Origin: Paenibacillus sp. CC-CFT747
Lineage (GTDB): Bacteria > Bacillota > Bacilli > Paenibacillales > NBRC-103111
Assembly: GCA_030323305.1 (NCBI GenBank)
Contig: CP106741.1
Location: forward strand, 67,001-131,000
Length of the DNA stretch: 64,000 nucleotides
Reading direction: 5' to 3'
This document shows, piece after piece, positions 1-64,000 of this stretch. Each line of letters opens with the position of its first letter. Position 1 is the first letter of the stretch. The translations under genes and the position numbers were made by a program. The notes below the pieces were generated by a model. It was not told the origin of the DNA. It saw nothing but the letters and a program-made list of their open reading frames with translations, and did not search any database.

Positions 1-87
1 TATTCCGGTATCCTTAAGGTTAATGGTTTACGTTAGGCTTTTTTTGCGCGCTAGAATTAGAGAATCCATAAGGTTGGAGGTCGTCCT

Positions 88-1421
88 ATGTTTCCGAATG
101 ATCCCGTGCTTTTCAGCCGTATCCTGACGGCGCTGACGCTAGGCTTTCACATCATCTTCGCGACGATCGGGGTCGGCGTTCCGCTGATGATTGCCCTGGC
201 CGAATGGACCGGTATCCGCCGGAAGGACCCCCACTACTTCCTGCTCGCCCGGCGGTGGGCGCGCGGCTTCGTCATTACCGTTGCCGTCGGGGTAGTGACC
301 GGAACGAGCATCGGCGTTCAGCTCAGCCTGCTTTGGCCCAGCTTCATGCGGGTCGCTGGTCAAGCGATCTCCCTGCCGCTGTTTATGGAGACCTTCGCCT
401 TCTTCTTCGAAGCCATCTTTCTCGGCATCTACCTGTACACCTGGGACCGGTTCCGCTCCCGGTATACCCATTTTCTGCTAGTCATACCGGTCGTGATCGG
501 ATCTTCCTTCTCCGCCGTTTTCATTACGATGGTCAATGCGTTTATGAATACCCCGCAAGGATTTACCCTTGAGGGAAACCGGATTACCGATATCGATCCG
601 ATCAAGGCCATGTTTAATCCGGCCACACCGACCGAGGTTTCCCATGTACTCACTTCAGCGTACATGACCTGCGCCTTCGTTCTGGCTGCGATCGCCGCCT
701 TCTCGCTTCTGAAGAAACGGACGCACGTCTACTATTATAAAGCCCTCAAGCTGACGATGACGGCGGCGCTAGTCTTCTCGCTCGCCACCGCTTTGGTGGG
801 CGATCTGTCGGGGAAATTCCTGGCCAAGTACCAGCCGGAGAAGCTGGCGGCGGCCGAATGGCATTTTGAAACGCAGACGCATGCTCCTCTTATATTGGGC
901 GGCTTTCTCGATGAGAACAACGAGGTCCGCTTCGGCATCAAAATCCCGTACGCCTTAAGCATCCTGGCCCATGGAACACCCGGCAGCGAGGTGAAGGGGC
1001 TGAATGACATTCCCGAGGACGAACGTCCCCCGCTCTTCGTTCATTACCTGTTTGACGGGATGGTTTCCATCGGCATTCTGCTCATTGTCGTCTCCGGCTG
1101 GTACTGGCTCGCCGTCTGGCGCAAGCGCGGGAATCCCCACAACCGGCTGCTCCTGAGGCTGATAGCGGCCGGCGGTCCGCTTTCCTGCTCGCCATTGAAT
1201 TCGGCTGGATCTACGCCGAAATCGGGCGGCAGCCCTGGATTCTTCGCGGCTATATGAAAACGGCGGAGGGAGCCACCACCTCGGAGCATGTAGGCCTTAT
1301 GCTGGTGCTGTTCCTGCTGTTGTACGCCCTTCTCGCCTTCACCTGCACCAAGGTGCTCGGCCGCTTGTTCCGCAACAAACCGGCCGAGCAGGAGCTCGCC
1401 GACATGGAAAGGAGCGAATAA
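88..1421 (+). CDS. cydA: cytochrome bd ubiquinol oxidase subunit I (frameshifted in this assembly)
   Basis: Membrane subunit of the quinol-oxidising terminal oxidase that carries the haems and reduces oxygen to water. The N-terminal 360 residues are typical CydA: many membrane helices and an early conserved His-containing helix. The frame breaks near 1171. Reading on in the next frame restores the family's C-terminal segment, including AIEFGWIYAEIGRQPW with its hallmark GRQPW motif, and runs to a stop at 1419-1421. Adding one T in the TTT run near 1171 joins the two parts, giving about 444 aa, the usual size of the short Q-loop Firmicute type. GGAGG lies just upstream of the ATG. cydB begins 3 bp after the stop. 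Confidence 0.93.
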
Positions 1422-1424
1422 CCG

Positions 1425-2447
1425 ATGAGCTACGAACTGCTGGGCATTACGGTGCTTTGGATTTTTCTGTACGGGTATGTCATTGTGGCCTCTATCGATT
1501 TTGGGGCGGGCTTCTTCAGCTACTACAGTGTCCTCACCGGCAAAAGGCATCTCATCCAGGGCATCATCGAGCGTTACCTTTCCCCCGTCTGGGAAGTGAC
1601 GAACGTCTTCCTCGTCTTCTTCTTCGTGGGGCTGGTCGGCTTCTTCCCGGATTCGGCCTATTATTTTGGAACGGCCCTGCTCATCCCGGGCAGCATCGCC
1701 GTGATCCTTCTCGCCATCCGCGGCTCGTACTATGCCTTCGGCAACTACGGCAGCAAGGACAGCAGGCTGTATCTGCTTCTGTACGGAGCAAGCGGCCTCC
1801 TCATCCCGGCAGCCCTTTCCACGGTGCTGACCATATCCGAAGGCGGCTTCATCGAAGTGACCGGCGGCAAGGTTCATTTCCTGTACGGCGAGCTGTTCCG
1901 CAGCCCTTATTCCTGGGCCGTCGTTCTTCTGGCGCTGGTCAGCGTGCTATACATCTCGGCTGCGTTCCTCGCCTTCTATGCGAACCGCGCCGGCGATCGC
2001 CCCGCCCTGAGGATAGTGCGGCGATATGCGCTCGCTTGGAGCGGCCCGACGATTCTCGCTTCCCTGCTGGTATTCTTCGCCATCGATCATCACAATCCGG
2101 TCCACTTCAACCGGATGGTTGACTTGAGCTGGATGTTCGTGCTTTCGTTCCTGTTCTTCCTCATCGGGCTGTACCTGATTTGGCGGAACCGGCATTACGG
2201 CCTTGCCTTTCTCTGTGTCATGCTGCAGTTCGCTTTTGCCTTCTTCGGCTACGGGGCGGCTCACCTGCCCTACATTCTGTACCCTTATGTTCAGCTGTAC
2301 GACAGCTTTACGAGCGAAACGATGGCCATCGCCCTGATCGTTGCTTTTGTGGCGGGCCTGCTCCTTCTGATTCCGTCGCTCTACCTGCTTATGCGCCTGT
2401 TCCTCTTCGACAGCCGGTATGTGCAAGGAACAAATAAGAAAGGATGA
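1425..2447 (+). CDS. cydB: cytochrome bd ubiquinol oxidase subunit II
   Basis: Second membrane subunit of the bd oxidase, which pairs with CydA to form the quinol oxidase. The 340-residue protein is almost wholly hydrophobic with about eight to nine membrane helices, begins with the family's short N-terminal helix (LWIFLYGYVIVASIDFGAG) and is the normal length. It follows cydA by 3 bp, so the two are translationally coupled. A CydS-like micro-ORF follows 6 bp downstream. No frame break was seen. Confidence 0.94.
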   Translation: MSYELLGITVLWIFLYGYVIVASIDFGAGFFSYYSVLTGKRHLIQGIIERYLSPVWEVTNVFLVFFFVGLVGFFPDSAYYFGTALLIPGSIAVILLAIRGSYYAFGNYGSKDSRLYLLLYGASGLLIPAALSTVLTISEGGFIEVTGGKVHFLYGELFRSPYSWAVVLLALVSVLYISAAFLAFYANRAGDRPALRIVRRYALAWSGPTILASLLVFFAIDHHNPVHFNRMVDLSWMFVLSFLFFLIGLYLIWRNRHYGLAFLCVMLQFAFAFFGYGAAHLPYILYPYVQLYDSFTSETMAIALIVAFVAGLLLLIPSLYLLMRLFLFDSRYVQGTNKKG

Positions 2448-2453
2448 CGTCCC

Positions 2454-2560
2454 ATGGAGCATTTTCTGATTATGATCGCCCCTCCCTTATCGTCATCTTC
2501 TCGATCGCCGTCCTGTTCTTCTTGACGGGCCGCCGGAAGAGCGATAACGGCTCCCGCTAA
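2454..2560 (+). CDS. cydS: CydS-like micro-subunit of cytochrome bd oxidase (one frame break)
   Basis: An ATG at 2454, six bases after cydB and preceded by an AGGATG-type site within the cydB end, opens MEHFLIMIAPP. Adding one C to the CCC run near 2486 continues the frame as LIVIFSIAVLFFLTGRRK to TAA at 2558. The result is a 35-residue single-helix peptide with a basic tail. The start resembles CydS, the third subunit known from Geobacillus-type bd oxidases (around 33 aa, starting MxxFLIMxAP). Position, size and single helix fit that role. The uncorrected frame stops early, so the call rests on the one-base correction. Confidence 0.6.
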
Positions 2561-2629
2561 AGGATCGCCTGAACCGGCGGGCCGGCCGGTGCCATGTCGA
2601 TTGAAAACCGCCCGCTCTTACCACGAACA

Positions 2630-2677
2630 AAAAAGGCAGCCTCCTCGTCATACCAGATGACGGAGGGCTGCCTTTGA
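2630..2677. terminator. bidirectional intrinsic terminator between cyd operon and oxidoreductase
   Basis: An inverted repeat pairs AAAGGCAGCC (2632) with GGCTGCCTTT (2666), with further pairing inside. A-runs and T-runs flank it on both sides. It lies between two convergent units, so it can serve both. Confidence 0.75.
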
Positions 2678-2693
2678 TTAGTTGGTCTTACAA

Positions 2694-3779
2694 TTAGCTG
2701 AAGTATACGGCCTTGCCGGTACGGCTGGACTCGTAAATGGCTTCGAGAATTTCAGAAACGACCAGAGCCTGCTCCGGAAGAACAACCGGATCGGTGTCGT
2801 TCAGAATCGCTTCGATCCACAGACGGGCTTCCAGGTCGGCATCGCTCTCGGTTTTGCCGCTGTAGAAGGCTACTCCGCCGGACTTCAGGTTCACTTCACG
2901 GGAATACAGACGGCTGTGCTCTTCCCCGTTGAAGCGCAGGGAGTTGTTCTCCATGTCTGCGCCGCCTTCGGTTCCGCAAAGCGTAACCTTGGCTTCTTTC
3001 ACATCGAGGGTGTTCAGGGCCCAGGAGGATTCGAGGATAATGGTCGCCCCGTTCTCCATGGTGATCATCCCGAAAGCGGAATCCTCAACCGTAAACTTCT
3101 TCGGATCCCAAGGACCCCAAGCGTTGGCCGCGTTCTCGCGCTGGGACAGCTTATGGTAGGAGGTTCCCAGAACGACCTTCGGCTTGTAGTTGTCAACCAT
3201 CCACAAAGCCAGGTCAAGGGCATGGGTTCCGATGTCGATGAGCGGACCTCCGCCCTGCTTCTCTTCATCGAGGAATACGCCCCAGGTCGGAACGGCGCGG
3301 CGGCGGATGGCGTGAGCCTTGGCGAAGTAAATTTCACCCAGGTCTCCGCTTTCGCAAACCTTCTTAAGATGCTGGGAATCGTTACGGAAGCGGTTGTTGT
3401 AGCCGATCGTCAGCTTCTTGCCGGAGCGCTTGGCTGCTTCGAGCATGCGGCGGGCGTCGGCAGCCGTTTTGGCCATCGGCTTCTCACACATAACATGCTT
3501 GTCGGATTCCAGGGCAGCGATGGAGATCTCGGCATGGGAATCGTTCGGCGTACAAACGTGAACGACATCAATGGATTTGTCCTGCAGAAGCTCTTTGTAG
3601 TCTTCGTACACTTTAGCGCCTTCTGCACCATATTTCTCTGCAGCAGCTTGAGCTTTTTCTACGATGATATCGCAGAAAGCAACGAGCTCGATATTGTCCA
3701 ATTTGGACAAGCTCGGCATGTGCTTTCCATTGGCGATGCCTCCGCAGCCAATGATTGCGATTTTAAGCTTCTTCGACAT
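2694..3779 (-). CDS. Gfo/Idh/MocA-family NAD(P)-dependent oxidoreductase
   Basis: Predicted cytoplasmic sugar or cyclitol dehydrogenase of 361 aa. The N-terminal Rossmann fold shows IIGCGGIANGKH near residue 9. The family signature EKPMAKT lies near residue 98, and the catalytic-type segment GGGPLIDIGTHALDLALW near residue 175 carries the expected Asp and His. The C-terminal alpha/beta domain is complete. A strong RBS (GGAGGA) precedes the ATG. It is divergent from an AraC-type regulator that may control it. The exact substrate cannot be read from sequence. Confidence 0.9.
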   Translation of the reverse strand: MSKKLKIAIIGCGGIANGKHMPSLSKLDNIELVAFCDIIVEKAQAAAEKYGAEGAKVYEDYKELLQDKSIDVVHVCTPNDSHAEISIAALESDKHVMCEKPMAKTAADARRMLEAAKRSGKKLTIGYNNRFRNDSQHLKKVCESGDLGEIYFAKAHAIRRRAVPTWGVFLDEEKQGGGPLIDIGTHALDLALWMVDNYKPKVVLGTSYHKLSQRENAANAWGPWDPKKFTVEDSAFGMITMENGATIILESSWALNTLDVKEAKVTLCGTEGGADMENNSLRFNGEEHSRLYSREVNLKSGGVAFYSGKTESDADLEARLWIEAILNDTDPVVLPEQALVVSEILEAIYESSRTGKAVYFS

Positions 3780-3908
3780 GGAATAAATCCTCCTTTGAAT
3801 TATGGAGCAAATGATACTAGAATATAGTATAGACCTACGTATTCCAAAAGGAAATGTTTATTCTGGTTGTCCTTGTATGTAATTTTGGCATTTGGGAGGA
3901 AGCCTTCC

Positions 3909-4787
3909 GTGGAATTCTTCAATGAGAACATTCAATATGAAAACCCTTTATTGTCCCTCAAAATATTCGAAGCTCACCGGCACCGGGAAGAGCAGCTCGG
4001 ACGCTGGCATTATCATAAAGAGCTGGAGTTTTACGCCGTTCAGGAAGGCCACATCGAGGTCCATGTCGAGGACGAATTCTATCAGCTGAAGCCGGGCGAG
4101 CTGGCTCTGGTCGGCTCCTCGCAGCTTCACCGGGACCGCACGCTATCCGAAGCTTCGAAGTATTATGTGTTTCAGTTTGACATCCAGCACTACATGGACC
4201 AGAGCGTCCTTCCATACTTCCGCTTTTTCTTCGAACCGGGCTTTCCCCTCAGCCGGTTAAACTATATTTTCAAGGAAAATGAAGCCGTCCGCCGCGAAGT
4301 GTACGACTGTGTTCAGGAGATCTTCCGGGAGTCCCAAGCCAAGCAGGAGGGCTACGAGATCGCGGTCAGCATGCTGATCAAGAAGATCATCCTGTGCCTG
4401 ATCCGCCACGATTCCCGGAAGCTGATGCACAGGCGGGACAACGCGGACCTTATCCGGCTGAAGCCGGTGCTCGATTATATCGACGAGAACCTTTCCCATA
4501 AGATTCAGGTCGAAGAGGCAAGCAAGGTCGCGAACATCAGCTACTACTACTTCGTGAAATATTTCAAAAAAGCGATCGGCATGTCGTTTCTCGAATATGT
4601 CAATTACAAAAAAATAAAACGCGCGGAGCGTTTTCTGCTGACGAAGGATATGAGTGTCGCCCAGATCGGCGAAGAAATCGGAATGCCCAATATGGCTCAC
4701 TTCTACAAGCTGTTCAAGAAATACAACGACTGCTCTCCGAACGAATACCGCAAGAAGATGCTGGAATGGTCGCAGGAGCCCTCTTAA
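3909..4787 (+). CDS. AraC/XylS-family transcriptional regulator
   Basis: A 292-aa regulator with an N-terminal cupin-like sensing domain (HRHREEQLGRWHYHKELEF) and a C-terminal pair of AraC helix-turn-helix motifs around residues 190-285 (ISYYYFVKYFKKAIGMSFLE, then IGMPNMAHFYKLFKKYNDCSP). I chose the GTG at 3909 because GGGAGGA lies 8 bp upstream of it; an in-frame TTG at 3867 has no such site. It diverges from the neighbouring oxidoreductase and probably regulates it in response to a sugar; this is inferred from position only. Confidence 0.88.
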   Translation: MEFFNENIQYENPLLSLKIFEAHRHREEQLGRWHYHKELEFYAVQEGHIEVHVEDEFYQLKPGELALVGSSQLHRDRTLSEASKYYVFQFDIQHYMDQSVLPYFRFFFEPGFPLSRLNYIFKENEAVRREVYDCVQEIFRESQAKQEGYEIAVSMLIKKIILCLIRHDSRKLMHRRDNADLIRLKPVLDYIDENLSHKIQVEEASKVANISYYYFVKYFKKAIGMSFLEYVNYKKIKRAERFLLTKDMSVAQIGEEIGMPNMAHFYKLFKKYNDCSPNEYRKKMLEWSQEPS

Positions 4788-4825
4788 GTGCCGGCCGAGG
4801 ACCAGCCCTCCTGCCCCCGACTGTC

Positions 4826-4866
4826 AAGCCCTTACCTGCCCTCTCCGGCCGGGTAAGGGCTTATTT
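4826..4866. terminator. intrinsic terminator between araC-type gene and phoP
   Basis: AAGCCCTTACC (4826) pairs with GGTAAGGGCTT (4852) across a GC-rich loop, followed on the plus strand by a short T-rich stretch. It overlaps the phoP stop codon and lies between convergent genes. Confidence 0.65.
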
Positions 4867-5581
4867 GGTCCGCTGGGTCGAAACCAGCTTGTAGCCGACC
4901 CCCGGATCGAGTCGATCTGAACGGTATCCTGGTTCATCTCCAGCTTCTTGCGAAGGAGCTGACATGAACGTCAACGGTTCTCTGGCCGCCTATGTAATCA
5001 AAGCCCCATACGACATTCATCAGGTCGTCCCTCGTCACCACCACTCCCGGTCGTTGGACGAGGTAGAGAAGCACCTCGAATTCCTTCGGCCGCAGGGGAA
5101 TGGACTCTCCGTTCAGAAGAACTTCATACTTGTCCGGGTAGATTCTCAGATCCCCGACCGTAAAGACCTTCTCGCCCTCCGGGCTCCGGTCGGTCATCGC
5201 CTCGCCGGGCTGGGTCCGCCTTAACACGGCTGTCACGCGGGCGAGCAGCTCCGCTACCCCGAAAGGCTTCGTCATGTAATCGTCGGCCCCGTATTTGAGC
5301 CCTTGAACAACCTCTTCCTCGGCATTCCGTGCCGTCAGGATGATGACAGGCGTCTTCACGCCCTTCTGGCGGAGCTTCGCCAAAATTTCGAAGCCGTTCA
5401 TCCCCGGAAGCATGATGTCGAGAATGATCAGGTCAAAAGGCTGCTGGAGGGCTGTCTGAAGCCCGTCTCCCCCATGCTCGGCCACTTGAATCTCATAGCC
5501 CTCCTGCGTCAAGTTATAGGACAGAAGACGGGCAAGCGTCGGCTCGTCTTCGATAATTAGAATGGTATGCGGCATGGGCAT
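4861..5581 (-). CDS. phoP: phosphate-response regulator PhoP (OmpR family; two frame breaks)
   Basis: Response regulator of the phosphate-starvation system. Receiver domain residues 3-120 contain acidic EDE near 10-12, the phospho-acceptor Asp in LIILDIMLPGMNG and the conserved Lys in YMTKPF. The OmpR winged-helix domain follows (LRPKEFEVLLYLVQRPG, then GGQRTVDVHVSS). The frame breaks near 4955. Adding one C there and one G in the GGG run near 4893 restores LRKKLEMNQDTVQIDSIRG and GYKLVSTQ to TAA at 4861, which is the normal PhoP end. Length modulo 3 fits two missing bases. A Pho-box promoter lies directly upstream, consistent with autoregulation. It sits downstream of phoR, the reverse of the Bacillus subtilis order. 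Confidence 0.88.
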
Positions 5582-5619
5582 CCCCCAGTTGATAAGAAAG
5601 TCAAAGGTCCGGCCTCTCT

Positions 5620-5673
5620 ATTCTAGCACGTATGCGTAAAGATCATGTAAAGCAAATGTTAACGGAATGTTAA
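5620..5673 (-). promoter_or_regulatory. Pho-box promoter of phoP
   Basis: On the minus strand four hexamers TTAACA, TTAACA, TTTACA and TTTACG begin exactly 11 bp apart (5-bp spacers; plus-strand positions 5668, 5657, 5646, 5635). Nine bases after the last comes TAGAAT (5620-5625), a good sigma-A -10 box, with no clear -35 box. This matches the known PhoP box TT(A/C/T)ACA repeated with about 5-bp spacers and overlapping the -35 region. Confidence 0.85.
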
Positions 5674-5699
5674 AACCGGCCGGGCCGTCCCAAACCCGG

Positions 5700-7492
5700 T
5701 TAAGGGTGAAGAACCGGGATTTCAATGATAAACCGCGAGCCCAAGCCGACTTCACTTTCTACGGCAATGGTGCCGTGGTGAAGCTCCACCAGATGTTTCA
5801 CGATGGACAGCCCCAGCCCCGTTCCGCCCGAGCTGCGGGATCTGGCTTTGTCCACCCGGTAGAAGCGTTCAAAGATCCGGGGAGGTCTTTCTTCGGGATG
5901 CCCATTCCGGTATCGGAGATGGTCAGGCGGATCTTCTCTTCTTCCCCTGAGGCGGCCACAAGCGGTTCCACGCTGACCTTCACCCTGCCGCCTTCCGGTG
6001 TATAAGCGATTCCATTGGAAAGCAGGTTGATGACGATCTGGCGAAGCCGGTCCTCGTCGGCTTCCAGATACAGATCCTCCCCAGCTTCGAGCTCCAGGGT
6101 GATCTTCTTCTTGTCCGCCTGGGCTTTCATGACATGCACCGTCTTCTCGAGAAACTCCTTCAGTTCGACCGGAGAGAAATGAAGCGGGATCCGTTTCGAT
6201 TCGATTTTGGAAAGCTCCAGAATATCCCCGATCAGCCGGTTCAAACGGTCACTCTCTTCATAGATGATCTGCAGGAAGGACTTTGCGGTTTCGGGATCGT
6301 TCATGGCGCCGGCAAGCAGCGTTTCGGCAAAGCCTTTGACGGCCGTTACCGGTGTCTTCAGCTCATGCGAGACATTGGCCACGAACTCGCTTCTCATCCG
6401 TTCGAGACGGCGAACCGCCGTTATGTTGTGCAGCACGATCAGGACGCCGGACCATTCTCCGTTTGCCCCATACAGCGGATTAAGGTTAATCTCCAGAATT
6501 CGCTCCTCGGGATAATAGAACACCACTTCATCCCGGACGTACTCCCGGGTCTCCATGCATTCGCGGATCATCTGGGAAAATTCAACCTGCCGGTTAGCGG
6601 CCTCGTAAGGCTTGCCGAGCAGTTCTTCCGAGGTGAAGCCCAGTAAATCCTCCGCCGCCCGGTTAAGCAGAACAATTGTATGGCTGCGGTCGATCATGAG
6701 CACTCCGCTCATCATGTTATCCAGAACGTTCTTCAGCCTTCGTTCGTTCTCCGAGATTTGCTTCATCTGGACCTCGAGGCTGTCGGCCATCGTGTTGATC
6801 GCCTCTCCCAGCCGGCCGACTTCGTCCCGCCGTGATGCGCTCACCCGGTACTTGTAATTGCGGTTCGTGATCTGCTGTGCCACCTGGGCGATCGTTTCGA
6901 GCGGCCGCGTGAGGTTATAAGCGATCCGGAAGCTGACCATGACCGCGATCAGGAACAGAATGGCGAGTCCGAACAGCAGGAAGCGCCAAAGCTTATCGAT
7001 GGACTCCTCCACCTGCTCCAGCGACATGGCAAGCCGGATATAGGCGATCGTCTGCCCGTTCTGCTTGACGGCCTTAGCGGCGTAGAGCATATTTTGTCCA
7101 ATCGTATCGCTGTGCCGCGTGGAGAACCCGATGGTCCCCCTGGCGGCATCCTGGATCTCTTCGCGCCCCAAATGGTTGTCCATCGTGGCGGGGGCGTGAT
7201 CCGAATCGCCCAGGACCGTTCCATCGGCCGCTATATACGTTATTCGTGCCCCCGCGGCTTCCTTGTAATAGTGAACTTTGTCGCTGTAAACCTTCATTAA
7301 GTCGGGTATGCTTCCCGTTCTTGTCCATTCCCCGGAAGCCAGAATGACGGCGATTTCCCGTTCCATATTCGTCTGCAGGGCATCGATGTAGCTTCTTTTC
7401 AGCAGCTGTCCCGTAAACAATCCGGCGACGAGCACGGACATCCCGATCAAAGCAACGAATAGCAGAGTAAGCCTAACGCGAAATTTCTCCAA
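5700..7492 (-). CDS. phoR: phosphate sensor histidine kinase PhoR (one frame break)
   Basis: Membrane sensor kinase of about 598 aa that phosphorylates PhoP. Order: membrane helix (about 9-30), extracytoplasmic domain (about 31-168), second helix (about 169-190), HAMP (about 190-240), PAS domain (about 250-350), HisKA with [18 protein letters not shown] (the phospho-acceptor His), and HATPase with N-box [14 protein letters not shown] and [12 protein letters not shown]. The frame breaks near 5880. Adding one C to the CCCC run restores [15 protein letters not shown] and [18 protein letters not shown] to a TAA at 5700. It is transcribed before phoP with a 118-bp gap that holds the phoP Pho-box promoter. 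Confidence 0.9.
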
Positions 7493-7691
7493 TGGGGTTC
7501 CCCTTCCTTCGACGCAGGAGGCCGTTGGCGCCTCTTGCGCGTGTCACTACCCATGGTAATACGGTTTTCCGTGAAAAGAAAGGCGTTCGTTCGTCTATCG
7601 TGTGCCCGCTTTCTAAAGATTATGTAAAGAAGGTACCAGAAGGGATACCTCTTCGGCACAAGGGAATCCTACCGGAAGAACCCCTGTCCAA

Positions 7692-7733
7692 TAAAAAAGC
7701 CCCCAAGCCGCCGATGGCGGCTGGAGAGCCCGA
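7692..7733 (-). terminator. intrinsic terminator after CAP-domain gene
   Basis: On the minus strand AGCCGCC and GGCGGCT pair around ATC, extended by partly paired GGGCTC and GGGGGC, then a run of six T. It ends the CAP-domain transcript. Confidence 0.65.
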
Positions 7734-7753
7734 TAAGTCCATGAAGATTAACC

Positions 7754-8488
7754 TTAGCCGATAAATTCCTGTACCCATTCCCCGTTATAGTACGCGACGC
7801 CGATCGTCGTGAAGTTAGGGTTGAGAATGTTCTTGCGGTGACCGTCGCTGTTCATCCACGCGTTCATCACCTCTTGCGGAGTACGCTGCCCTTTGGCGAT
7901 ATTCTCTCCGGCATAGGAGTAAGAAATGCCGTAGCTGCGCATCATGTCAAAAGGCGAACCGTAGGTCGGCGAGTTGTGGTCGAAGTAATTTTTGTTGTAC
8001 ATGTCGACCGCTTTATCCTTCGCCATGGCCGATAGAGCGCTGCTTACGGAAAGCGGCTTAAGCCCGGCTTTGGCCCGTTCTTGGTTCACCAGATTGACGA
8101 CTTCGGAGGCAAACTGGGAAGCCGTTGTCGGTGCGGCTGGTGCCGGTGTAGGAGCAGCCGGTGCCGGTGTCGGCTTAACCGGTTCTGGCGTTGGGGCTGC
8201 CGGAGCTGGTGTTGGCTTAACCGGTTCTGGCGTTGGGGCTGCCGGAGCGGACGGAACGCCGGGTACGGTTACGACGTAGCCTTGCCAGAAGGCTTGGCCG
8301 TTGTCAAACAGCGGCTTAAGCTGTTCCACCCCTTTAAACGTAAACCCGCTTTTCTGAAGAAATGTATATAACGATTGATAATCGTTACCCGCCGGGGTAG
8401 TCCCTTCGGCATGTGCAGCCCCTACCGAGAGAAGAGGCGTAAGAGCAATAACACCTGTCATGACCGCTTTCTTAAAAACATGCTTCAA
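7754..8488 (-). CDS. secreted CAP-domain (SCP/PR1, YkwD-like) protein
   Basis: A 244-aa exported protein. It has a signal peptide (KKAVMTGVIALTPLLSVGAAHA, residues 6-27), a short unknown segment to about 80, a Pro/Ala linker of degenerate (P)APAAPTPEPVKPT repeats (about 83-122), and a C-terminal CAP domain (about 126-244) with the usual NQERAKAGLKPL, YFDHNSPTYGSPFDMM, AGENIAKG and GHRKNILNPNF motifs. The start is TTG at 8488, with GGGAGG upstream; no ATG fits as well. CAP domains of this kind are common in sporulation and wall proteins; biochemical role unknown. It is preceded by a c-di-AMP riboswitch, which typically controls wall and osmotic genes. Confidence 0.87.
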   Translation of the reverse strand: MKHVFKKAVMTGVIALTPLLSVGAAHAEGTTPAGNDYQSLYTFLQKSGFTFKGVEQLKPLFDNGQAFWQGYVVTVPGVPSAPAAPTPEPVKPTPAPAAPTPEPVKPTPAPAAPTPAPAAPTTASQFASEVVNLVNQERAKAGLKPLSVSSALSAMAKDKAVDMYNKNYFDHNSPTYGSPFDMMRSYGISYSYAGENIAKGQRTPQEVMNAWMNSDGHRKNILNPNFTTIGVAYYNGEWVQEFIG

Positions 8489-8504
8489 TGCAATAATCCT
8501 CCCT

Positions 8505-8650
8505 TTGCAGCCTGCGAGGTTAGCTGTCGGGTTCGGGATCAGAGAGTTGCCCGACCACTTGACGTGGTTTCACCCCAGTTGTGGTTCCCCCGCGCCCCTT
8601 AAGGGGCTTCGGCCTAAATTTGTAAGCCCCATCAGGTTACCATAATCCCT
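8505..8650 (-). promoter_or_regulatory. ydaO/yuaA-type cyclic di-AMP riboswitch
   Basis: On the minus strand the leader of the CAP gene contains the conserved ydaO elements in order: GCGGGGGAACCACAA, GGGGTGAAACC, GGGCAACTCT, then CCCGAACCCGACAGCTAACC with CTCGCAGGC at the end. It ends about 15 bp before the RBS. The class senses c-di-AMP and usually shuts off wall-hydrolase, potassium and osmolyte genes; known for the class, not shown here. Confidence 0.9.
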
Positions 8651-8789
8651 TCCTGTCTATCATCCTACAAATTATGGATTTACTAGAGAACAGGATAGCT
8701 AATCCGTCTTTTCTCTCCCGATTTCGCGCCTTATCTACCTTATTCAGAACCGTCGACACCCTTGATAGCGAAGAGGGATCCTCCAATGA

Positions 8790-8818
8790 TAAAAAAACCA
8801 TCTGCCGCGCAGATGGTC
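8790..8818 (-). terminator. intrinsic terminator after fumarase
   Basis: On the minus strand ACCATCTGC GC GGCAGATGGT is followed by seven T, just after the fumarase stop codon. Confidence 0.85.
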
Positions 8819-8832
8819 TCTACCAATTCTTA

Positions 8833-10376
8833 TTACTGGAAAACCGGCTCCTTAAGCTCGGAGAGCTTCTCAAGCGAATGCTTCTCCACGTCGGCGTGAA
8901 GGCTGTTGCCATGGGAATCCATGGTCACGATCGCGGCGAAGCCTTCCGTCTGAAGGTGCCACATCGCTTCCGGCACCCCAAATTCCATGAAGTCCACTCC
9001 CTCGACCTTCTTCAGGCAGCGGGCATAGTACTGGGCGGCGCCGCCGATAGCGTTCAGATAAACGGCTCCATGCTCCTGCAGGGCTTTAAGCGTTTTGGCG
9101 CCCATGCCCCCTTGCCGATGACCGCGCGGATGCCGAATTTCTTCAGGATGTCGCCTTGGTAAGGCTCCTCCCGGATGCTCGTCGTCGGGCCGGCCGCCTT
9201 GACGTGCCATTCTCCCTGCTCGTCCTTGCTCATGACCGGTCCGCAGTGATAAATGACCGAGCCGTTCAGGTCCACGGGCGAATCGTGGTCCATCAAATAC
9301 TTGTGCAGCGCATCGCGTCCGGTGTGCATCATCCCGTTGATGACGACGACGTCCCCGACGCGAAGCTCGCGGACCTGCTCTTCCGTAATCGGCGTCTGAA
9401 GCACGATCTCGCGGCGCTCAGGCTGGCCGGCGGCAGCCGCCACTTCCGCTTCGTCCCTAACGGCTACCTTCTCCCCGGTGCTGCTGTTGTAGATCCATTC
9501 CCGGATTTCCCCGGTCTCCGGATCTAGAAGAACTCCCTGCCGGCGGTATGCCCAGCAGTTGTAAGCGACGGAGACGAAGAAGCTGGCCGGCAGGCGGTTC
9601 ATCACGCCGACCTTGCAGCCGAGGAGCGTCACTTGCCCGCCGAAGCCCATCGTGCCGATGCCTAGCTTGTTGGCGTTCTCGAGCACGTACTCCTCGAGCT
9701 GGCGAAGCTCCTCGTTCGGGTTCACGTCGTCGGTGCGGCGGAACAGCTGGTGCTTGGCGAGCTCGTAGCCCGTTGTGCGGTCCCCGCCGATGCCTACCCC
9801 AATGAAGCCGGCACTGCAACCCTGCCCCTGGGCTTGGTAGACCGCATGCAGAATGCATTTGCGGATGCCGTCCAGGTCACGGCCGGCTTTGCCCAGGCCT
9901 TCAAGCTCTGCAGGCAGGCTGTACTGGATGTTCTTGTTCTCGCAGCCGCCGCCCTTCAGTATGAGGCGGACGTCGACTTCGTTGCGTTCCCACTGCTCGA
10001 AATGGATAACGGGGGTACCCGGTCCGAGGTTGTCGCCGCTGTTGGCCCCTGTCAGGGAGTCCACGGAGTTCGGACGCAGCTTGCTGTCCTTCGTAGCCTG
10101 GCTGACGGCTTCTAAGATTTGTTTTTTCATAACAATCTGGTTAGCACCAACCGGGACATGTATAATAAAGGTAGGCATGCCGGTGTCCTGGCAAATCGGG
10201 GACACGTTGCATTCCGCCATTTCGATATTATCGGCAATGGTAGAAAGGGATAAGGCGGCACGGGTTCCGCTGTCCTCCTGCGCTTTGGCACGGTTAATGG
10301 CTTCCCTGACATCGCCAGGAAGATTAGTGGATGTTTCCACGATCAGTCTATAAACGCTCTCTTGAAAATGCTTCAT
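8833..10376 (-). CDS. class I fumarate hydratase, iron-sulfur dependent (one frame break)
   Basis: TCA-cycle enzyme interconverting fumarate and malate using a 4Fe-4S cluster. The 514-aa product has the class I features: NVSPICQDTGMPTF with a cluster Cys, LKGGGCENKN with another, GCSAGFIGVGIGGDRTTGYE, and the C-terminal beta domain (VINGMMHTGRDALHKYL). The frame breaks near 9110; adding one G to GGGGG restores GKGGMGAKTLKALQEHGAV and the remaining 85 residues. I placed the start at 10376 (MKHFQESVYRL), with GAGAGGAG upstream, because the 32 residues before it are not family sequence. It lies away from the citZ-icd-mdh operon. Confidence 0.9.
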
Positions 10377-10540
10377 GGAACGGGCTTCTCCTCTCGATTG
10401 GCTCAGCAATCTGTAATCTAGTAATCCGCCGGTGCTTAGGTTCCGTTTAGAAGCTAATACCGGGATACGCATCCCTATAATTATAGCATATCGGCGTCGT
10501 TTGAAAATGCAAAACGCAGGATGGAGAGGAACAGTTACGC

Positions 10541-11723
10541 ATGATCAAGTTTTTGTTGAGAACCGCGGTTATCGCAATCGCCGGTCTTACCTTTCTCGTT
10601 TCGAGCCTGAGTGCTTTTAAGCCCGAAACGCTTTACCGCAGCCAGGTGGCGGTTCTCATGTATCATCACATTCACGACACGGACCAAAGCGGAGCCACGA
10701 TCACTACCGAGCTTTTTCGCAGCCAGCTCTCGTATTTGAAGGGGCGCGGCTATCATTTCATCTCACTTCAAGAATTCAAGGATTTCATGAATGGGGCCGC
10801 GGTGCCGGATAACGCCGTCCTCGTTACCTTTGACGACGGCTACGAGGGATTTTACCAGAACGCCTATCCCGTTCTGACCAAGCTGAACATTCCTGCGGTC
10901 AATTTCATCATCACGGGCACGCTGGATCATCCGCTGGCCGGCAACATCCCTTTCCTGAACCGCGACGAAATCCGGATCATGACCTCGCATTCCCCGGGAA
11001 TCGAGGTTCAATGCCACACGGACAGCCTTCACGGCAAAACGGAAGGTGACCAGGGCAAAGCTCTTCTGGTCGCCCGGCTGCCGAAGGACGGCCGGACGGA
11101 GACGGAGGACGAATACAAGAAACGGATCGTGGACGATACCCGCGCCTGCACAGGCCGGCTGAAGGATCTGACGCCGCATCAGGTGGACGCGATGGCCTAC
11201 CCGTACGGGATCTATAATCCACTCGCCGCCTCGCTGGTAAAAGAAGGCGGAATCCAATACGCCTTCACCATCCTTCCCCGGATGGCCACTCAAGGAATGG
11301 ACCCGCTTAGAATACCGCGCATTAACGCGGGAAGTCCCTATATCACTCCCCTTGCTCTTCATAACATGATCATGCGGCGGGTGACCGCCCCCGGCCCGCC
11401 AAGAGCATGGTCGGGCTGAGGATACCCTCGAGCAGGTCGGAGGGGAGCTGACGAAGGACAAAGCGGACGGCAGCACCGTTATCCACTACAACGGAATCCA
11501 ATGGAAGGTCCGCCCGGGCAGCCAAGAAGCCATCAGCGGGGAACGTGTCTTGACGCTGGATAAGCCGGTGACGATTGTCGGCAGCCGTTCCTACATTCTG
11601 CTGGAAGATCTGGAGAAGCTGCTCGGCATCGACATTTCGTCCGATCCCCATACCCGGTTGTACACGGCCCGGCTTCCGGACGCAAGCGATTCCGACGCGG
11701 AAGGCCTTAAGGGGCAGCGCTAA
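10541..11723 (+). CDS. polysaccharide deacetylase with C-terminal extension (two frame breaks)
   Basis: Exported or membrane-anchored NodB-type deacetylase, likely acting on wall or surface polysaccharide. Residues 1-25 form a signal or anchor helix. The catalytic domain has VLMYHHIHD, LVTFDDGYEG (metal-binding Asp pair), IEVQCHTDSLH (metal His) and MAYPYGIYN. The frame ends in stop after residue 292. Adding one C near 11396 and one G near 11415 continues it as AEDTLEQVGGELTKDKADGS and about 100 further residues to TAA at 11721, resembling a stalk or wall-binding domain (VTIVGSRSYILLEDLEKLLG). The shift modulo 3 agrees with two missing bases. Substrate not determinable. Confidence 0.83.
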
Positions 11724-11740
11724 ATCGCATAGACCGTTAA

Positions 11741-11784
11741 CGCTACCGGATAAGGCAGGACCGCCTTATCCGGTAGCTCTGTTT
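11741..11784 (+). terminator. intrinsic terminator after deacetylase
   Basis: GCTACCGGATAAGGC pairs with GCCTTATCCGGTAGC around a short loop, followed by a T-rich stretch. Confidence 0.75.
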
Positions 11785-11858
11785 AGCCGTATCCCGGTTT
11801 GGCGATGCGGCTTGGCGGGCTAATCGCCGCCCGCCCATTCTATCTCTCGGAGGTTGGT

Positions 11859-12446
11859 ATGGATCATCACTTTTTTGCTTATATGTACCGGTTGAGATAT
11901 ATCAAACGCTGGAGCCTGATGCGCAACGTGGTAGAAGAGAATGTCGCGGAGCACTCTTATCATGTCGCCCTGCTGGCCCACGTGCTCTGCACAATTGGCA
12001 ACGACCTGTTCGGCCGGAAGCTTGATGCGGATAAAGCCGTGACCCTGGCGCTCTTTCACGATGCCACCGAAGTGTTCACGGGAGACATCCCCACCCCGGT
12101 TAAGCATCAGAACCCGACCATCCTTTCGAGCTTCCGCGGAATCGAGCAGCTGGCCGCCGAGCGGCTCCTGGCCATGGTACCTGAGTCTTTGAAGGAAAGC
12201 TACCGCCCTCTGCTCGGCTCCAAAAGCTCCCCGGATGGGGAGCTTCAGAAGCTCGTGAAAGCAGCCGACTTGCTCGACGCCTACCTGAAGTGCGTGACGG
12301 AGCTGTCGGCGGGCAACCGGGAATTCGCTGTCGCCAAGGGGCAGATTGAGCAGGCCTTGAAGAAGCTGAACCTGGAGGAGGTCCGCTACTTCCTGGAGCA
12401 TCTCGCCCCGAGTCTGGAGAAGACGCTGGATGAGCTGGCGGAATGA
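11859..12446 (+). CDS. YfbR-like HD-domain 5'-deoxynucleotidase
   Basis: A 195-aa HD-superfamily phosphohydrolase. Motifs match the YfbR 5'-deoxynucleotidase type: WSLMRNVVEENVAEHSYHVA near the start, then LALFHDATEVFTGDIPTPVK, which holds the metal-binding HD pair and the family's TGDIPTPVK, and a later Asp in KAADLLDAYLKC. The family hydrolyses dNMPs to nucleosides. The start is ATG 11859, with GGAGG 7 bp upstream; 20 residues of open frame upstream lack an RBS. It follows the deacetylase terminator, so it is probably its own unit. Confidence 0.85.
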   Translation: MDHHFFAYMYRLRYIKRWSLMRNVVEENVAEHSYHVALLAHVLCTIGNDLFGRKLDADKAVTLALFHDATEVFTGDIPTPVKHQNPTILSSFRGIEQLAAERLLAMVPESLKESYRPLLGSKSSPDGELQKLVKAADLLDAYLKCVTELSAGNREFAVAKGQIEQALKKLNLEEVRYFLEHLAPSLEKTLDELAE

Positions 12447-12449
12447 GCT

Positions 12450-12620
12450 TATTCCGGGGAGGTACTAAATAAAGATAGTACTGTCCGGCTTTTCCGAAAT
12501 ATTCCATAATGAGGTTACTGGTACCGAAACCTGCAGCTTTCCAAGAGGAAAGGTAGGAATCGCTTGACTGCGAGTGCACGCGCAGCCAGGCCCCACTCAA
12601 CTCATTAATGGAGGAAAACC
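12450..12620 (+). promoter_or_regulatory. structured leader of unknown class
   Basis: A 170-bp gap with several possible hairpins: GTACT/AGTAC around an A-rich loop (12461-12482), GGTT/AACC (12512-12530), CTTTCC AAGA GGAAAG (about 12536-12551), and a GC-rich element near 12565-12590, then GGAGGAAAA and an ATG at 12624. The density of small hairpins before a signal-peptide ORF looks like a cis-regulatory RNA. I could not match it to any riboswitch family. Confidence 0.3.
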
Positions 12621-12623
12621 CTA

Positions 12624-12850
12624 ATGAAAACGAAACGCTCTCTGAAAGCTGTGAAAATGGTCGTTATGGCCGTTACTCTCGCATCAGCCGCACGGACTGC
12701 CGCAGGTCGCCGCCACGACGTCGCTCGAGATCATTCAGCAGCATGCCGCCAAGGATCACGATGATCAGCCCGCCTACTGGCAGAGAACGGTCTGCGGCAC
12801 ACCTGGACGGCCTGGGCCTGCCCAAGCCCCCTTACGGCTGTCCTCAATAA
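12624..12850 (+). CDS. possible small secreted peptide, frame broken
   Basis: After GGAGG an ATG at 12624 opens MKTKRSLKAVKMVVMAVTLA, a signal-peptide-like start. The frame then becomes arginine-rich, while the next frame reads LPQVAATTSLEIIQQHAAKD followed by HDDQPAYWQ, which looks protein-like. A third frame ends GLGLPKPPYGCPQ at TAA 12848. A product of about 75 aa with two missing bases is possible, or this is a decayed gene. No family was recognised. Confidence 0.3.
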
Positions 12851-12913
12851 CTAGCCCTGGCCCACCCAAGACAAATAACGGCCGGTTACCGGCTCCCTTA
12901 TTCTCCAACAACC

Positions 12914-12956
12914 AACACCAAAAACCGGAGGGATCTTCCCTCCGGTTTTTGGTGTT
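12914..12956. terminator. strong bidirectional terminator
   Basis: A near-perfect palindrome, AACACCAAAAACCGGAGGGA TCT and its complement, lies between the small plus-strand ORF and the convergent membrane protein gene. Confidence 0.85.
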
Positions 12957-12979
12957 TTCCAAGCTAAAACAATCTAAGA

Positions 12980-13405
12980 TCAGAACAAGTTCGGGTAGTT
13001 CATGACGAACAGAACGGCCAGAAGCAGAACGGCGTTCAAGGCTCCGAACGTTTTGACCTTGCCTTCGTAGGCACCGGCCGACTGGCCTCCCTTGACGGCG
13101 GCGTTCAGCTTTTTCAGGTTCGCCCCCAGCACGCCGGTCATGCCGCCAATGGCGAGCAGAAGCACAATGGCCAAAATCATCCACAGAACCGAATATTCCC
13201 CCTTGCTGACCAAGTACCCTCCTGTCAGGAACTGGACGACAAGCAGAATCTGGCCGATCCGGTTCGCGCCGGTGAGCAGGCTCGTGTAGCCTTCCTTAGC
13301 GGCAGCGGACAGCGAAGCCACACGGCCGTACAGGAACGGAAACAGCAGATAGAAGCCCATTCCGACGGCACTAAGCAAATGCAGAAACAGAATAAATTGA
13401 TTCAC
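12980..13405 (-). CDS. small four-helix membrane protein, unknown function
   Basis: A 141-aa protein with about four membrane helices (residues 1-25, 48-68, 73-93, 120-138), a short positively charged loop in the middle (LKKLNAAVKGG) and an intact frame. It resembles small integral membrane proteins often annotated as DUF2269 or copper-resistance-D-like, but I see no metal-binding motif. No operon partner: it is bounded by the terminator at 12914 and separated from the next gene by about 97 bp. Confidence 0.7.
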   Translation of the reverse strand: MNQFILFLHLLSAVGMGFYLLFPFLYGRVASLSAAAKEGYTSLLTGANRIGQILLVVQFLTGGYLVSKGEYSVLWMILAIVLLLAIGGMTGVLGANLKKLNAAVKGGQSAGAYEGKVKTFGALNAVLLLAVLFVMNYPNLF

Positions 13406-13502
13406 GGTTTTCCCCTATTCGTTGAAAAGGTTGTCTAATCCCTCTCAGTATACCGTAAGGAGAAAGCGATAAACAATCTTTCCAGGAGCAGGAGACGCCG
13501 GT

Positions 13503-13934
13503 TCACAAAGTTGTTGGAATCGTTGCCTCCGGGCGCCTTCTCATCAGCTTCTCGGGATCGGAGCGGAAGCCGTACGCTTCATACAGCCCGTGAGCGTCCC
13601 TCGTCCCAAGGAAGCCGCTCAAGCCCGCCAGCCGGTCATCCGCGACGACCGCCTCCACCAGCCTCTTGCCGATCCCCTTTCCGCGGTATTCCTCATCTAC
13701 GTAGACGTCGCACAGCCAGTACATCGTCGCCCCGTCCGTGACCACCCGGGCAAACGCCACCTGCCGGGAGCCTTCGTACACCCCGTAGCATAACGAAGCC
13801 TCTATCGATTTCCGGATGGTTTCCTCCGGTCGATGCGCCGCCCAGTAGCTTCGGCCGAGGAAGCCCCGGATCACCTCCAGGTCAAGACGTCCTTTGTCCG
13901 TGCTGATTACATAGTCTCCCCATGTCTTTTTCAA
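13503..13934 (-). CDS. GNAT-family N-acetyltransferase
   Basis: A 143-aa acetyl-CoA-dependent acetyltransferase. The beta4/pyrophosphate-loop motif reads CDVYVDEEYRGKGIGKRLVE (residues 75-94), followed by the usual C-terminal GLYEAYGF. It is the last of three tandem GNAT genes on this strand; the next upstream ends 17 bp before it. Substrate unknown. Confidence 0.85.
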   Translation of the reverse strand: MKKTWGDYVISTDKGRLDLEVIRGFLGRSYWAAHRPEETIRKSIEASLCYGVYEGSRQVAFARVVTDGATMYWLCDVYVDEEYRGKGIGKRLVEAVVADDRLAGLSGFLGTRDAHGLYEAYGFRSDPEKLMRRRPEATIPTTL

Positions 13935-13951
13935 GTTTCTTCGTCCTCCTA

Positions 13952-14477
13952 CTAGGTAACCTCAATCCAATACCTTTGCACGCAGGTCTCGCCTTCCCAA
14001 GCCTCCGACTCCAGAACGCCGCCGTTCTTCTGAATGGTACGGGCCGAACCGGTATTGTCCTTGTCGCACGTAACCAGCACCCGCTGGATCCCCCGTTCCC
14101 CGGCCTTCTGCAGGGCCATGGCGAGGATGGCGGTCGCATAGCCCTTGCGCCGTTCCCCCGGACGGATTCCGTAGCCGATATGTCCCCCGATTCGAAGCAG
14201 CTTCTCGTTCAACCGGTGCCGCAGATTGACGACGCCCACGATCCGGCTCCCTCGTACGAGCCAATAAGTGGAGTGCTCGACAAAACCGGAGGAAGCCCGA
14301 TTCCTCTGCTGCAGTTCGTAAGCTCCCGGATCAGCCGGGGAAATCCCGGGCGTCCATGTCGAGAACGAACGGAACGCGTTTCTCCCCGGATCGCTGCCAA
14401 TCCTCCAGCATCTCCTTGTATTCCTTCTCCCAGTCCGCCGACGGCTCGATCAGCCTTAGTTCCTTCTCGCCTTCCAT
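13952..14477 (-). CDS. GNAT-family N-acetyltransferase (two frame breaks)
   Basis: The C-terminal 95 residues are clearly GNAT: GYGIRPGERRKGYATAILAM, then CDKDNTGSARTIQKNGG. The upstream part lies in other frames. From ATG 14477 (AAGGAGGG upstream) the reading MEGEKELRLIEPSADWEKEY continues; adding one C near 14338 and one G near 14288 joins PRLIRELTN and FVEHSTYWLVREGSRIVG to the GNAT core. Length modulo 3 fits two missing bases, giving about 175 aa. Substrate unknown. Confidence 0.78.
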
Positions 14478-14498
14478 TCCCTTTCCCTCCTTAACGAA

Positions 14499-15092
14499 TC
14501 AAACGGCCTCCCCTTCTCCCGCCCCGCTGACCGGACGTCCGCTGTAGATTCCCTTGGTCCATTCTCTTCTCAGCATCCCGTAGACGGCCATGTCGACGTA
14601 TTGCCCGTTCAGGAAGGAATAGTCCCGCAGAGTCCCTTCCTGCGTAAAGCCGAGACGCTCGGGAACCGCCCGGCTGGGAAGGTTCCCCACCGCCGCCTTA
14701 ATCTGAACCCGGTTAAACTCCAGGTCGCTGAACACATAATTGATGAGAACCCGGCACGCCCGGGTCATGATCCCCTGCCCGCAGCAATCCTCGCTGAGCC
14801 AGTACCCGATTTCCACCCGCCTGTTGTCCCGGTTATAATCGTGAAGCCCGATGGTGCCCACCAATTGGCCCTCCCGCCAGATCCCTGCCGACAAGCCGTC
14901 CTGGGCTTCGTGCCGAACCCGGCAGCTTTCCAGATAGGCAAGCGTATCCTCCACCCGGTGGGTTGCATGGGCGAAGGGAAGCCATTCCCCCAAATGCTCC
15001 CGGTTGCGGACCGTCAGCTGAAACAGCTCCTCCGCATGCCCGCTCTCCAGCTGGGCGAGATAAAGCCGGTCATCCACTTTGTACTTGAACAT
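14499..15092 (-). CDS. RimJ/RimL-type GNAT N-acetyltransferase
   Basis: A 197-aa acetyltransferase of the ribosomal-protein-acetylase-like group: FKYKVDDRLYLAQLESGHAE start, IGYWLSEDCCGQGIMTRACR acetyl-CoA loop, RVQIKAAVGNLPSRAVPERL and GFTQEGTLRDYSFLNGQYVD. All are standard for the RimJ/RimL subfamily. The frame is intact, with AGGAGGA before the ATG. It heads the tandem run of three GNAT genes. Confidence 0.87.
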   Translation of the reverse strand: MFKYKVDDRLYLAQLESGHAEELFQLTVRNREHLGEWLPFAHATHRVEDTLAYLESCRVRHEAQDGLSAGIWREGQLVGTIGLHDYNRDNRRVEIGYWLSEDCCGQGIMTRACRVLINYVFSDLEFNRVQIKAAVGNLPSRAVPERLGFTQEGTLRDYSFLNGQYVDMAVYGMLRREWTKGIYSGRPVSGAGEGEAV

Positions 15093-15120
15093 GGTCCTTC
15101 CTCCTGTCTCTTTTCTTAAT

Positions 15121-15915
15121 TTAAGCCCTCATCCCCATCATGTTCCCGGAGCTGTACCTTCTCAGCCCGCGATAAAAGAACCAAGTGCCCCCTACAGCCA
15201 GCCCCAAGGAAACGGCAGCAGCTCCTGTAAGGAACGTTACATCCACCGAACGGATAAGCCCAATGGGAAGATAGCTGATGAAGCCCGCCGGAATGACGCT
15301 GAATAGAACGAGCCGCCCCCAACCTTTAAAAATCCCCGTCGGATAGGTCGAGAAGGCGAGCAACGCCTGGAAGAGCTGAAAGCTTAGTCCATCCGCGCTG
15401 CCGATGTAGAAAGCCAGGGAATTGGCTGCCAGCGAGAAAAAGAGAAAAATCAGCATGGCGATCAGCAGGGCCAGCGCGAACTTGGCGATCCCCCACAAGG
15501 ACAAGTCCCCAAACAAGGCAAAAAGAATAAGCGCGAAGAGGACGTCTCCAATGGCCGCTACCGACATGCGGCTGATCAGCACGTGCAGCAGAACGGGCTT
15601 CGGCTGGGCCAGATAAGTGTCCAGCTGTCCGTTCGCTACCATGGCGGAGATCCGGTTTACATTGCCGAAGAACACTGCCATCAATCCGAAGCCTCCGGCG
15701 CTAACCGCCCACATCATCATGACGTCGTTCATTTCCCAGCCGTTCACGACCGGGAACCGGCGGAAATACACACTCCAGTAGAAAATCCAGACAGCGTTGT
15801 TAATCATCATCATCCCGGCTGTCAGCAGGAAGCTCATCCGGAATTCCATAGCCCCCGCCAAATTAAGCTTCCAGCACGTGCTTACGAAACGTAACAGGTT
15901 ACCCGCCGTTGACAT
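15121..15915 (-). CDS. ABC-2 type exporter permease (second subunit)
   Basis: A 264-aa integral membrane protein with about six helices, of the uncharacterised ABC-2 permease group that pairs with a second permease and an ATPase as encoded here. The family-type segment MVANGQLDTYLAQPKPVLLH precedes the cytoplasmic coupling region. The start at ATG 15915 has GGGAGGAAG 6 bp upstream and overlaps the preceding permease gene by 17 bp, indicating translational coupling. Exported substrate unknown. Confidence 0.85.
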   Translation of the reverse strand: MSTAGNLLRFVSTCWKLNLAGAMEFRMSFLLTAGMMMINNAVWIFYWSVYFRRFPVVNGWEMNDVMMMWAVSAGGFGLMAVFFGNVNRISAMVANGQLDTYLAQPKPVLLHVLISRMSVAAIGDVLFALILFALFGDLSLWGIAKFALALLIAMLIFLFFSLAANSLAFYIGSADGLSFQLFQALLAFSTYPTGIFKGWGRLVLFSVIPAGFISYLPIGLIRSVDVTFLTGAAAVSLGLAVGGTWFFYRGLRRYSSGNMMGMRA

Positions 15916-16705
15916 GAAGCTTCCTCCCTCCTCTGGCATAAACCCAGGCGGCTGCCAATCCGAGACCCGCAATCCAAGCCGCCTGAATGCCGATCATTTT
16001 AACCAGGACGTTCCCGTCGAACGCCACTGCGGTCCGGGCCGGGAAATACAGGATCGTCTGAAACGGCAGCCATCCGCATACCCGCTGGAGCGTCTCGGGA
16101 TAGATCTCGAGCGGCATCAGCATTCCACCGATGGTGAACAGAATTTTGTTGTAGACGAATTCCAGTCCCCGCGTTTCTTCGACCCAGAAGGAACTCAGCG
16201 CCAGAATAAGGGTAAGCATAAAGTTAACGGTGACCGCTCCGATCGAAGCGGCGAAGAACCCGGCCCAGCCCCAACCAAAGCTCGGGGGCCCCAGGAGGAA
16301 TAAGCCAAGCAGTCCTGCAACGGCCAGGTTGACCAAGAGCCGCACATAGACCTCTCCCAGGTAGCTCACGTACTGAAAGGATAGGTAGCTGACCGGGCGG
16401 GTGAGCTTGTAGCCGATATCCCCGCTTTTGACCTCTTCCTCCATCCGGCTCGCCAGACTGGGGAACGCCATGGTCATGGATTCCGTCAGGATCAGGTACC
16501 AGAGGATCTGCTTGAAGCTGTACCCCGCAATGGTGGAGGAGCCTTCCCCGGCGAACGTCGTTCCCCACAGCTGGCTGAAAATATACAGGATGATGAGCAG
16601 AAAAAGGGAGCGGACGAGAAAGTCCGTCACGTAGGCGAGATGGCTTCTGACGGTGATTTTGCCGATGGCGGCATATTTGCCGGCCTTACGCGCGATTATG
16701 GTCAT
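15899..16705 (-). CDS. ABC-2 type exporter permease (first subunit)
   Basis: A 268-aa membrane protein with six helices. It shares with its neighbour the segment VKSGDIGYKLTRPVSYLSFQ, the coupling helix of this permease pair. I take ATG 16705 (MTIIARKAGKYAAIG) as start because it overlaps the ATPase stop by 4 bp and follows a GGAGG-type site; the 10 extra residues upstream are charged and unlikely. Middle gene of a three-gene exporter operon. Confidence 0.85.
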   Translation of the reverse strand: MTIIARKAGKYAAIGKITVRSHLAYVTDFLVRSLFLLIILYIFSQLWGTTFAGEGSSTIAGYSFKQILWYLILTESMTMAFPSLASRMEEEVKSGDIGYKLTRPVSYLSFQYVSYLGEVYVRLLVNLAVAGLLGLFLLGPPSFGWGWAGFFAASIGAVTVNFMLTLILALSSFWVEETRGLEFVYNKILFTIGGMLMPLEIYPETLQRVCGWLPFQTILYFPARTAVAFDGNVLVKMIGIQAAWIAGLGLAAAWVYARGGRKLHVNGG

Positions 16706-17770
16706 GCCTCCTTCCTCCCCTTCCCCGCGGGCCATTCCCTCTCCTGTCCCCGTCCCCCGGCCGTCTGAGGGTCCGGCTGTTCCCGACCTGCCTGCCCGGT
16801 ACGGGCATAGATCTGCGTAATGATTTCCTCCATAGGCGGGTTCTCGATCGTCACGTCTTCGAGCCGGTAGGTGCGGACGAAGTGGGCCAGTACCGTCTCA
16901 ATCGGGGTACAGGACGTATCCACGGACAGCTTCAGCCCCGTTCCCTTCTGTTTCAACACTTCGACCCCCTCGAAGGAAAAAGGCTCTGGCTCGGTTTTCA
17001 GCTTAAGCTGAACAGTCTTGCGGGTCAGGAAATCCTCTTCATGCCGGATACGGTGTCATCCAGGATAATCCTTCCGTGATTGATGACGATCGCCCGCCTG
17101 CACAGCTGCTCGATATCCCCCGCATCGTGGGACGTTAAGAAGACGGTAACGCCTTCCTCCCGGTTCATCTCCCGGATTAACTCGCGAATCCGCTGCTTCA
17201 CCACGACGTCGAGCCCGATCGTCGGTTCATCCAGGAACACGACCTTGGGCCGGTGAAGAAGAGCCGCTGCGATCTCGCAGCGCATCCGTTCGCCCAGGGA
17301 GAGCTTCCGAACAGGAGTGGCCAAATACGGCCCCAGGTCGAATCTCTCGATTAGATCGTCCCGCCGCTTCCGGAAATCCTCCCGCCCCAGCTCATAAATG
17401 CGGCTCATGAGCTCAAAGGTGTCGACCGGCGGCAGGTGGTACCACAGCTGCGACTTCTGTCCGAACACCGAGCCGACGTGAAACGCGAGCCGCTTCCGCT
17501 CCTTCCAGGGGCAGAAGCCCAGCACCTCGGCCGTTCCGCCGGACGGGTGCAGAATGCCGGTGAGCATTTTGATCGTCGTCGATTTGCCTGCGCCGTTCGG
17601 GCCAAGGAAAGCCAACGCCTCCCCTGTTCCACACGGAAATCGATCGGCTCCACCGCCGTCTTGACGGTGTAGACCGGCTTGAACAGGGAGCGGAGGCTTC
17701 CGCTCAAACCCGGGGTTTTGAGTTTCACTTGAAACGCCTTGGATAGTGCCTCCACTCGTATGGTTTGCAC
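16702..17770 (-). CDS. ABC exporter ATP-binding protein (two frame breaks)
   Basis: ATPase of the ABC-2 exporter, about 356 aa. Walker A is GPNGAGKSTTIKML, the signature is KLSLGERMRCEIAAAL, Walker B is VVFLDEPTIGLDV, and the H-loop is FLTSHDAGDIEQL. An N-terminal 50-residue segment before Walker A and a C-terminal tail (LSVDTSCTPIETVLAHFV) fit the viologen/daunorubicin-like ATPase group. Breaks near 17618 and 17040 are each cured by one added base. The start is GTG 17770 after GGAAGGGAAA. An attenuator-like leader precedes it. Confidence 0.86.
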
Positions 17771-17809
17771 TGGATTTCCCTTCCTTTCCATCCTTTATTT
17801 AGGTAAAGC

Positions 17810-17866
17810 AAAAAAGACCTCCGTCAAGCTCGCCCGGTTAAAGGCGGAACTTGCCGAAGGTCTTTT
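17810..17866 (-). terminator. leader terminator upstream of ABC exporter operon
   Basis: On the minus strand AAAGACCTTCGGCAAGTT pairs with the complementary GCTTGACGGAGGTCTTTTTT, ending in a T-run 40 bp before the ATPase start. Its 5' arm overlaps the end of the candidate riboswitch, as in an attenuator. Confidence 0.75.
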
Positions 17867-17996
17867 ATCCCTACGGTGTAGGCGCGGCTGTTGCTCACGG
17901 CCCGGCTTCGCTCGGTTCGACCGGACCGCGTCCCCTGCTCTACCGGCATCGGGGTAACGCCTTGATCCGTCGGCTCCCTAGAAGCCCTTCCACTTA
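17858..17996 (-). promoter_or_regulatory. ykkC-like riboswitch candidate (guanidine-I / PRPP / ppGpp superfamily)
   Basis: On the minus strand, downstream of a possible promoter TTTACA-18-TAGGAT (18004-18033), the leader contains CTTCTAGGGAGCCG, a long GC hairpin with CGGTCCGGTC, and near the 3' end CTACACCGTAGGGATAAAAG. These resemble ykkC elements (TCTAGGGTTCCG, GGTCCGAGAG, ACACGG with GGGAYAAAAG) but are not perfect matches. It feeds into a terminator before an exporter operon. Which ykkC subtype, if any, cannot be decided by eye. Confidence 0.45.
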
Positions 17997-18003
17997 ATTC
18001 GTT

Positions 18004-18033
18004 TATCCTATCACAAGCTCACACGGCATGTAA
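18004..18033 (-). promoter_or_regulatory. candidate promoter of ABC exporter operon
   Basis: On the minus strand TTTACA, 18 bp, TAGGAT: a moderate sigma-A match placed just before the candidate riboswitch. Confidence 0.45.
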
Positions 18034-18092
18034 AGGACAATTTTGCCGGGCTTGTTTTATAATAGGCTTATCCACATTTTAGGAGGTTGTCC

Positions 18093-18482
18093 ATGTCTTC
18101 TTCCCCTGCTGCTTATCCGCCGGTCATCCCTATTCTGCGCGTGTTTCAAGAGGAGAAAGCCAAAGAATTCTATCTCGACTTCCTGGAATTTCAGCTCGAT
18201 TGGGAGCACCGATTTGAAGAGGGACTGCCGCTGTATAGGCAAGTGTCCCGCGGGGATTGCGTGCTTCATCTGTCGGAGCATCATGGGGACGCCTGCCCGG
18301 GAGCGGCCGTCCGGATCCATACGGAGAAGCTGGAGGACTACCAGAAGCGGCTGCTCGGCAAAGCTTACAAGTACGCGCGTCCCGGCATCCATAAGACTCC
18401 GTGGAACACATCGGAGATGTCCATCCACGACCCGTTCGGCAACCGGCTCGTCTTCTTCGAGGCCGTGGAGCAGAAGCCATAG
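18093..18482 (+). CDS. glyoxalase/bleomycin-resistance superfamily protein
   Basis: A 129-aa single vicinal-oxygen-chelate domain protein: VIPILRVFQEEKAKEFYLDF at the start, a central CVLHLSEHHGD with a possible metal His, and the terminal SIHDPFGNRLVFFE that typifies the fold. The ATG at 18093 is preceded by AGGAGG at 7 bp. It is divergent from the ABC exporter, so a resistance role is possible but only inferred from neighbourhood. Confidence 0.84.
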   Translation: MSSSPAAYPPVIPILRVFQEEKAKEFYLDFLEFQLDWEHRFEEGLPLYRQVSRGDCVLHLSEHHGDACPGAAVRIHTEKLEDYQKRLLGKAYKYARPGIHKTPWNTSEMSIHDPFGNRLVFFEAVEQKP

Positions 18483-18520
18483 AATGGGGTCAGAACACCT
18501 CGGGCTACTTTATAGCAACC

Positions 18521-18550
18521 AAAAAGCTTTCCCCGCGGGGAAAGCTTTTT
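18521..18550. terminator. bidirectional intrinsic terminator
   Basis: Perfect 30-bp palindrome with AAAAAGCTTTCCCC as the left arm, between convergent glyoxalase-like gene and mdh. Confidence 0.85.
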
Positions 18551-18565
18551 CTGTCGGCGCAGGGG

Positions 18566-19507
18566 TTAGCCCTGCACCACTTGGATGACATTGCGGACGG
18601 ATTCCGCGGACTTGTCCAAAGCGGCTTTCTCTTCAGCCGTCAGCTCCAGCTCGAAAATTTTCTCGATGCCGTCGCCGCCGAGAAGAGTCGGCACCCCCAT
18701 GAACAGGTTGTCGTAGCCATACTCGCCTTGGAGAAGAGCGATCGAAGGGATGATCCGCTTCTTGTCCTTCAAGATGGCTTCCGTCATCTGAACAAGGGAC
18801 GCCGCCGGAGCATAGTACGCACTGCCGTTTCCGAGCAGGTTGACGATTTCACCGCCGCCCGTACGGGTCCGCTTCACGATGGCGTCAATGCGGTCCGCCG
18901 GGATCAGCTTCTCGATCGGAATGCCGCCCACGTTGGAGTAACGCACCAAGGGAACCATATCGTCGCCGTGGCCGCCCAGAACGAAGCCGCGCACATCCTC
19001 GACGGATACGTTAAGCTCCTGCGCGATGAACGTGCAGTAGCGGGCCGTATCCAGTACGCCGGATTGTCCGATGACGCGGTTCTTCGGGAAGCCCAGTGCC
19101 TGGAAGGCCACATAAGTCATCGCATCCACCGGATTGGAGAGGATGATGACGATGGACTCCGGGCAGTATTTGGCGATGTTTCCGCAAACCGATTTCATGA
19201 TGCCGGCGTTGGTGTTCACCAGATCGTCGCGGCTCATCCCCGGCTTCCGGGCGATCCCGGCGGTGATGATCACGATGTCCGAACCGGCGGTGTCTTCGTA
19301 GTTGGACGTCCCGATGATGTTGCTGTCGAAGCCTTGGACCGGACTTGCTTCCAGCATGTCGAGAGCCTTCCCTTTGGTTGGGTTCTCAAGCTGCGGAATA
19401 TCAACCAGAACAACGTCTCCCAGTTCCTTCTGGGCAAGCATCAGAGCGGTCGTGGCACCGGTGAATCCGGCGCCGACCACGGTAATCTTTTTGCGGCGAA
19501 TGGCCAT
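18566..19507 (-). CDS. mdh: malate dehydrogenase
   Basis: NAD-dependent TCA-cycle enzyme oxidising malate to oxaloacetate, 313 aa, the normal length for the LDH-like Bacillus type. N-terminal [15 protein letters not shown] is the dinucleotide fold. The active-site Arg loop reads [13 protein letters not shown], and the catalytic His is in [15 protein letters not shown]. The ATG has GGAGGAG upstream. Third gene of citZ-icd-mdh, as in Bacillus subtilis, 25 bp after icd. Confidence 0.96.
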
Positions 19508-19532
19508 GGCGGGTCTCCTCCTGTATGGTGGA

Positions 19533-20828
<1,296 letters not shown>

Positions 20829-20928
20829 GGTAAGTATCCTCCTTAAGAATGATAGGTAAGTACAGCCGTTCACACGGCTAAGCCGTCCAGTAAGGACGGC
20901 GCTTGAACCAAGATCGGGAAGCTGCGGA

Positions 20929-22043
20929 TTAGCGCTTCTCGATCGGAACGTATTTCTGGGTGGCCGGGCCGGTGTATTCCGCACGCGGACGGATCAGGCG
21001 GTTGTTCTCGTACTGCTCGAGAATGTGAGCCGTCCAGCCGGAGGTACGGGAAATCGCAAAGATCGGCGTGAACAGGTCGCGCGGAATCTCGAGCGATGTG
21101 TATACGGACGCCGAGTAGAAGTCGACATTCGGCTTCAGGCCCTTCTGTCCGGTCACGATGTCTTCGATTTTGATGGACATTTCGTACCAGTTCAGGTTGC
21201 CCGTAATTTTGCCGAGCTCCTGGGACATTTTCTGAAGATGCTTGGCGCGAGGGTCGCCGTTCTTGTAAACGCGGTGACCGAAGCCCATCAGCTTCTCTTT
21301 GTTGGCGAGCTTGTTCTGCACGTAGCTCTCCACGTTGTCGATCGTGCCGATCTCCTCGAGCATGGCCATAACCGCTTCGTTCGCACCGCCGTGCAGGGGC
21401 CCTTTCAGAGCGCCTATCGCGGACGTTACGCCGGAGTAGATATCGGACAGGGTAGCCACGGTAACCCGGGCTGCGAAGGTGGAAGCGTTCAGCTCATGAT
21501 CGGCGTGAAGCACGAGGGCTTTCTCCAGCGCTTCGATCGCAATCTTATTCGGCTGCTCACCGGTCAGCATGTAGAGGAAATTCTCGGCGATGGACCCGGC
21601 GTCGGCTTTCGGAGCCACCGGCTCTTTGCCCTCGCGGATGCGGGCGAAAGCGGCAACAATCGCAGGCAGCTGGGCCTGTAGCTTGATCGCCTTGCGGACA
21701 TTGCTCTCGCGGCTCATGTCGTTGGCTTCCTCGTCGTAGAGGGCCAGGCTCGAAACAGCCGTGCGAAGGGCAGCCATCGAATTGGTGTTCTTCGGATACA
21801 GCTTCAGCTGCTGAATAACGGCATCCGGGACGGAGGCGTTCGCATTCAGGTCCTTCTTCAGCTGCTCAAGCTCGGAAGCGTTAGGAAGCTTGCCGAACCA
21901 CAGCAAATAGGCGACTTCTTCAAAGAAGCGTTCTCCGCCAGGTCGTCGATGTCGTACCCGCGGTAAGTCAGCACGCCGTCCACAATAGAGCTGACGGAGG
22001 AAGTGGTGGCGACGATGCCTTCCAAGCCTTTCGTTGCTGTCAT
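20929..22043 (-). CDS. citZ: citrate synthase (one frame break)
   Basis: First TCA enzyme, condensing oxaloacetate and acetyl-CoA, about 371 aa. N-terminal [18 protein letters not shown] and [13 protein letters not shown] are typical. The frame breaks near 21935; adding one base (a T in CTTC) restores [15 protein letters not shown]. Catalytic segments [27 protein letters not shown] and [15 protein letters not shown] are intact. I use ATG 22043 (MTATKGLE) because the AAAGGAGAG site is correctly spaced for it, not for the ATG 6 bp upstream. First gene of citZ-icd-mdh. Confidence 0.93.
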
Positions 22044-22074
22044 GTTCATCTCTCCTTTGTATAGAAATTGAGGC

Positions 22075-22089
22075 ATAAATAACATTTAT
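22075..22089 (-). promoter_or_regulatory. candidate CcpC operator upstream of citZ
   Basis: The dyad ATAA-N7-TTAT (ATAAATAACATTTAT) lies 32 bp before the citZ start. This is the published CcpC dyad form for citrate-repressed citZ/citB promoters. The surrounding region is AT-rich with no other gene. Assignment rests on one exact motif and its position. Confidence 0.5.
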
Positions 22090-22246
22090 CACATGATCTA
22101 ATCTTAATAATAAAGTATTTTTACAAGGATGTGAACCAAACCGGCATAAAACTTCATTATCGACACCATAAACGTTTTTTCTTGCCCCGGACTATTATAC
22201 CTCAATTTTCTCCAGGATAAAAATTTCAAGAGCTCCGGCGTAAGTT

Positions 22247-22274
22247 TTGATCCGGCCGGAAATATTGGTAGAAT
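22247..22274 (+). promoter_or_regulatory. sigma-A type promoter of ppx
   Basis: TTGATC, 16-bp spacer, TAGAAT, 35 bp before the ppx ATG. No Pho-like hexamers were seen here, unlike ppk. Confidence 0.5.
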
Positions 22275-22308
22275 ATAAGAAAATTCCACCCGAAGGAGGC
22301 CTGGACCC

Positions 22309-23844
22309 ATGAAACCGAACAAGCGGATAGGCATCATCGACATCGGCTCCAACTCGGTGCGCCTCGGCATCTATGAGCAGACGGGAAGGCTGTCCCACCG
22401 GGTTATCGACGAAAGCAAGAAGGCGGCACGCTTAAGCGAGCGGATCGGAAGCGACGGCCGGCTGGGGGAGAAGGATATCCTCGCCCTGGCCGAAACGCTT
22501 GAGCAGTTCAAGCTGCTCTGCTCGGCTAACCGGACGGCCCAGATCCGGGCGGTGGCGACGGCCGCCATCCGCAACGCGGCGAATTCCGCCGAAATTGTCA
22601 CCAAGCTGATCCGGTTGACCGGTCTCGACATCGAGGTGCTGTCCGGAAAGGAAGAAGCCCGTCTCGGCTTCGTCGGGATGATCAACTCGCTTTCCGTCGA
22701 GGACGGCTTTCTGGTTGACATCGGGGGCGGCAGCACGGAGGTGACCCTGTTCCGGAACCGGAAGATCGTGAACAGCGTCTCCTTCCCCTTCGGCTCGGTC
22801 AATACGGCCAAGCGGTTCAGCCGCGGCGGCCTCCTGGAGCCGTCCGACCTCGCCTTGATCCGCCGGATGGTCGAGGAGGCGGTGCGCCGGGAGCCCTGGA
22901 TCCGCAGCCAGCCGGGTCTGCCCCTCATCGGGCTCGGCGGCACGATCCGGACCCTCGGCAAGCTGGTTCAGCGGCAGACGAAGTACTCCCTGCCCATGAC
23001 GCATAACTTCGATATCGCGCCCCCGCGCGTCGAATCCGTGCTGGACAGGCTCACCGCCCTCTCCCTGGAGAAACGCAACAAGCTGGACGGGGTGTCGAAG
23101 GACCGCGCCGACATCATCGTACCCGGTCTGGTTATCCTGCAGACCCTGTTCCGGCAGATGCGGGCGGCGCATTACAAGATCAGCGGCGCCGGGCTTAGAG
23201 ACGGGCTGCTCTTCGAGGCGGCTTTCCCCGGCCAGCCCGTCATCTCCGACGTGGCCGAATACAGTGTCCGCCATATGCTGAGCTTGTACCCGTCCGTTCC
23301 CCTGGCCCACGTGGAGCAGGTCAACCGCCTCGCCCTGAAGCTGTTTGACGATCTGGCCCCGGTCCACGGCCTTGGGGAATCCGAGCGGCGCTGCCTGCAT
23401 ACCGCTTCCCTGCTCTACCGCATAGGGGTGGCCGTCAACTTCTACTCCTATTCGAAGCATACCTTCTACCTGATGGCCCATTCGCGTATGGACGGCTTGA
23501 CCCACCGGGAGATTCTGCTGTGCGGGCTTATCGCCTCGTACAAAACAAAGAACCGGACCCGGCACGCCTATCTCGCCCACAAGGACATACTGAGCGAGCC
23601 CGACTGCTCCCTTGCGGTTACCCTGGGTACCCTGCTCCGGCTTGCCGCCGCTCTCGACCGCAGCGAAACCCAGCCGGTAGCGGAGCTGACCGCCACGGCC
23701 GGACGCAAAACGCTGGATCTCCATCTCCAATGCAGCCGCCTGCCGCAGCTGGAAACGGCGGAGGTCGAAACGGTCGAGAAGGAATTCAAGAAGGTGTGGG
23801 GACTGACTCCCCGCTGCCGGGCGGTCGTTTTTTCCACGATCTGA
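22309..23844 (+). CDS. ppx: exopolyphosphatase (Ppx/GppA family)
   Basis: Removes terminal phosphates from polyphosphate and/or hydrolyses pppGpp; 511 aa. The ASKHA-fold motifs are clear: IGIIDIGSNSVRLGIYE, VATAAIRNAANSAEIV, DGFLVDIGGGSTEVTLF and GLGGTIRTLGKLV. A C-terminal HD-like helical domain follows (SERRCLHTASLLYRIGVAVN). GAAGGAGG precedes the ATG. It converges on ppk with about 59 bp of overlap at the 3' ends, so the synthetic and degradative genes for polyphosphate face each other. Confidence 0.92.
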   Translation: MKPNKRIGIIDIGSNSVRLGIYEQTGRLSHRVIDESKKAARLSERIGSDGRLGEKDILALAETLEQFKLLCSANRTAQIRAVATAAIRNAANSAEIVTKLIRLTGLDIEVLSGKEEARLGFVGMINSLSVEDGFLVDIGGGSTEVTLFRNRKIVNSVSFPFGSVNTAKRFSRGGLLEPSDLALIRRMVEEAVRREPWIRSQPGLPLIGLGGTIRTLGKLVQRQTKYSLPMTHNFDIAPPRVESVLDRLTALSLEKRNKLDGVSKDRADIIVPGLVILQTLFRQMRAAHYKISGAGLRDGLLFEAAFPGQPVISDVAEYSVRHMLSLYPSVPLAHVEQVNRLALKLFDDLAPVHGLGESERRCLHTASLLYRIGVAVNFYSYSKHTFYLMAHSRMDGLTHREILLCGLIASYKTKNRTRHAYLAHKDILSEPDCSLAVTLGTLLRLAAALDRSETQPVAELTATAGRKTLDLHLQCSRLPQLETAEVETVEKEFKKVWGLTPRCRAVVFSTI

Positions 23845-25893
23845 TCTTAGCGGCTTCGAACTGGCTCCGGAACGGCTTGTCTTCCCCTCCGGGCGGGAAT
23901 ACAAGCCGTTCTGCTGCAGATGGCGGGCTTTGACGTTATCCTCCAGGCTCATATGGAGGATGCGGATAAGGTCCTGCTTAAGCCCCTCGTCCCGGACGGG
24001 ACACATAAGCTCAATCCGCCTTGTCAGGTTCCGGGTCATCCAATCCGCGCTGGAAATCCTCACATCCGGCTCCCCGCCGTTCTCGAAATATACCACGCGG
24101 GAATGCTCCAGGAAGCGGTCCACAATGCTCCGGACCGTGATGGTTTCGCTTAATCCCTCCACTCCCGGACGCAGGCAGCAAACCCCTCTGACTATCAAAT
24201 CGATTGGAACCCCCGCTTGGGAAGCCTCGTATAGGGCGTCGACCATTTCCTGGTTGGACAGCGAGTTCATTTTGGCGATGATGCGGGCCGGACGGCCGGC
24301 GGCGGCATGCTCCGCTTCACGGCGGATCAGCTGCTGCAGCACCGGAAGCAGGTCCGTTGGCGCGACCGCAAAGGTATGCAGGTCGGAAGGAGCGGAGAAG
24401 CCCGTAATCTCATTGAACAGCGAGGAGGCGTCTTCCCCGATCAAGGGATCGGAGGTGAACAGGCCCAGATCCGTATAAAGCCGGGCGGAATTCTCGTTAT
24501 AGTTCCCGGTGCCCACATGAACATACCGGCGGAGGGTTTCCTGCTCCTGGCGGACGACCAGGGTAATTTTGGCATGCGTCTTCAGTCCCACCAGGCCGTA
24601 CACGACATGACAGCCCGCCTTCTCCAGCTGCCTGGCCCACGCGATGTTCCGCTCCTCGTCGAACCGGGCCTTCAGCTCCACGACAACGGTGACCTGCTTG
24701 CCGGATTCCGCCGCTTTGGACAAGGCCTGGATAAGCACCGAATGGCCGCTTACCCGGTACAGGGTGATTTTGACCGCGAGAACGTACGGATCCTCCGCCG
24801 CCTCCATCAGGAAATCATTGACCGCATCGAACGATTCATAAGGATGGTAGAGAAGGACATCCCGCTGCCCGAGCACCTCGAACAGGCTCTCGCTTTCTTC
24901 CAGCTCTTCGGGGTAGACCGGAATAAGCTCCGGGTACCTCAGCTGGGGAAAGCCCTCGACAAGAGACGGAAGCTTCATAAGAAAGCTGAGATCGATCGGG
25001 CCGTCGATGACGAACACATTGTCTTCAATTTCGAATTCTTCCTTCAGCATTTCAAGCGCGTAGGCATGAATGCCCTTGTGCACCTCCAGCCGGACCGGCA
25101 CTCCCCAGCGCCTTCGCCGCAGCTCCTTCTCGATTTCCTCGAGAAGGTCCTCCGCCCCTTCTTCGTTCAAGGTCAGGTCCGCGTTGCGGGTCAGCCGGAA
25201 AGGATCGACGGCAAGCGGGACATACCCGGCGAACAGGCTGCGGATGTGCTGCTTGATCAGATCGTCCAGCAGGACGAATTCCTGCTTCTTGCTGTTCCCG
25301 CGTGCCGGCACCCGGACAAGCCGGGACAGATTCGAAGGGACCCGGACAATTGCAAAATAAGGCTCCTCCTCCGGATCGTCCCCTTCCTTAAGAAGGACAA
25401 CCGCCAGATAGAGCGAGAGGCTGTTGACGAGCGGAAAGGGCCGGCTCTGATCCACTCCCATGGGGGTTAGCACGGGAAAGACATTGTCGGTGTAATACTG
25501 GTCCATCGCTTTTTTCTGGCTGGCGGTCAAATCGTCGTAACGGCTTATGTATATTCCTTCGCGCCCCAAGAAGCGAACCGCTTCCCGGTAAGCCTTGTAT
25601 TGATCGTTTACCATACGGGAGGTCCGCTTCATGATTCGCTTTAACAGACCGGACGGCGTGTAGCCGGTAAAATCCTTACGCGTGTACCCCGCCTTCTGCT
25701 GATCCTGCAGCCCGGCCACCCGGACGCTCATGAATTCGTCCAGATTGGTCGAGACGATGGCAAGAAACTTGGCCCTTTCCAGCAGGGGAGTAGCCGGATC
25801 CTGCGCCTCCTCCAGCACTCTTTTGTTAAATTCCACCCAGCTTAAATCGCGGTTCAAATAGCGGGACACTTCTCCTCGTTCCGTTCGGGTCAT
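23786..25893 (-). CDS. ppk: polyphosphate kinase (one frame break)
   Basis: Polymerises ATP gamma-phosphate into polyphosphate; about 702 aa. The N-terminal SRYLNRDLSWVEFNKRVLEE is the family start, the two phospholipase-D-like halves follow, and VYGLVGLKTHAKITLVVR contains the HxK autophosphorylation-type motif. Near 23894 the frame slips into a long meaningless extension antisense to ppx. Adding one G in GGGG restores EDKPFRSQFEAAKIRSWKK and a stop at 23786. A four-hexamer Pho-box promoter lies upstream. Confidence 0.92.
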
Positions 25894-25965
25894 AGGGCCT
25901 CCAGTATTTAACGACTTCCTTGTCGAATTCCGTATGGTTCAGGGGAGATCTGTCGATATTCTTCT

Positions 25966-26019
25966 ATTATCAAGCCAAGTTGTCAGCCCTATGTTAAGAA
26001 AACGTTAAGCGGATGTTAA
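25966..26019 (-). promoter_or_regulatory. Pho-box promoter of ppk
   Basis: On the minus strand TTAACA, TTAACG, TTAACA and CTGACA start exactly 11 bp apart (plus-strand 26014, 26003, 25992, 25981). Nine bases later comes GATAAT (25966-25971) as the -10 box. Architecture is identical to the phoP promoter. It implies PhoP-dependent ppk induction. Confidence 0.82.
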
Positions 26020-26087
26020 CTCTTCCGGCTATTACCCGCTAGATAGCGTTCGTGATACAATAAAGACAGTCGGCAAGCAAGGAAAGG

Positions 26088-27218
26088 GTGGTCACTCTGG
26101 ATTCCCTCTTACAAAAACAAGTCCTGAGAGGACTTAAGGTTGTGCTTATTCTGACGGCCGGTGTGCTGTTCCTCTACTACGCCGTTCCGTTAATTTATCC
26201 TTTTCTGATCGGATTTGCCCTGGCCTATCTGCTCAATCCTGCCGTAACCTACTTCCAGCGCAAAACCCATATGCCCCGATGGGCCGTGGTCCTCATCGTG
26301 CTGATTCTTTTTCTAGGGGCGGCTACGGGATTCCTGACCCTGCTTGTTACGAACATCGTCGTGGAAATCAGCTCCCTTACCGAATCCCTGCAGCGCAGCA
26401 TGAACACCTGGATCAGCGAGCTTACTCTCTTCCTTAATTCCGAATACATACAGGGAATCGTCAGCCAGCTAAACCGGTTCTATGAGGAAAATCCTCAATA
26501 CCAGAATACCATTAATTCAAACCTGACCTCAACGGCGAAGAGCCTCGCGGATACCGGCTCAAGCTTCATAACAGGCATCCTGAACGGCATTGTATCCGTT
26601 ATTTCCGCTCTTCCGAGCGCGGCTACCATTACAGTCATCGTCCTGCTCGCGGCCTTCTTCATCAGCAAGGACTGGTACAAGGTGACCACCCGGTTGGCCT
26701 CCTGGTTCCCCGAGCGTACCCGCAAGTCGACAAGCGCTATTTGGTCCGACCTTCAGACCGCCCTCTTCGGCTATATACGCGCTCAGCTCATCTTGATTAC
26801 CGTGACGACCATTGTCGTGATTATCGGCCTTCTCATCCTAAGGGTAAAATATGCCTTCGCCATCGGGCTTCTGACCGGATTCTTCGATCTTCTCCCTTAT
26901 CTCGGCCCCGGAGCGGTGCTCGTGCCCTGGATCCTGTTCATCTTTCTGCAGGGAAACCTCTACCTGGGGGTCGGCCTCAGCATTCTGTACGGCATCATTC
27001 TCATCAACCGCCAAATCATCGAGCCGAAGGTGCTGGCCTCCAGCATCGGCCTGGATCCCCTCGTCACCTTAATCGCCATGTTCGTCGGCCTCAAGCTTTT
27101 CGGCGTATTTGGCCTTATCATCGGTCCGGTCACCCTGGTCATCCTCTCCGCTTTTCATCGGGCCAACGTGTTTCGGGATATCTACCGGTATATCCTTCAC
27201 GGATCCGCTCCCGAATAA
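26088..27218 (+). CDS. ytvI: sporulation membrane protein YtvI (AI-2E transporter family)
   Basis: A 376-aa integral membrane protein with about eight helices, of the AI-2E/PerM permease superfamily. The segment order and ending (GLDPLVTLIAMFVGLKLFGV, GLIIGPVTLVILSAFHRANV) match YtvI, a sporulation-linked member. The start is GTG 26088, preceded by AAGGAAAGGG. A strong terminator follows the stop. Specific transport role is not established for the family. Confidence 0.82.
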   Translation: MVTLDSLLQKQVLRGLKVVLILTAGVLFLYYAVPLIYPFLIGFALAYLLNPAVTYFQRKTHMPRWAVVLIVLILFLGAATGFLTLLVTNIVVEISSLTESLQRSMNTWISELTLFLNSEYIQGIVSQLNRFYEENPQYQNTINSNLTSTAKSLADTGSSFITGILNGIVSVISALPSAATITVIVLLAAFFISKDWYKVTTRLASWFPERTRKSTSAIWSDLQTALFGYIRAQLILITVTTIVVIIGLLILRVKYAFAIGLLTGFFDLLPYLGPGAVLVPWILFIFLQGNLYLGVGLSILYGIILINRQIIEPKVLASSIGLDPLVTLIAMFVGLKLFGVFGLIIGPVTLVILSAFHRANVFRDIYRYILHGSAPE

Positions 27219-27228
27219 AACCCCACCG

Positions 27229-27277
27229 AAAACAGCCGGACTCCCTGCTTCCTGCAGAAAGATTCCGGCTGTTTTTA
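27229..27277 (+). terminator. intrinsic terminator after ytvI
   Basis: AAAACAGCCGGA pairs with TCCGGCTGTTTTT around a 22-bp interior that also pairs in part; it ends in a T-run. Confidence 0.8.
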
Positions 27278-27317
27278 TAGACAAGAGGGTGATCCCTAAG
27301 CAGCGGCTTTCAAAGCA

Positions 27318-27884
27318 TCAGGAAACGGTCAGCTTCTCCTGCACATTCCCTTCCCTTTGGGTCTCCCTTCCCCTCCCGCTCTGAAGTTCCTCCAAACGGT
27401 CCATGCGCTCCAGGATCTGCTTCAGATGGCTCTGGATTTCCATATTCTCTTGCTCCGCCTTGAAATTGATCGCGATGTCGAGCATCTGCTCCTGCTTGTT
27501 TTTGACCGCCTGCCGGTTCTGGCTCATGAGAATGAAGGGGGCGGTGAAGACCGACATGCAGGACATGCAGAAGCTCAAGATAAACAGCGTGTTCCACGAG
27601 GCAAAAAAGTTGAGCACCACCCAGCTGGCGATGATAAAAGCCAGGATCGCGATAAAGCCCCAGCTGCCGCCGAAGCGGGCGACCTTGTCAGCCAGCCTGT
27701 CTAAGCTGGTCACTTTCTTCTCCTGCTGCTCGTGAAGATAGGCCTTGATCCGTCCTTGGTATTCTCTTACCATTTCGGCCACCCGGTACACATCGTCCTT
27801 CTCGAGCTTCTGATTCGGGTATTTTTCCAATTCACGAAGAAGCATTTCTTCACAATTTTCCAACGTCATCTGTTCCGTTTTCAC
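27318..27884 (-). CDS. DUF1003 membrane protein
   Basis: A 188-aa protein with an N-terminal soluble part, two membrane helices (around residues 77-97 and 104-126) and a C-terminal coiled-coil-like tail. The family signature is visible: DRLADKVARFGGSWGFI before the first helix, and APFILMSQNRQAVKNKQE after the second. The start at GTG 27884 has AGGAGG 9 bp upstream, better than the ATG at 27938. Function of DUF1003 proteins is unknown. Confidence 0.82.
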   Translation of the reverse strand: MKTEQMTLENCEEMLLRELEKYPNQKLEKDDVYRVAEMVREYQGRIKAYLHEQQEKKVTSLDRLADKVARFGGSWGFIAILAFIIASWVVLNFFASWNTLFILSFCMSCMSVFTAPFILMSQNRQAVKNKQEQMLDIAINFKAEQENMEIQSHLKQILERMDRLEELQSGRGRETQREGNVQEKLTVS

Positions 27885-27994
27885 TAAGGAGAACCTCCTG
27901 CCTCTTCGAGATGTCTCCTTTCCCTTACCCGTCTCCAAAGCGGCCTAAGCTGGAAATCCCGACCAGACCGGGGCAGGAGGGGCCGAATTCGCCC

Positions 27995-29492
27995 TTATAC
28001 CCTGGATTCCCGCCCGCTCACCGGCTCGCTACGCTCAAGATCATTCAGCAGCTCGGTCATAAGGCGCAGCTGAACGGCTCCGTAATTCGGGTCTCCGAAC
28101 CGGTTAATCTTCTCCTCCGGGTCGTTCTTAAGGTCATAGAGTTCCCCGAACGATTCCCCCAAGTAAACGGCCAGCTTCCACTCGGGGGTTACCCAGGCTT
28201 TGTAGCGGATCCGGTCCGGCTCCTCCTTGTACTCGATGCGCACACCCGGCCGCCTAAGCTTCCTTTCTTCTTCCAGAAGAGGCTTAAGGCTGATCCCGTC
28301 CCGTCGCAGGGTGTCGGGAATCCCGGCATAATCGAGCACCGTGGGCAGAAGGTCGACCAGCGACACGCAATCTTCCACCGTTCGTCCCCGGAAGGAATTC
28401 GGATATTGGACAAGGAGAGGCACACGGGTAACCCCTTCATACACAAGGGGCCCTTCTGGCCGATGCCGTGGTCACCGAGCATTTCCCCGTGATCCGACGT
28501 AAAAATAACGATCGTGTCCTCCGCCAGCTTGAGACGGTCCAAGGCGTCTAGAAGGATGCCAAGCTGTTTGTCGATTAACTGAACGAGAGTATAGTAGTAG
28601 GCCCGGGTTCCCATGCCTTTCTCCCGGTCGCGGAAATAATCGGCCCAAGCGGTATTCTGGTTGCCCGCCATCCCGAATCTCCCCGGAAACGGCTGTCGTT
28701 GATGGTCCCCTTGCGAAAATGGGGGATATGCTCCGGCAGACGGGGATCTTCTTCCCCAACGGGTTCGGGGATATCCGGGTAAGGAATGGCCTCGGGATCC
28801 ACCCGGTCCTTGAAATCCATAGGGACCATGTGGGGATGGTGGGGATCGGGAAAGCCCAGGTTCAAATAAAAGGGCTGCGTGCGGTCGTGCTTCTCGAGAT
28901 AATGAACCGCCCGCTCGGCAACCCATGTCCCGCTGTGAAGCGAAACGGGCAGCTCGTAATCCGACGTGCCGTTGTCGTCCTTATCGAATCTTTTGTGGGC
29001 TTGGAACACCACCGGGTCGTAACCCTTGCTGCGCATCCAATAGGCATAATGACCCGTAATGCCTCCCGGCCCGGCATGCCCTATGCTGACCTCGGCCGCG
29101 TCGAACCCGACAAAATCCCGCAGCGGGGCGCCGTCTTCTCCAATCGGGGCCGTTTCCGGATTCACCGTTCCCCAAGGGTACCAATGGGCTTTGCCGACAT
29201 GGTAAGTCCGGTACCCCGCTCTCCTCAGCTCATGGCTGAGAAACCGGGAAGGGTCTAGGGCCGCGGTGCCGATGTTGTACGCCCCGTGGCGGGACAAATG
29301 CAGGCCCGTCATGATGGAAGCCCTTGAGGGAGAGCAGACGGTATTGGGGCAATAGGCCCTCCGGAAAAAAGCCCCCTCCCTTCCCAGCCGGTCCATGTTG
29401 GGCGTCTTCACGAATGAGCTGCCGCTCATTCCTACACTGTCATAACGCTGCTGGTCCGTCGTGATCAGAATGACATTAGGTTTTTCAGCCAA
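27995..29492 (-). CDS. sulfatase of the alkaline-phosphatase superfamily (two frame breaks)
   Basis: About 499 aa. The N-terminal half has PNVILITTDQQRYDSVG (metal Asp residues) and the sulfatase signature NTVCSPSRASIMTG, where the Cys would become formylglycine. Breaks occur near 28684 and 28450; adding one base at each restores FGMAGNQNTAWADYF, TIVIFTSDHGEMLGDHG (metal site) and YEGVTRVPLLVQYP through to the C-terminal domain. Length modulo 3 agrees. Substrate is likely a sulfated sugar or choline sulfate type, not determinable. There is no signal peptide, so it is cytoplasmic. Confidence 0.87.
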
Positions 29493-29545
29493 TGGAAACC
29501 TCCTCCTTTCAATGCTGTCCGTTACGCGTTGTCTTGCCCAATCCC

Positions 29546-29554
29546 ATTATAGCA
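29546..29554 (-). promoter_or_regulatory. extended -10 promoter of sulfatase gene
   Basis: TGCTATAAT on the minus strand, 55 bp before the sulfatase start: a perfect -10 with the TGn extension. No good -35 box. Confidence 0.45.
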
Positions 29555-29615
29555 GGGCGGGGGAATGCTGCCAGCAGCCGGGCTGGTCCTTTGGGCGCAT
29601 TTTTGCCGGAAGGGA

Positions 29616-29644
29616 TTGTCATCCCGGGGCCGGTTGGGTATGCT
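29616..29644 (+). promoter_or_regulatory. sigma-A type promoter of thiC leader
   Basis: TTGTCA, 17-bp spacer, TATGCT; transcription would begin just before the TPP aptamer. Confidence 0.5.
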
Positions 29645-29660
29645 GGGTTGGTAACCGAAT

Positions 29661-29752
29661 ACAAACGGGAGCTCGGGACAGCCGGGCTGAGAGGATGGCC
29701 GTTACGCCGTCGACCGTGAGACCTGATCTGGGTAATGCCAGCGGAGGAATAA
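29661..29752 (+). promoter_or_regulatory. TPP (THI-box) riboswitch
   Basis: Contains the invariant THI-box segments CGGGAGCTCGGG, CGGGCTGAGAGG, then ACCTGATCTGGGTAATGCCA and GCGGAGGAA. It is followed by a terminator at 29771 and then thiC. The class represses thiamin synthesis genes when thiamin pyrophosphate is bound. Confidence 0.95.
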
Positions 29753-29770
29753 GTAAGCCTTTGTGTATAC

Positions 29771-29803
29771 AAAGACCGCTTCTTTGCCGTGGCGGTCTTT
29801 TTG
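29771..29803 (+). terminator. TPP riboswitch expression-platform terminator
   Basis: AAAGACCGC pairs with GCGGTCTTTTT 55 bp before thiC. This is the expected premature terminator of the riboswitch. Confidence 0.8.
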
Positions 29804-29857
29804 CTATGCAGAAAGATTCTCCGCTTGATCACAACTTTCCATGAGGAGGAAATGAAC

Positions 29858-31669
<1,812 letters not shown>

Positions 31670-31730
31670 TGAGCTCATTCATAGACGCAGAGGACTTTCC
31701 CTTAAAGAGGACTCCCTGCTAGGCGTACAA

Positions 31731-31763
31731 AAAAGCCGTACGGTTGGAAACCGTACGGCTTTT
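31731..31763. terminator. intrinsic terminator after thiC
   Basis: Perfect inverted repeat AAAAGCCGTACGGTT GGA and its complement, between convergent thiC and fxsA. Confidence 0.85.
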
Positions 31764-31812
31764 GGGACTCATCCCATTGGGAAATGCTCAGCCTTAAGCG
31801 GAGGGCCGCTCC

Positions 31813-32208
31813 TTACCAGCGCCGGAAGAACCGGATGCTGCCTTTGGCCAGCTGCTTCTGCAGGAGGTACAGGATGCCTGCCTTGCAGGCGGAACGGGTC
31901 ACAGGAAGGAGCAGCACGAGACCGGCGATATCGGTGAGGAACCCGGGCAGAAGCAGAAGGAGGCCACCTGCGAAAATACAGATGGCATCTAGAATCGAAG
32001 CCGTGGGAACCTGTCCCCTTGCCATCTGGTCGTTCGCGTACCGCCACACCCTCTGGGCTTCCCGCTTGGCGAGGTACGCTCCCAGAAAGCCGGTCAGCAG
32101 GACGAGGAGAAAGGTGGGCCACCCTCCGATCAGCCGTCCGATGGAGATCAATCCCCAGATTTCCAATGCCGGGACAAGAATGAATAAAGCCACCAGCCAA
32201 CGGAACAT
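31813..32208 (-). CDS. fxsA: FxsA family membrane protein
   Basis: A 131-aa protein with about three helices that begins FRWLVALFILVPALEIWGLI and has the family's WPTFLLVLLTGFLGAYLAKR and GGLLLLLPGFLTDIAGLVLL. FxsA is linked in Escherichia coli to phage F exclusion; its normal role is unknown. It lies downstream of pyk and the thioesterase, as in other Bacilli, with 3 bp to the gene before it. Confidence 0.9.
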   Translation of the reverse strand: MFRWLVALFILVPALEIWGLISIGRLIGGWPTFLLVLLTGFLGAYLAKREAQRVWRYANDQMARGQVPTASILDAICIFAGGLLLLLPGFLTDIAGLVLLLPVTRSACKAGILYLLQKQLAKGSIRFFRRW

Positions 32209-32211
32209 GGG

Positions 32212-32697
32212 CTATTCCTCCTCCAGGAGCATGCGCTGCTGCAGCAGCCGGTACAAGCCGGGGACTTCCCGGTCGATCCGGACGGGCTTCCAGTCCCGGT
32301 TCAGCCAAACGTGCTTGGTGTTTCCTTCCACCAGCAGCTCCCCGGCCGGCTCCACCGTCTCCTCGTCCAAGGAACGGGCTCCCCGGTCCTCTTTCTCTTC
32401 GATCCGCCGGATCTCGCAATCAAACTGGATCCGGATGGGGGAATGCGCGGTCACCCGGGTATAGACCGTGATCCGGTCGTCGTAGCGGGCCGGCTTCCGG
32501 AATTTGAGCTCCGCCTCCAGAACCGGAAGCAGAAGCCCCCGCTCCTCGAGGTCCTTATAAGTCATCCCGAGGGCCCGGATCATTTCCGTGCGTCCGATTT
32601 CGAACCAATTCAAATAATTGGCGTGATACACGACTCCCATCTGATCGGTTTCCTGATAGCGGACGCGAAGTTCAAGCTTGTGCCAGGGTGCAGCCAT
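32212..32697 (-). CDS. YbgC-type acyl-CoA thioesterase (hot-dog fold)
   Basis: A 161-aa 4HBT-family thioesterase. The catalytic signature VRYQETDQMGVVYHANYLNW (residues 13-32) carries the active Asp; FEIGRTEMIRALGMTYKDLE follows. The C-terminal 40 residues extend beyond the usual domain. Located between pyk and fxsA, which is conserved in Bacilli. Acyl substrate unknown. Confidence 0.88.
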   Translation of the reverse strand: MAAPWHKLELRVRYQETDQMGVVYHANYLNWFEIGRTEMIRALGMTYKDLEERGLLLPVLEAELKFRKPARYDDRITVYTRVTAHSPIRIQFDCEIRRIEEKEDRGARSLDEETVEPAGELLVEGNTKHVWLNRDWKPVRIDREVPGLYRLLQQRMLLEEE

Positions 32698-32829
32698 GAG
32701 GTCCCCTCCTTAACCGGCTGTAACGGTGTTAATCCGACACCGCTTCCGGTAATCTTCCTTCCGGTAATCTTCCTTCTGGTAAAAAGTGAAGCAGGAAACC
32801 CCGCTCCACTTTGAATGATTTGGTATACG

Positions 32830-34584
32830 TTACAGGACTTTGGCTTTGCCGGAGTAGACCACGCCGACCTCGGCATAGAGGGATACTTCCATCCCGTCCT
32901 CCAGCAGCGTCATGGCATCCTTCACGCCTACGATAACCGGGATGCCCAGGTTAAGGCCGATGATGGCCGCATGGGATGTAATCCCGCCGGTTTCGGTAAT
33001 GATGCCGGCCGCCTTCTCGAGCGCAGGCATGAATTCCTTGTCCGTCGCCGCGGTTACGAGAATGCAGCCCTCGGATACATTTTTGAGGGCTTCTTCCGGT
33101 GTGCGGGCCACACAAATTTTGCCGGTGATGCTTTGGCTTCCAATGCCTTGGCCCTTCGCGACCATTTCACCGACAAGGTGAACCTTGATCAGGTTCGTGG
33201 AGCCGGAACGGCCCACCGGTACGCCGGCTGTAATGACCACGAGATCGCCAAGCCGGATCAGCCCCTTCTTGATGCTGTTGTCCACCGCCATCTCGATCAT
33301 TTCGTCCGTCGTCTTGGCCTTCTCTCCCATAATCGGGATAACGCCCCACACCAAAGCCAGGCGGCGCATGACTCCCTCGTTCGTCGTGAACGCGATAATC
33401 GGAGCGGCCGGACGGTACTTGGACACCATGCGCGCCGTATAGCCGCTTTCCGTCGAGGTAATGATCGCCTGGGCATGAAGGTCAAGAGCCGAGTTAGCGA
33501 CAGCCTGGGAAATGGCTTCCGTCACCGTCACCTGCTGCTGCTGGCTCTGCTTGATGAAGATTTCCCGGTGCTCTAGAGCGGATTCGGCACGCTCGGCGAT
33601 CCGGGCCATGGTCGTAACGGACTCCACCGGATACTTCCCGGCAGCCGATTCCCCTGACAGCATAACGGCGTCCGTTCCATCAAAGATGGCGTTCGCCACG
33701 TCGTTGGCTTCCGCCCGGGTCGGGCGCGGGTTGCGCTGCATGGAATCGAGCATCTGGGTCGCCGTGATAACCGGCTTGCCGGCTACGTTGCACTTCTGGA
33801 TGATCTTCTTCTGGACGAGCGGCACTTCTTCCGCCGGAATCTCTACGCCGAGGTCTCCGCGGGCTACCATTAGACCGTCCGACACCTGAAGGATCTCGTC
33901 GAGGTTGTCCACGCCTTCCTGGTTCTCGATCTTGGAAATGATCTGAATGTGGGAAGCGTCGTTCTTCTCCAGCAGATCGCGGATTTCAAGCACGTCGCTT
34001 GCTTTGCGTACGAAAGAAGCGGCGATGAAGTCCACGCCTTGCTCGATTCCGAACAGAATATCGTTCGCATCCTTCTCGGTAATCCCGGGCAGGGAGATCT
34101 TGACGCCCGGCACGTTGACGCCTTTCTTGCTTTTGATCGGTCCGCCGTTAACGATGCGGCAGGTGATTTCCGTTCCCTGCACATCTTCTACCGTCAAGCC
34201 GATGAGGCCGTCGTCGATCAGGATGGTAGAGCCGACGTGAACGTCCTGCGGAAGCTCCGCGTAGGTGACGGAAATGCGGTTCTTGTCCCCAAGAATCTCT
34301 TCGGTGGTCAGCACGAGGGTCTCGTCCTGCACGAGCTCAAGCGGCTCTTCCTTTAATTTGCCGGTGCGGATTTCGGGTCCTTTGGTATCGAGAAGGATCG
34401 CGACATTCCTGCCGAGCTCCTGGCATACCTTACGGATGTTCGTGATCCGTCCTCCATGCTCATCAAAATCTCCGTGGGAAAAATTCAGACGGGCCACGTT
34501 CATCCCGGCCGTGATGAGCTTCTTCAGCATATCCGGATGTTCGCTGGCCGGTCCGATGGTACATACAATCTTTGTTTTGCGCAT
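32830..34584 (-). CDS. pyk: pyruvate kinase with C-terminal PEP-utiliser domain
   Basis: Final glycolytic enzyme, phosphoenolpyruvate to pyruvate with ATP; 584 aa. [31 protein letters not shown], the [12 protein letters not shown] and [20 protein letters not shown] motifs, and the C-terminal extra domain ([20 protein letters not shown]) typical of Bacillus pyruvate kinases are present. ATG 34584 follows GGAGGAAAAA. It follows accA by 118 bp with no pfkA in between, unlike Bacillus subtilis. Confidence 0.96.
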
Positions 34585-34702
34585 GGTTTCTTTTTCCTCC
34601 TGTTTGGAACGCATTTCTATCTAGCATGAAGTCTTAACAGCCGACTCCAGGGATAAACGTTGACGCGAGAAAGCCCTTAGGGCCGCCGGCTCGCAAGCTC
34701 CT

Positions 34703-35671
34703 CTACCCGAGGTGCTGATAATGGCTGACCCGGCCAAGGGCTCGGAATTTGTTGAAGCGGTCTTCCTTCAGCTCTTCCCGGGACATCGGAAGAAGCTCCT
34801 GCAAATGCTGCCACAGCTTCTCCCTGATCGCATCGGCCTGCAGGCTCTTGTCCTTGTGGGCACCGCCCTTTGGCTCCGGTACGATATCGTCGATCACGCC
34901 GAGCTCCAGGATGTCCTGGGCCGTTATCTTCATCTTCTCGGCCGCTTCGAGGGAACGGGAGGCGTCCTTGAACAGAATGGACGCCGCTCCTTCCGGCGAA
35001 ATGACGGAATAGATGGCGTGCTCGAGCATGAGAACGCGGTTGCCGACACCCAAGGCCAATGCCCCGCCGCTTCCGCCTTCTCCGATCACGACACAAATCA
35101 CCGGCACTCCGAAGGAGGCCATCTCCCTCAGGTTGCGGGCTATGGCTTCCGCCTGTCCCCGCTCCTCCGCGGCTCCGCCCGGGTAGGCACCCGGAACGTC
35201 GATGAAGGTAATGATCGGACGGTTGAATTTATCCGCCTGCTGCATGAGCCGGAGGGCTTTGCGGAATCCCTCGGGATGCGGCATGCCGAAGTTGCGGGCA
35301 ATGTTATCCTTGGTGTCCTTGCCCTTCTGGTGGCCGACGACGGTAACCGGCAGCCCGTTCAGCTTGGCGATTCCGCCTACGATGGCCAGATCGTCGGCAA
35401 ACATCCGATCTCCATGCAGCTCGAGGAAATCCGTGCAGACCGCCTGGATATAATCGAGCGTGGTCGGACGCATCGGGGACTTGGCGATCTGCATTTTGTG
35501 CTGGACCGTCAGGTTGGCATAGATCTCTTCCTCAAGGACATTGTACCGTTCTTCGAGCCGGCCGATCTCGTCGCTGAAGTCGATCTTCTTGTCCGCTCCG
35601 AGCTTGCGCAGCTCATCAATCTTGGCGCGAAACTCAAGTAGAGGCTGTTCAAAAGGCAATTCACCCGCCAT
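34703..35671 (-). CDS. accA: acetyl-CoA carboxylase carboxyltransferase subunit alpha
   Basis: Transfers the carboxyl group from biotin to acetyl-CoA in fatty-acid synthesis, with AccD. 322 aa, normal length. [20 protein letters not shown], then [40 protein letters not shown] and [19 protein letters not shown] are family segments. Its ATG overlaps the accD stop by one base (TGATG), so they are co-translated. Confidence 0.96.
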
Positions 35672-36530
35672 CAGGAACTAACCTCCTTTACCGTGTGCAT
35701 GTCGAGAATTTTGGTTAAGGTCGCTCTCATGTCTTTCCGGTGGACCACCTTGTCAAGCTGACCATGCTTTAAGTTAAACTCCGCCGTCTGGAAGTTATCC
35801 GGCAGCTTCTGGCGGATCGTCTGCTCGATAACCCGGCGTCCGGCAAAGCCGATGACCGCCCCGGGCTCGGCCAAAATAAAGTCGCCCAAATTGGCGAAGC
35901 TTGCGCTTACCCCGCCCAGGGTAGGGTCGGTTAAGACGGAAATGAACAAGCCGCCGTTCTCATGAAACTTGTTCAGAACAGCGCTTGTTTTGGCCATCTG
36001 CATTAGGGCTAGAATGCTCTCCTGCATCCGGGCCCCGCCCGAGGTGGAGAAGATGATAAGGGGATACCCCTTCTGCATCGCCTTTTCGGCCGCGCGTGCG
36101 ATCTTCTCTCCCACAACGCTTCCTAGCGTTGCCGTAAAAATTCAAAGCTCATCACGCAAACGACCACCGGAAACCCGCCGATCGTCCCTTCCCCGGTGAC
36201 CACGGCGTCCATAAGGCCCGTTTTCTCGATCATCTGCGCCGTCTTCTCCACATAGCCCGGGAAGCCGAGCGGATCCTCCGAGATCAGATCCCGGTCATAT
36301 TCAAACAGCCTTCCATCATCGAGCGTCATGGAAAGCCGTTCCCAAGCGCCCAGAATGAAGTGATAGCCGCAGGTCGAGCACACTTTCAGGTTCTTCTCCA
36401 GCTCCATGCTGAATTGGATGGCTCCGCACTTCGGGCATTTGTTCATCAATCCTTCGGGAATATCGCGTTTCGCCTTCTCGGAAGGAATCGTTGCATATTT
36501 CTTCTTCTTTTGGAACAAATCCTTTAACAC
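35671..36530 (-). CDS. accD: acetyl-CoA carboxylase carboxyltransferase subunit beta (one frame break)
   Basis: Partner of AccA, about 286 aa. The N-terminal zinc ribbon shows CPKCGAIQF and CSTCGYHF. The frame stops near 36123; adding one T to the TTTTT run restores [20 protein letters not shown], then [20 protein letters not shown] and [14 protein letters not shown]. Length modulo 3 agrees with one missing base. Translationally coupled to accA downstream; a small conserved gene precedes it. Confidence 0.93.
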
Positions 36531-36567
36531 ATAGACACCTCACCAGGCGTTATTCTGCAGGTAGACA

Positions 36568-36756
36568 TTACCTGTGCAAAATCGAATTGAGCACTTCCTG
36601 GACCTCTTCGAGCTCCCCTTCCGGGACCCGAATTTCAAATTGATTTTTGGAAAGGTCGATTGCCCGGACTTGGACAAGAAAGCCTTCTTCCGTCAGTTTC
36701 TGCTTTATACGCTCGGCGATCTTCGCTGTCGGAGCAATATAAATCACCGTCCACAT
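36568..36756 (-). CDS. small conserved protein, unknown function
   Basis: A 62-aa soluble protein starting MWTVIYIAPTAKIAERIKQK, with ATG 36756 after GGGAGGG; open frame further upstream lacks an RBS. The beta-alpha-beta-like pattern (VIYIAP, ERIKQKLTEEGFLVQVRAID, FEIRVPEGELEEVQEVL) resembles small signal-transducing-fold proteins of the DUF2007 kind. It lies between dnaE and accD, where Bacillus subtilis has a malic enzyme gene. Function unknown. Confidence 0.7.
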   Translation of the reverse strand: MWTVIYIAPTAKIAERIKQKLTEEGFLVQVRAIDLSKNQFEIRVPEGELEEVQEVLNSILHR

Positions 36757-36851
36757 GAGCAATACCCTCCCTAACCCGCTCTTCATCGAAACAAACACAA
36801 TGGAATAATGATAGCACAACTACACTTTTTATAGCAACAAAGCTAAACAAG

Positions 36852-36905
36852 AAGAAAACGCGAGAAACGGCCCCGAATCTTGTGGAAGCGGGCCATTCTC
36901 GCGTT
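36852..36905 (-). terminator. intrinsic terminator after dnaE
   Basis: On the minus strand AACGCGAGAA...TTCTCGCGTT pair around a second inner pairing (GGCCC/GGGCC) and are followed by TTTTCTTCTT. Confidence 0.7.
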
Positions 36906-37007
36906 CGGCTGGCAGCGGAGAAGAAGAGCCGCGCCGTGCGTCACGGGGAGGGACAGCGCGGCTCCAGCCGGCCGGCCTTCCGGCGGTCTTGCGAGCCGCA
37001 GGGCGAG

Positions 37008-40000
37008 CTATTTTACCCGCACGGTGTCGGGGCCGAGCAACTCCGCGATCTCCGCGAACAGCTCCGGTGAAGGCTTCACGCGGTACTGCTCGCTCAGCGC
37101 GAGCGTCTTCTGCTGCCGCTCGTAGAAGAGCAGCACCGGCAGAGGGCCCGCGTGGGCCTGCAGCAGCGCCTGAAGGCGGGTCAAAACCGGCGGCTGCTCC
37201 TTGGAAGCCGCGATTTTGACGTAGACCTTCTGCGAGCGCGCAGGCGAAGCTGCCGCGGGCGAGCCGGAGCTGCTGCCGCGGGGCGAAGCCGCCGCAGGCG
37301 GGCTGGCGCTGCCGCCGCGGGGCGAAGCCGCCGCAGGCGGGCTGGCGCTGCCGCCGCGGGGCGTGGCCGCCGCAGGCGAGCCGGCGCTGCCGCCGCGGGG
37401 CGTGGCCGCTGCGGGCGGGCTGGCGCTGCCGCCGCGGGGCGTGGCCGCTGCGGGCGGGCTGGCGCTGCTGCCGCGAGGCGTGGCTGCTGCGGGTGTGCCG
37501 GCGCTGCTGCCGCGAGGCGTGGCAGCAGCGCCTGAGCGGCGCCCGCCGCTGCGCGCGGCCTGCAGCCGCTCGCGCAGGCCCGGCTCGCCGAGCGGCAGCA
37601 CCTGCTCGGCGAGCAGCTTGCCGCTCTCCTCGTCGAGCTGCAGCCGCGCCCTCACCACGAGCAGCCGGCCCTTGTCGACCCGCTCCCGGCACTCTTTCCA
37701 CAGCTCGGGAAAGAGAACGACCTCGACCTTGTCGATGCGGTCCTCGAGCTCGACGAAGGCCATCTGCTGGCCCTTCTTCGTGACGATGAGCTTCATCGAA
37801 ACGACCATCCCGGCCACCGCGACATCGCTCTGATCGGGCATATCTGGTAAATATTGGATAGGGTCGATCTCCAGCTCCCGGAGCTCGTCCTCGTAATCAT
37901 CGAGCGGATGACCGGACAGGAAGAGCCCGAGAAGCTCCTCTCCATATCCAGCTTCTGCATGCGGGTATAGGGCTTGACCTCGGGGTAATCGATCGTCCAG
38001 TTCACTTCCTCCGTGAAGCCGAACAGGTGAAGCTGGAGATCGTCCCGCTCCTTCTTCCACTTCACGGCGGCTTCCACCGTTTCGTCAAGCACCGCCAGAA
38101 GCTGGGCACGGTGCCCCGGAAGCGAATCCATGGCTCCTCCCTGAATAAGCGATTCAATCACCCGCTTGTTGCAGACGCGCAGATCCACCCTCCGGCAGAA
38201 ATCGAGCAGATTCTCATAGGGCTCGTCCTGCCTCTCCTTGCGGATCGTTTCAATGGCATGCGTGCCGACGTTCTTGATGGCGGCAAGGCCAAAGCGGATC
38301 CGCCCCCGAGCGGCTTTCTTCTCCCCTTCTCCTGAAGGCTCCCTGCCATCCGCGCTCGCCCTCTTCTCCGCTTCCTCGTCCGGTTCCTCGCCGGCCACGC
38401 TTTTATGACCGGCGGGAGCCGCATGTTCCCCAGCCGGGGTAAAGACCACTCCGCTTTCGTTCACATCGGGAGGCAGCACCTCGATACCCATCCTGCGGCA
38501 TTCATCGACATATTCCGCCACCTTGCGGTGGCTGCCCATTACGGCGGTCAGCATGGCGGACATAAATTCGACCGGGTAATGAGCTTTAAGATATGCCGTT
38601 TGGAAGGACAGCACTCCGTAGGCCGTAGCATGAGCCCGCGGGAACCCGTAATCGGCGAACCGGAGAATCATTTCGTATACGCGCCGCGCTTCTTCTTCCC
38701 CGTACCCTTGGGTGAGGCAGCCTTTTACGAAGTGAGCCCGCTGTTCGTCCAACACTTCCCGCTTCTTCTTGCTGACCGCGCGCCGCAGCAGATCGGCCTC
38801 TCCCAGCGAGAAGCCAGCCATAGCGGAGGCTATCTGCATGATCTGCTCCTGATAAACGATGATTCCGTACGTATCCCCGAGAATGGGGGCAAGATCGGGA
38901 TGGGGATAGTCCACCTCCGCCAGGCCGTGCTTGCATTGGATATACTTCGGGATGAATTCCATTGGGCCCGGCCGGTAAAGCGCGAGAACCGAGACGATAT
39001 CCCCGAAGACACTCGGCTTCAGGTCTTTCAGTACCCGCCTCATGCCGGGTGACTCCAGCTGGAAGATTCCGGTGGTTTCCCCTCTGCCCAGAAGCTCGTA
39101 GGTCAAGGGATCCCCTCGTCGATTCGCTGGAAATTCACTTCCACCCCGCGGCGCTCTTGGATCCACCGGAGCGTCCGTTCGATGATGGACAAGGTGCGGA
39201 GACCCAGGAAGTCCATCTTCAAGAGCCCGATCGCTTCCAGATTTTCCATCGTGTACTGGGTAAGAGCGGTCTTCTCGGTTCCCTCCTGGAGAGGAACGTA
39301 GCGGGTCAGCGGTTCACGCGAGATGACCACGCCGGCGGCGTGGGTCGAGGCGTGCCGGGGCATCCCTCCACCTTCATCGCCATCTCGAGGAGCCGGGCGG
39401 TGGAGGGCTGCTTGTCCGCGAGTGCCTTCAGATCGGGATTAAGCGTCAGGGCGTTCTTCAAGGTGATGCCGAGCCGATTCGGGATCAGCTTGGCGGCACG
39501 GTCGACCTCACCGTAAGGAAGGTTCATGACGCGGCCCACATCCCGGACCGCTCCCTTCGCGGCCAGGGTTCCGAAGGTGATGATCTGGGCGACATGCGCC
39601 TCGCCGTACTTGGCCACGACGTAATCGATCACTTCTTCCCGGCGCTCGTCGCTGAAGTCAATGTCGATGTCCGGCATGCTGATCCGCTCCGGATTCAGGA
39701 AGCGCTCGAAGAGCAGCCGGTGGCGGAGAGGGTCCACGTCGGTAATGCGGAGAACGTAGGCGACCAGGCTTCCCGCCGAGGATCCCCGTCCCGGGCCGGT
39801 GGCAATTCCTTTCTTATGGGCGAACCGGATAAAGTCCCAGACGATCAGGAAATAGTCGGAGAAGCCCATCTTTCCGATAACGCCCAGCTCGTAATCAAGC
39901 CGTTCCTCGAGCTCCTTGCGGTACTCCGCGCTCTTCCATTCCGGCTGAGCCGAGTACCGTTCCCGCAGGCCCTCTTCACAGAGCCGGCGAAGATAGCCGT

Positions 40001-40882
40001 CCGCCTGCAGACCGTCGGGAATCGGCTCGAATGCGGGCAGAATCGACCGGCCGAATTCGAGCTCGAGGGAGCATTTTTCGGCAATCTTCCCCGTATTGTC
40101 GATCGCTTGGGGAACATGGGGAAACAGCCGGCTCATCTCTTCCCCGCTCTTTAAATAAAGAGCGGTGGTTTGAATCTTGAAACGTTCGGGATCATCCATG
40201 GTTTTGCCCGTTCCGATGCAGAGAAGGATATCCTGAACCTCATGGTCTCCCGGATGGATATAGTGAACGTCGTTCGTGGCTGCCAGCGGGATGCCGGTTT
40301 CCCGGCTGAGCTCGATCATGCCCTGCATGACCTTCTTCTGTTCTATCATGCCGTGATCCTGGATTTCAAGGTAATAATCGTCCCCGAAGAGCTCCCGGTA
40401 ATGCTCCGCCGCTCTCCTCGCCTCTTCCTTGCGGTCGGCGAGAAGCAGCTGGGAGATCTCCCCTTGAGGCAGGAGCTCAGGCACACGATCCCTTCTGCAT
40501 GAAGGGCCAGATGCTGACGGTCGATGCGCGGCTTGTAATGAAAGCCCTGCAGGTGAGCGATCGACGTCAGCTTCATCAGGTTCTCGTAGCCCGTCTGGTT
40601 CTTCGCCAGAAGAATAAGATGGTAGATCGGCTGCTCCTGCCGGGAGCCCTTCCCATGAAGGGAGCCGCTCGTATAGTAGAACTCGCAGCCGATGATCGGC
40701 TTGATTCCGCGGCTTATACAGGCTTTATAGAAAGGAATGGCGCCGTACATGACGCCATGATCCGTTAAGGCGAGCGAAGTCATGCCCAATTCGGCCGCGC
40801 GGGCGACAAGATCGTCGATGCGGGCCGCGCCGTCGAGGAGGCTGTATTCGCTGTGCACGTGAAGATGGACAAATGGGCTCAT
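37008..40882 (-). CDS. dnaE: DNA polymerase III alpha subunit DnaE (four frame breaks)
   Basis: Replicative-type polymerase of about 1292 aa. The PHP domain opens SPFVHLHVHSEYSLLDGAAR. The polymerase core has GPGRGSSAGSLVAYVL, DIDIDFSDERREEVIDYV with the catalytic Asp residues, and HAAGVVISREPLTRYVPLQ. The helix-hairpin-helix region, OB fold (VAVAGMVVSMKLIVTKKGQQ) and C-terminal domain follow. Breaks near 40480, 39360, 39110 and 37945 join five segments; length modulo 3 agrees with four missing bases. An unusual feature is seven 13-residue repeats between the OB fold and the C-terminal domain (see repeat at 37248), which makes the protein longer than the usual ~1110-1200 aa. Confidence 0.93.
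37248..37520 (-). repeat. seven tandem 39-bp repeats inside dnaE
   Basis: Seven units of exactly 39 bp encode the 13-residue motif (T/S)PRG(G/S)S(A/S)(G/S)xPAAA with few changes. Counting residues from the C-terminal reading frame puts the seven repeats at 37520 down to 37248 with no partial units. The array is Pro/Ala/Gly/Ser-rich and GC-rich, so it encodes an unstructured linker between the OB fold and the C-terminal domain. Confidence 0.92.
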
Positions 40883-41010
40883 GGCAAGGCTCCTATCCGG
40901 TTTAGTCACTCTATCTATTTTACCATAATGCACCCGGCGGTGCGAACCCACATTCGCCTTTTTGGCGGGACCCCTACGCAAATTGAGGCGTCTAGGTTTG
41001 TCCTTCTTCT

Positions 41011-41019
41011 CATATAAAT
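41011..41019 (+). promoter_or_regulatory. candidate sigma-E -10 element of ytrHI
   Basis: CATATAAAT, close to the sigma-E -10 consensus CATAcaat, 34 bp before ytrH. ytrH-ytrI are sigma-E genes in Bacillus subtilis. The -35 region is not convincing. Confidence 0.35.
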
Positions 41020-41052
41020 GAAGCAGTTACCAATAAATCGGGAACGGATGGG

Positions 41053-41388
41053 ATGTCAATGGCGGTTGCGACCAAGCTGGTCATCGATTTCTGTGTGGCG
41101 TTCGGCATCGTGCTCGGGGGAAGCCTGCTCGGGGGAATCGGGGCGGTGCTGATGCTCCAGCCTCCGTCCCTGGTGATGGAATCCATCGCGTCCAATATCA
41201 AAATCTGGGCGATGGTGGCGGCCGTGGGAGGGACCATAGACCCTCTACGTTTGATCGAAACGAACATCCAGGAGGGTTACCTGTCACCGGCGATCAAGCA
41301 GATCGTCTACATCATAACGGCGTTTATCGGAGCCCAGGTGGGATTCTCGCTCATTCAGTGGATATGCAAGGGAGGTGGGGAGCCGTGA
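41053..41388 (+). CDS. ytrH: sporulation protein YtrH
   Basis: A 111-aa membrane protein with three helices; the family segments ATKLVIDFCVAFGIVLGGSL and MVAAVGGTIDPLRLIETNIQ are clear. In Bacillus subtilis YtrH and YtrI are sigma-E-controlled and needed for efficient sporulation. A weak RBS precedes ATG 41053; a second ATG is two codons later. Divergent from dnaE, and its stop overlaps the likely ytrI start. Confidence 0.88.
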   Translation: MSMAVATKLVIDFCVAFGIVLGGSLLGGIGAVLMLQPPSLVMESIASNIKIWAMVAAVGGTIDPLRLIETNIQEGYLSPAIKQIVYIITAFIGAQVGFSLIQWICKGGGEP

Positions 41389-41875
41389 GGGTCCCCCGTC
41401 CGCTCTTTACCGGAAATGGGTGATGGGAGCGGGGCTGTTTATGTCAGGGGCGATCGTGGGAGCGGCGGTCTTCCTGAGTCTGATGCATCACAACTTCAGC
41501 GTCCTCTCCATCCAGAATCACAAGCTTAAAGAAGAAATGGAGAAGCTGAACAACGAGATCAAGCAGCAGACGGGAAGCAAGCAGAAGCCGACCGTCATCA
41601 GCAAAATAACGGTGAACGTGGAGCCGTACAGCCCGAACGATCCGATCGACGACCTGTCGCTTACGGAGCTGAAGACCCGCATTCACAAAGACCTGCTCGT
41701 CGCAAGCGGCAAACCGGTTTCAGCCGTCAAGCAGGCACCGGGCGTCTTCATGGAGATCGTCAACGGCAATATCTACCAAGCTGTCCGGGATAAAAACTAC
41801 GAGATCCGGGTCAAAACCATGGCCGTCATCCAAAACGAGCTGATCGTGTGGACCACCGCCCGCAAGCACGCCTGA
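41385..41875 (+). CDS. ytrI: sporulation membrane protein YtrI (one frame break at start)
   Basis: A roughly 163-aa protein with one N-terminal membrane helix (MGAGLFMSGAIVGAAVFLSL), a coiled-coil stretch (IQNHKLKEEMEKLNNEIKQQ) and a C-terminal extracytoplasmic domain. The best start is GTG 41385, overlapping the ytrH TGA and 9 bp after GGGAGGTG. This needs one extra C in the CCCCC run at 41391, giving MRVPPSALYRKWVMG. Without the correction a GTG at 41375 lies inside the RBS. Works with YtrH in sporulation. Confidence 0.82.
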
Positions 41876-41939
41876 CCCATTGCTTTCCCGGCCCAAAACA
41901 CGTACAGTAAGGACAAAACGTTATAAAAGGATGAGAACC

Positions 41940-42235
41940 ATGATCGCCTGGTACCATTATCTTTTCTTTGCGCTGATCCTGCTTGCGCTGCTCGGAACCG
42001 TCGTCTACAGCTACCGCTACCGGGTGCAGAAGGATCCGGTCCGGCGCGGCCTGCTCGCCGCACGGATGAACCTCTGCATGGGCGCCATGCTGATTCTTTT
42101 GCCCTCGTGCAATTTCTGCTGTTTGAAGTAAGCAAGGTCCGGGTCGTCCTCGGCGTGCTGTTCCTGCTTCTCGGCTTCTTCAACCTGTTCGCCGGGCTTC
42201 GGAACCACTCGTTCTACAGCTCAAGGAAGGCTTAA
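41940..42235 (+). CDS. ytpI: small membrane protein YtpI (one frame break)
   Basis: About 98 aa with three helices. MIAWYHYLFFALILLALLGT opens the family; after a break near 42100, adding one T in CTTTTG gives ILFALVQFLLFEVSKVRVVL and a C-terminal helix ending at TAA 42233. Length modulo 3 agrees. The neighbour ytoI is convergent. In Bacillus subtilis ytqI (nrnA) lies between ytpI and ytrI; it is missing here. Confidence 0.8.
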
Positions 42236-42237
42236 CG

Positions 42238-43577
42238 TCAAGTCGGATCGAACATATGCGCCGTCAGCATGGCCTTGCATACCGTTTGGCCGCCGGAGTG
42301 GATTTCAATATCGATCTTGCCGAATTTGCGGCTGACCTCGATAAGCCGGGGGCGGATCTCGATCTCGCTTTCCATCTGGACCGGCCGGAGAAAATACGTG
42401 GAGATGTTGTCGATGACAAGATCTCCTTTTCTATGCTCCTGGACAGCCCGGTAGGCCGCCTGGGTCATGACCGTCGTCAGCACGCCGGCCGAAACGGCGC
42501 CGAGGTGATTGGTCATCTGCGGGGTGACGCGGCCGCGGAAAACAAGCTGTCCCTCCCCGTCCCGCTCCTCGCTGAAGGCCGACCAGGCCAGATCTTCGAA
42601 CGTCTCTCCAATTTGCGGCTGCCGCTGAATGTATTGGAGCACTTTCAGGACATCCTTGCGGGAAATGACGCCGATCATCTTCCTTCCCTCGTCGACAACG
42701 GGCAGAAGCTCGATTCCTTCCCAAACCATGAGGTGGGCGGCGGAGGCGACCGACGTTTGAAGGTTAACGGTAATCGGGTGGCGCGTCATCCGCTTCTCGA
42801 TCGTCTGCTCCGGCTCCGCTCCAACCATATCCTTCGAGGTGACCATCCCGATAACCCGGTTCCATTCGTCTACGACCGGGAAGCGGTTATGCCCCGTCTC
42901 TTCGAGAAGCTTCCTCCAATCCTCCGTCTTCTGGCTGGCCTTCAAGGCATAAACGGAGGCAGGGGCCGATAGGATATCCTCCACCAGCATGATTTTCTTC
43001 TTGATGAGACGGTCATAAATGGCCCGGTTGATCATGGAAGCGACGGTAAACGTGTCATAGGAGCTGGAAATAATGGGAAGCCCCTTTTCGTTCGCAAGGG
43101 CTTTCGCTTCAGGACTCGTGTCGAAGCCCCCGTGATCAGAACGGATGCTCCTTGCTTCAGGGCAAGGAGGTGTGCGCTTTCCCGGTTGCCCACGATGAGC
43201 AGGCTGCCGGCATCGATATACCGCAGCATCGCCTCATGCTCCATGGCGCCGATGACGAATTTGCTCAAGCCCTTGTCCAGTCCGTCGGAACCTCCCAGAA
43301 CCTCGCCGTCGACAATGTTGACGACCTCGGCGAACGTCAGCCGGTCGATGCTCCGCCGGAGCTTCTTCTCCACCCGGACCGTCCCGATCCGTTCCTTTGT
43401 GCTGACGAGCCCCTGGTTCTCCGCATCCTTGATGGCCCGGTAGGCCGTGCCCTCGCTGACCTGAATGTCGCGGGCGATTTTGCGGACGGAGATTTTGCTT
43501 CCTACCTTAAGCCCCTCGATATGCTTCAATATTTGCTCATGCTTGGTCAAGTTCCCGTCGGGTATGACATTGGCCAT
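42238..43577 (-). CDS. ytoI: YtoI-like protein: HTH, DRTGG, paired CBS and hot-dog domains (one frame break)
   Basis: About 446 aa. Order: GntR-like winged helix (ISVRKIARDIQVSEGTAYRA), DRTGG domain (about 80-190), two CBS domains (NRFPVVDEWNRVIGMVTSKD and LLPVVDEGRKMIGVISRKDV), and a C-terminal 4HBT-like fold (about 330-446). The frame breaks near 43120; one G in the GGGGG run restores ITGGFDTSPEAKALANEKGL, IISSSYDTFTVASMINRAIY. Probably a ligand-sensing regulator; the ligand is unknown. Same neighbourhood as in Bacillus subtilis. Confidence 0.87.
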
Positions 43578-43774
43578 CCGGCTGCACCTCTTTTGCTTTC
43601 TGGGAAATCCTATCTCTCATTATAGTCCCCCCGTCCTTCAAAATAAAAGCATAGGCTTGGCGTGTCCGGGCTGCTCCTCTTTGTAACATAATCGTCACTT
43701 TCTTTTCAGCTTCCTTTAATCTTCCGCGGGTAAGGTATAGATACCCCCTTTATTTCATATAAATAGATGTACGG

Positions 43775-43810
43775 AAAAAAGGCCCGCATGCTCGCATGCA
43801 GGCCTTTTTT
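43775..43810. terminator. intrinsic terminator of the 5'-nucleotidase gene
   Basis: AAAAAAGGCC(C)GCATGC TC GCATGCAGGCCTTTTTT, 30 bp after the stop codon. The remaining 200 bp up to ytoI shows no gene. Confidence 0.85.
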
Positions 43811-43840
43811 CTATTCTCTTCCCGTACAGGGGCACACTCC

Positions 43841-46008
43841 TTACCGGATAAGCGTATAAACCAGCTTGGCGCTTTCGGCTCGCGTGGCCGGCGCCTGAGG
43901 AGCGAAGATTCCTTCCGCGCGCCCCTCCATAAGCCCGAGCCGGGCGGCTTCGTTCACATACGGCTTGGCCCAAGCACTGGCCTCCTTACCGTCCGGGAAA
44001 GAAGCATCGCCGGCTTCTTCCGCCTTTTGGCCGGTTTTAATTTGATGAGCGCGCACGGCTAAAGCGGCGATCTCCTCCCGGCGCACCGGACGGTCGGGGG
44101 CGAACTGAGAAGCGCTCACTCCGTCGATGAGACCGGCCTGGAAGGCGGCGGACAGCTCCGGAGCCAGCCCGTAAGAAGCCGGAACGTCCGTGAACGGCAA
44201 GCCTGCCGTCCCCTTGAGGCCAAGCGCCCGCACGAGCAGCGCCGTGACCTCCGCCCTCGTCACCTTTCGCTCCGGTTCAAAGCGGGTGGAGCTTACTCCG
44301 CTGATGATGCGGCGTTCCGCCAGCGCGGCTATGGCATCATAAGCCCAGAACCCGGGCAGAACATCCTCAAAAGCGGAAACCGGCTGGGATGGGACCCTCG
44401 TGATCCGCCCTTCGATGGACGCTGCTAACGGTTTCCCCTGCGAGGTATAGCGGTCTTGTATGTACTGAAGGGTGGCATCGAGGTCCAGCGGTCCTGCCGT
44501 ACGCTCGGCTCCTTCCTTAAGCAGAACATACTTGTCGCCGCCGTTTGCCATAAAATCATTCACCGTGATGGTATAAGAGGCCTCGTCCGTTACGGCAGTT
44601 CCGTCCTCCTTCCGGATGTCCAGCACCTTCTCCCCGTCCGGCTTGCTGTCGTCCCATCGGTAGGCAAACCCGGAAATTTGACCGATGCGCGGCCGGCCCG
44701 GATCCTGTCCTTTCCACTGCTGGTTGAGCAGCTCGCGGAACTGGGCGCCCGTCAAGGTCATCTTGATGAGCACGTTGCCGAAGGGCTGGACCTTGAACAG
44801 GTCGCCATACGTCACTTTTCCGGCGGGAAGATCGTTGCGGATCCCGCCCGAGTTCATGAAAGCAAAATCCGTCTTCATGGCGGCGCGCATGCCGTCGGCA
44901 ATGAGATTTCCGAGGGCGTTTTCCCCGCTGGGGAAGCGGTACGCGTGATCGCCTCGCCTGACGTTCCGACCGATTCATACAGCTTGGGCGTTCCGGCCTT
45001 AAGCTGCTCCAGGAAGCGGACCGTCTCGGCATCCGGGGTAACGCCTTTGTGGTTGGTGCTGACGACTTCCGCACGCTTCGCCATGACCTGACCGGTGGCG
45101 GGATCGATCTCCAAATCGACATCCGAGAAGGCGGTGCCGTATGAGTAAGCCTGAACGATCAATTTCCCGTTTACGTTAACATTAAGAAGACCATGATTAT
45201 GCCCGGCAAAAATGACATCCACTTCGTCGTCGAGCTTCTTCGCCAGCTCCACCACTTCGCCGTTCGCGTCCTGCTCGGTTTTGCCGAATCCGGGATCATG
45301 AGCCAGGACGACGATGGTTTGGACTCCTTGCTTTTTCATCTCGGCTACCGCTTTGTTCAAGGACTCCGCCTGGTCGATGAACTTGTAGCCCTTGATACCG
45401 GACGGGTTGACGATGTTGGGGGTTTCCATCGTCACCACACCGGTAAAGCCGATTTTGACCCCGCCGGTTTCCTTAATGGTGTAGGAGGGGAACAGCGTCT
45501 CCCCGGTCTTCTCGTCCACCACGTTGGCGATCACATAGGAAAGGTCCGGGGCCGTTCCCTCCCAGACTTGTCCCGTAGCGGGATTCACTCCGCCATAGAT
45601 CTGGCGCTTCAGTTCCCCCACCCCGTGATCGAATTCATGATTGCCGAGCGTTCCGACCGAGAACCCGAGCCCTTTAAGGAAGGTCAGGGTAGGCTCGTCC
45701 TGGGACAAGGCGGACAAAGGGGCGCTTGCGCCTACCGCATCTCCGGCATGAACGAGCAGGGTATTCGGGTTCTCCTGTCTCCTCGTCTTCAAATAGGAGG
45801 CGAGGTACTCCGCCCCTCCCCGCTGGTCGACCACTTGACCGGACGAATCCTTCACGTCCGCTACCGTGTCGAGCTGCCCGTGAAAATCATTGATCCCAAG
45901 AAGCTGGACCCGGACCGGCTGGACGGACGGTTCTGCACTCGTTCCTGCCGGTACGGCAAGGGAACCGGCCAGGGCTAAGCTCATCACGCCGCATAACCAC
46001 TTCTTCAT
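43841..46008 (-). CDS. surface 5'-nucleotidase/UshA family with three SLH domains (one frame break)
   Basis: Exported nucleotidase or cyclic-phosphodiesterase of about 722 aa. Signal peptide KKWLCGVMSLALAGSLAVPA (residues 2-21). Metallophosphatase motifs: LLGINDFHGQLD, HAGDAVGAS, GNHEFDHG, LAHDPGFG and GHNHG. The C-terminal nucleotidase domain has FMNSGGIRNDLPAG and YTITVNDFMANGGDKY. Three SLH repeats end the protein (FEDVLPGFWAYDAI, FTDVPASYGLAPEL, FPDGKEASAWAKPY), anchoring it to the wall polymer. The break near 44935 is cured by one base. A Pho-box promoter precedes it, fitting phosphate scavenging from nucleotides. Confidence 0.91.
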
Positions 46009-46065
46009 TAAACAGACTCCTTCCCGCGTTGGATTGACGGCAAGCCCGGAGGCCTGCCTCCTCCC

Positions 46066-46119
46066 ATTGTAAGCGGGAAATGTTAAGCCCTATTTACCTT
46101 TATGTTAAATTTGTGCTCA
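46066..46119 (-). promoter_or_regulatory. Pho-box promoter of the 5'-nucleotidase
   Basis: On the minus strand the hexamers TGAGCA, TTAACA, GTAAAT and TTAACA start 11 bp apart (plus-strand 46114, 46103, 46092, 46081); two are perfect boxes and two are degenerate. Nine bases later comes TACAAT (46066-46071) as -10. Spacing is identical to phoP and ppk. Confidence 0.72.
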
Positions 46120-46204
46120 TGCCCTAGCCCTTCTATGTAAGAATCCCGCCACCGGGGACCGGTGAAGCGGGTTTTGGAATTCCCTTCGTTCGGGAGGGCC
46201 TGCA

Positions 46205-47564
46205 TCAAAACTGGCCAAGGAAGCGGGCATATTGGACGACGCGCCTTACCGAGGGACGGATTTTGGGTTCGTCCGAGGGGGCAAGCGGAGTGTTGTCTTC
46301 CTTGGAAGGCTTGGAATTGATCTCCAGGAGCAGAACCCGTCCGCGGGTATCCGCCGCCAAGTCAATGCCGAGCTCGGCGAAATGCGCCTCAATCTGCGTT
46401 TCGATGCCCTTGGCAATCTCCAGAGCTCCTTTGCTGAGCTCCGCTCTTACCTTCTTCTGAAGCATTCCGTTCAGGTTCGATTGAGCCAGAGCTTCCGGTA
46501 CCGGGCTAAGCCGTCCGCCGCGGGCAAGATTGGACACGAAATTTTGGCTGCCCGCTATTCGGGCCACAATGGAAGTGATGCTCCACTGGCCGTCCCCGTT
46601 TCGCTGGACGAGCGCCCGAAAGTCCACGGGAGAGCCTTTTACGGTGATGAGGTCAAGCCCCTCCTGCAAGAGATATTTGTTCGACTTCAGCTTGCCGGAG
46701 AGACCGGAGATCAGCTTGGCAAAGCTTGGATAAGCGGCTTCGCGGGGAGGACCGGACGGACTGGCGAAGTGGCAGGTGAACGTTCCCCCGCATGCTTGCG
46801 GATCCGGATAATCCCCTTGCCGAGTGAGCTCATGATGGGCTTCAGGAAAAGCACCGGATGGCGGTTGAACATCGCTTTCATCATGCCGGGATTTTTGTAC
46901 AGGTAGGATTCCGGCAAATAAGGAGAGAGCCCCGTTCCTTGCCCAGTGCTTCAAAAACCTCTGCCTTGTTCAGGTATCTCTCGTTGAAGATATGGACCCC
47001 TTGGCTCTTGGCCTCCCTCATAAAGCTCTGGATGGCTTCGCTGCCCTCAATGATCCGGGAGGTCAGCCGGTTGTAAACGACGTCGGGAAGCGGAAACCTC
47101 CTCTGCTTCCACCGCCCCGAGAAGGTCCAGCCGCGAAGGGATGCCGTATCGGCGGCGCCGGACGGGGTAAAGAAGAACACCTGGGCCCCATACTGCTCGC
47201 CCGCCTGGATCAGCTCCTGGCAAAAGGACGTGATGTTGCCGAAGGGCCGCTCCGGATTCTTGGACGGAACGCCCCTCAGGAGAACACCGATGAGCGGCCC
47301 CAAGGCAAGGGTGCGATCCTTGTAACGGATGCAGAGCTGGGATCCGGCTTCCAAGCCCGCCCGGTCCAGCAGCCCTTCCGACAAACGCATATCCGTCAGG
47401 CGAGGGGCGCTCATTACCCGGACGTACTGCTCGTATGCCCCTGCTTTCAGCCGGATGGGCAGCCCCTCCGGCAGCTTCAGCTTCTTGATCAGCGTGCGGG
47501 GAAGGTAAACGAAGGTTTCGTCCCGGTCTCTGCTGACCGCAATCCTTACTTTCATTCTGGTCAT
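46205..47564 (-). CDS. YheD-type spore-coat ATP-grasp protein A (two frame breaks)
   Basis: About 453 aa. The long N-terminal part (about 220 residues) contains LALGPLIGVLLRG and RRFPLPDVVYNRLTSR, shared with protein E at 56506. The ATP-grasp part shows FLKPIMSSLGKGI (nucleotide loop), YLLQEGLDLITVKGSPVDFR, LVQRNGDGQWSIT and VLLLEINSKPSKEDN (metal-binding Glu/Asn). Breaks near 46925 and 46745 fit two missing bases. The start overlaps the preceding gene's stop (ATGA). Family: endospore coat-associated YheC/D with an ATP-grasp fold; substrate unknown. Last gene of the minus arm. Confidence 0.87.
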
Positions 47565-48715
47565 GATTCTACCTCGACATCTTCATCCGGTTCGCCCGCC
47601 GCCTTCGGCTCCAGAGCTTCCTCATCCAAGGCGGCCGAAGTTTTGGCCAGGGCTTGAGCCAGGTGAACGGCGTACTCCAGCGGACGGCGGACGGCTTTGC
47701 GGTAGAGGGTCTTATCCCCCATCTCCCGGAAGATTTCCCGGCCCGGCTTAGGATTCACCTCAATGAGCCACACTTTGCCGTCGACATCGATGCCGATATC
47801 GAGCCCGAACTCCATCATGGAGCCGAAATGGCGTTCGATGGTCCTCACCACTTCCTGGGCCAGCTCCTCGCATTCCTGGCGGATGCTCTCGGTCCGGGTC
47901 TTCCCAAAGCGTTTATGAAGGAGCACATGAAAGGGCAGGGCCTTACCGCCTCCATGCAGGTTGGAGGTGGAGCTGCGGGGGCGCCGACCCTCATCCCAAG
48001 GCCGGTGACCTCCCAGACCCCCTTCTCGTTCTTCTGAATCAGAAGACGGGTGTCGACCACACGGCCCGGTACCAATTCCAGATCCAACCCCTGCTGGACC
48101 ATGAAATTGCCGTTGTGGATCCTTTCTTTCACGGTCCACTGGTCAAGCCAGTTCCGCAGCGAGGATGAGGAGGGAAGGACCGCTTTGCGCCTGACCAGAT
48201 TGCGGCTGCGGCCGAGCACCTCATAGCCGTTCGAAAGAACCTTAAGCTTGACGATGCTGCTGCCCGCCGTGCCGTTCCCCGGCTTGATGTAGAGAAGGGA
48301 ATGCCGGTTCAGCATACGGCGCAGGTTGTAATGATTGTATTCCAGCGTCTCGGGCATCCAGCGTTTGAGCCGGTCCTCCTTTAAAAAGAGCTGGGTGGCC
48401 GTCCACTTGTTGGTAAATTTATTGTTGGCATAGACGAAAAGACTCGAATTGCGAATACCGGTATACAGGGAGCCCCCTCCGGTAACGGTCAATAACCACA
48501 TCGGGCCAGCCAAACTCCCGTTCCTGCCATTCTCCTTCGGGAGAAAGGGTAAGGCCGTTAATCTTCTTCTTTCTGTCTTCGATATCCGTCAGGGTAAAGA
48601 GATAGGTGACGGCCCCAAGCTTCTGGCCTTCCCGGACCAGTCCCCGGAAATAGGCCGGTTCGCTTAAGGTCCTGCCGTTTCTCCAGACCATGATTCCGAT
48701 AACCGGTTTGCTCAT
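47561..48715 (-). CDS. YheC-type spore-coat ATP-grasp protein B (frame breaks)
   Basis: About 384 aa. The N-terminal domain PVIGIMVWRNGRTLSEPAYF, then WPDVVIDRYRRGLP is the YheC type. The ATP-grasp core reads NKFTNKWTATQLFLKEDRLK, LLYIKPGNGTAGSSIVKL, MVQQGLDLELVPGRVVDTRL, NLHGGGKALPF and GLDIGIDVDGKVWLIEVNPK. Frame changes near 48465 and 47985; the first would need two missing bases or one extra, so the local sequence there is uncertain. It sits 56 bp after protein C and overlaps protein A by 4 bp. Substrate unknown. Confidence 0.85.
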
Positions 48716-48771
48716 AGACGTTCCTCCGTTGACAGCCCGGGTGATCGGTTATCGATTGGCCGGGCTGCTAA

Positions 48772-49692
48772 TCATACAGTGTATTCGCCGGTCGCGCCGG
48801 GAGTGAGGAGAGCCCGGCTGCCGGTTTGTCTCTCACCCGACAAGAGCAGAGCCCCGCGGCGAGCGCGGAGCCCTGCTCTTGCGCACCGCCCGAAGGAGAA
48901 CCGCAGGAAGCTAGCTTCCCCGGCGGCTTCCGAGAAGCGTGACGCTTTCCGATGGGCCTTCACGTAGCGGATAATGCGGCGAAAGACGGACTTGTCCTTG
49001 AGCTTTTTGAAGATATAGGGGTCGGGGCGGGTATTCACTTCAATGATCCATGGCTTGAATTTGGAATCCAGGCCGACATCGACGCCCACAGCCGTAACAA
49101 AAGGATAGCCTTTCACCAAGTATTCCGCGATTTCGCGGCCCAGCCGGTTCAAATGAACCAGGTATTCGTCGATCTGCTTGCCGGTCAGGTACGGCTTCAG
49201 AAGCGTGTGCATGGCAAGCGGGGTGCCGCCGCTGTGGTAATTCGTTACGATTTTGTTAGGATGAGCTACCCTTCCGATGATGCCGGTATTTTCCCACTCT
49301 CCCTTAAGGTTCTTCTGAACCATGATCCGGACATCGAACGGCCTGCCCCGGTATTTAAGCAGACGAATCCCCTTTTGAACGAGATGCCTCCTCTTGGAGG
49401 TGATGCGGTAAAGGGAATGGTACATTTCATCATAGGTTGGGAAAGCGTAAACCTTCTCGCCCAGCTGGTACTCATACCCTTCATCGGAAGTCCGCTTTAC
49501 CCGCATGACACCGTGGCCGCCGGTCCCGTGATTCGGCTTGACGTACACCGTTTTGTACCTCTGCAGAAATTCGTAGAGATCCTCCTTCGTTTCCGGTGCC
49601 GTTTCGGGAATATGCTTTTTCAGCTCGCTGTTTCCATTAAGAAATCGGGTTTTCCCCAGCTTGTTGTTGGGCAGGACGTTTTGGTAAGTCAT
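48772..49692 (-). CDS. minimal YheC/D ATP-grasp protein C, lacking the N-terminal domain
   Basis: A 306-aa member with almost no N-terminal domain: it opens MTYQNVLPNNKLGKTRFLNG, directly before the ATP-grasp fold. Core motifs: VYVKPNHGTGGHGVMRVK, HLVQKGIRLLKYRGRPFDVR, VQKNLKGEWENTGIIGRVAH and GVDVGLDSKFKPWIIEVNTR. The start at ATG 49692 follows GGAGGGAATC. The last 50 residues are Arg/Ala/Gly-rich and lie over a large hairpin (48839-48882), so the true stop may be earlier and lost by an indel. First gene of the minus arm; a CATACATAG element lies 27 bp upstream. Confidence 0.85.
   Translation of the reverse strand: MTYQNVLPNNKLGKTRFLNGNSELKKHIPETAPETKEDLYEFLQRYKTVYVKPNHGTGGHGVMRVKRTSDEGYEYQLGEKVYAFPTYDEMYHSLYRITSKRRHLVQKGIRLLKYRGRPFDVRIMVQKNLKGEWENTGIIGRVAHPNKIVTNYHSGGTPLAMHTLLKPYLTGKQIDEYLVHLNRLGREIAEYLVKGYPFVTAVGVDVGLDSKFKPWIIEVNTRPDPYIFKKLKDKSVFRRIIRYVKAHRKASRFSEAAGEASFLRFSFGRCARAGLRARRGALLLSGERQTGSRALLTPGATGEYTV
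48839..48882. other. long GC-rich inverted repeat at the end of ATP-grasp gene C
   Basis: CAAGAGCAG(A)GC(C)CCGCG and its complement form a 43-bp imperfect palindrome within the annotated 3' end of the gene. On the minus strand it is followed by TTGTCGGG, too poor in T for a classic terminator. It might mark the real end of the gene. Confidence 0.5.
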
Positions 49693-49718
49693 GATTCCCT
49701 CCATTGTGGGTTTTACTA

Positions 49719-49727
49719 CTATGTATG
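49719..49727 (-). promoter_or_regulatory. sigma-E/sigma-K type -10 upstream of ATP-grasp C-B-A
   Basis: CATACATAG on the minus strand, 27 bp before gene C, fits the sporulation -10 consensus CATAcant/CATAnnnTA loosely. No clear -35. Confidence 0.35.
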
Positions 49728-49781
49728 AAGCAATCGCGGCGTTTGACACCTTCCTCCGCTCATAATGCCTCACGCGGCCAT

Positions 49782-49813
49782 AAAAAAACCGGCTGTCCGA
49801 GGACAACCGGTCT
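49782..49813 (-). terminator. intrinsic terminator after YjcZ-like gene
   Basis: On the minus strand ACCGGTTGTCC TCGG ACAGCCGGT is followed by seven T. Confidence 0.75.
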
Positions 49814-49821
49814 TCCCGTAC

Positions 49822-49914
49822 CATTAGATGATAATGGCGCGGCTGACAATGACCAGCAGAATGAAAAGCACCAGAATGACACCTACCGAGGTGAAACCAG
49901 CGTATCCGTAACCC
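49822..49914 (-). CDS. YjcZ-family small sporulation protein (30 aa)
   Basis: The ATG at 49914, after GGGAGGAG, opens MGYGYAGFTSVGVILVLFIL and ends LVIVSRAIII at TAA 49822. One Tyr/Gly-rich N-terminus and one helix is the YjcZ/SscA pattern of tiny spore-assembly proteins. Upstream, CATAGGATA (49972-49980) matches the sigma-K -10 consensus, and a terminator follows the stop. Confidence 0.8.
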
Positions 49915-49971
49915 ATGGTCTGCTCCTCCCTTCCTCTCCAGCTTCGGAAGTGGATTCCCCTATCCACATCT

Positions 49972-49980
49972 TATCCTATG
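49972..49980 (-). promoter_or_regulatory. sigma-K type -10 of YjcZ-like gene
   Basis: CATAGGATA on the minus strand, matching CATAnnnTA, 57 bp before the ATG. The same nine bases occur before the gene at 50676. Confidence 0.45.
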
Positions 49981-50035
49981 GCCTTAAGGACCGGTATGAT
50001 TGGACACCTATCCGTTCTCCCTAAAAATGGGAAGC

Positions 50036-50526
50036 TTAAGCGGGAAAAAGCGGATGGCCCCCTCCGAACCAAGCCTGCTTCCCTTGGCTCAAGGGTTTGG
50101 CGAGGATGTGGCATTTGACCCCTTGAACATAGGAAACCCGCCGGTAGCCCTTCCGGTAATAGAACCATTCGGCCCCTGTGTTGCTTTCGTCTACAAAAAC
50201 GCGAACCTCCCGGCAGCCCTTTTTCCGTCCGTGTTCCTCCGCCTTGGCGAGTAAAGCGCTGCCTCTGCCGGAGCCCTGCCTGCCCGGGGAAACCGCCAGC
50301 AGGTCAATCCACAGGCGGCCGTCCCGGACCAGGAAGACGATAAACCCGTCCGGCGGCCGGCCGTGGGAAGCGGATACCCACGTCACGCCCCGGCCAAGCC
50401 GCTTCTTCATCTCCTGGCGGTCGACCGTTATGGACGGGTTGGTCGCGCGTGCAAAGGGAGCAGCAGCTCCCGGGACAGGCGGATAATCGTTTCGTCGTCG
50501 GAGGCGGCCATTCTTTTGCGAAGCAT
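50036..50526 (-). CDS. GNAT-family N-acetyltransferase (one frame break)
   Basis: About 163 aa. The C-terminal half has LAVSPGRQGSGRGSALLAKA (acetyl-CoA loop) and FYYRKGYRRVSYVQGVKCHI. The start at ATG 50526 (MLRKRMAASDDETIIRLSRE) follows GGGAGGA at 7 bp; adding one base near 50455 joins it to the core. Isolated within the spore region; no sporulation link can be read from sequence. Confidence 0.78.
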
Positions 50527-50637
50527 ACTTCATTCCTCCCTTCCTTATTATCCTATAAGGAGGCACGGGTTTTGCCTGTGCGATGAGCACATTTTGCCTG
50601 ACCTAAACCGATAACCATACAAGCTTCCCGGGCCCTT

Positions 50638-50646
50638 CATAGGATA
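50638..50646 (+). promoter_or_regulatory. sigma-K type promoter of Gly/Tyr-rich gene
   Basis: CATAGGATA (50638-50646) with AC 17 bp upstream (50619-50620) fits the sigma-K pattern mAC-N16/17-CATAnnnTA. The ATG of the next gene is 30 bp downstream. Confidence 0.5.
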
Positions 50647-50675
50647 GGGTAAGACTGGAAACGGAGGTGCATACC

Positions 50676-50993
50676 ATGAAGCAGCAACCGGTGACGAAAG
50701 CGGAAGTCCGAAAGCTTGTCGGCAAGCAGATCTATGCCTTGAAGAAAGACGGCAGCGTAGTGTCGGGCAAACTTGTCCGCATCAAAGGCAGTGAACTGAT
50801 TCTGTCCAACGGCAAAAGCAGGGGTAAGGACAAAAAGGTGTCGGTTAAAGCCATCATTCCCCTTGTCTTGTTCGATCTTCTTGCGATAGGAACGGCCCCC
50901 TACGCCTACGGCGCCTATGGAGGATTCCCATACGGCGGCGGAGCTTTTGGCGGAGGCTACGGCGGATATTATGGAGGAGGCTTCATCTGGTAA
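50676..50993 (+). CDS. Gly/Tyr-rich small protein, likely spore coat
   Basis: A 105-aa protein. The first half is a small beta domain of the LSm-like kind (VRKLVGKQIYALKKDGSVVS, GKLVRIKGSELILSNGKSRG), the second half a hydrophobic segment (IIPLVLFDLLAIGTAPY) and a Gly/Tyr tail (AYGGFPYGGGAFGGGYGGYY). ATG 50676 is 8 bp after GGAGG. The tail composition is typical of cross-linked spore-coat proteins, and a sigma-K-like promoter precedes it. Exact role unknown. Confidence 0.75.
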   Translation: MKQQPVTKAEVRKLVGKQIYALKKDGSVVSGKLVRIKGSELILSNGKSRGKDKKVSVKAIIPLVLFDLLAIGTAPYAYGAYGGFPYGGGAFGGGYGGYYGGGFIW

Positions 50994-51019
50994 TTTCGCC
51001 ACTGAGCTGCTTATCAAAG

Positions 51020-51050
51020 AAAGGCCCGGCATCTTCTGCCGGGCCTTTCT
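51020..51050. terminator. bidirectional intrinsic terminator
   Basis: AAAGGCCCGGCA TCTTC TGCCGGGCCTTT between the plus-strand Gly/Tyr-rich gene and the convergent small-protein operon. Confidence 0.85.
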
Positions 51051-51072
51051 TACGCTGTTACGTTTCGGTCTC

Positions 51073-51399
51073 CTAGCCATTGGGACGCCCCTCCTTTTCG
51101 GACGTTTCGCCCCCATAGTCCTTGAACGAGGCGGTGATCAGCTCCCGGATCCAATCGGGCACCTCCCCTTCGTCTTCGGCCGCCTGACTCTTTTCCCCTT
51201 CCGTCTCCCGGACCGTGGACCGCGCTCCGCGGATGGTATTGCCGTCCCCTCCCACCGAACCAAACCCCTGGTTGTGCATCTTGCGGCTCGCAAAGCCCGA
51301 GGGCAGGTTGTTGCCGAAGTTCACACAGGAAGCTCCTTCCACGCTACCAATCCGCAGCTGCCCGATAACGAACGTCGGCGACAGCAAGGAAGCCGCCAT
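51073..51399 (-). CDS. GerPA/GerPF-like small spore protein, last gene of operon
   Basis: A 108-aa protein starting MAASLLSPTFVIGQLRIGSV at ATG 51399 after GGGGAAGG. The pattern VEGASCVNFGNN followed by KMHNQGFGSVGGDGNTI recalls the GerPA/GerPF spore-germination-protein pattern (xVxFGDxxxxSPKxxxKxxxGSGxxNTG) with a different middle. The tail is acidic and low-complexity. Last gene of a six- to seven-gene minus-strand operon. Homology is remote, so this is a tentative family call. Confidence 0.5.
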   Translation of the reverse strand: MAASLLSPTFVIGQLRIGSVEGASCVNFGNNLPSGFASRKMHNQGFGSVGGDGNTIRGARSTVRETEGEKSQAAEDEGEVPDWIRELITASFKDYGGETSEKEGRPNG

Positions 51400-51430
51400 T
51401 GTCCTTCCCCCTTCGCTTGACCTCATAGCT

Positions 51431-51865
51431 TCATGCGGAATCCCGTCTGCGTCCGGTCCAGTCCCCTTTCCTTCGTATCCGGCTTGCCCGCAGCATTCCC
51501 TGACCCGCCCGGCGCGTTCTTTCTCTTCGCCGGCGGCGAAAGGGAGGCTCCGCCGGTTCCCGGCGAACCGGCGGGGTATTCTTTTTCTCCGGGGCAGGCT
51601 CCAGGGGCCCTACCTTCGGGGAAAAGTTGTTTCCGAGATTAAGGGCGCCGCTCAGCTCCTGGATGTCGAGGCTGTCCAGCTTAAAGGTGAGATTCTCGAG
51701 CACGGGATGATGGACATTGACATTTTCAATCGTTACCCGGTATTCCGCCGTACGCCCGGAAACAGATTCCAGCCCCTTCTCCAGCCTTTCCAGCCGGGCG
51801 GCGATATCCTTCAGGAGCTTATCGGGCGGCGGCTTGTTCCTTCTGAACAGATTGAGCATGCTCAT
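51431..51865 (-). CDS. GerPC-like small coiled-coil protein
   Basis: 144 aa. The N-terminal coiled coil (LLKDIAARLERLEKGLESVS) is followed by a beta segment (LENLTFKLDSLDIQELSGAL, NLGNNFSP) that recalls GerPC, in which a coiled coil precedes a YKFDQLxVExLxGTLNIG motif. The last 50 residues are Arg-rich and may be out of frame. In the operon between the Hsp20-like gene and the GerPA-like gene. Tentative. Confidence 0.55.
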   Translation of the reverse strand: MSMLNLFRRNKPPPDKLLKDIAARLERLEKGLESVSGRTAEYRVTIENVNVHHPVLENLTFKLDSLDIQELSGALNLGNNFSPKVGPLEPAPEKKNTPPVRREPAEPPFRRRRRERTRRAGQGMLRASRIRRKGDWTGRRRDSA

Positions 51866-51877
51866 TACCCCATCGCT

Positions 51878-52321
51878 TTACGGCTGTTGTCCGAAATCGA
51901 CCTCCACCGGCACGTCTCCCGGATCGGGGGCTATGGCAAGCCGGATCACGAGCAGGCCATTCTCGTAACGAGCCTTGATTTCCTGAGGCAGGACGGCAAC
52001 CGGCAGCTTGATTTTACGGCTGAACCGGCCCAGGCTGCGCTCGGCGAGGAGGAGGTCCTCTTCGGGCACCGGGTAAGGATATTCCGTTTCACCGTGCAGA
52101 TGGAGGAAGTTTCCTCCGAGCCCCACCTTCAGATGCTCGGGCGATTTCAGCCCGGCGAGCTCCGCCGCCACCACCAGTTCCCCTTCATGCAGATAAAGAT
52201 CCAGGCGGGGCTCCTTGCGGGGAAGAAGATGGCTTAGGTCCTCCCAGAATTCCTCTCCGAGTATTTGGCCGGCCTGTCCTCTTAATTTTTTCCATAGAGC
52301 GGGAGACAAATAATCCTCCAT
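51878..52321 (-). CDS. Hsp20/alpha-crystallin-like protein
   Basis: 147 aa. The alpha-crystallin domain spans about 55-140: PRLDLYLHEGELVVAAELAG, LKVGLGGNFLHLHGETEYPY, SLGRFSRKIKLPVAVLPQEI and ARYENGLLVIRLAI. Starts 3 bp after the zinc-ribbon gene stop. In spore-formers, Hsp20-like proteins such as CotP/CotM are coat components; the operon context suggests the same. Confidence 0.83.
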   Translation of the reverse strand: MEDYLSPALWKKLRGQAGQILGEEFWEDLSHLLPRKEPRLDLYLHEGELVVAAELAGLKSPEHLKVGLGGNFLHLHGETEYPYPVPEEDLLLAERSLGRFSRKIKLPVAVLPQEIKARYENGLLVIRLAIAPDPGDVPVEVDFGQQP

Positions 52322-52324
52322 CGG

Positions 52325-52575
52325 TCAGGGCCTCCGCGTACTGGTCACTTGAACATTGGAGTAGCCTTGCACAAAGCCTTCCTTATGAAAAACCGTCGGA
52401 GCCCCGCACCCCGAGCAGAAGGCGGCGTCTTCCCGGTTAACCCTCTCGCACTTTTTGGTAAAGATGTCGCCTTTATGCGTGCAGTTGTTGATCAGGGGGC
52501 GGCGCACCGGACGCAGAATTTATCGGTCGGCTCGCCTTGGTGCTTGCACCGGATACAGGTACGGGGATCAGCCAT
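52325..52575 (-). CDS. double zinc-ribbon protein (one frame break)
   Basis: About 83 aa, MADPRTCIRCKHQGEPTDKF, with Cys pairs CIRCKHQ and CVRCAAP forming a first ribbon, then, after adding one C in CCCC near 52500, CTHKGDIFTKKC and CSGCGAP. The start at ATG 52575 follows GAAGGAG. It overlaps the upstream gene's stop region by 8 bp. Such paired ribbons are found in small regulators and adaptor proteins. Role in the locus unknown. Confidence 0.72.
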
Positions 52576-52780
52576 CCTTCTTCTCCTTCCCGGACGCCGG
52601 CGAAGGCTTCACCGTATGAAGGCCTCCGGCCGTTTCATTATGGTTCCCGGTCACGGCGCCAAAGCCCTCGGTTGAAGAAGAGGAGCTTTTTCTCCCAAGA
52701 ATAAGATTGGTCCCGGCATGAAGACCGGACGAGCCCGACAGCTTCTCCACGGACCAATCGTTCAGTTGAATGCGTACCAT
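52568..52780 (-). CDS. small hypothetical spore-locus protein (70 aa)
   Basis: MVRIQLNDWSVEKLSGSSGL at ATG 52780, then HAGTNLILGRKSSSSSTEGF, GAVTGNHNETAG. The order short beta start, SGL(H)AGxN, then a Gly/Asn-rich GxGxxxGxxN stretch resembles a shortened version of the two neighbouring upstream proteins. No known family recognised. Confidence 0.55.
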   Translation of the reverse strand: MVRIQLNDWSVEKLSGSSGLHAGTNLILGRKSSSSSTEGFGAVTGNHNETAGGLHTVKPSPASGKEKKDG

Positions 52781-52853
52781 AAGGATCACCTGCCGTTTCC
52801 CGTTTCTAATGTATATGAAGGGATTGCTTCAATATGCCAAGCCGCCAGCAGGC

Positions 52854-53102
52854 TCAGACCTGCTGGTTGGTAAACCCGAACTTGATGTCCTGGTCGTTAA
52901 TAGGCGTATCGATCACGACATTGTTGTTCAGAATGACCAGATTGCTCGGCAGCACGTTGTATTGGCCGAATATCGAAACATTGCCGACCAGCCTTTTGTT
53001 ATGGCTGTCCCAGCCGAACTGCGTGTTCTCCCCGATGAATACTCCCGAATCGGTCTGCATGGCATTGACGACCACACTATTGAGATTAACGGTTACCGCC
53101 AT
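52854..53102 (-). CDS. small spore-locus protein, GIF-GxN-Q-GW family, copy 2
   Basis: 82 aa: MAVTVNLNSVVVNAMQTDSG, VFIGENTQFGWDSHNKRLVG, NVSIFGQYNVLPSNLVILNN, VVIDTPINDQDIKFGFTNQQ. It aligns end to end with the gene at 53179: (S)G(I/V)FIGxNTQxGWxxHxK, GxxNxxxxNL, (D/N)xxIDTPIxDxDI. The family resembles GerPA/PF-like spore proteins but its own role is unknown. AGGTGAAGG precedes the ATG. Confidence 0.65.
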   Translation of the reverse strand: MAVTVNLNSVVVNAMQTDSGVFIGENTQFGWDSHNKRLVGNVSIFGQYNVLPSNLVILNNNVVIDTPINDQDIKFGFTNQQV

Positions 53103-53178
53103 CGTCCTTCACCTCCAGAGGCCCGCCTCCGTTTCCGGCTGCCGCCTTCTCCTGTGCTTCAGCCTATTCCCCATTGGC

Positions 53179-53457
53179 TCAGGAGGTGATTTCCACCCCT
53201 TCGCTTCTTATCACCCGGCTGATCATAATATCCCGGTCGTCAATCGGCGTATCGATAAGGTCGTTGTCGTAGACCACGTTAAGGTTGTGGGAGCAGCGGT
53301 TGAACATTCCGTTAATCGTTCCGAAGCCGGCTAGGCTTTTGGAATGGGCGCTCCATCCCCATTGGGTGTTAGGGCCGATGAAGATCCCGGAGGAGCGGTC
53401 GATCGAATTGACATTGATGTTGTTGAGGTCAATATGCACGCCCAGGTGGCGCAGCAT
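53179..53457 (-). CDS. small spore-locus protein, GIF-GxN-Q-GW family, copy 1
   Basis: 92 aa: MLRHLGVHIDLNNINVNSID, RSSGIFIGPNTQWGWSAHSK, SLAGFGTINGMFNRCSHNLN, VVYDNDLIDTPIDDRDIMIS. Paralogous to the next gene (82 aa). First gene of the small-protein operon. CATACTATA (minus strand of 53498-53506) upstream matches the sigma-E/K -10 consensus, supporting expression in sporulation. Confidence 0.65.
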   Translation of the reverse strand: MLRHLGVHIDLNNINVNSIDRSSGIFIGPNTQWGWSAHSKSLAGFGTINGMFNRCSHNLNVVYDNDLIDTPIDDRDIMISRVIRSEGVEITS

Positions 53458-53497
53458 GATTCATCCCCCGTTTCTAAATGCGCCTGCTTATAAATAG

Positions 53498-53506
53498 TAT
53501 AGTATG
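53498..53506 (-). promoter_or_regulatory. sigma-E/sigma-K type -10 of small-protein operon
   Basis: CATACTATA on the minus strand, 41 bp before the first gene of the operon. It matches CATAnnnTA; an ATA 16 bp further upstream could be a -35 element. Confidence 0.45.
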
Positions 53507-53643
53507 AGAGCGTAGTCGGGGTTATGCCATAGGGGAGCAGCCGGGCACGCCGGGGCAGACGCCCGCATAAGCTTTTAACAGGAACGAACCCGGCGCCGGA
53601 GCCGGTTCACCCTGTTTTACGTAAGAAAGGGGAGGCTTCTATC

Positions 53644-54252
53644 ATGAGCAGCAGCGGAGGAAACGAGCCTTGGAAAACACTTCACAATCTGTTCGGGGTT
53701 AAGCTGCCTTTTGCCGATGGAAAAGGTCCTTTCGGGGATACGACCCATTGGGTGGAGCCGCTGATCCAGGATATCCTGTCGCGTACGATTCCAAAGCCGG
53801 GAGCGGATGGCAAAACAACCAGCCTTCACGGGCATGCTTCCCCGGGCGGGATGGATTTCTCCTGGCTCGAAGGGGTGATCCGCGATGCCTTCAAGCAGGC
53901 CATGCCCGGGCAGCAGACCGAGACGGCCCAACCGAAAGAGGAACGAACCTACCGTACCTCATCGGCCCGGTCCGTAAGACCGGTCTCTCCTTATATCCGC
54001 GAAACCGACAAATTCGTCACAGCCCGTTTCCGGATTTCGGAGAAGACCGTGACGGACAGCTTGCGGATCTTCGTCGGAACGCACGAGCTCCGGCTGGAAG
54101 GGCTCCCGGGAGGCAAGCAAAAGACCGTCTCCTTGCCCGCACCGGTTAAAATCATGGGCAGCCAGGCCCGCTACGGCAACGGGGTGCTGGAGGTCAAGAT
54201 GCCGAAGAGACCGGATGGCCGCGAGCAGGAAATTTTTGTCCGCTACCGGTAA
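53644..54252 (+). CDS. Hsp20/alpha-crystallin-like protein, CotP-type
   Basis: 202 aa. An N-terminal variable region of about 115 residues contains KTLHNLFGVKLPF and WVEPLIQDILSRTI; the C-terminal crystallin domain (about 116-200) reads VTARFRISEKTVTDSLRIFV, GTHELRLEGLPGGKQKTVSL, NGVLEVKMPKR. AGAAAGGGGAGG precedes the ATG. It is the second Hsp20-like gene in the locus, transcribed opposite to the small-protein operon. Confidence 0.82.
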   Translation: MSSSGGNEPWKTLHNLFGVKLPFADGKGPFGDTTHWVEPLIQDILSRTIPKPGADGKTTSLHGHASPGGMDFSWLEGVIRDAFKQAMPGQQTETAQPKEERTYRTSSARSVRPVSPYIRETDKFVTARFRISEKTVTDSLRIFVGTHELRLEGLPGGKQKTVSLPAPVKIMGSQARYGNGVLEVKMPKRPDGREQEIFVRYR

Positions 54253-54363
54253 CCGCCGCCATCCGGGGCCAGCCGACTGAGCGCATGAGCTCGGTTGGTT
54301 CTTGTTCCTCGGGACAAGCCTCCTTCAGCCGCCGCCCGGCATGCTTTACGTTCTCTCCCCAAA

Positions 54364-54391
54364 GAAAAAACGGCAGGCGCCCTGCCGTTTT
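54364..54391. terminator. bidirectional intrinsic terminator
   Basis: AAAACGGCAGG CG CCCTGCCGTTTT between convergent genes. Confidence 0.8.
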
Positions 54392-54392
54392 C

Positions 54393-54671
54393 CTACTTGC
54401 GGAACGGCAGGAGCCTGCCGTCTCCTCTAAGCCTCTTCTCCAGCTGCAGCCTCTTCATACGTCGGATTCGGTTCAGCTCCTCCGCCGTTTCCTCATCCAC
54501 CCCCAGAATCGCATGCAGGTGGGCCGCCGCCATGAGCAGCGCCATGGAAAGCCAGACGACCCCAAAGATGGTGGGAAGGGTCCAGCCCTGCCCGATTTCA
54601 AGCTGCGGCACCGCGTAAATGATCATGCCGAGCGTCAGGCTCAGCAGCCCAATCGATTGAAACGCCTTCAT
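54393..54671 (-). CDS. small two-helix membrane protein, unknown
   Basis: 92 aa starting MKAFQSIGLLSLTLGMIIYA at ATG 54671 after GGAGGAG. Two helices (4-24 and 38-60) precede a charged tail (EETAEELNRIRRMKRLQLEK) that may form a helix. Unrelated to named families as far as I can see. Located between the Hsp20-like and YlbF-like genes. Confidence 0.65.
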   Translation of the reverse strand: MKAFQSIGLLSLTLGMIIYAVPQLEIGQGWTLPTIFGVVWLSMALLMAAAHLHAILGVDEETAEELNRIRRMKRLQLEKRLRGDGRLLPFRK

Positions 54672-54731
54672 CTTGCTCCTCCTCCCAAAGCTTGTACCGT
54701 TCATTGTATGCTCCGGAAGAAGCGAGTATGC

Positions 54732-55067
54732 TTAGCGGAAAACCGCCTCGAAAGGCTCCGTAATAATCTTCTGGACATCCTCCATCACAACGGACAGACG
54801 CCGTTCGGCTTCAAACAGCCTTCCAATCGAAGGATTCAGGTTCAAGACCTGGAAGAGCTTCTCCATTCTTTCCATGTCTTCCTGACCCGGCATGTCGCCG
54901 GCCATCATCCTTTGCTGCAGCTCCATGTTCTTCTCCCGGAACTCGGAGAGCATCCGTTTCGCTTCCGGTTCGGCATCGATTTCCGAGCGGAGACTCAGCA
55001 TGTCCTTGTATTCGGGGCTTTCCTTAACCGCCCTGGCGAGCTCATGCGCCTTGTCGTGAATGTTCAT
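54732..55067 (-). CDS. YlbF/YmcA family regulator
   Basis: 111 aa, wholly helical. NIHDKAHELARAVKESPEYK, FREKNMELQQRMMAGDMPGQ, MEKLFQVLNLNPSIGRLFEA, ERRLSVVMEDVQKIITEPFE follow the YlbF/YmcA pattern. In Bacillus subtilis YlbF, YmcA and YaaT assist Spo0A phosphorylation and RNA processing, relevant to sporulation and biofilm. AGGAGAGGG precedes the ATG. Confidence 0.85.
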   Translation of the reverse strand: MNIHDKAHELARAVKESPEYKDMLSLRSEIDAEPEAKRMLSEFREKNMELQQRMMAGDMPGQEDMERMEKLFQVLNLNPSIGRLFEAERRLSVVMEDVQKIITEPFEAVFR

Positions 55068-55353
55068 GTTACCCTCTCCTTTGGGCCCTCTACCGGGCCA
55101 TCGATTTGGTCATTCGGTCCGTGTTCCGGCAGCCCTTCCCACCCCCGGAAATGGGCGCTTCCCAATCACCAAGGGAAATATGTCCTCATATGATGAAGCA
55201 GTTGGTTAAAGCGGGCGGGCGTTCGCCGGGGAAAGAACCTTCCAGGAGGAACAGACCCAGCGTACACCATTCCCCCATAGAAGTAAATTCCCCTCCCTGT
55301 CCTATTTTCATTTCCAAGTACCGCCCCTAAAGGCGAAGTCATGAAGGTGCGCC

Positions 55354-56493
55354 ATGGCCAAACAACCAAATGCAGGCGGGCTCGGGATTCTGGCCTGCCG
55401 TACAGCAGGAGATCCGCCGTTCGGCGAACGGGAAACCTACCGCCGCATGTCCAAGGCCGGAGCCCGTCTCGGGATGGCGGTTACGGTTTTCTCTCCGGAA
55501 GGAATCGACGCGGACACCGGCCGGGTTCACGGCTACCGTTACAACCCGGACTCCGCCGGATGGGAATCGGGGAGCTATCCCTTTCCGTGCGTGCTTTACG
55601 ACCGGATGTTCTACTCCGATCCCGGTCTCTACCGGGCAAGCCGCGAGCAGCTCAAAAGGCTGATCCGGGAAAACGGGGTCCGTCTTCTCGGCCGCCGCCT
55701 CGAAGGCAAATGGAGCCTTTACCGTTTGCTGCGGGAGGACCCTTCCCTTGCTCCTCACCTCCCCCGTACGGAGAGATATCAGGGAGCTACCCGTCTCATG
55801 CGTGTGCTTACCTCCTGGGGCAGGGTCATTCTCAAACCGGATGGAGGCACCCAGGGTAAGGGAATTCTCCTTATCGCCAAAAGCCCCGAAGGAGGCTTCC
55901 GGGTTTCCGGCCGCGATGCGGCGAACCATCCGGTCGACCGGACCTTCTCCCGTTCTTCCGGGCTCTTCGACTGGATCGAAGAAATGATCGGAGAACGCCG
56001 CTATTTGCTTCAGGAATACTTGACTCTTCGTACCCGTGGCGGTCTGGCGTACGATATCCGCTCCTTGATGCAGAAGAACGGCAAGGGAGAGTGGAGCTTG
56101 ACGGGGATGGCAGCGAGGCATGGGCAGGCAGGCAGCCTCACGGCCAATCTGCATGGAGGAGGCTCCGCCTCCGAAGCGCTCCCCTTTCTTAAAGCGCAGT
56201 TCGGAATGGATGCGGCCCGTGCCCTTCTCTCCGTGCTGCACCGCCTCTCCGGGAGCATTCCGCCTGTGCTTGAAGATCATTACGGTCCATTAGCCGAGCT
56301 CGGCCTCGACTTCGGAATCGACACCAGCGGTAAGGTTTGGATTCTGGAAGCCAATTCCAAGCCGGGACGCGCCGTGTTCCATAGGACCGGCGACCGCAGG
56401 GCCCGGCTCGGTTCTATTCATAATCCCGTCGCCTACGCGCGGTTTCTTCTCGACCGGCAGAAGCTCTGCCTGAAGCAGCCGCAATACGTTTAG
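55354..56493 (+). CDS. YheC-type spore-coat ATP-grasp protein D
   Basis: An intact 379-aa member. The N-terminal domain (1-120) has GILACRTAGDPPFGERETYR and FPCVLYDRMF. The ATP-grasp core has VILKPDGGTQGKGILLI (nucleotide loop, Lys 161), YLLQEYLTLRTRGGLAYDIR, MQKNGKGEWSLTGMAARHGQ, ANLHGGGSA and GLDFGIDTSGKVWILEANSK (Glu 333, Asn 335 for metal). Start ATG 55354. First gene of the plus arm D-E-F-G; E follows by 12 bp. Family role: endospore coat; substrate unknown. Confidence 0.92.
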   Translation: MAKQPNAGGLGILACRTAGDPPFGERETYRRMSKAGARLGMAVTVFSPEGIDADTGRVHGYRYNPDSAGWESGSYPFPCVLYDRMFYSDPGLYRASREQLKRLIRENGVRLLGRRLEGKWSLYRLLREDPSLAPHLPRTERYQGATRLMRVLTSWGRVILKPDGGTQGKGILLIAKSPEGGFRVSGRDAANHPVDRTFSRSSGLFDWIEEMIGERRYLLQEYLTLRTRGGLAYDIRSLMQKNGKGEWSLTGMAARHGQAGSLTANLHGGGSASEALPFLKAQFGMDAARALLSVLHRLSGSIPPVLEDHYGPLAELGLDFGIDTSGKVWILEANSKPGRAVFHRTGDRRARLGSIHNPVAYARFLLDRQKLCLKQPQYV

Positions 56494-56505
56494 GAGGATA
56501 TTTTG

Positions 56506-57876
56506 ATGAGTTTAGCATCGTGCACTATCCTTATCACCCAACAGACCGACAGGTCGATTGCTTTGACCCGGTCTTTAAGCAAAGCGTTGCAGCTCGGCAC
56601 GGCCAAAACCGTCAACCTGAGGCTCGGCTCGAAGAATGTCACGGTAGCGCTGAAGCCGTTAAACCGCAAAGGGAATCTGTTGGTCATCCCCGCTTCCGTT
56701 GCGACCTCCATTCGTCTCCCCAGCCCCGGCAAGTGCCAGGTGAAGGCAACCGGAAACCGCGAGCTGCAGATCGGCCCCCTGATCGGCTTCCTTACCGGAA
56801 TCAACATTCCGGACGGCAAGCCGGGCCAGCAGAAGCAGTTCATCCGTGAATTTCTGGAAGCGGGACATGATCGTTCGTATACGTTTGCCTTCTCCCCGTC
56901 AGGAGTGAACTGGAGGGACGAGGTCGTGACGGGGTATTTCCCACTGCCCGGCGGCAAGTGGGTCCGCCGGACCGTGCCCCTCCCCGATGTCGTGTATAAC
57001 CGGCTGGGCCACCGGGGAGCGGAGAAAACGATGTCGATCCGGGAGTTCAAGGAAAGGTTCGTCAGCCGGCGGATTCCGATCTTCAACTGGAGCTTCTTTG
57101 ACAAGATGGACGTTTACCGCCTGCTGGAGGACGATCTTCAGGCGTTCTCCCACGTTCCGGAATCGAGCAGCGGACCCTCTCCGGAAGAAATCCGCCGCAT
57201 GATGGAGAAGCATCGATTCGTTTACCTGAAACCGACGGCGGGCAGTCTCGGCTTCGGCATTTACCGGCTTACCTACAATCCGGAGAAAGGGTACTTTGCC
57301 CGGTACCGGAAGGACGGCAGCAACGTGCTTATCCGGTTCCCCCGCTTCGAAGGGCTGATGAACATGCTGAGGCGGCAGAACATCCGGCTTCCGAATTACG
57401 TCGTTCAGCAAGGAATCCGGCTGATTGAGCTGGATAACTGCCCGATCGACTTCCGCTTCCATATGACGAAGAACGGGGAAGACGAGTGGGTGGTGGCCGC
57501 CGTTGGGGCCAAAAAGGCGGGCCGGGGAAGCGTGACGACCCATGTGCGGACCGGCGGCATGCTGATGACGCCGGAGCAGGTGCTCTCCGCGGTGTATGGA
57601 AGCCGGGGAGCGGATATTCTCGTCAAGGCGAAGGAGGTTGCCGTCAAGCTGGCGGAGGCGATTGAACGAAATTATCCCCATCGGCTCGGGGAGCTGGGCT
57701 TCGATCTAGGCATAGACCAGGACGAAACGATCTGGATGTTCGAGGCCAACGCCAAGCCCGGCCGTTCGATATTTAAGCACCCGGCCCTGAAGGTCCAAGG
57801 AAAGGAATCGCTTAACAACCTGGTGGAGCACTGCCTGTTTTTGAGCCGGTTCCGGGCGAGGAGGAGTCCTGATTGA
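56506..57876 (+). CDS. YheD-type spore-coat ATP-grasp protein E
   Basis: 456 aa, intact. The N-terminal domain of about 200 residues includes LQIGPLIGFLTGINIPDGKP, TFAFSPSGVNW and RRTVPLPDVVYNRLGHRGAE, matching protein A. The ATP-grasp core: FVYLKPTAGSLGFGIYRL, YVVQQGIRLIELDNCPIDFR, MTKNGEDEWVVAAVGAKKAG and FDLGIDQDETIWMFEANAKP. The start at ATG 56506 is 8 bp after AGGAGG (56492-56497). E overlaps F by 4 bp (TTGA). Confidence 0.92.
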   Translation: MSLASCTILITQQTDRSIALTRSLSKALQLGTAKTVNLRLGSKNVTVALKPLNRKGNLLVIPASVATSIRLPSPGKCQVKATGNRELQIGPLIGFLTGINIPDGKPGQQKQFIREFLEAGHDRSYTFAFSPSGVNWRDEVVTGYFPLPGGKWVRRTVPLPDVVYNRLGHRGAEKTMSIREFKERFVSRRIPIFNWSFFDKMDVYRLLEDDLQAFSHVPESSSGPSPEEIRRMMEKHRFVYLKPTAGSLGFGIYRLTYNPEKGYFARYRKDGSNVLIRFPRFEGLMNMLRRQNIRLPNYVVQQGIRLIELDNCPIDFRFHMTKNGEDEWVVAAVGAKKAGRGSVTTHVRTGGMLMTPEQVLSAVYGSRGADILVKAKEVAVKLAEAIERNYPHRLGELGFDLGIDQDETIWMFEANAKPGRSIFKHPALKVQGKESLNNLVEHCLFLSRFRARRSPD

Positions 57877-59025
57877 GTGCCTTCGTTCTCGAAACCATGC
57901 CGAAAGCGTCCATGGCCATTCTCACCATGCCGGACTCGGTCCGGCCGTTTCGCGGCAATCACATCAACTTCATCGATCTGATCCGCAAGGGCAGGGAGCT
58001 TGGGGCGTTCGTCTTTGTGGTGACTCCCCGCGACTTGAAGCTCGGGCAAAAAGGGTCCACGGCTATGTCTACAACATCGAGCAGAAAACGTGGACCCGCC
58101 AGCTGCTTCCCCTTCCCCAGGTCATCTATAACCGGATCCCGACACGCAAGGATGAACAGCAGCCGGAGGTTCAGCAGACGATCAAGGCTTGCTTGAAGAA
58201 CCCCTCGATCTCCTTGTTCAATCCTTTCTTCTTCAACAAATGGTCTCTATTCGAATGGCTCCATAAATCCAAGGCCACCCGCCGGTACATTCCGGCCACC
58301 AAAAAGCTGGCCAGCCTGGAGGAACTGGAAGACTTTCTGCAGAAACACAACTCCGCTTATCTGAAGCCGGTGAGAGGGAAAGCCGGAAAGGGGATCATGA
58401 AGGTGCAGCTCGGGACCCCGCGCGACAAGTACTGGTGCCGGCTCACGATCCAGGATCATAAGAACAGCCAGGTTTCGACCTACGACAGCCCTTCGAAGCT
58501 GTGGGCCGCCCTCAAGCAGGGAATAGGCAGCGAGGAGTATATCATCCAGCAGGGCATCAAGCTCGCCCGTGCCGGCAAAAGGCCCTTTGACTTGAGGGTG
58601 CTCGTGCAGAAAAACCATAACGGCGACTGGAGCTTCTCCGGAGTCGGAGCCCGGGTAGCGGGTAAACAGAGCATCACCACTCACGTGCCCCGGGGAGGAC
58701 GCATCGATACTCCGGAGAAGGTGCTCACGTCCGCATTCGGGGGGATCGCAGTATGGATCTTCTCAACAAGGTGAAGGAAACGGCCCTGCTGCTCGCCTCC
58801 CGGATTGAGAAGGCGTCGGGAGAGAAGCTGGGCGAGATGTCCATGGATCTTGGGATCGACACCGATGGCCGCCTGTGGTTCTTCGAAGCGAATTCCCGCC
58901 CCATGAAGTTCGATGAGCCGGATATCCGCCGGCGGTCGCTCGAAAGGATTATCCAGTACAGCCTTCACTTATCCAACGGGCGGGTGACGTCCACGGCCAC
59001 GATATCGGGAAGAAAGAGGAGGTGA
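57873..59025 (+). CDS. YheC-type spore-coat ATP-grasp protein F (two frame breaks)
   Basis: About 384 aa. Starts with TTG 57873, coupled to the E stop, GGAGG 8 bp upstream. N-terminal part: MAILTMPDSVRPFRGNHINF, IDLIRKGRELGAFVFVVTPR. After adding one base near 58050 it continues VHGYVYNIEQKTWTRQLLPL, PQVIYNR. Core: AYLKPVRGKAGKGIMKV, YIIQQGIKLARAGKRPFDLR, VQKNHNGDWSFSGVGARVAG. After a second break near 58740: MSMDLGIDTDGRLWFFEANS. Length modulo 3 agrees with two missing bases. Confidence 0.87.
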
Positions 59026-59029
59026 GCCC

Positions 59030-60118
59030 ATGACGACCGCCCTTGGGATCATGGCGCTCTACGTCCGGGACCGAGCCTACTCCCGGGAAGAGCTCCCTTA
59101 TTTCCGCAAGCTGATTACGGAGGGAAGACGGCTCGGTCTGGATGTGTTCCTTTTTACCCCGGAGGATGTCCGGCATGAAGAGCGCCGTATCCATGCCTCC
59201 CGTCTCGACCCGGCCGGGGAATGGTACCGGGAATGGGTGCCTATGCCCCGTCTTGTCTTCGACCGCTGCCGCTACCAGAGCCATCCCCGCTTCCGGCTGA
59301 TGAGGCAGTTTCGGGCCCGGTATCCCGAGATCCTTTACCTTAACCGGCCGCTTGCGCACAAGTGGGGCAATCACGTCCGGCTATCCAAGGATCCCCACGT
59401 CCGCCGCCATCTGCCGGAGACGCGCCATTATCAAAGCAGGGCGGATCTGGATTATTTCCTGAAGAAATACCCGGTCGTCTATCTCAAGCCGAGAGACGGA
59501 ACGGGAGGCCGGGGAATCGCCAGCATCCGCAGGAGAGGAAACGGCCTCTATCTTCTCCAAGGCCGGGACCCCCGGCTGAAAATCCTTAGGCCGGCCGTGC
59601 TAAGAGCCTCCTCGATCCCCGGCCGGCTCAAGGACTGGGGGCTTCAGAAGAAATACCTCGTTCAGCAGGGAATCGACCTGGAGCTGGAGGACGGAAGGGT
59701 TCACGATTACCGGCTTCTTATCCAGAAGAACGGGAACGGGGAATGGGAAGTAACCGGTGGAGCGGGCCGCATTGGGGCGAAGAGAAGCGTGACCTCCAAC
59801 ATTCACGGCGGGGGCCGGGCGGTTCCCTGCGACCAATTGCTGCGCTCGCGGTTCTCGGCCGAGAAAGCGGCTTCCATCCGGGCCTCCATGGACCGGCTGT
59901 GCCACTCGACGGTCAGGCAGCTTGAGAAGCATTTCGGCTCCATGTGCGAAATGGCGCTCGACATTGCGGTCGATCCCGAAGGAAAGACCTGGCTTCTCGA
60001 GGTCAACCCCAAGCCGGCCCGGGAAGTATTCCGTCTGATCGGGGAGGAGGAAACGTACCGGCGGTCGATCACCCGCCCGCTGGAGTACGCCCTCTGGCTT
60101 TCCCGGAACCGGGCTTAG
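59030..60118 (+). CDS. YheC-type spore-coat ATP-grasp protein G
   Basis: 362 aa, intact. GIMALYVRDRAYSREELPYF opens the N-terminal domain, ending MPRLVFDRCRY; then LYLNRPLAHKWGNHVRLSKD. ATP-grasp core: VYLKPRDGTGGRGIASI, YLVQQGIDLELEDGRVHDYR, IQKNGNGEWEVTGGAGRIGA, NIHGGGRAVP and ALDIAVDPEGKTWLLEVNPK. Four bp after F with GGAGGTGAG at its start. Last gene of the plus arm; a strong terminator follows. Substrate unknown. Confidence 0.92.
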   Translation: MTTALGIMALYVRDRAYSREELPYFRKLITEGRRLGLDVFLFTPEDVRHEERRIHASRLDPAGEWYREWVPMPRLVFDRCRYQSHPRFRLMRQFRARYPEILYLNRPLAHKWGNHVRLSKDPHVRRHLPETRHYQSRADLDYFLKKYPVVYLKPRDGTGGRGIASIRRRGNGLYLLQGRDPRLKILRPAVLRASSIPGRLKDWGLQKKYLVQQGIDLELEDGRVHDYRLLIQKNGNGEWEVTGGAGRIGAKRSVTSNIHGGGRAVPCDQLLRSRFSAEKAASIRASMDRLCHSTVRQLEKHFGSMCEMALDIAVDPEGKTWLLEVNPKPAREVFRLIGEEETYRRSITRPLEYALWLSRNRA

Positions 60119-60178
60119 GGCAGCCGTAGTTTAAACGGCGCCGAACCAAACGGCGCCCTAGGAGGGAATCCTCCCTAT

Positions 60179-60216
60179 AAAGGGAACCCCCGTCGATTAA
60201 GACGGGGGTTCCCTTG
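60179..60216. terminator. bidirectional intrinsic terminator
   Basis: AAGGGAACCCCCGTC GATTAA GACGGGGGTTCCCTT between ATP-grasp G and the convergent HAD gene; the plus-strand side ends in a T-rich stretch. Confidence 0.85.
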
Positions 60217-60223
60217 TTTCCTT

Positions 60224-60919
60224 CTAAAGTTCCAGCAGCTCCGGGAAGCTTCGTATTTTAACATCGGCGCCGTCCAGCTCCGACGCTTTGCCGAACCCGG
60301 CATAATCGCAGCCGACGACGAACAACCTGTTCTTCTTGCCCGCCTCCACATCGGAGGAACGGTCTCCCACCATCCAGGCCGATTGGACACGGTGGTTGTC
60401 CAGCAGCTGTTTGACGAGATCCACCTTCGATTCGGTCCGGTATTCTCCTGCGGTGTACAGATTCTCGAACAGGTCGGCCACTCCTTTATGCCGACTCACC
60501 AGTTTAACATAATTCTCCAATCCGTTACTGGCGATGAACAGCCGTATTCCGCTCTGCTGCAGCTTCCTAAGCGTGTCCTCCACGCCAGGATACAGAGCGC
60601 CTTCGCCCCGCTTCAGACAGGACAGCTGATGCTGAAGGAGAAGCTCGTCCGCGCGGCGGTGTACGGAAGCCGGCGATTCGGGAAGGACCTTCCGCCAGAT
60701 TTCACGAATAACCATTCCCAGGCAGGAGGTTATCCTCTCTTCGGGAGGGGTCTCGCCCTCATAAAGCCCTTCCCGGCGAAGCTGCTCAAAGGTGGCATGG
60801 TAGGCAGGCAGCAGAATGGATTCGGATTGAAACAGTGTTCCGTCGAGATCGAAAATCATCGCTTCGGGCTGATGAAGCTTGTGTCTTATCATGCCTGTCC
60901 CCCTATCCGATTGGTTCAT
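60224..60919 (-). CDS. HAD-superfamily phosphatase
   Basis: 231 aa (or 222 from the in-frame ATG 60892). Motif I is AMIFDLDGTLFQSESILL, motif II GIRLFIASNGLENYVKLVSR, motif III Lys in ESKVDLVKQLL, motif IV AWMVGDRSSDVEAGKKN. A helical cap lies between motifs I and II, as in phosphoglycolate phosphatase-like enzymes. Both possible starts have modest RBSs. Substrate unknown. Confidence 0.85.
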   Translation of the reverse strand: MNQSDRGTGMIRHKLHQPEAMIFDLDGTLFQSESILLPAYHATFEQLRREGLYEGETPPEERITSCLGMVIREIWRKVLPESPASVHRRADELLLQHQLSCLKRGEGALYPGVEDTLRKLQQSGIRLFIASNGLENYVKLVSRHKGVADLFENLYTAGEYRTESKVDLVKQLLDNHRVQSAWMVGDRSSDVEAGKKNRLFVVGCDYAGFGKASELDGADVKIRSFPELLEL

Positions 60920-61091
60920 CTCTCTTAGATTAACGCCATTTCATGAAAACAAACCAGAAAACGAAAGTCAAATTCCGAAGCTGCCGAAGGACCTTTTCGT
61001 TCACTTTGGAGGATTAGTCCCTGTGCAGGCATTCCCACGCGCCAAAAACCGGACACCCGGTCCGGCCTGGCAGCGCTTTTGTAGTTCGAGC

Positions 61092-61660
61092 TTAGAAAAC
61101 CTTCTTGGCATCCCGCTCCGATTTGAGAATTTCAACGGCCTCCCGGAAGCGCTGGGAGTGAATGATTTCCCGTTCGCGGAGAAATTTCAGCCCATCCTGA
61201 AGATCCACGTCGTCCGTCAGGTCTATGAGCCATTGGTATGTCGCCCTCGCCTTCTCTTCGGCGGCGATATCTTCATACAGATCGGCGATCGGATCGCCCT
61301 TGGCCTGAATGTAGGCGGCGGTCCAGGGCACGCCGGAGGAGTTTGAGTAGAAGAGTGCCCGGTCATGCTGCGAATACTGATCGCCAAGTCCCGCTGCCTT
61401 CATCTGCTCCACGGTGGCGTCCTTCGTCAGCTTGTAGACCATCGTCGCAATCATCTCGAGATGGGCGAACTCCTCCGTTCCGATGTCCGTAAGCAGGCCG
61501 ATGACTTTATCCGGAATGGTGTACCGCTGGTTCAAATAGCGCAAAGCGGCCGCCAGCTCTCCGTCGGCTCCCCGTACTGCTCCAGGAGCAGCTTAGCCAT
61601 ATGGGGATCGCATTTGCTCACACGGACGGGATACTGAAGTTTTTTCTCATAAATCCACAT
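61092..61660 (-). CDS. cotJC: spore coat protein CotJC, manganese-catalase-like (one frame break)
   Basis: About 189 aa. Start MWIYEKKLQYPVRVSKCDPH at ATG 61660. After adding one G to GGGG near 61575 it joins GADGELAAALRYLNQRYTIP. Di-manganese ligands of the catalase fold are visible: LTDIGTEEFAHLEMIATMVY (Glu/His) and EREIIHSQRFREAVEI. Length modulo 3 agrees. CotJC is an inner-coat component; the family has catalase-like metal sites. Last gene of cotJABC. Confidence 0.92.
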
Positions 61661-61687
61661 GTGGGTAAACCTCCCGATGTATGTTCC

Positions 61688-61951
61688 TTAAACCTGCCAC
61701 GGCCATGGCGCCTGGGCCCAGTCCCAGGGCTCCCGGGTGGGGCTGTGCCCGAACTGCAGAAGGGGACCGTACGCCGCTTCGTATTGGGCGGCCACCTGGT
61801 GCCGCTTCAGGCTGAACTGATTGAATTGGGCGAGCGCCTGAGGATCGCGGGGGTGAGTGTCGAGGTAGAGGGTCAGCTCCACCAGCACGAAATCGAGCGC
61901 CTGCAGCTCCTCGAGCAGCCGGTAATACTGTTCATCCAGTTTGATAGCCAT
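61688..61951 (-). CDS. cotJB: spore coat protein CotJB
   Basis: 87 aa: [51 protein letters not shown] and the Trp/Pro-rich end [14 protein letters not shown], the family hallmark. In the cotJABC operon; needed for coat assembly of CotJC in Bacillus subtilis. GGAGGGAAA precedes the ATG. Confidence 0.93.
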
Positions 61952-61963
61952 CGGTTTCCCTCC

Positions 61964-62173
61964 TTAGCACTTTTGTCCGGGGTATGGGCTCATGAGACAG
62001 GGCCATAGAACGCCGTGCCGCAGTGCTAGCATCGGGGGGAACTGCGGCAAATTCATCGGCTGGAAGCCGAGATAAAGATTCGGCGGAGTGTTATAGAACT
62101 TGACGGGGATGGGCGGACAAGGGTCGAACGGCCCGCGGAACGGGACGTACGCTTTAAAATTACTTGTATACAT
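61964..62173 (-). CDS. cotJA: spore coat protein CotJA
   Basis: 69 aa: MYTSNFKAYVPFRGPFDPCP, PIPVKFYNTPPNLYLGFQPM, NLPQFPPMLALRHGVLWPCL. A Pro/Tyr-rich coat protein of the CotJA family. Start ATG 62173 after AGGAGG; first gene of cotJABC. A CATATGGTA element lies 40 bp upstream. Confidence 0.9.
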   Translation of the reverse strand: MYTSNFKAYVPFRGPFDPCPPIPVKFYNTPPNLYLGFQPMNLPQFPPMLALRHGVLWPCLMSPYPGQKC

Positions 62174-62212
62174 GGCGGTTCCTCCTGGCAAGGTCTGTAA
62201 GTCTTTTCTCCA

Positions 62213-62221
62213 TACCATATG
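62213..62221 (-). promoter_or_regulatory. sigma-E type -10 of cotJABC
   Basis: CATATGGTA on the minus strand, 40 bp before cotJA. cotJ is sigma-E-controlled in Bacillus subtilis, and this fits CATAnnnTA. An ATA 18 bp upstream could be part of the -35. Confidence 0.45.
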
Positions 62222-62330
62222 ACAAACGCCCATCATCGGTATGGGCGCCCGCCTATTCCGCCCGGATGGGTCCTGTACTATTTCGGGCAAAAGGGGTATA
62301 CCTATCCGGCGGCCCTGCTTGCCAACGACG

Positions 62331-62360
62331 AAAAAGCCCGGCTCTTCCGCCGGGCTTTTT
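62331..62360. terminator. intrinsic terminator upstream of cotJ
   Basis: AAAAAGCCCGGC TCTTCC GCCGGGCTTTTT, 40 bp after the HD-domain gene stop, ending that minus-strand unit. Confidence 0.85.
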
Positions 62361-62399
62361 CCTTCTTTTCTTGTTTGGACATAGGACCCGAGATAGCCG

Positions 62400-63047
62400 T
62401 TATTCCTCTCCGTCCCATTCCCTGTAGAACTGCTCAAGAAATGTTTCCATCCGCCGGTGGCGCTCTTCCGCCAGCTCACGGCCATACGCCGTATTCATCC
62501 GGTCCTTCAGCTTAAACAGCTTCTCATAAAAATGATTCACCGCCGTGTCGTTGCCGCTGCGGTACTCTTCCGCCGTCATCGTTTCCCTGGGCTTCACTCC
62601 GGGATCGTGCATGGGCCGGCCCTTCCAGCCGGAATATACGAAGGTCCGGGCGATCCCGATCGCTCCGAGCGAATCGAGCCGGTCCGCATCCTGGACGACG
62701 GCTCCCTCGAGCGTACGCATGGGAGGACGCCCTCCGCCTTTGAAGGACATCGTGGAGATAATCTCCTCCACATGCCCGGCCGTATCCGGGTCCACTCCGT
62801 TCGCCTTCATCCACCGGCTGAGCTCCTCCTCGGCGGCCCGGGGATCCGGATTCAGCTTCTCGTCCGCGTAATCGTGAAGCAGGGCGGCCAGTTCACATAC
62901 GAAGGCGTCCGCCTTCTCCTGCCGCGCTATCGTTCGGGCCATCCGGACGACCCGGTGAATGTGCCACCAGTCATGGCCGCTGGAATCGCGGGAAAGCTTG
63001 TCCTTCACCAGGTCTTCCGCCGCGGCCAGTATCCTTTCTTTGTCCAA
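62400..63047 (-). CDS. HD-domain phosphohydrolase
   Basis: 215 aa. HD motif set: SGHDWWHIHRVVRMARTIAR (first His), CELAALLHDYADEKLNPD (HD pair), GHVEEIISTMSFKGGGRPPM, VVQDADRLDSLGAIGIARTF (last Asp). This is the YedJ-like group. The start TTG 63047 has AAGGAGG 9 bp upstream; no ATG fits. It overlaps the end of the upstream DUF4129 gene by about 43 bp as annotated. Substrate unknown. Confidence 0.85.
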   Translation of the reverse strand: MDKERILAAAEDLVKDKLSRDSSGHDWWHIHRVVRMARTIARQEKADAFVCELAALLHDYADEKLNPDPRAAEEELSRWMKANGVDPDTAGHVEEIISTMSFKGGGRPPMRTLEGAVVQDADRLDSLGAIGIARTFVYSGWKGRPMHDPGVKPRETMTAEEYRSGNDTAVNHFYEKLFKLKDRMNTAYGRELAEERHRRMETFLEQFYREWDGEE

Positions 63048-64000
63048 GCCTGCTTCCTCCTTATGATTTCTGGGACCGGGAGCCGAGGGTCATCTCCCTT
63101 ACCCGCCTGCTTCCATTTCTCCTTCACCTGCTCCCATTCCCGGTCATCCGGCTGCCGCTCCCCGTAACGGACGGATTCGTAAAGGGTAATGAGCTCCTTA
63201 AGGGGTTCCACCCGGTAAATTTCCCACTTCTCCAGCTCTCTGCCTGCTTCCGACGGGGTATAGCGGCTTTCATGCCGATAGCCTTTGCGGGCGGCGGCTT
63301 GTAGAGCGCCTCGGTACAGCCGGCGAACGCGTTCCCGGTTATCTCTTCCCTCGCGGTCTGCTGCAGTCCGGCGCTTCCAGAAGGGCGCCTCCGGGCTTTT
63401 ACGGGCGGGCTCCCGGGCGAGGCGCGTCTTCTCGTCCCGGTAGCCCAGCTCCTCGTTCCCGGCGGCTTCCCGGGCGCCGCTCCGGACGTACCGCTCCCAC
63501 AGTTTAAGGATCAGGGGAGCAGCTTGCGCCAAGCGACCACGATGAGCCAAACGGCCAGTGCCGCGAGTACGGTATAAGCGGCGTAGAGGAAGACCACCTC
63601 CAACGCTTTGGCCAAACGGGACGGTTCCCCGGGCTCTCCCAACGGGAACTCCGGCTGGCGGGGCGGTGGAGGCGGCGGGACGGCTTCCGGAGCTTCCCCG
63701 CCCGAAAACTGCGAGATCAGCCAAGCCACTCCCCTTCGGATGAGAAGAAGCAGCCCGTCTGCGGCCCGTCGGAGGGCACCCAGGTTGGCGGCCAGCAGGG
63801 CGAGTCCCGCGACAGCAAGCGTCCACCCGCGGTTCCGCCGCAGCAGCGACCGCCCGGCGGCGGAGCGCCGTACGTCGGAGCGGACGGCCTCCTCGAGCTG
63901 CCTCCCGCTAAGCACGAAGAGGAAGATCAGCAGCGCCGCAAGACCGAAGACGTTAACCGCTCCTTGATGCGCCTGCCACTCCGGGACTCGGCTGAAGAAA
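63005..64000 (-). CDS. DUF4129 membrane protein, 5' end outside window (one frame break)
   Basis: Partial gene running off the window. Visible part: membrane helix VNVFGLAALLIFLFVLSGRQ, a second helix pair around GWTLAVAGLALLAAN, a Pro-rich stretch, helix LYAAYTVLAALAVWLIVVAW, then after adding one C near 63518 LILKLWERYVRSGAREAAGN. The C-terminal DUF4129 motif reads RRLYRGALQAAARKGYRHES, RYTPSEAGRELEKWEIYRVE, LITLYESVRYGER. Often found beside transglutaminase-like and MoxR genes; none visible here. The last 30 residues overlap the next gene and may be out of frame. Confidence 0.75.

Follow-up and report, generated by a model that had tools for sequence, protein, structure and literature searches.

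On the evidence of gene order and orthology, four adjacent genes of the YheC/YheD ATP-grasp family (PF14398), together with a fifth that has been relocated, represent in one genome a conserved and probably ancient operon of five genes. They lie in a 64,000-nucleotide stretch of the genome of Paenibacillus sp. CC-CFT747, the whole of which we call the window; genes D, E, F and G occupy positions 2 to 5 of the operon and gene A position 1. The family itself is already known. Our literature search, which had partial coverage, found nothing describing the five-position operon, the element upstream of it, the barrel domain of its long members or the reduced state of Bacillus subtilis, all set out below. 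A comparative analysis of ATP-grasp amidoligases by Iyer et al. in 2009 is said to treat related families.

Seven PF14398 genes and their neighbourhood

The window carries seven PF14398 genes in two arms. On the minus strand these are C (48772..49824), a short ATP-grasp form without the upstream conserved region, B (47561..48715), also a short form, and A (46205..47564), a long form with an N-terminal barrel domain. The plus-strand arm consists of D (55354..56493), E (56503..57876), which joins a double-psi barrel to a RimK-like ATP-grasp body, F (57873..59025) and G (59030..60118). The earlier note had called seven such genes in these places, coupled within each arm, and both calls hold: a profile search placed all of them well over the curated cut-off for PF14398 (ATPgrasp_YheCD; 26.8 bits), with broken genes scored piece by piece, and B and A overlap by ATGA, E and F by TTGA, with short gaps between D and E and between F and G.

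The assembly shows two frame breaks in each of A, B and F and a frame shift in the C-terminal tail of C. Another genome of this species, G296, which matches the window at 98.3% identity over 24 kb, has every one of the seven genes open and in the window's layout, gene A encoding 459 amino acids. Bases are missing at 27 places in the window versus five in G296, and 22 of the 27 sit in homopolymers (runs of at least four identical bases). Because the genes are open in G296 and the gaps of the window are mostly homopolymeric, errors of assembly are the most likely source of the breaks. With the gaps left aside, dN/dS between the two genomes is 0.06-0.30 for the seven genes (on few changes), which at the sequence level shows purifying selection within the species; the open frames, the homopolymer gaps and these ratios together rule out that the genes are pseudogenes. 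A 5'-nucleotidase-like gene with SLH-type repeats (43841-46008; named by eye) is likewise split by a frame shift, which further points to indel errors in the assembly, and the open frame of SpoIVA is shorter in the window's genome than in G296.

About five additional PF14398 genes lie elsewhere in this genome; copies at 1798k and 3085k of the same genome are the ones with which gene C clusters in the tree. Also in this genome, two PF14398 stretches lie 2.3 kb apart at G000:C1 2728830-2731926 (L092), one of them matching 55 positions only.

The earlier note had also described a spore small-protein module between the arms, and its inventory stands in part. A Hsp20 family protein (51878..52321, minus) is a clear match to PF00011 and the Gly/Tyr-rich small protein (50667..50993, plus) is a real open reading frame. 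The second Hsp20-like protein (53644..54252, plus) is a weak match, with Gorillibacterium timonense as the only relative to keep it next to the array. Two GerPA/PF-like proteins (53179..53457, at 26.8 bits, and 52854..53102; both minus) fall below the Pfam cut-off (GerP-like scores of 26.8 and 18.3 bits versus 27.3), a third such frame is a weak match (52568..52789, minus; matched part 52610-52783), and the 30-aa YjcZ-like frame upstream of C (49824..49916, minus) was named by eye, with no match in NCBIfam. A GNAT acetyltransferase gene (50036..50590, minus) completes the interval on the C side.

The conserved surroundings of the array are different ones. In many relatives it is flanked on one side by a YlbF gene and a small membrane protein and on the other by a HAD hydrolase and cotJABC. 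The window has the small membrane protein (54393..54704, minus; an array neighbour in 28 of 44 loci examined), which we take to be YqzF/DUF2627-like, and the YlbF/YmcA family gene (54732..55067, minus), the counterpart of the yheA that stands beside yheBCD in a B. subtilis-group genome. Downstream lie the HAD hydrolase (60224..60919, minus; a neighbour in 22 of the 44 loci) and genes for a CotJC-like coat protein of the manganese-catalase family (61092..61544, minus), CotJB (61688..61951, minus) and CotJA (61964..62485, minus). By contrast, among the relatives searched the module adjoins the array only in the window's genome and in G. timonense, where the C-B-A arm is on a different contig from module and array; in the remaining relatives module-type genes, including GerP-like relatives, are unlinked to the array. 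The two-arm picture is therefore local, and the proposal that arms and module form one system finds no support in other species, apart from partial support in G. timonense.

In other genomes a GNAT gene can sit inside the array, between positions 4 and 5. Outside the order it does so in nine of the 12 Bacilli loci, and it is found there in some Paenibacillaceae too, but it is absent from the array of the window; L195-L202, L205 and L207 are loci with such an embedded GNAT acetyltransferase-like gene. The GNAT protein of the window has no detectable homology to it, and the idea that the two are the same gene is rejected. A homologue of the Gly/Tyr-rich protein adjoins the array in a second genus (L057 of G008, 5331-5678; window 50667-50993); both proteins contain Lys, and it is possible that this small protein is a coat acceptor of the ligases proposed below. 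Beyond the named neighbours, no array-wide conserved small frame or substrate protein was found, in a search that very short frames could escape, and an Rfam search of the region matched no known RNA.

Array order, orthology and the B. subtilis pair

PF14398 genes are present in all 39 relatives searched. Of the 36 Paenibacillales array loci examined, 28 have all five genes pointing the same way, with proteins near 460, 380, 458, 385 and 375 aa at positions 1 to 5; the order 1-2-3-4-5 also occurs in 63 of 80 loci from named Paenibacillaceae. In the tree each position forms one clade: four changes, the fewest that five labels allow, are enough. Genes D to G group with positions 2 to 5 in that order, and A with position 1, so that each of these genes belongs to an orthologous line; B forms a separate lineage, sister to position 5. 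On this phylogeny B and C are extra paralogues beside the five-position set. Paralogues are about 27% identical to one another, compared with 41-59% inside one position, and the copies within the window share 22-42%; the low identity of the window's copies and the position clades rule out recent duplication, including the recent near-identical copies that the earlier note had named as counting against its candidate system.

The array extends beyond Paenibacillales. Positions 1-2-3-4-5 occur in that order in four genomes of other Bacilli orders (G186, G175, G071 and G060) and positions 1-2-3-4 in five more. On the simplest reading of the tree, which is unrooted, the five positions would predate the split of the Bacilli orders concerned; whole arrays might also have spread by horizontal transfer.

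These comparisons change the place of B. subtilis. Only two PF14398 genes occur in G105, a genome of the B. subtilis group identified as such from its yheA-yheB-yheC-yheD-yheE neighbourhood, whereas the window has members of five orthologous positions and two further paralogues. The yheC of G105 falls in position 2, in the same 22-row clade as D (support 99), and its yheD in position 3, in the same 23-row clade as E (support 96), each pair grouping to the exclusion of the other paralogues. Arrays and the B. subtilis group also have neighbours in common, YlbF (yheA) and DUF445 (yheB). Tree and synteny thus indicate that two members of an older set of five survive in B. subtilis, so that the yheC/yheD pair looks like a reduced remnant and, on the simplest reading, the group lost positions 1, 4 and 5. 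The earlier note had started from B. subtilis having only two such genes and treated the seven as the expanded state; the same evidence points in the opposite direction.

A promoter-like element and the link to sporulation

A promoter-like element, CACCAAG-N10-CCTCATATGATG, followed by nAGTAgTT, directly precedes the array (55167..55195, plus). It is the only exact copy in the genome, with no second copy below three mismatches. Allowing at most two mismatches, it is found in 21 of 22 genomes of the order versus two of 228 others (two mismatches in each), a feature that sets the Paenibacillales array apart from yheC-yheD; at up to three mismatches it occurs in 277 of 296 genomes of the order, a reversed control being much rarer. 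In the coordinates compared, about 3.3 kb separate the element from position 3 downstream of it, and in two genomes in which position 1 has moved away (G002 and G023) a diverged copy stands upstream of the moved gene. The reduced pattern CACC-N16-CATANNNTR, which occurs once in the window, may be read as resembling a sigma-K-type promoter; strict sigma-E, sigma-K and SpoIIID patterns show no enrichment upstream of position 1. In B. subtilis, the sigma-E regulon includes yheC and yheD, both of which SpoIIID stimulates (PMC517825).

The distribution of the family links it to sporulation. In a class-wide sample, PF14398 occurs in 171 of 250 genomes, and by hand count 164 of the 171 have Spo0A (the exceptions being G067, G144, G174, G185, G208, G254 and G256). 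In one genus (g36), which is a single lineage, both the array and the element are absent; SpoIVA is found in none of its 16 genomes as against 20 of 20 comparison genomes, and eight of the 16 have no PF14398 gene at all, the other half keeping other members of the family. In B. subtilis, YheD forms rings first and then a shell encasing the spore, with strong self-interaction (PMC7911427), and the shell depends on SpoIVA (PMC7911427, PMC7769602). Members of the SpoIVA-less genus (G318, G083, G467 and others; for example L211 7581-) encode proteins of about 700 aa with two PF14398 domains per chain, which may represent reuse of the ligase outside sporulation.

Catalytic residues, fold and proposed function

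The ATP-grasp catalytic residues K, Q, D, R, E and N are retained in all seven proteins (alignment columns 274, 281, 332, 346, 348, 432, 445 and 447), and A to G conserve the Lys, Gly-rich loop, Gln, Asp/Arg and Glu-x-Asn that mark the superfamily; the loss of ATP-binding residues, which the earlier note had considered as a sign of inactive structural proteins, is not seen. At column 377, in a conserved loop of active-site type, positions 1, 2 and 5 have Asn and positions 3 and 4 have His, a split that may separate substrate classes. A sequence search found no solved structure of E. The nearest structural neighbour of its model (pLDDT 94.4, pTM 0.91) is RimK, with Z 22.0 and 277 residues aligned, followed by LysX/ArgX at about 21, glutathione synthetase at 20.7, and then TTL/TTLL at about 18 and graspetide ligases. 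The RimK/LysX-type ligase fold is thus recovered in the model (Z 21-22 over 264-277 aligned residues), a fold that alone shows no function: because the kinase PPIP5K2 and synapsin are also among the neighbours, it does not imply an amide product.

The array nevertheless differs from each of these known systems. RimK, LysX/ArgX and glutathione synthetase have the same body fold (Z 20-22) and the catalytic residues are present in A to G, yet identity is 15-18% and the array proteins score far under the NCBIfam equivalog cut-offs (about 21 bits versus 350 for MptN; about 16-22 versus 314 for rimK_rel); moreover, the array is a sporulation-linked multigene set whose long forms have an extra domain. 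The graspetide (RiPP) ligases PsnB, CdnC and AMdnB belong to the same fold family as E and carry out peptide-directed ester or amide formation, but no precursor peptide gene, which in such systems is adjacent and has a repeated core, was recognised beside the arrays in a search that very short frames could escape. The extra domain, which the earlier note had anticipated as differing N-terminal regions, is shown to be a double-psi barrel, which positions 1 and 3 have in addition to the ATP-grasp body. For position 3 this comes from modelling of E, whose residues 1-95, taken by themselves, give a model of moderate confidence (pLDDT 80.5) that matches the VCP-type barrel; for position 1 it comes from alignment over that region. 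The likeness to the N-terminal barrel of p97/VCP (TM about 0.6, identity about 10-16%) is one of fold, the barrel being fused to ATP-grasp in E and to AAA in p97/VCP.

The kept catalytic residues, the ligase-like fold and the split of the loop residue together favour five distinct ATP-dependent ligases. That these form an ancient sporulation operon of non-redundant enzymes acting on coat material is the most likely of the explanations considered, at about even odds in our estimate. Transcription of the operon would take place in the mother cell of sporulating bacteria; with ATP, each enzyme would activate a carboxylate as an acyl-phosphate and join it to an amine, whether of an amino acid, a peptide or a coat protein; the barrel would dock two of the five to coat proteins or to one another; and the five together would tag or cross-link the coat, B. 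subtilis retaining only positions 2 (YheC) and 3 (YheD). The stepwise synthesis of a coat polymer, as the earlier note proposed, is possible. We hold more tentatively to a fuller version, in which an ancestral Bacilli set of five enzymes, with a dedicated mother-cell promoter in Paenibacillales and docking by the p97-like barrel, builds a hitherto undescribed amide-linked coat polymer or modification; here the retention of just two members by B. subtilis would explain why no function has been assigned to its yheCD. None of the papers found reports an enzymatic activity, a substrate or a product for any YheC or YheD protein.

The nearest folds, RimK, LysX/ArgX and glutathione synthetase, the weak resemblance of D and YheC to the glutamate ligase MptN in NCBIfam and the GNAT gene inside many arrays would also suit a small-molecule pathway. 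Its product would be a soluble peptide or amino-acid conjugate, kept inside the spore or around it, instead of modified coat protein. The conserved neighbours of the array include no transporter or carrier protein, however, and YheD itself is located in the coat (PMC7911427), which leaves this explanation doubtful. The rings, shell and self-interaction of YheD (PMC7911427), together with five co-expressed paralogues that could be layer subunits, would fit structural coat proteins in which an old ATP-grasp fold serves as a nucleotide-dependent self-assembling layer with no ligation product; we consider this unlikely, given that five lineages otherwise about 27% identical hardly vary at the catalytic K, Q, D, R, E and N and that column 377 differs by lineage as it would in enzymes. 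Kinases or other phosphoryl-transfer enzymes acting on a coat polymer, suggested by PPIP5K2 (Z about 18), are very improbable, since the Z scores of RimK, LysX and glutathione synthetase (20.7-22.0) exceed it and the loop of (S/T)N-x3-GG type in positions 1, 2 and 5 looks similar to that of amino-acid ligases.

YheD is a known coat protein, and YheC and YheD have been studied in a species that seemingly holds only a remnant of their set. The five-position operon, with its orthology, element, barrel and SpoIVA-linked loss, makes the function of the family directly testable. It also hints at enzymatic modification of the coat, a step of which B. subtilis as a model may reveal no more than a part.
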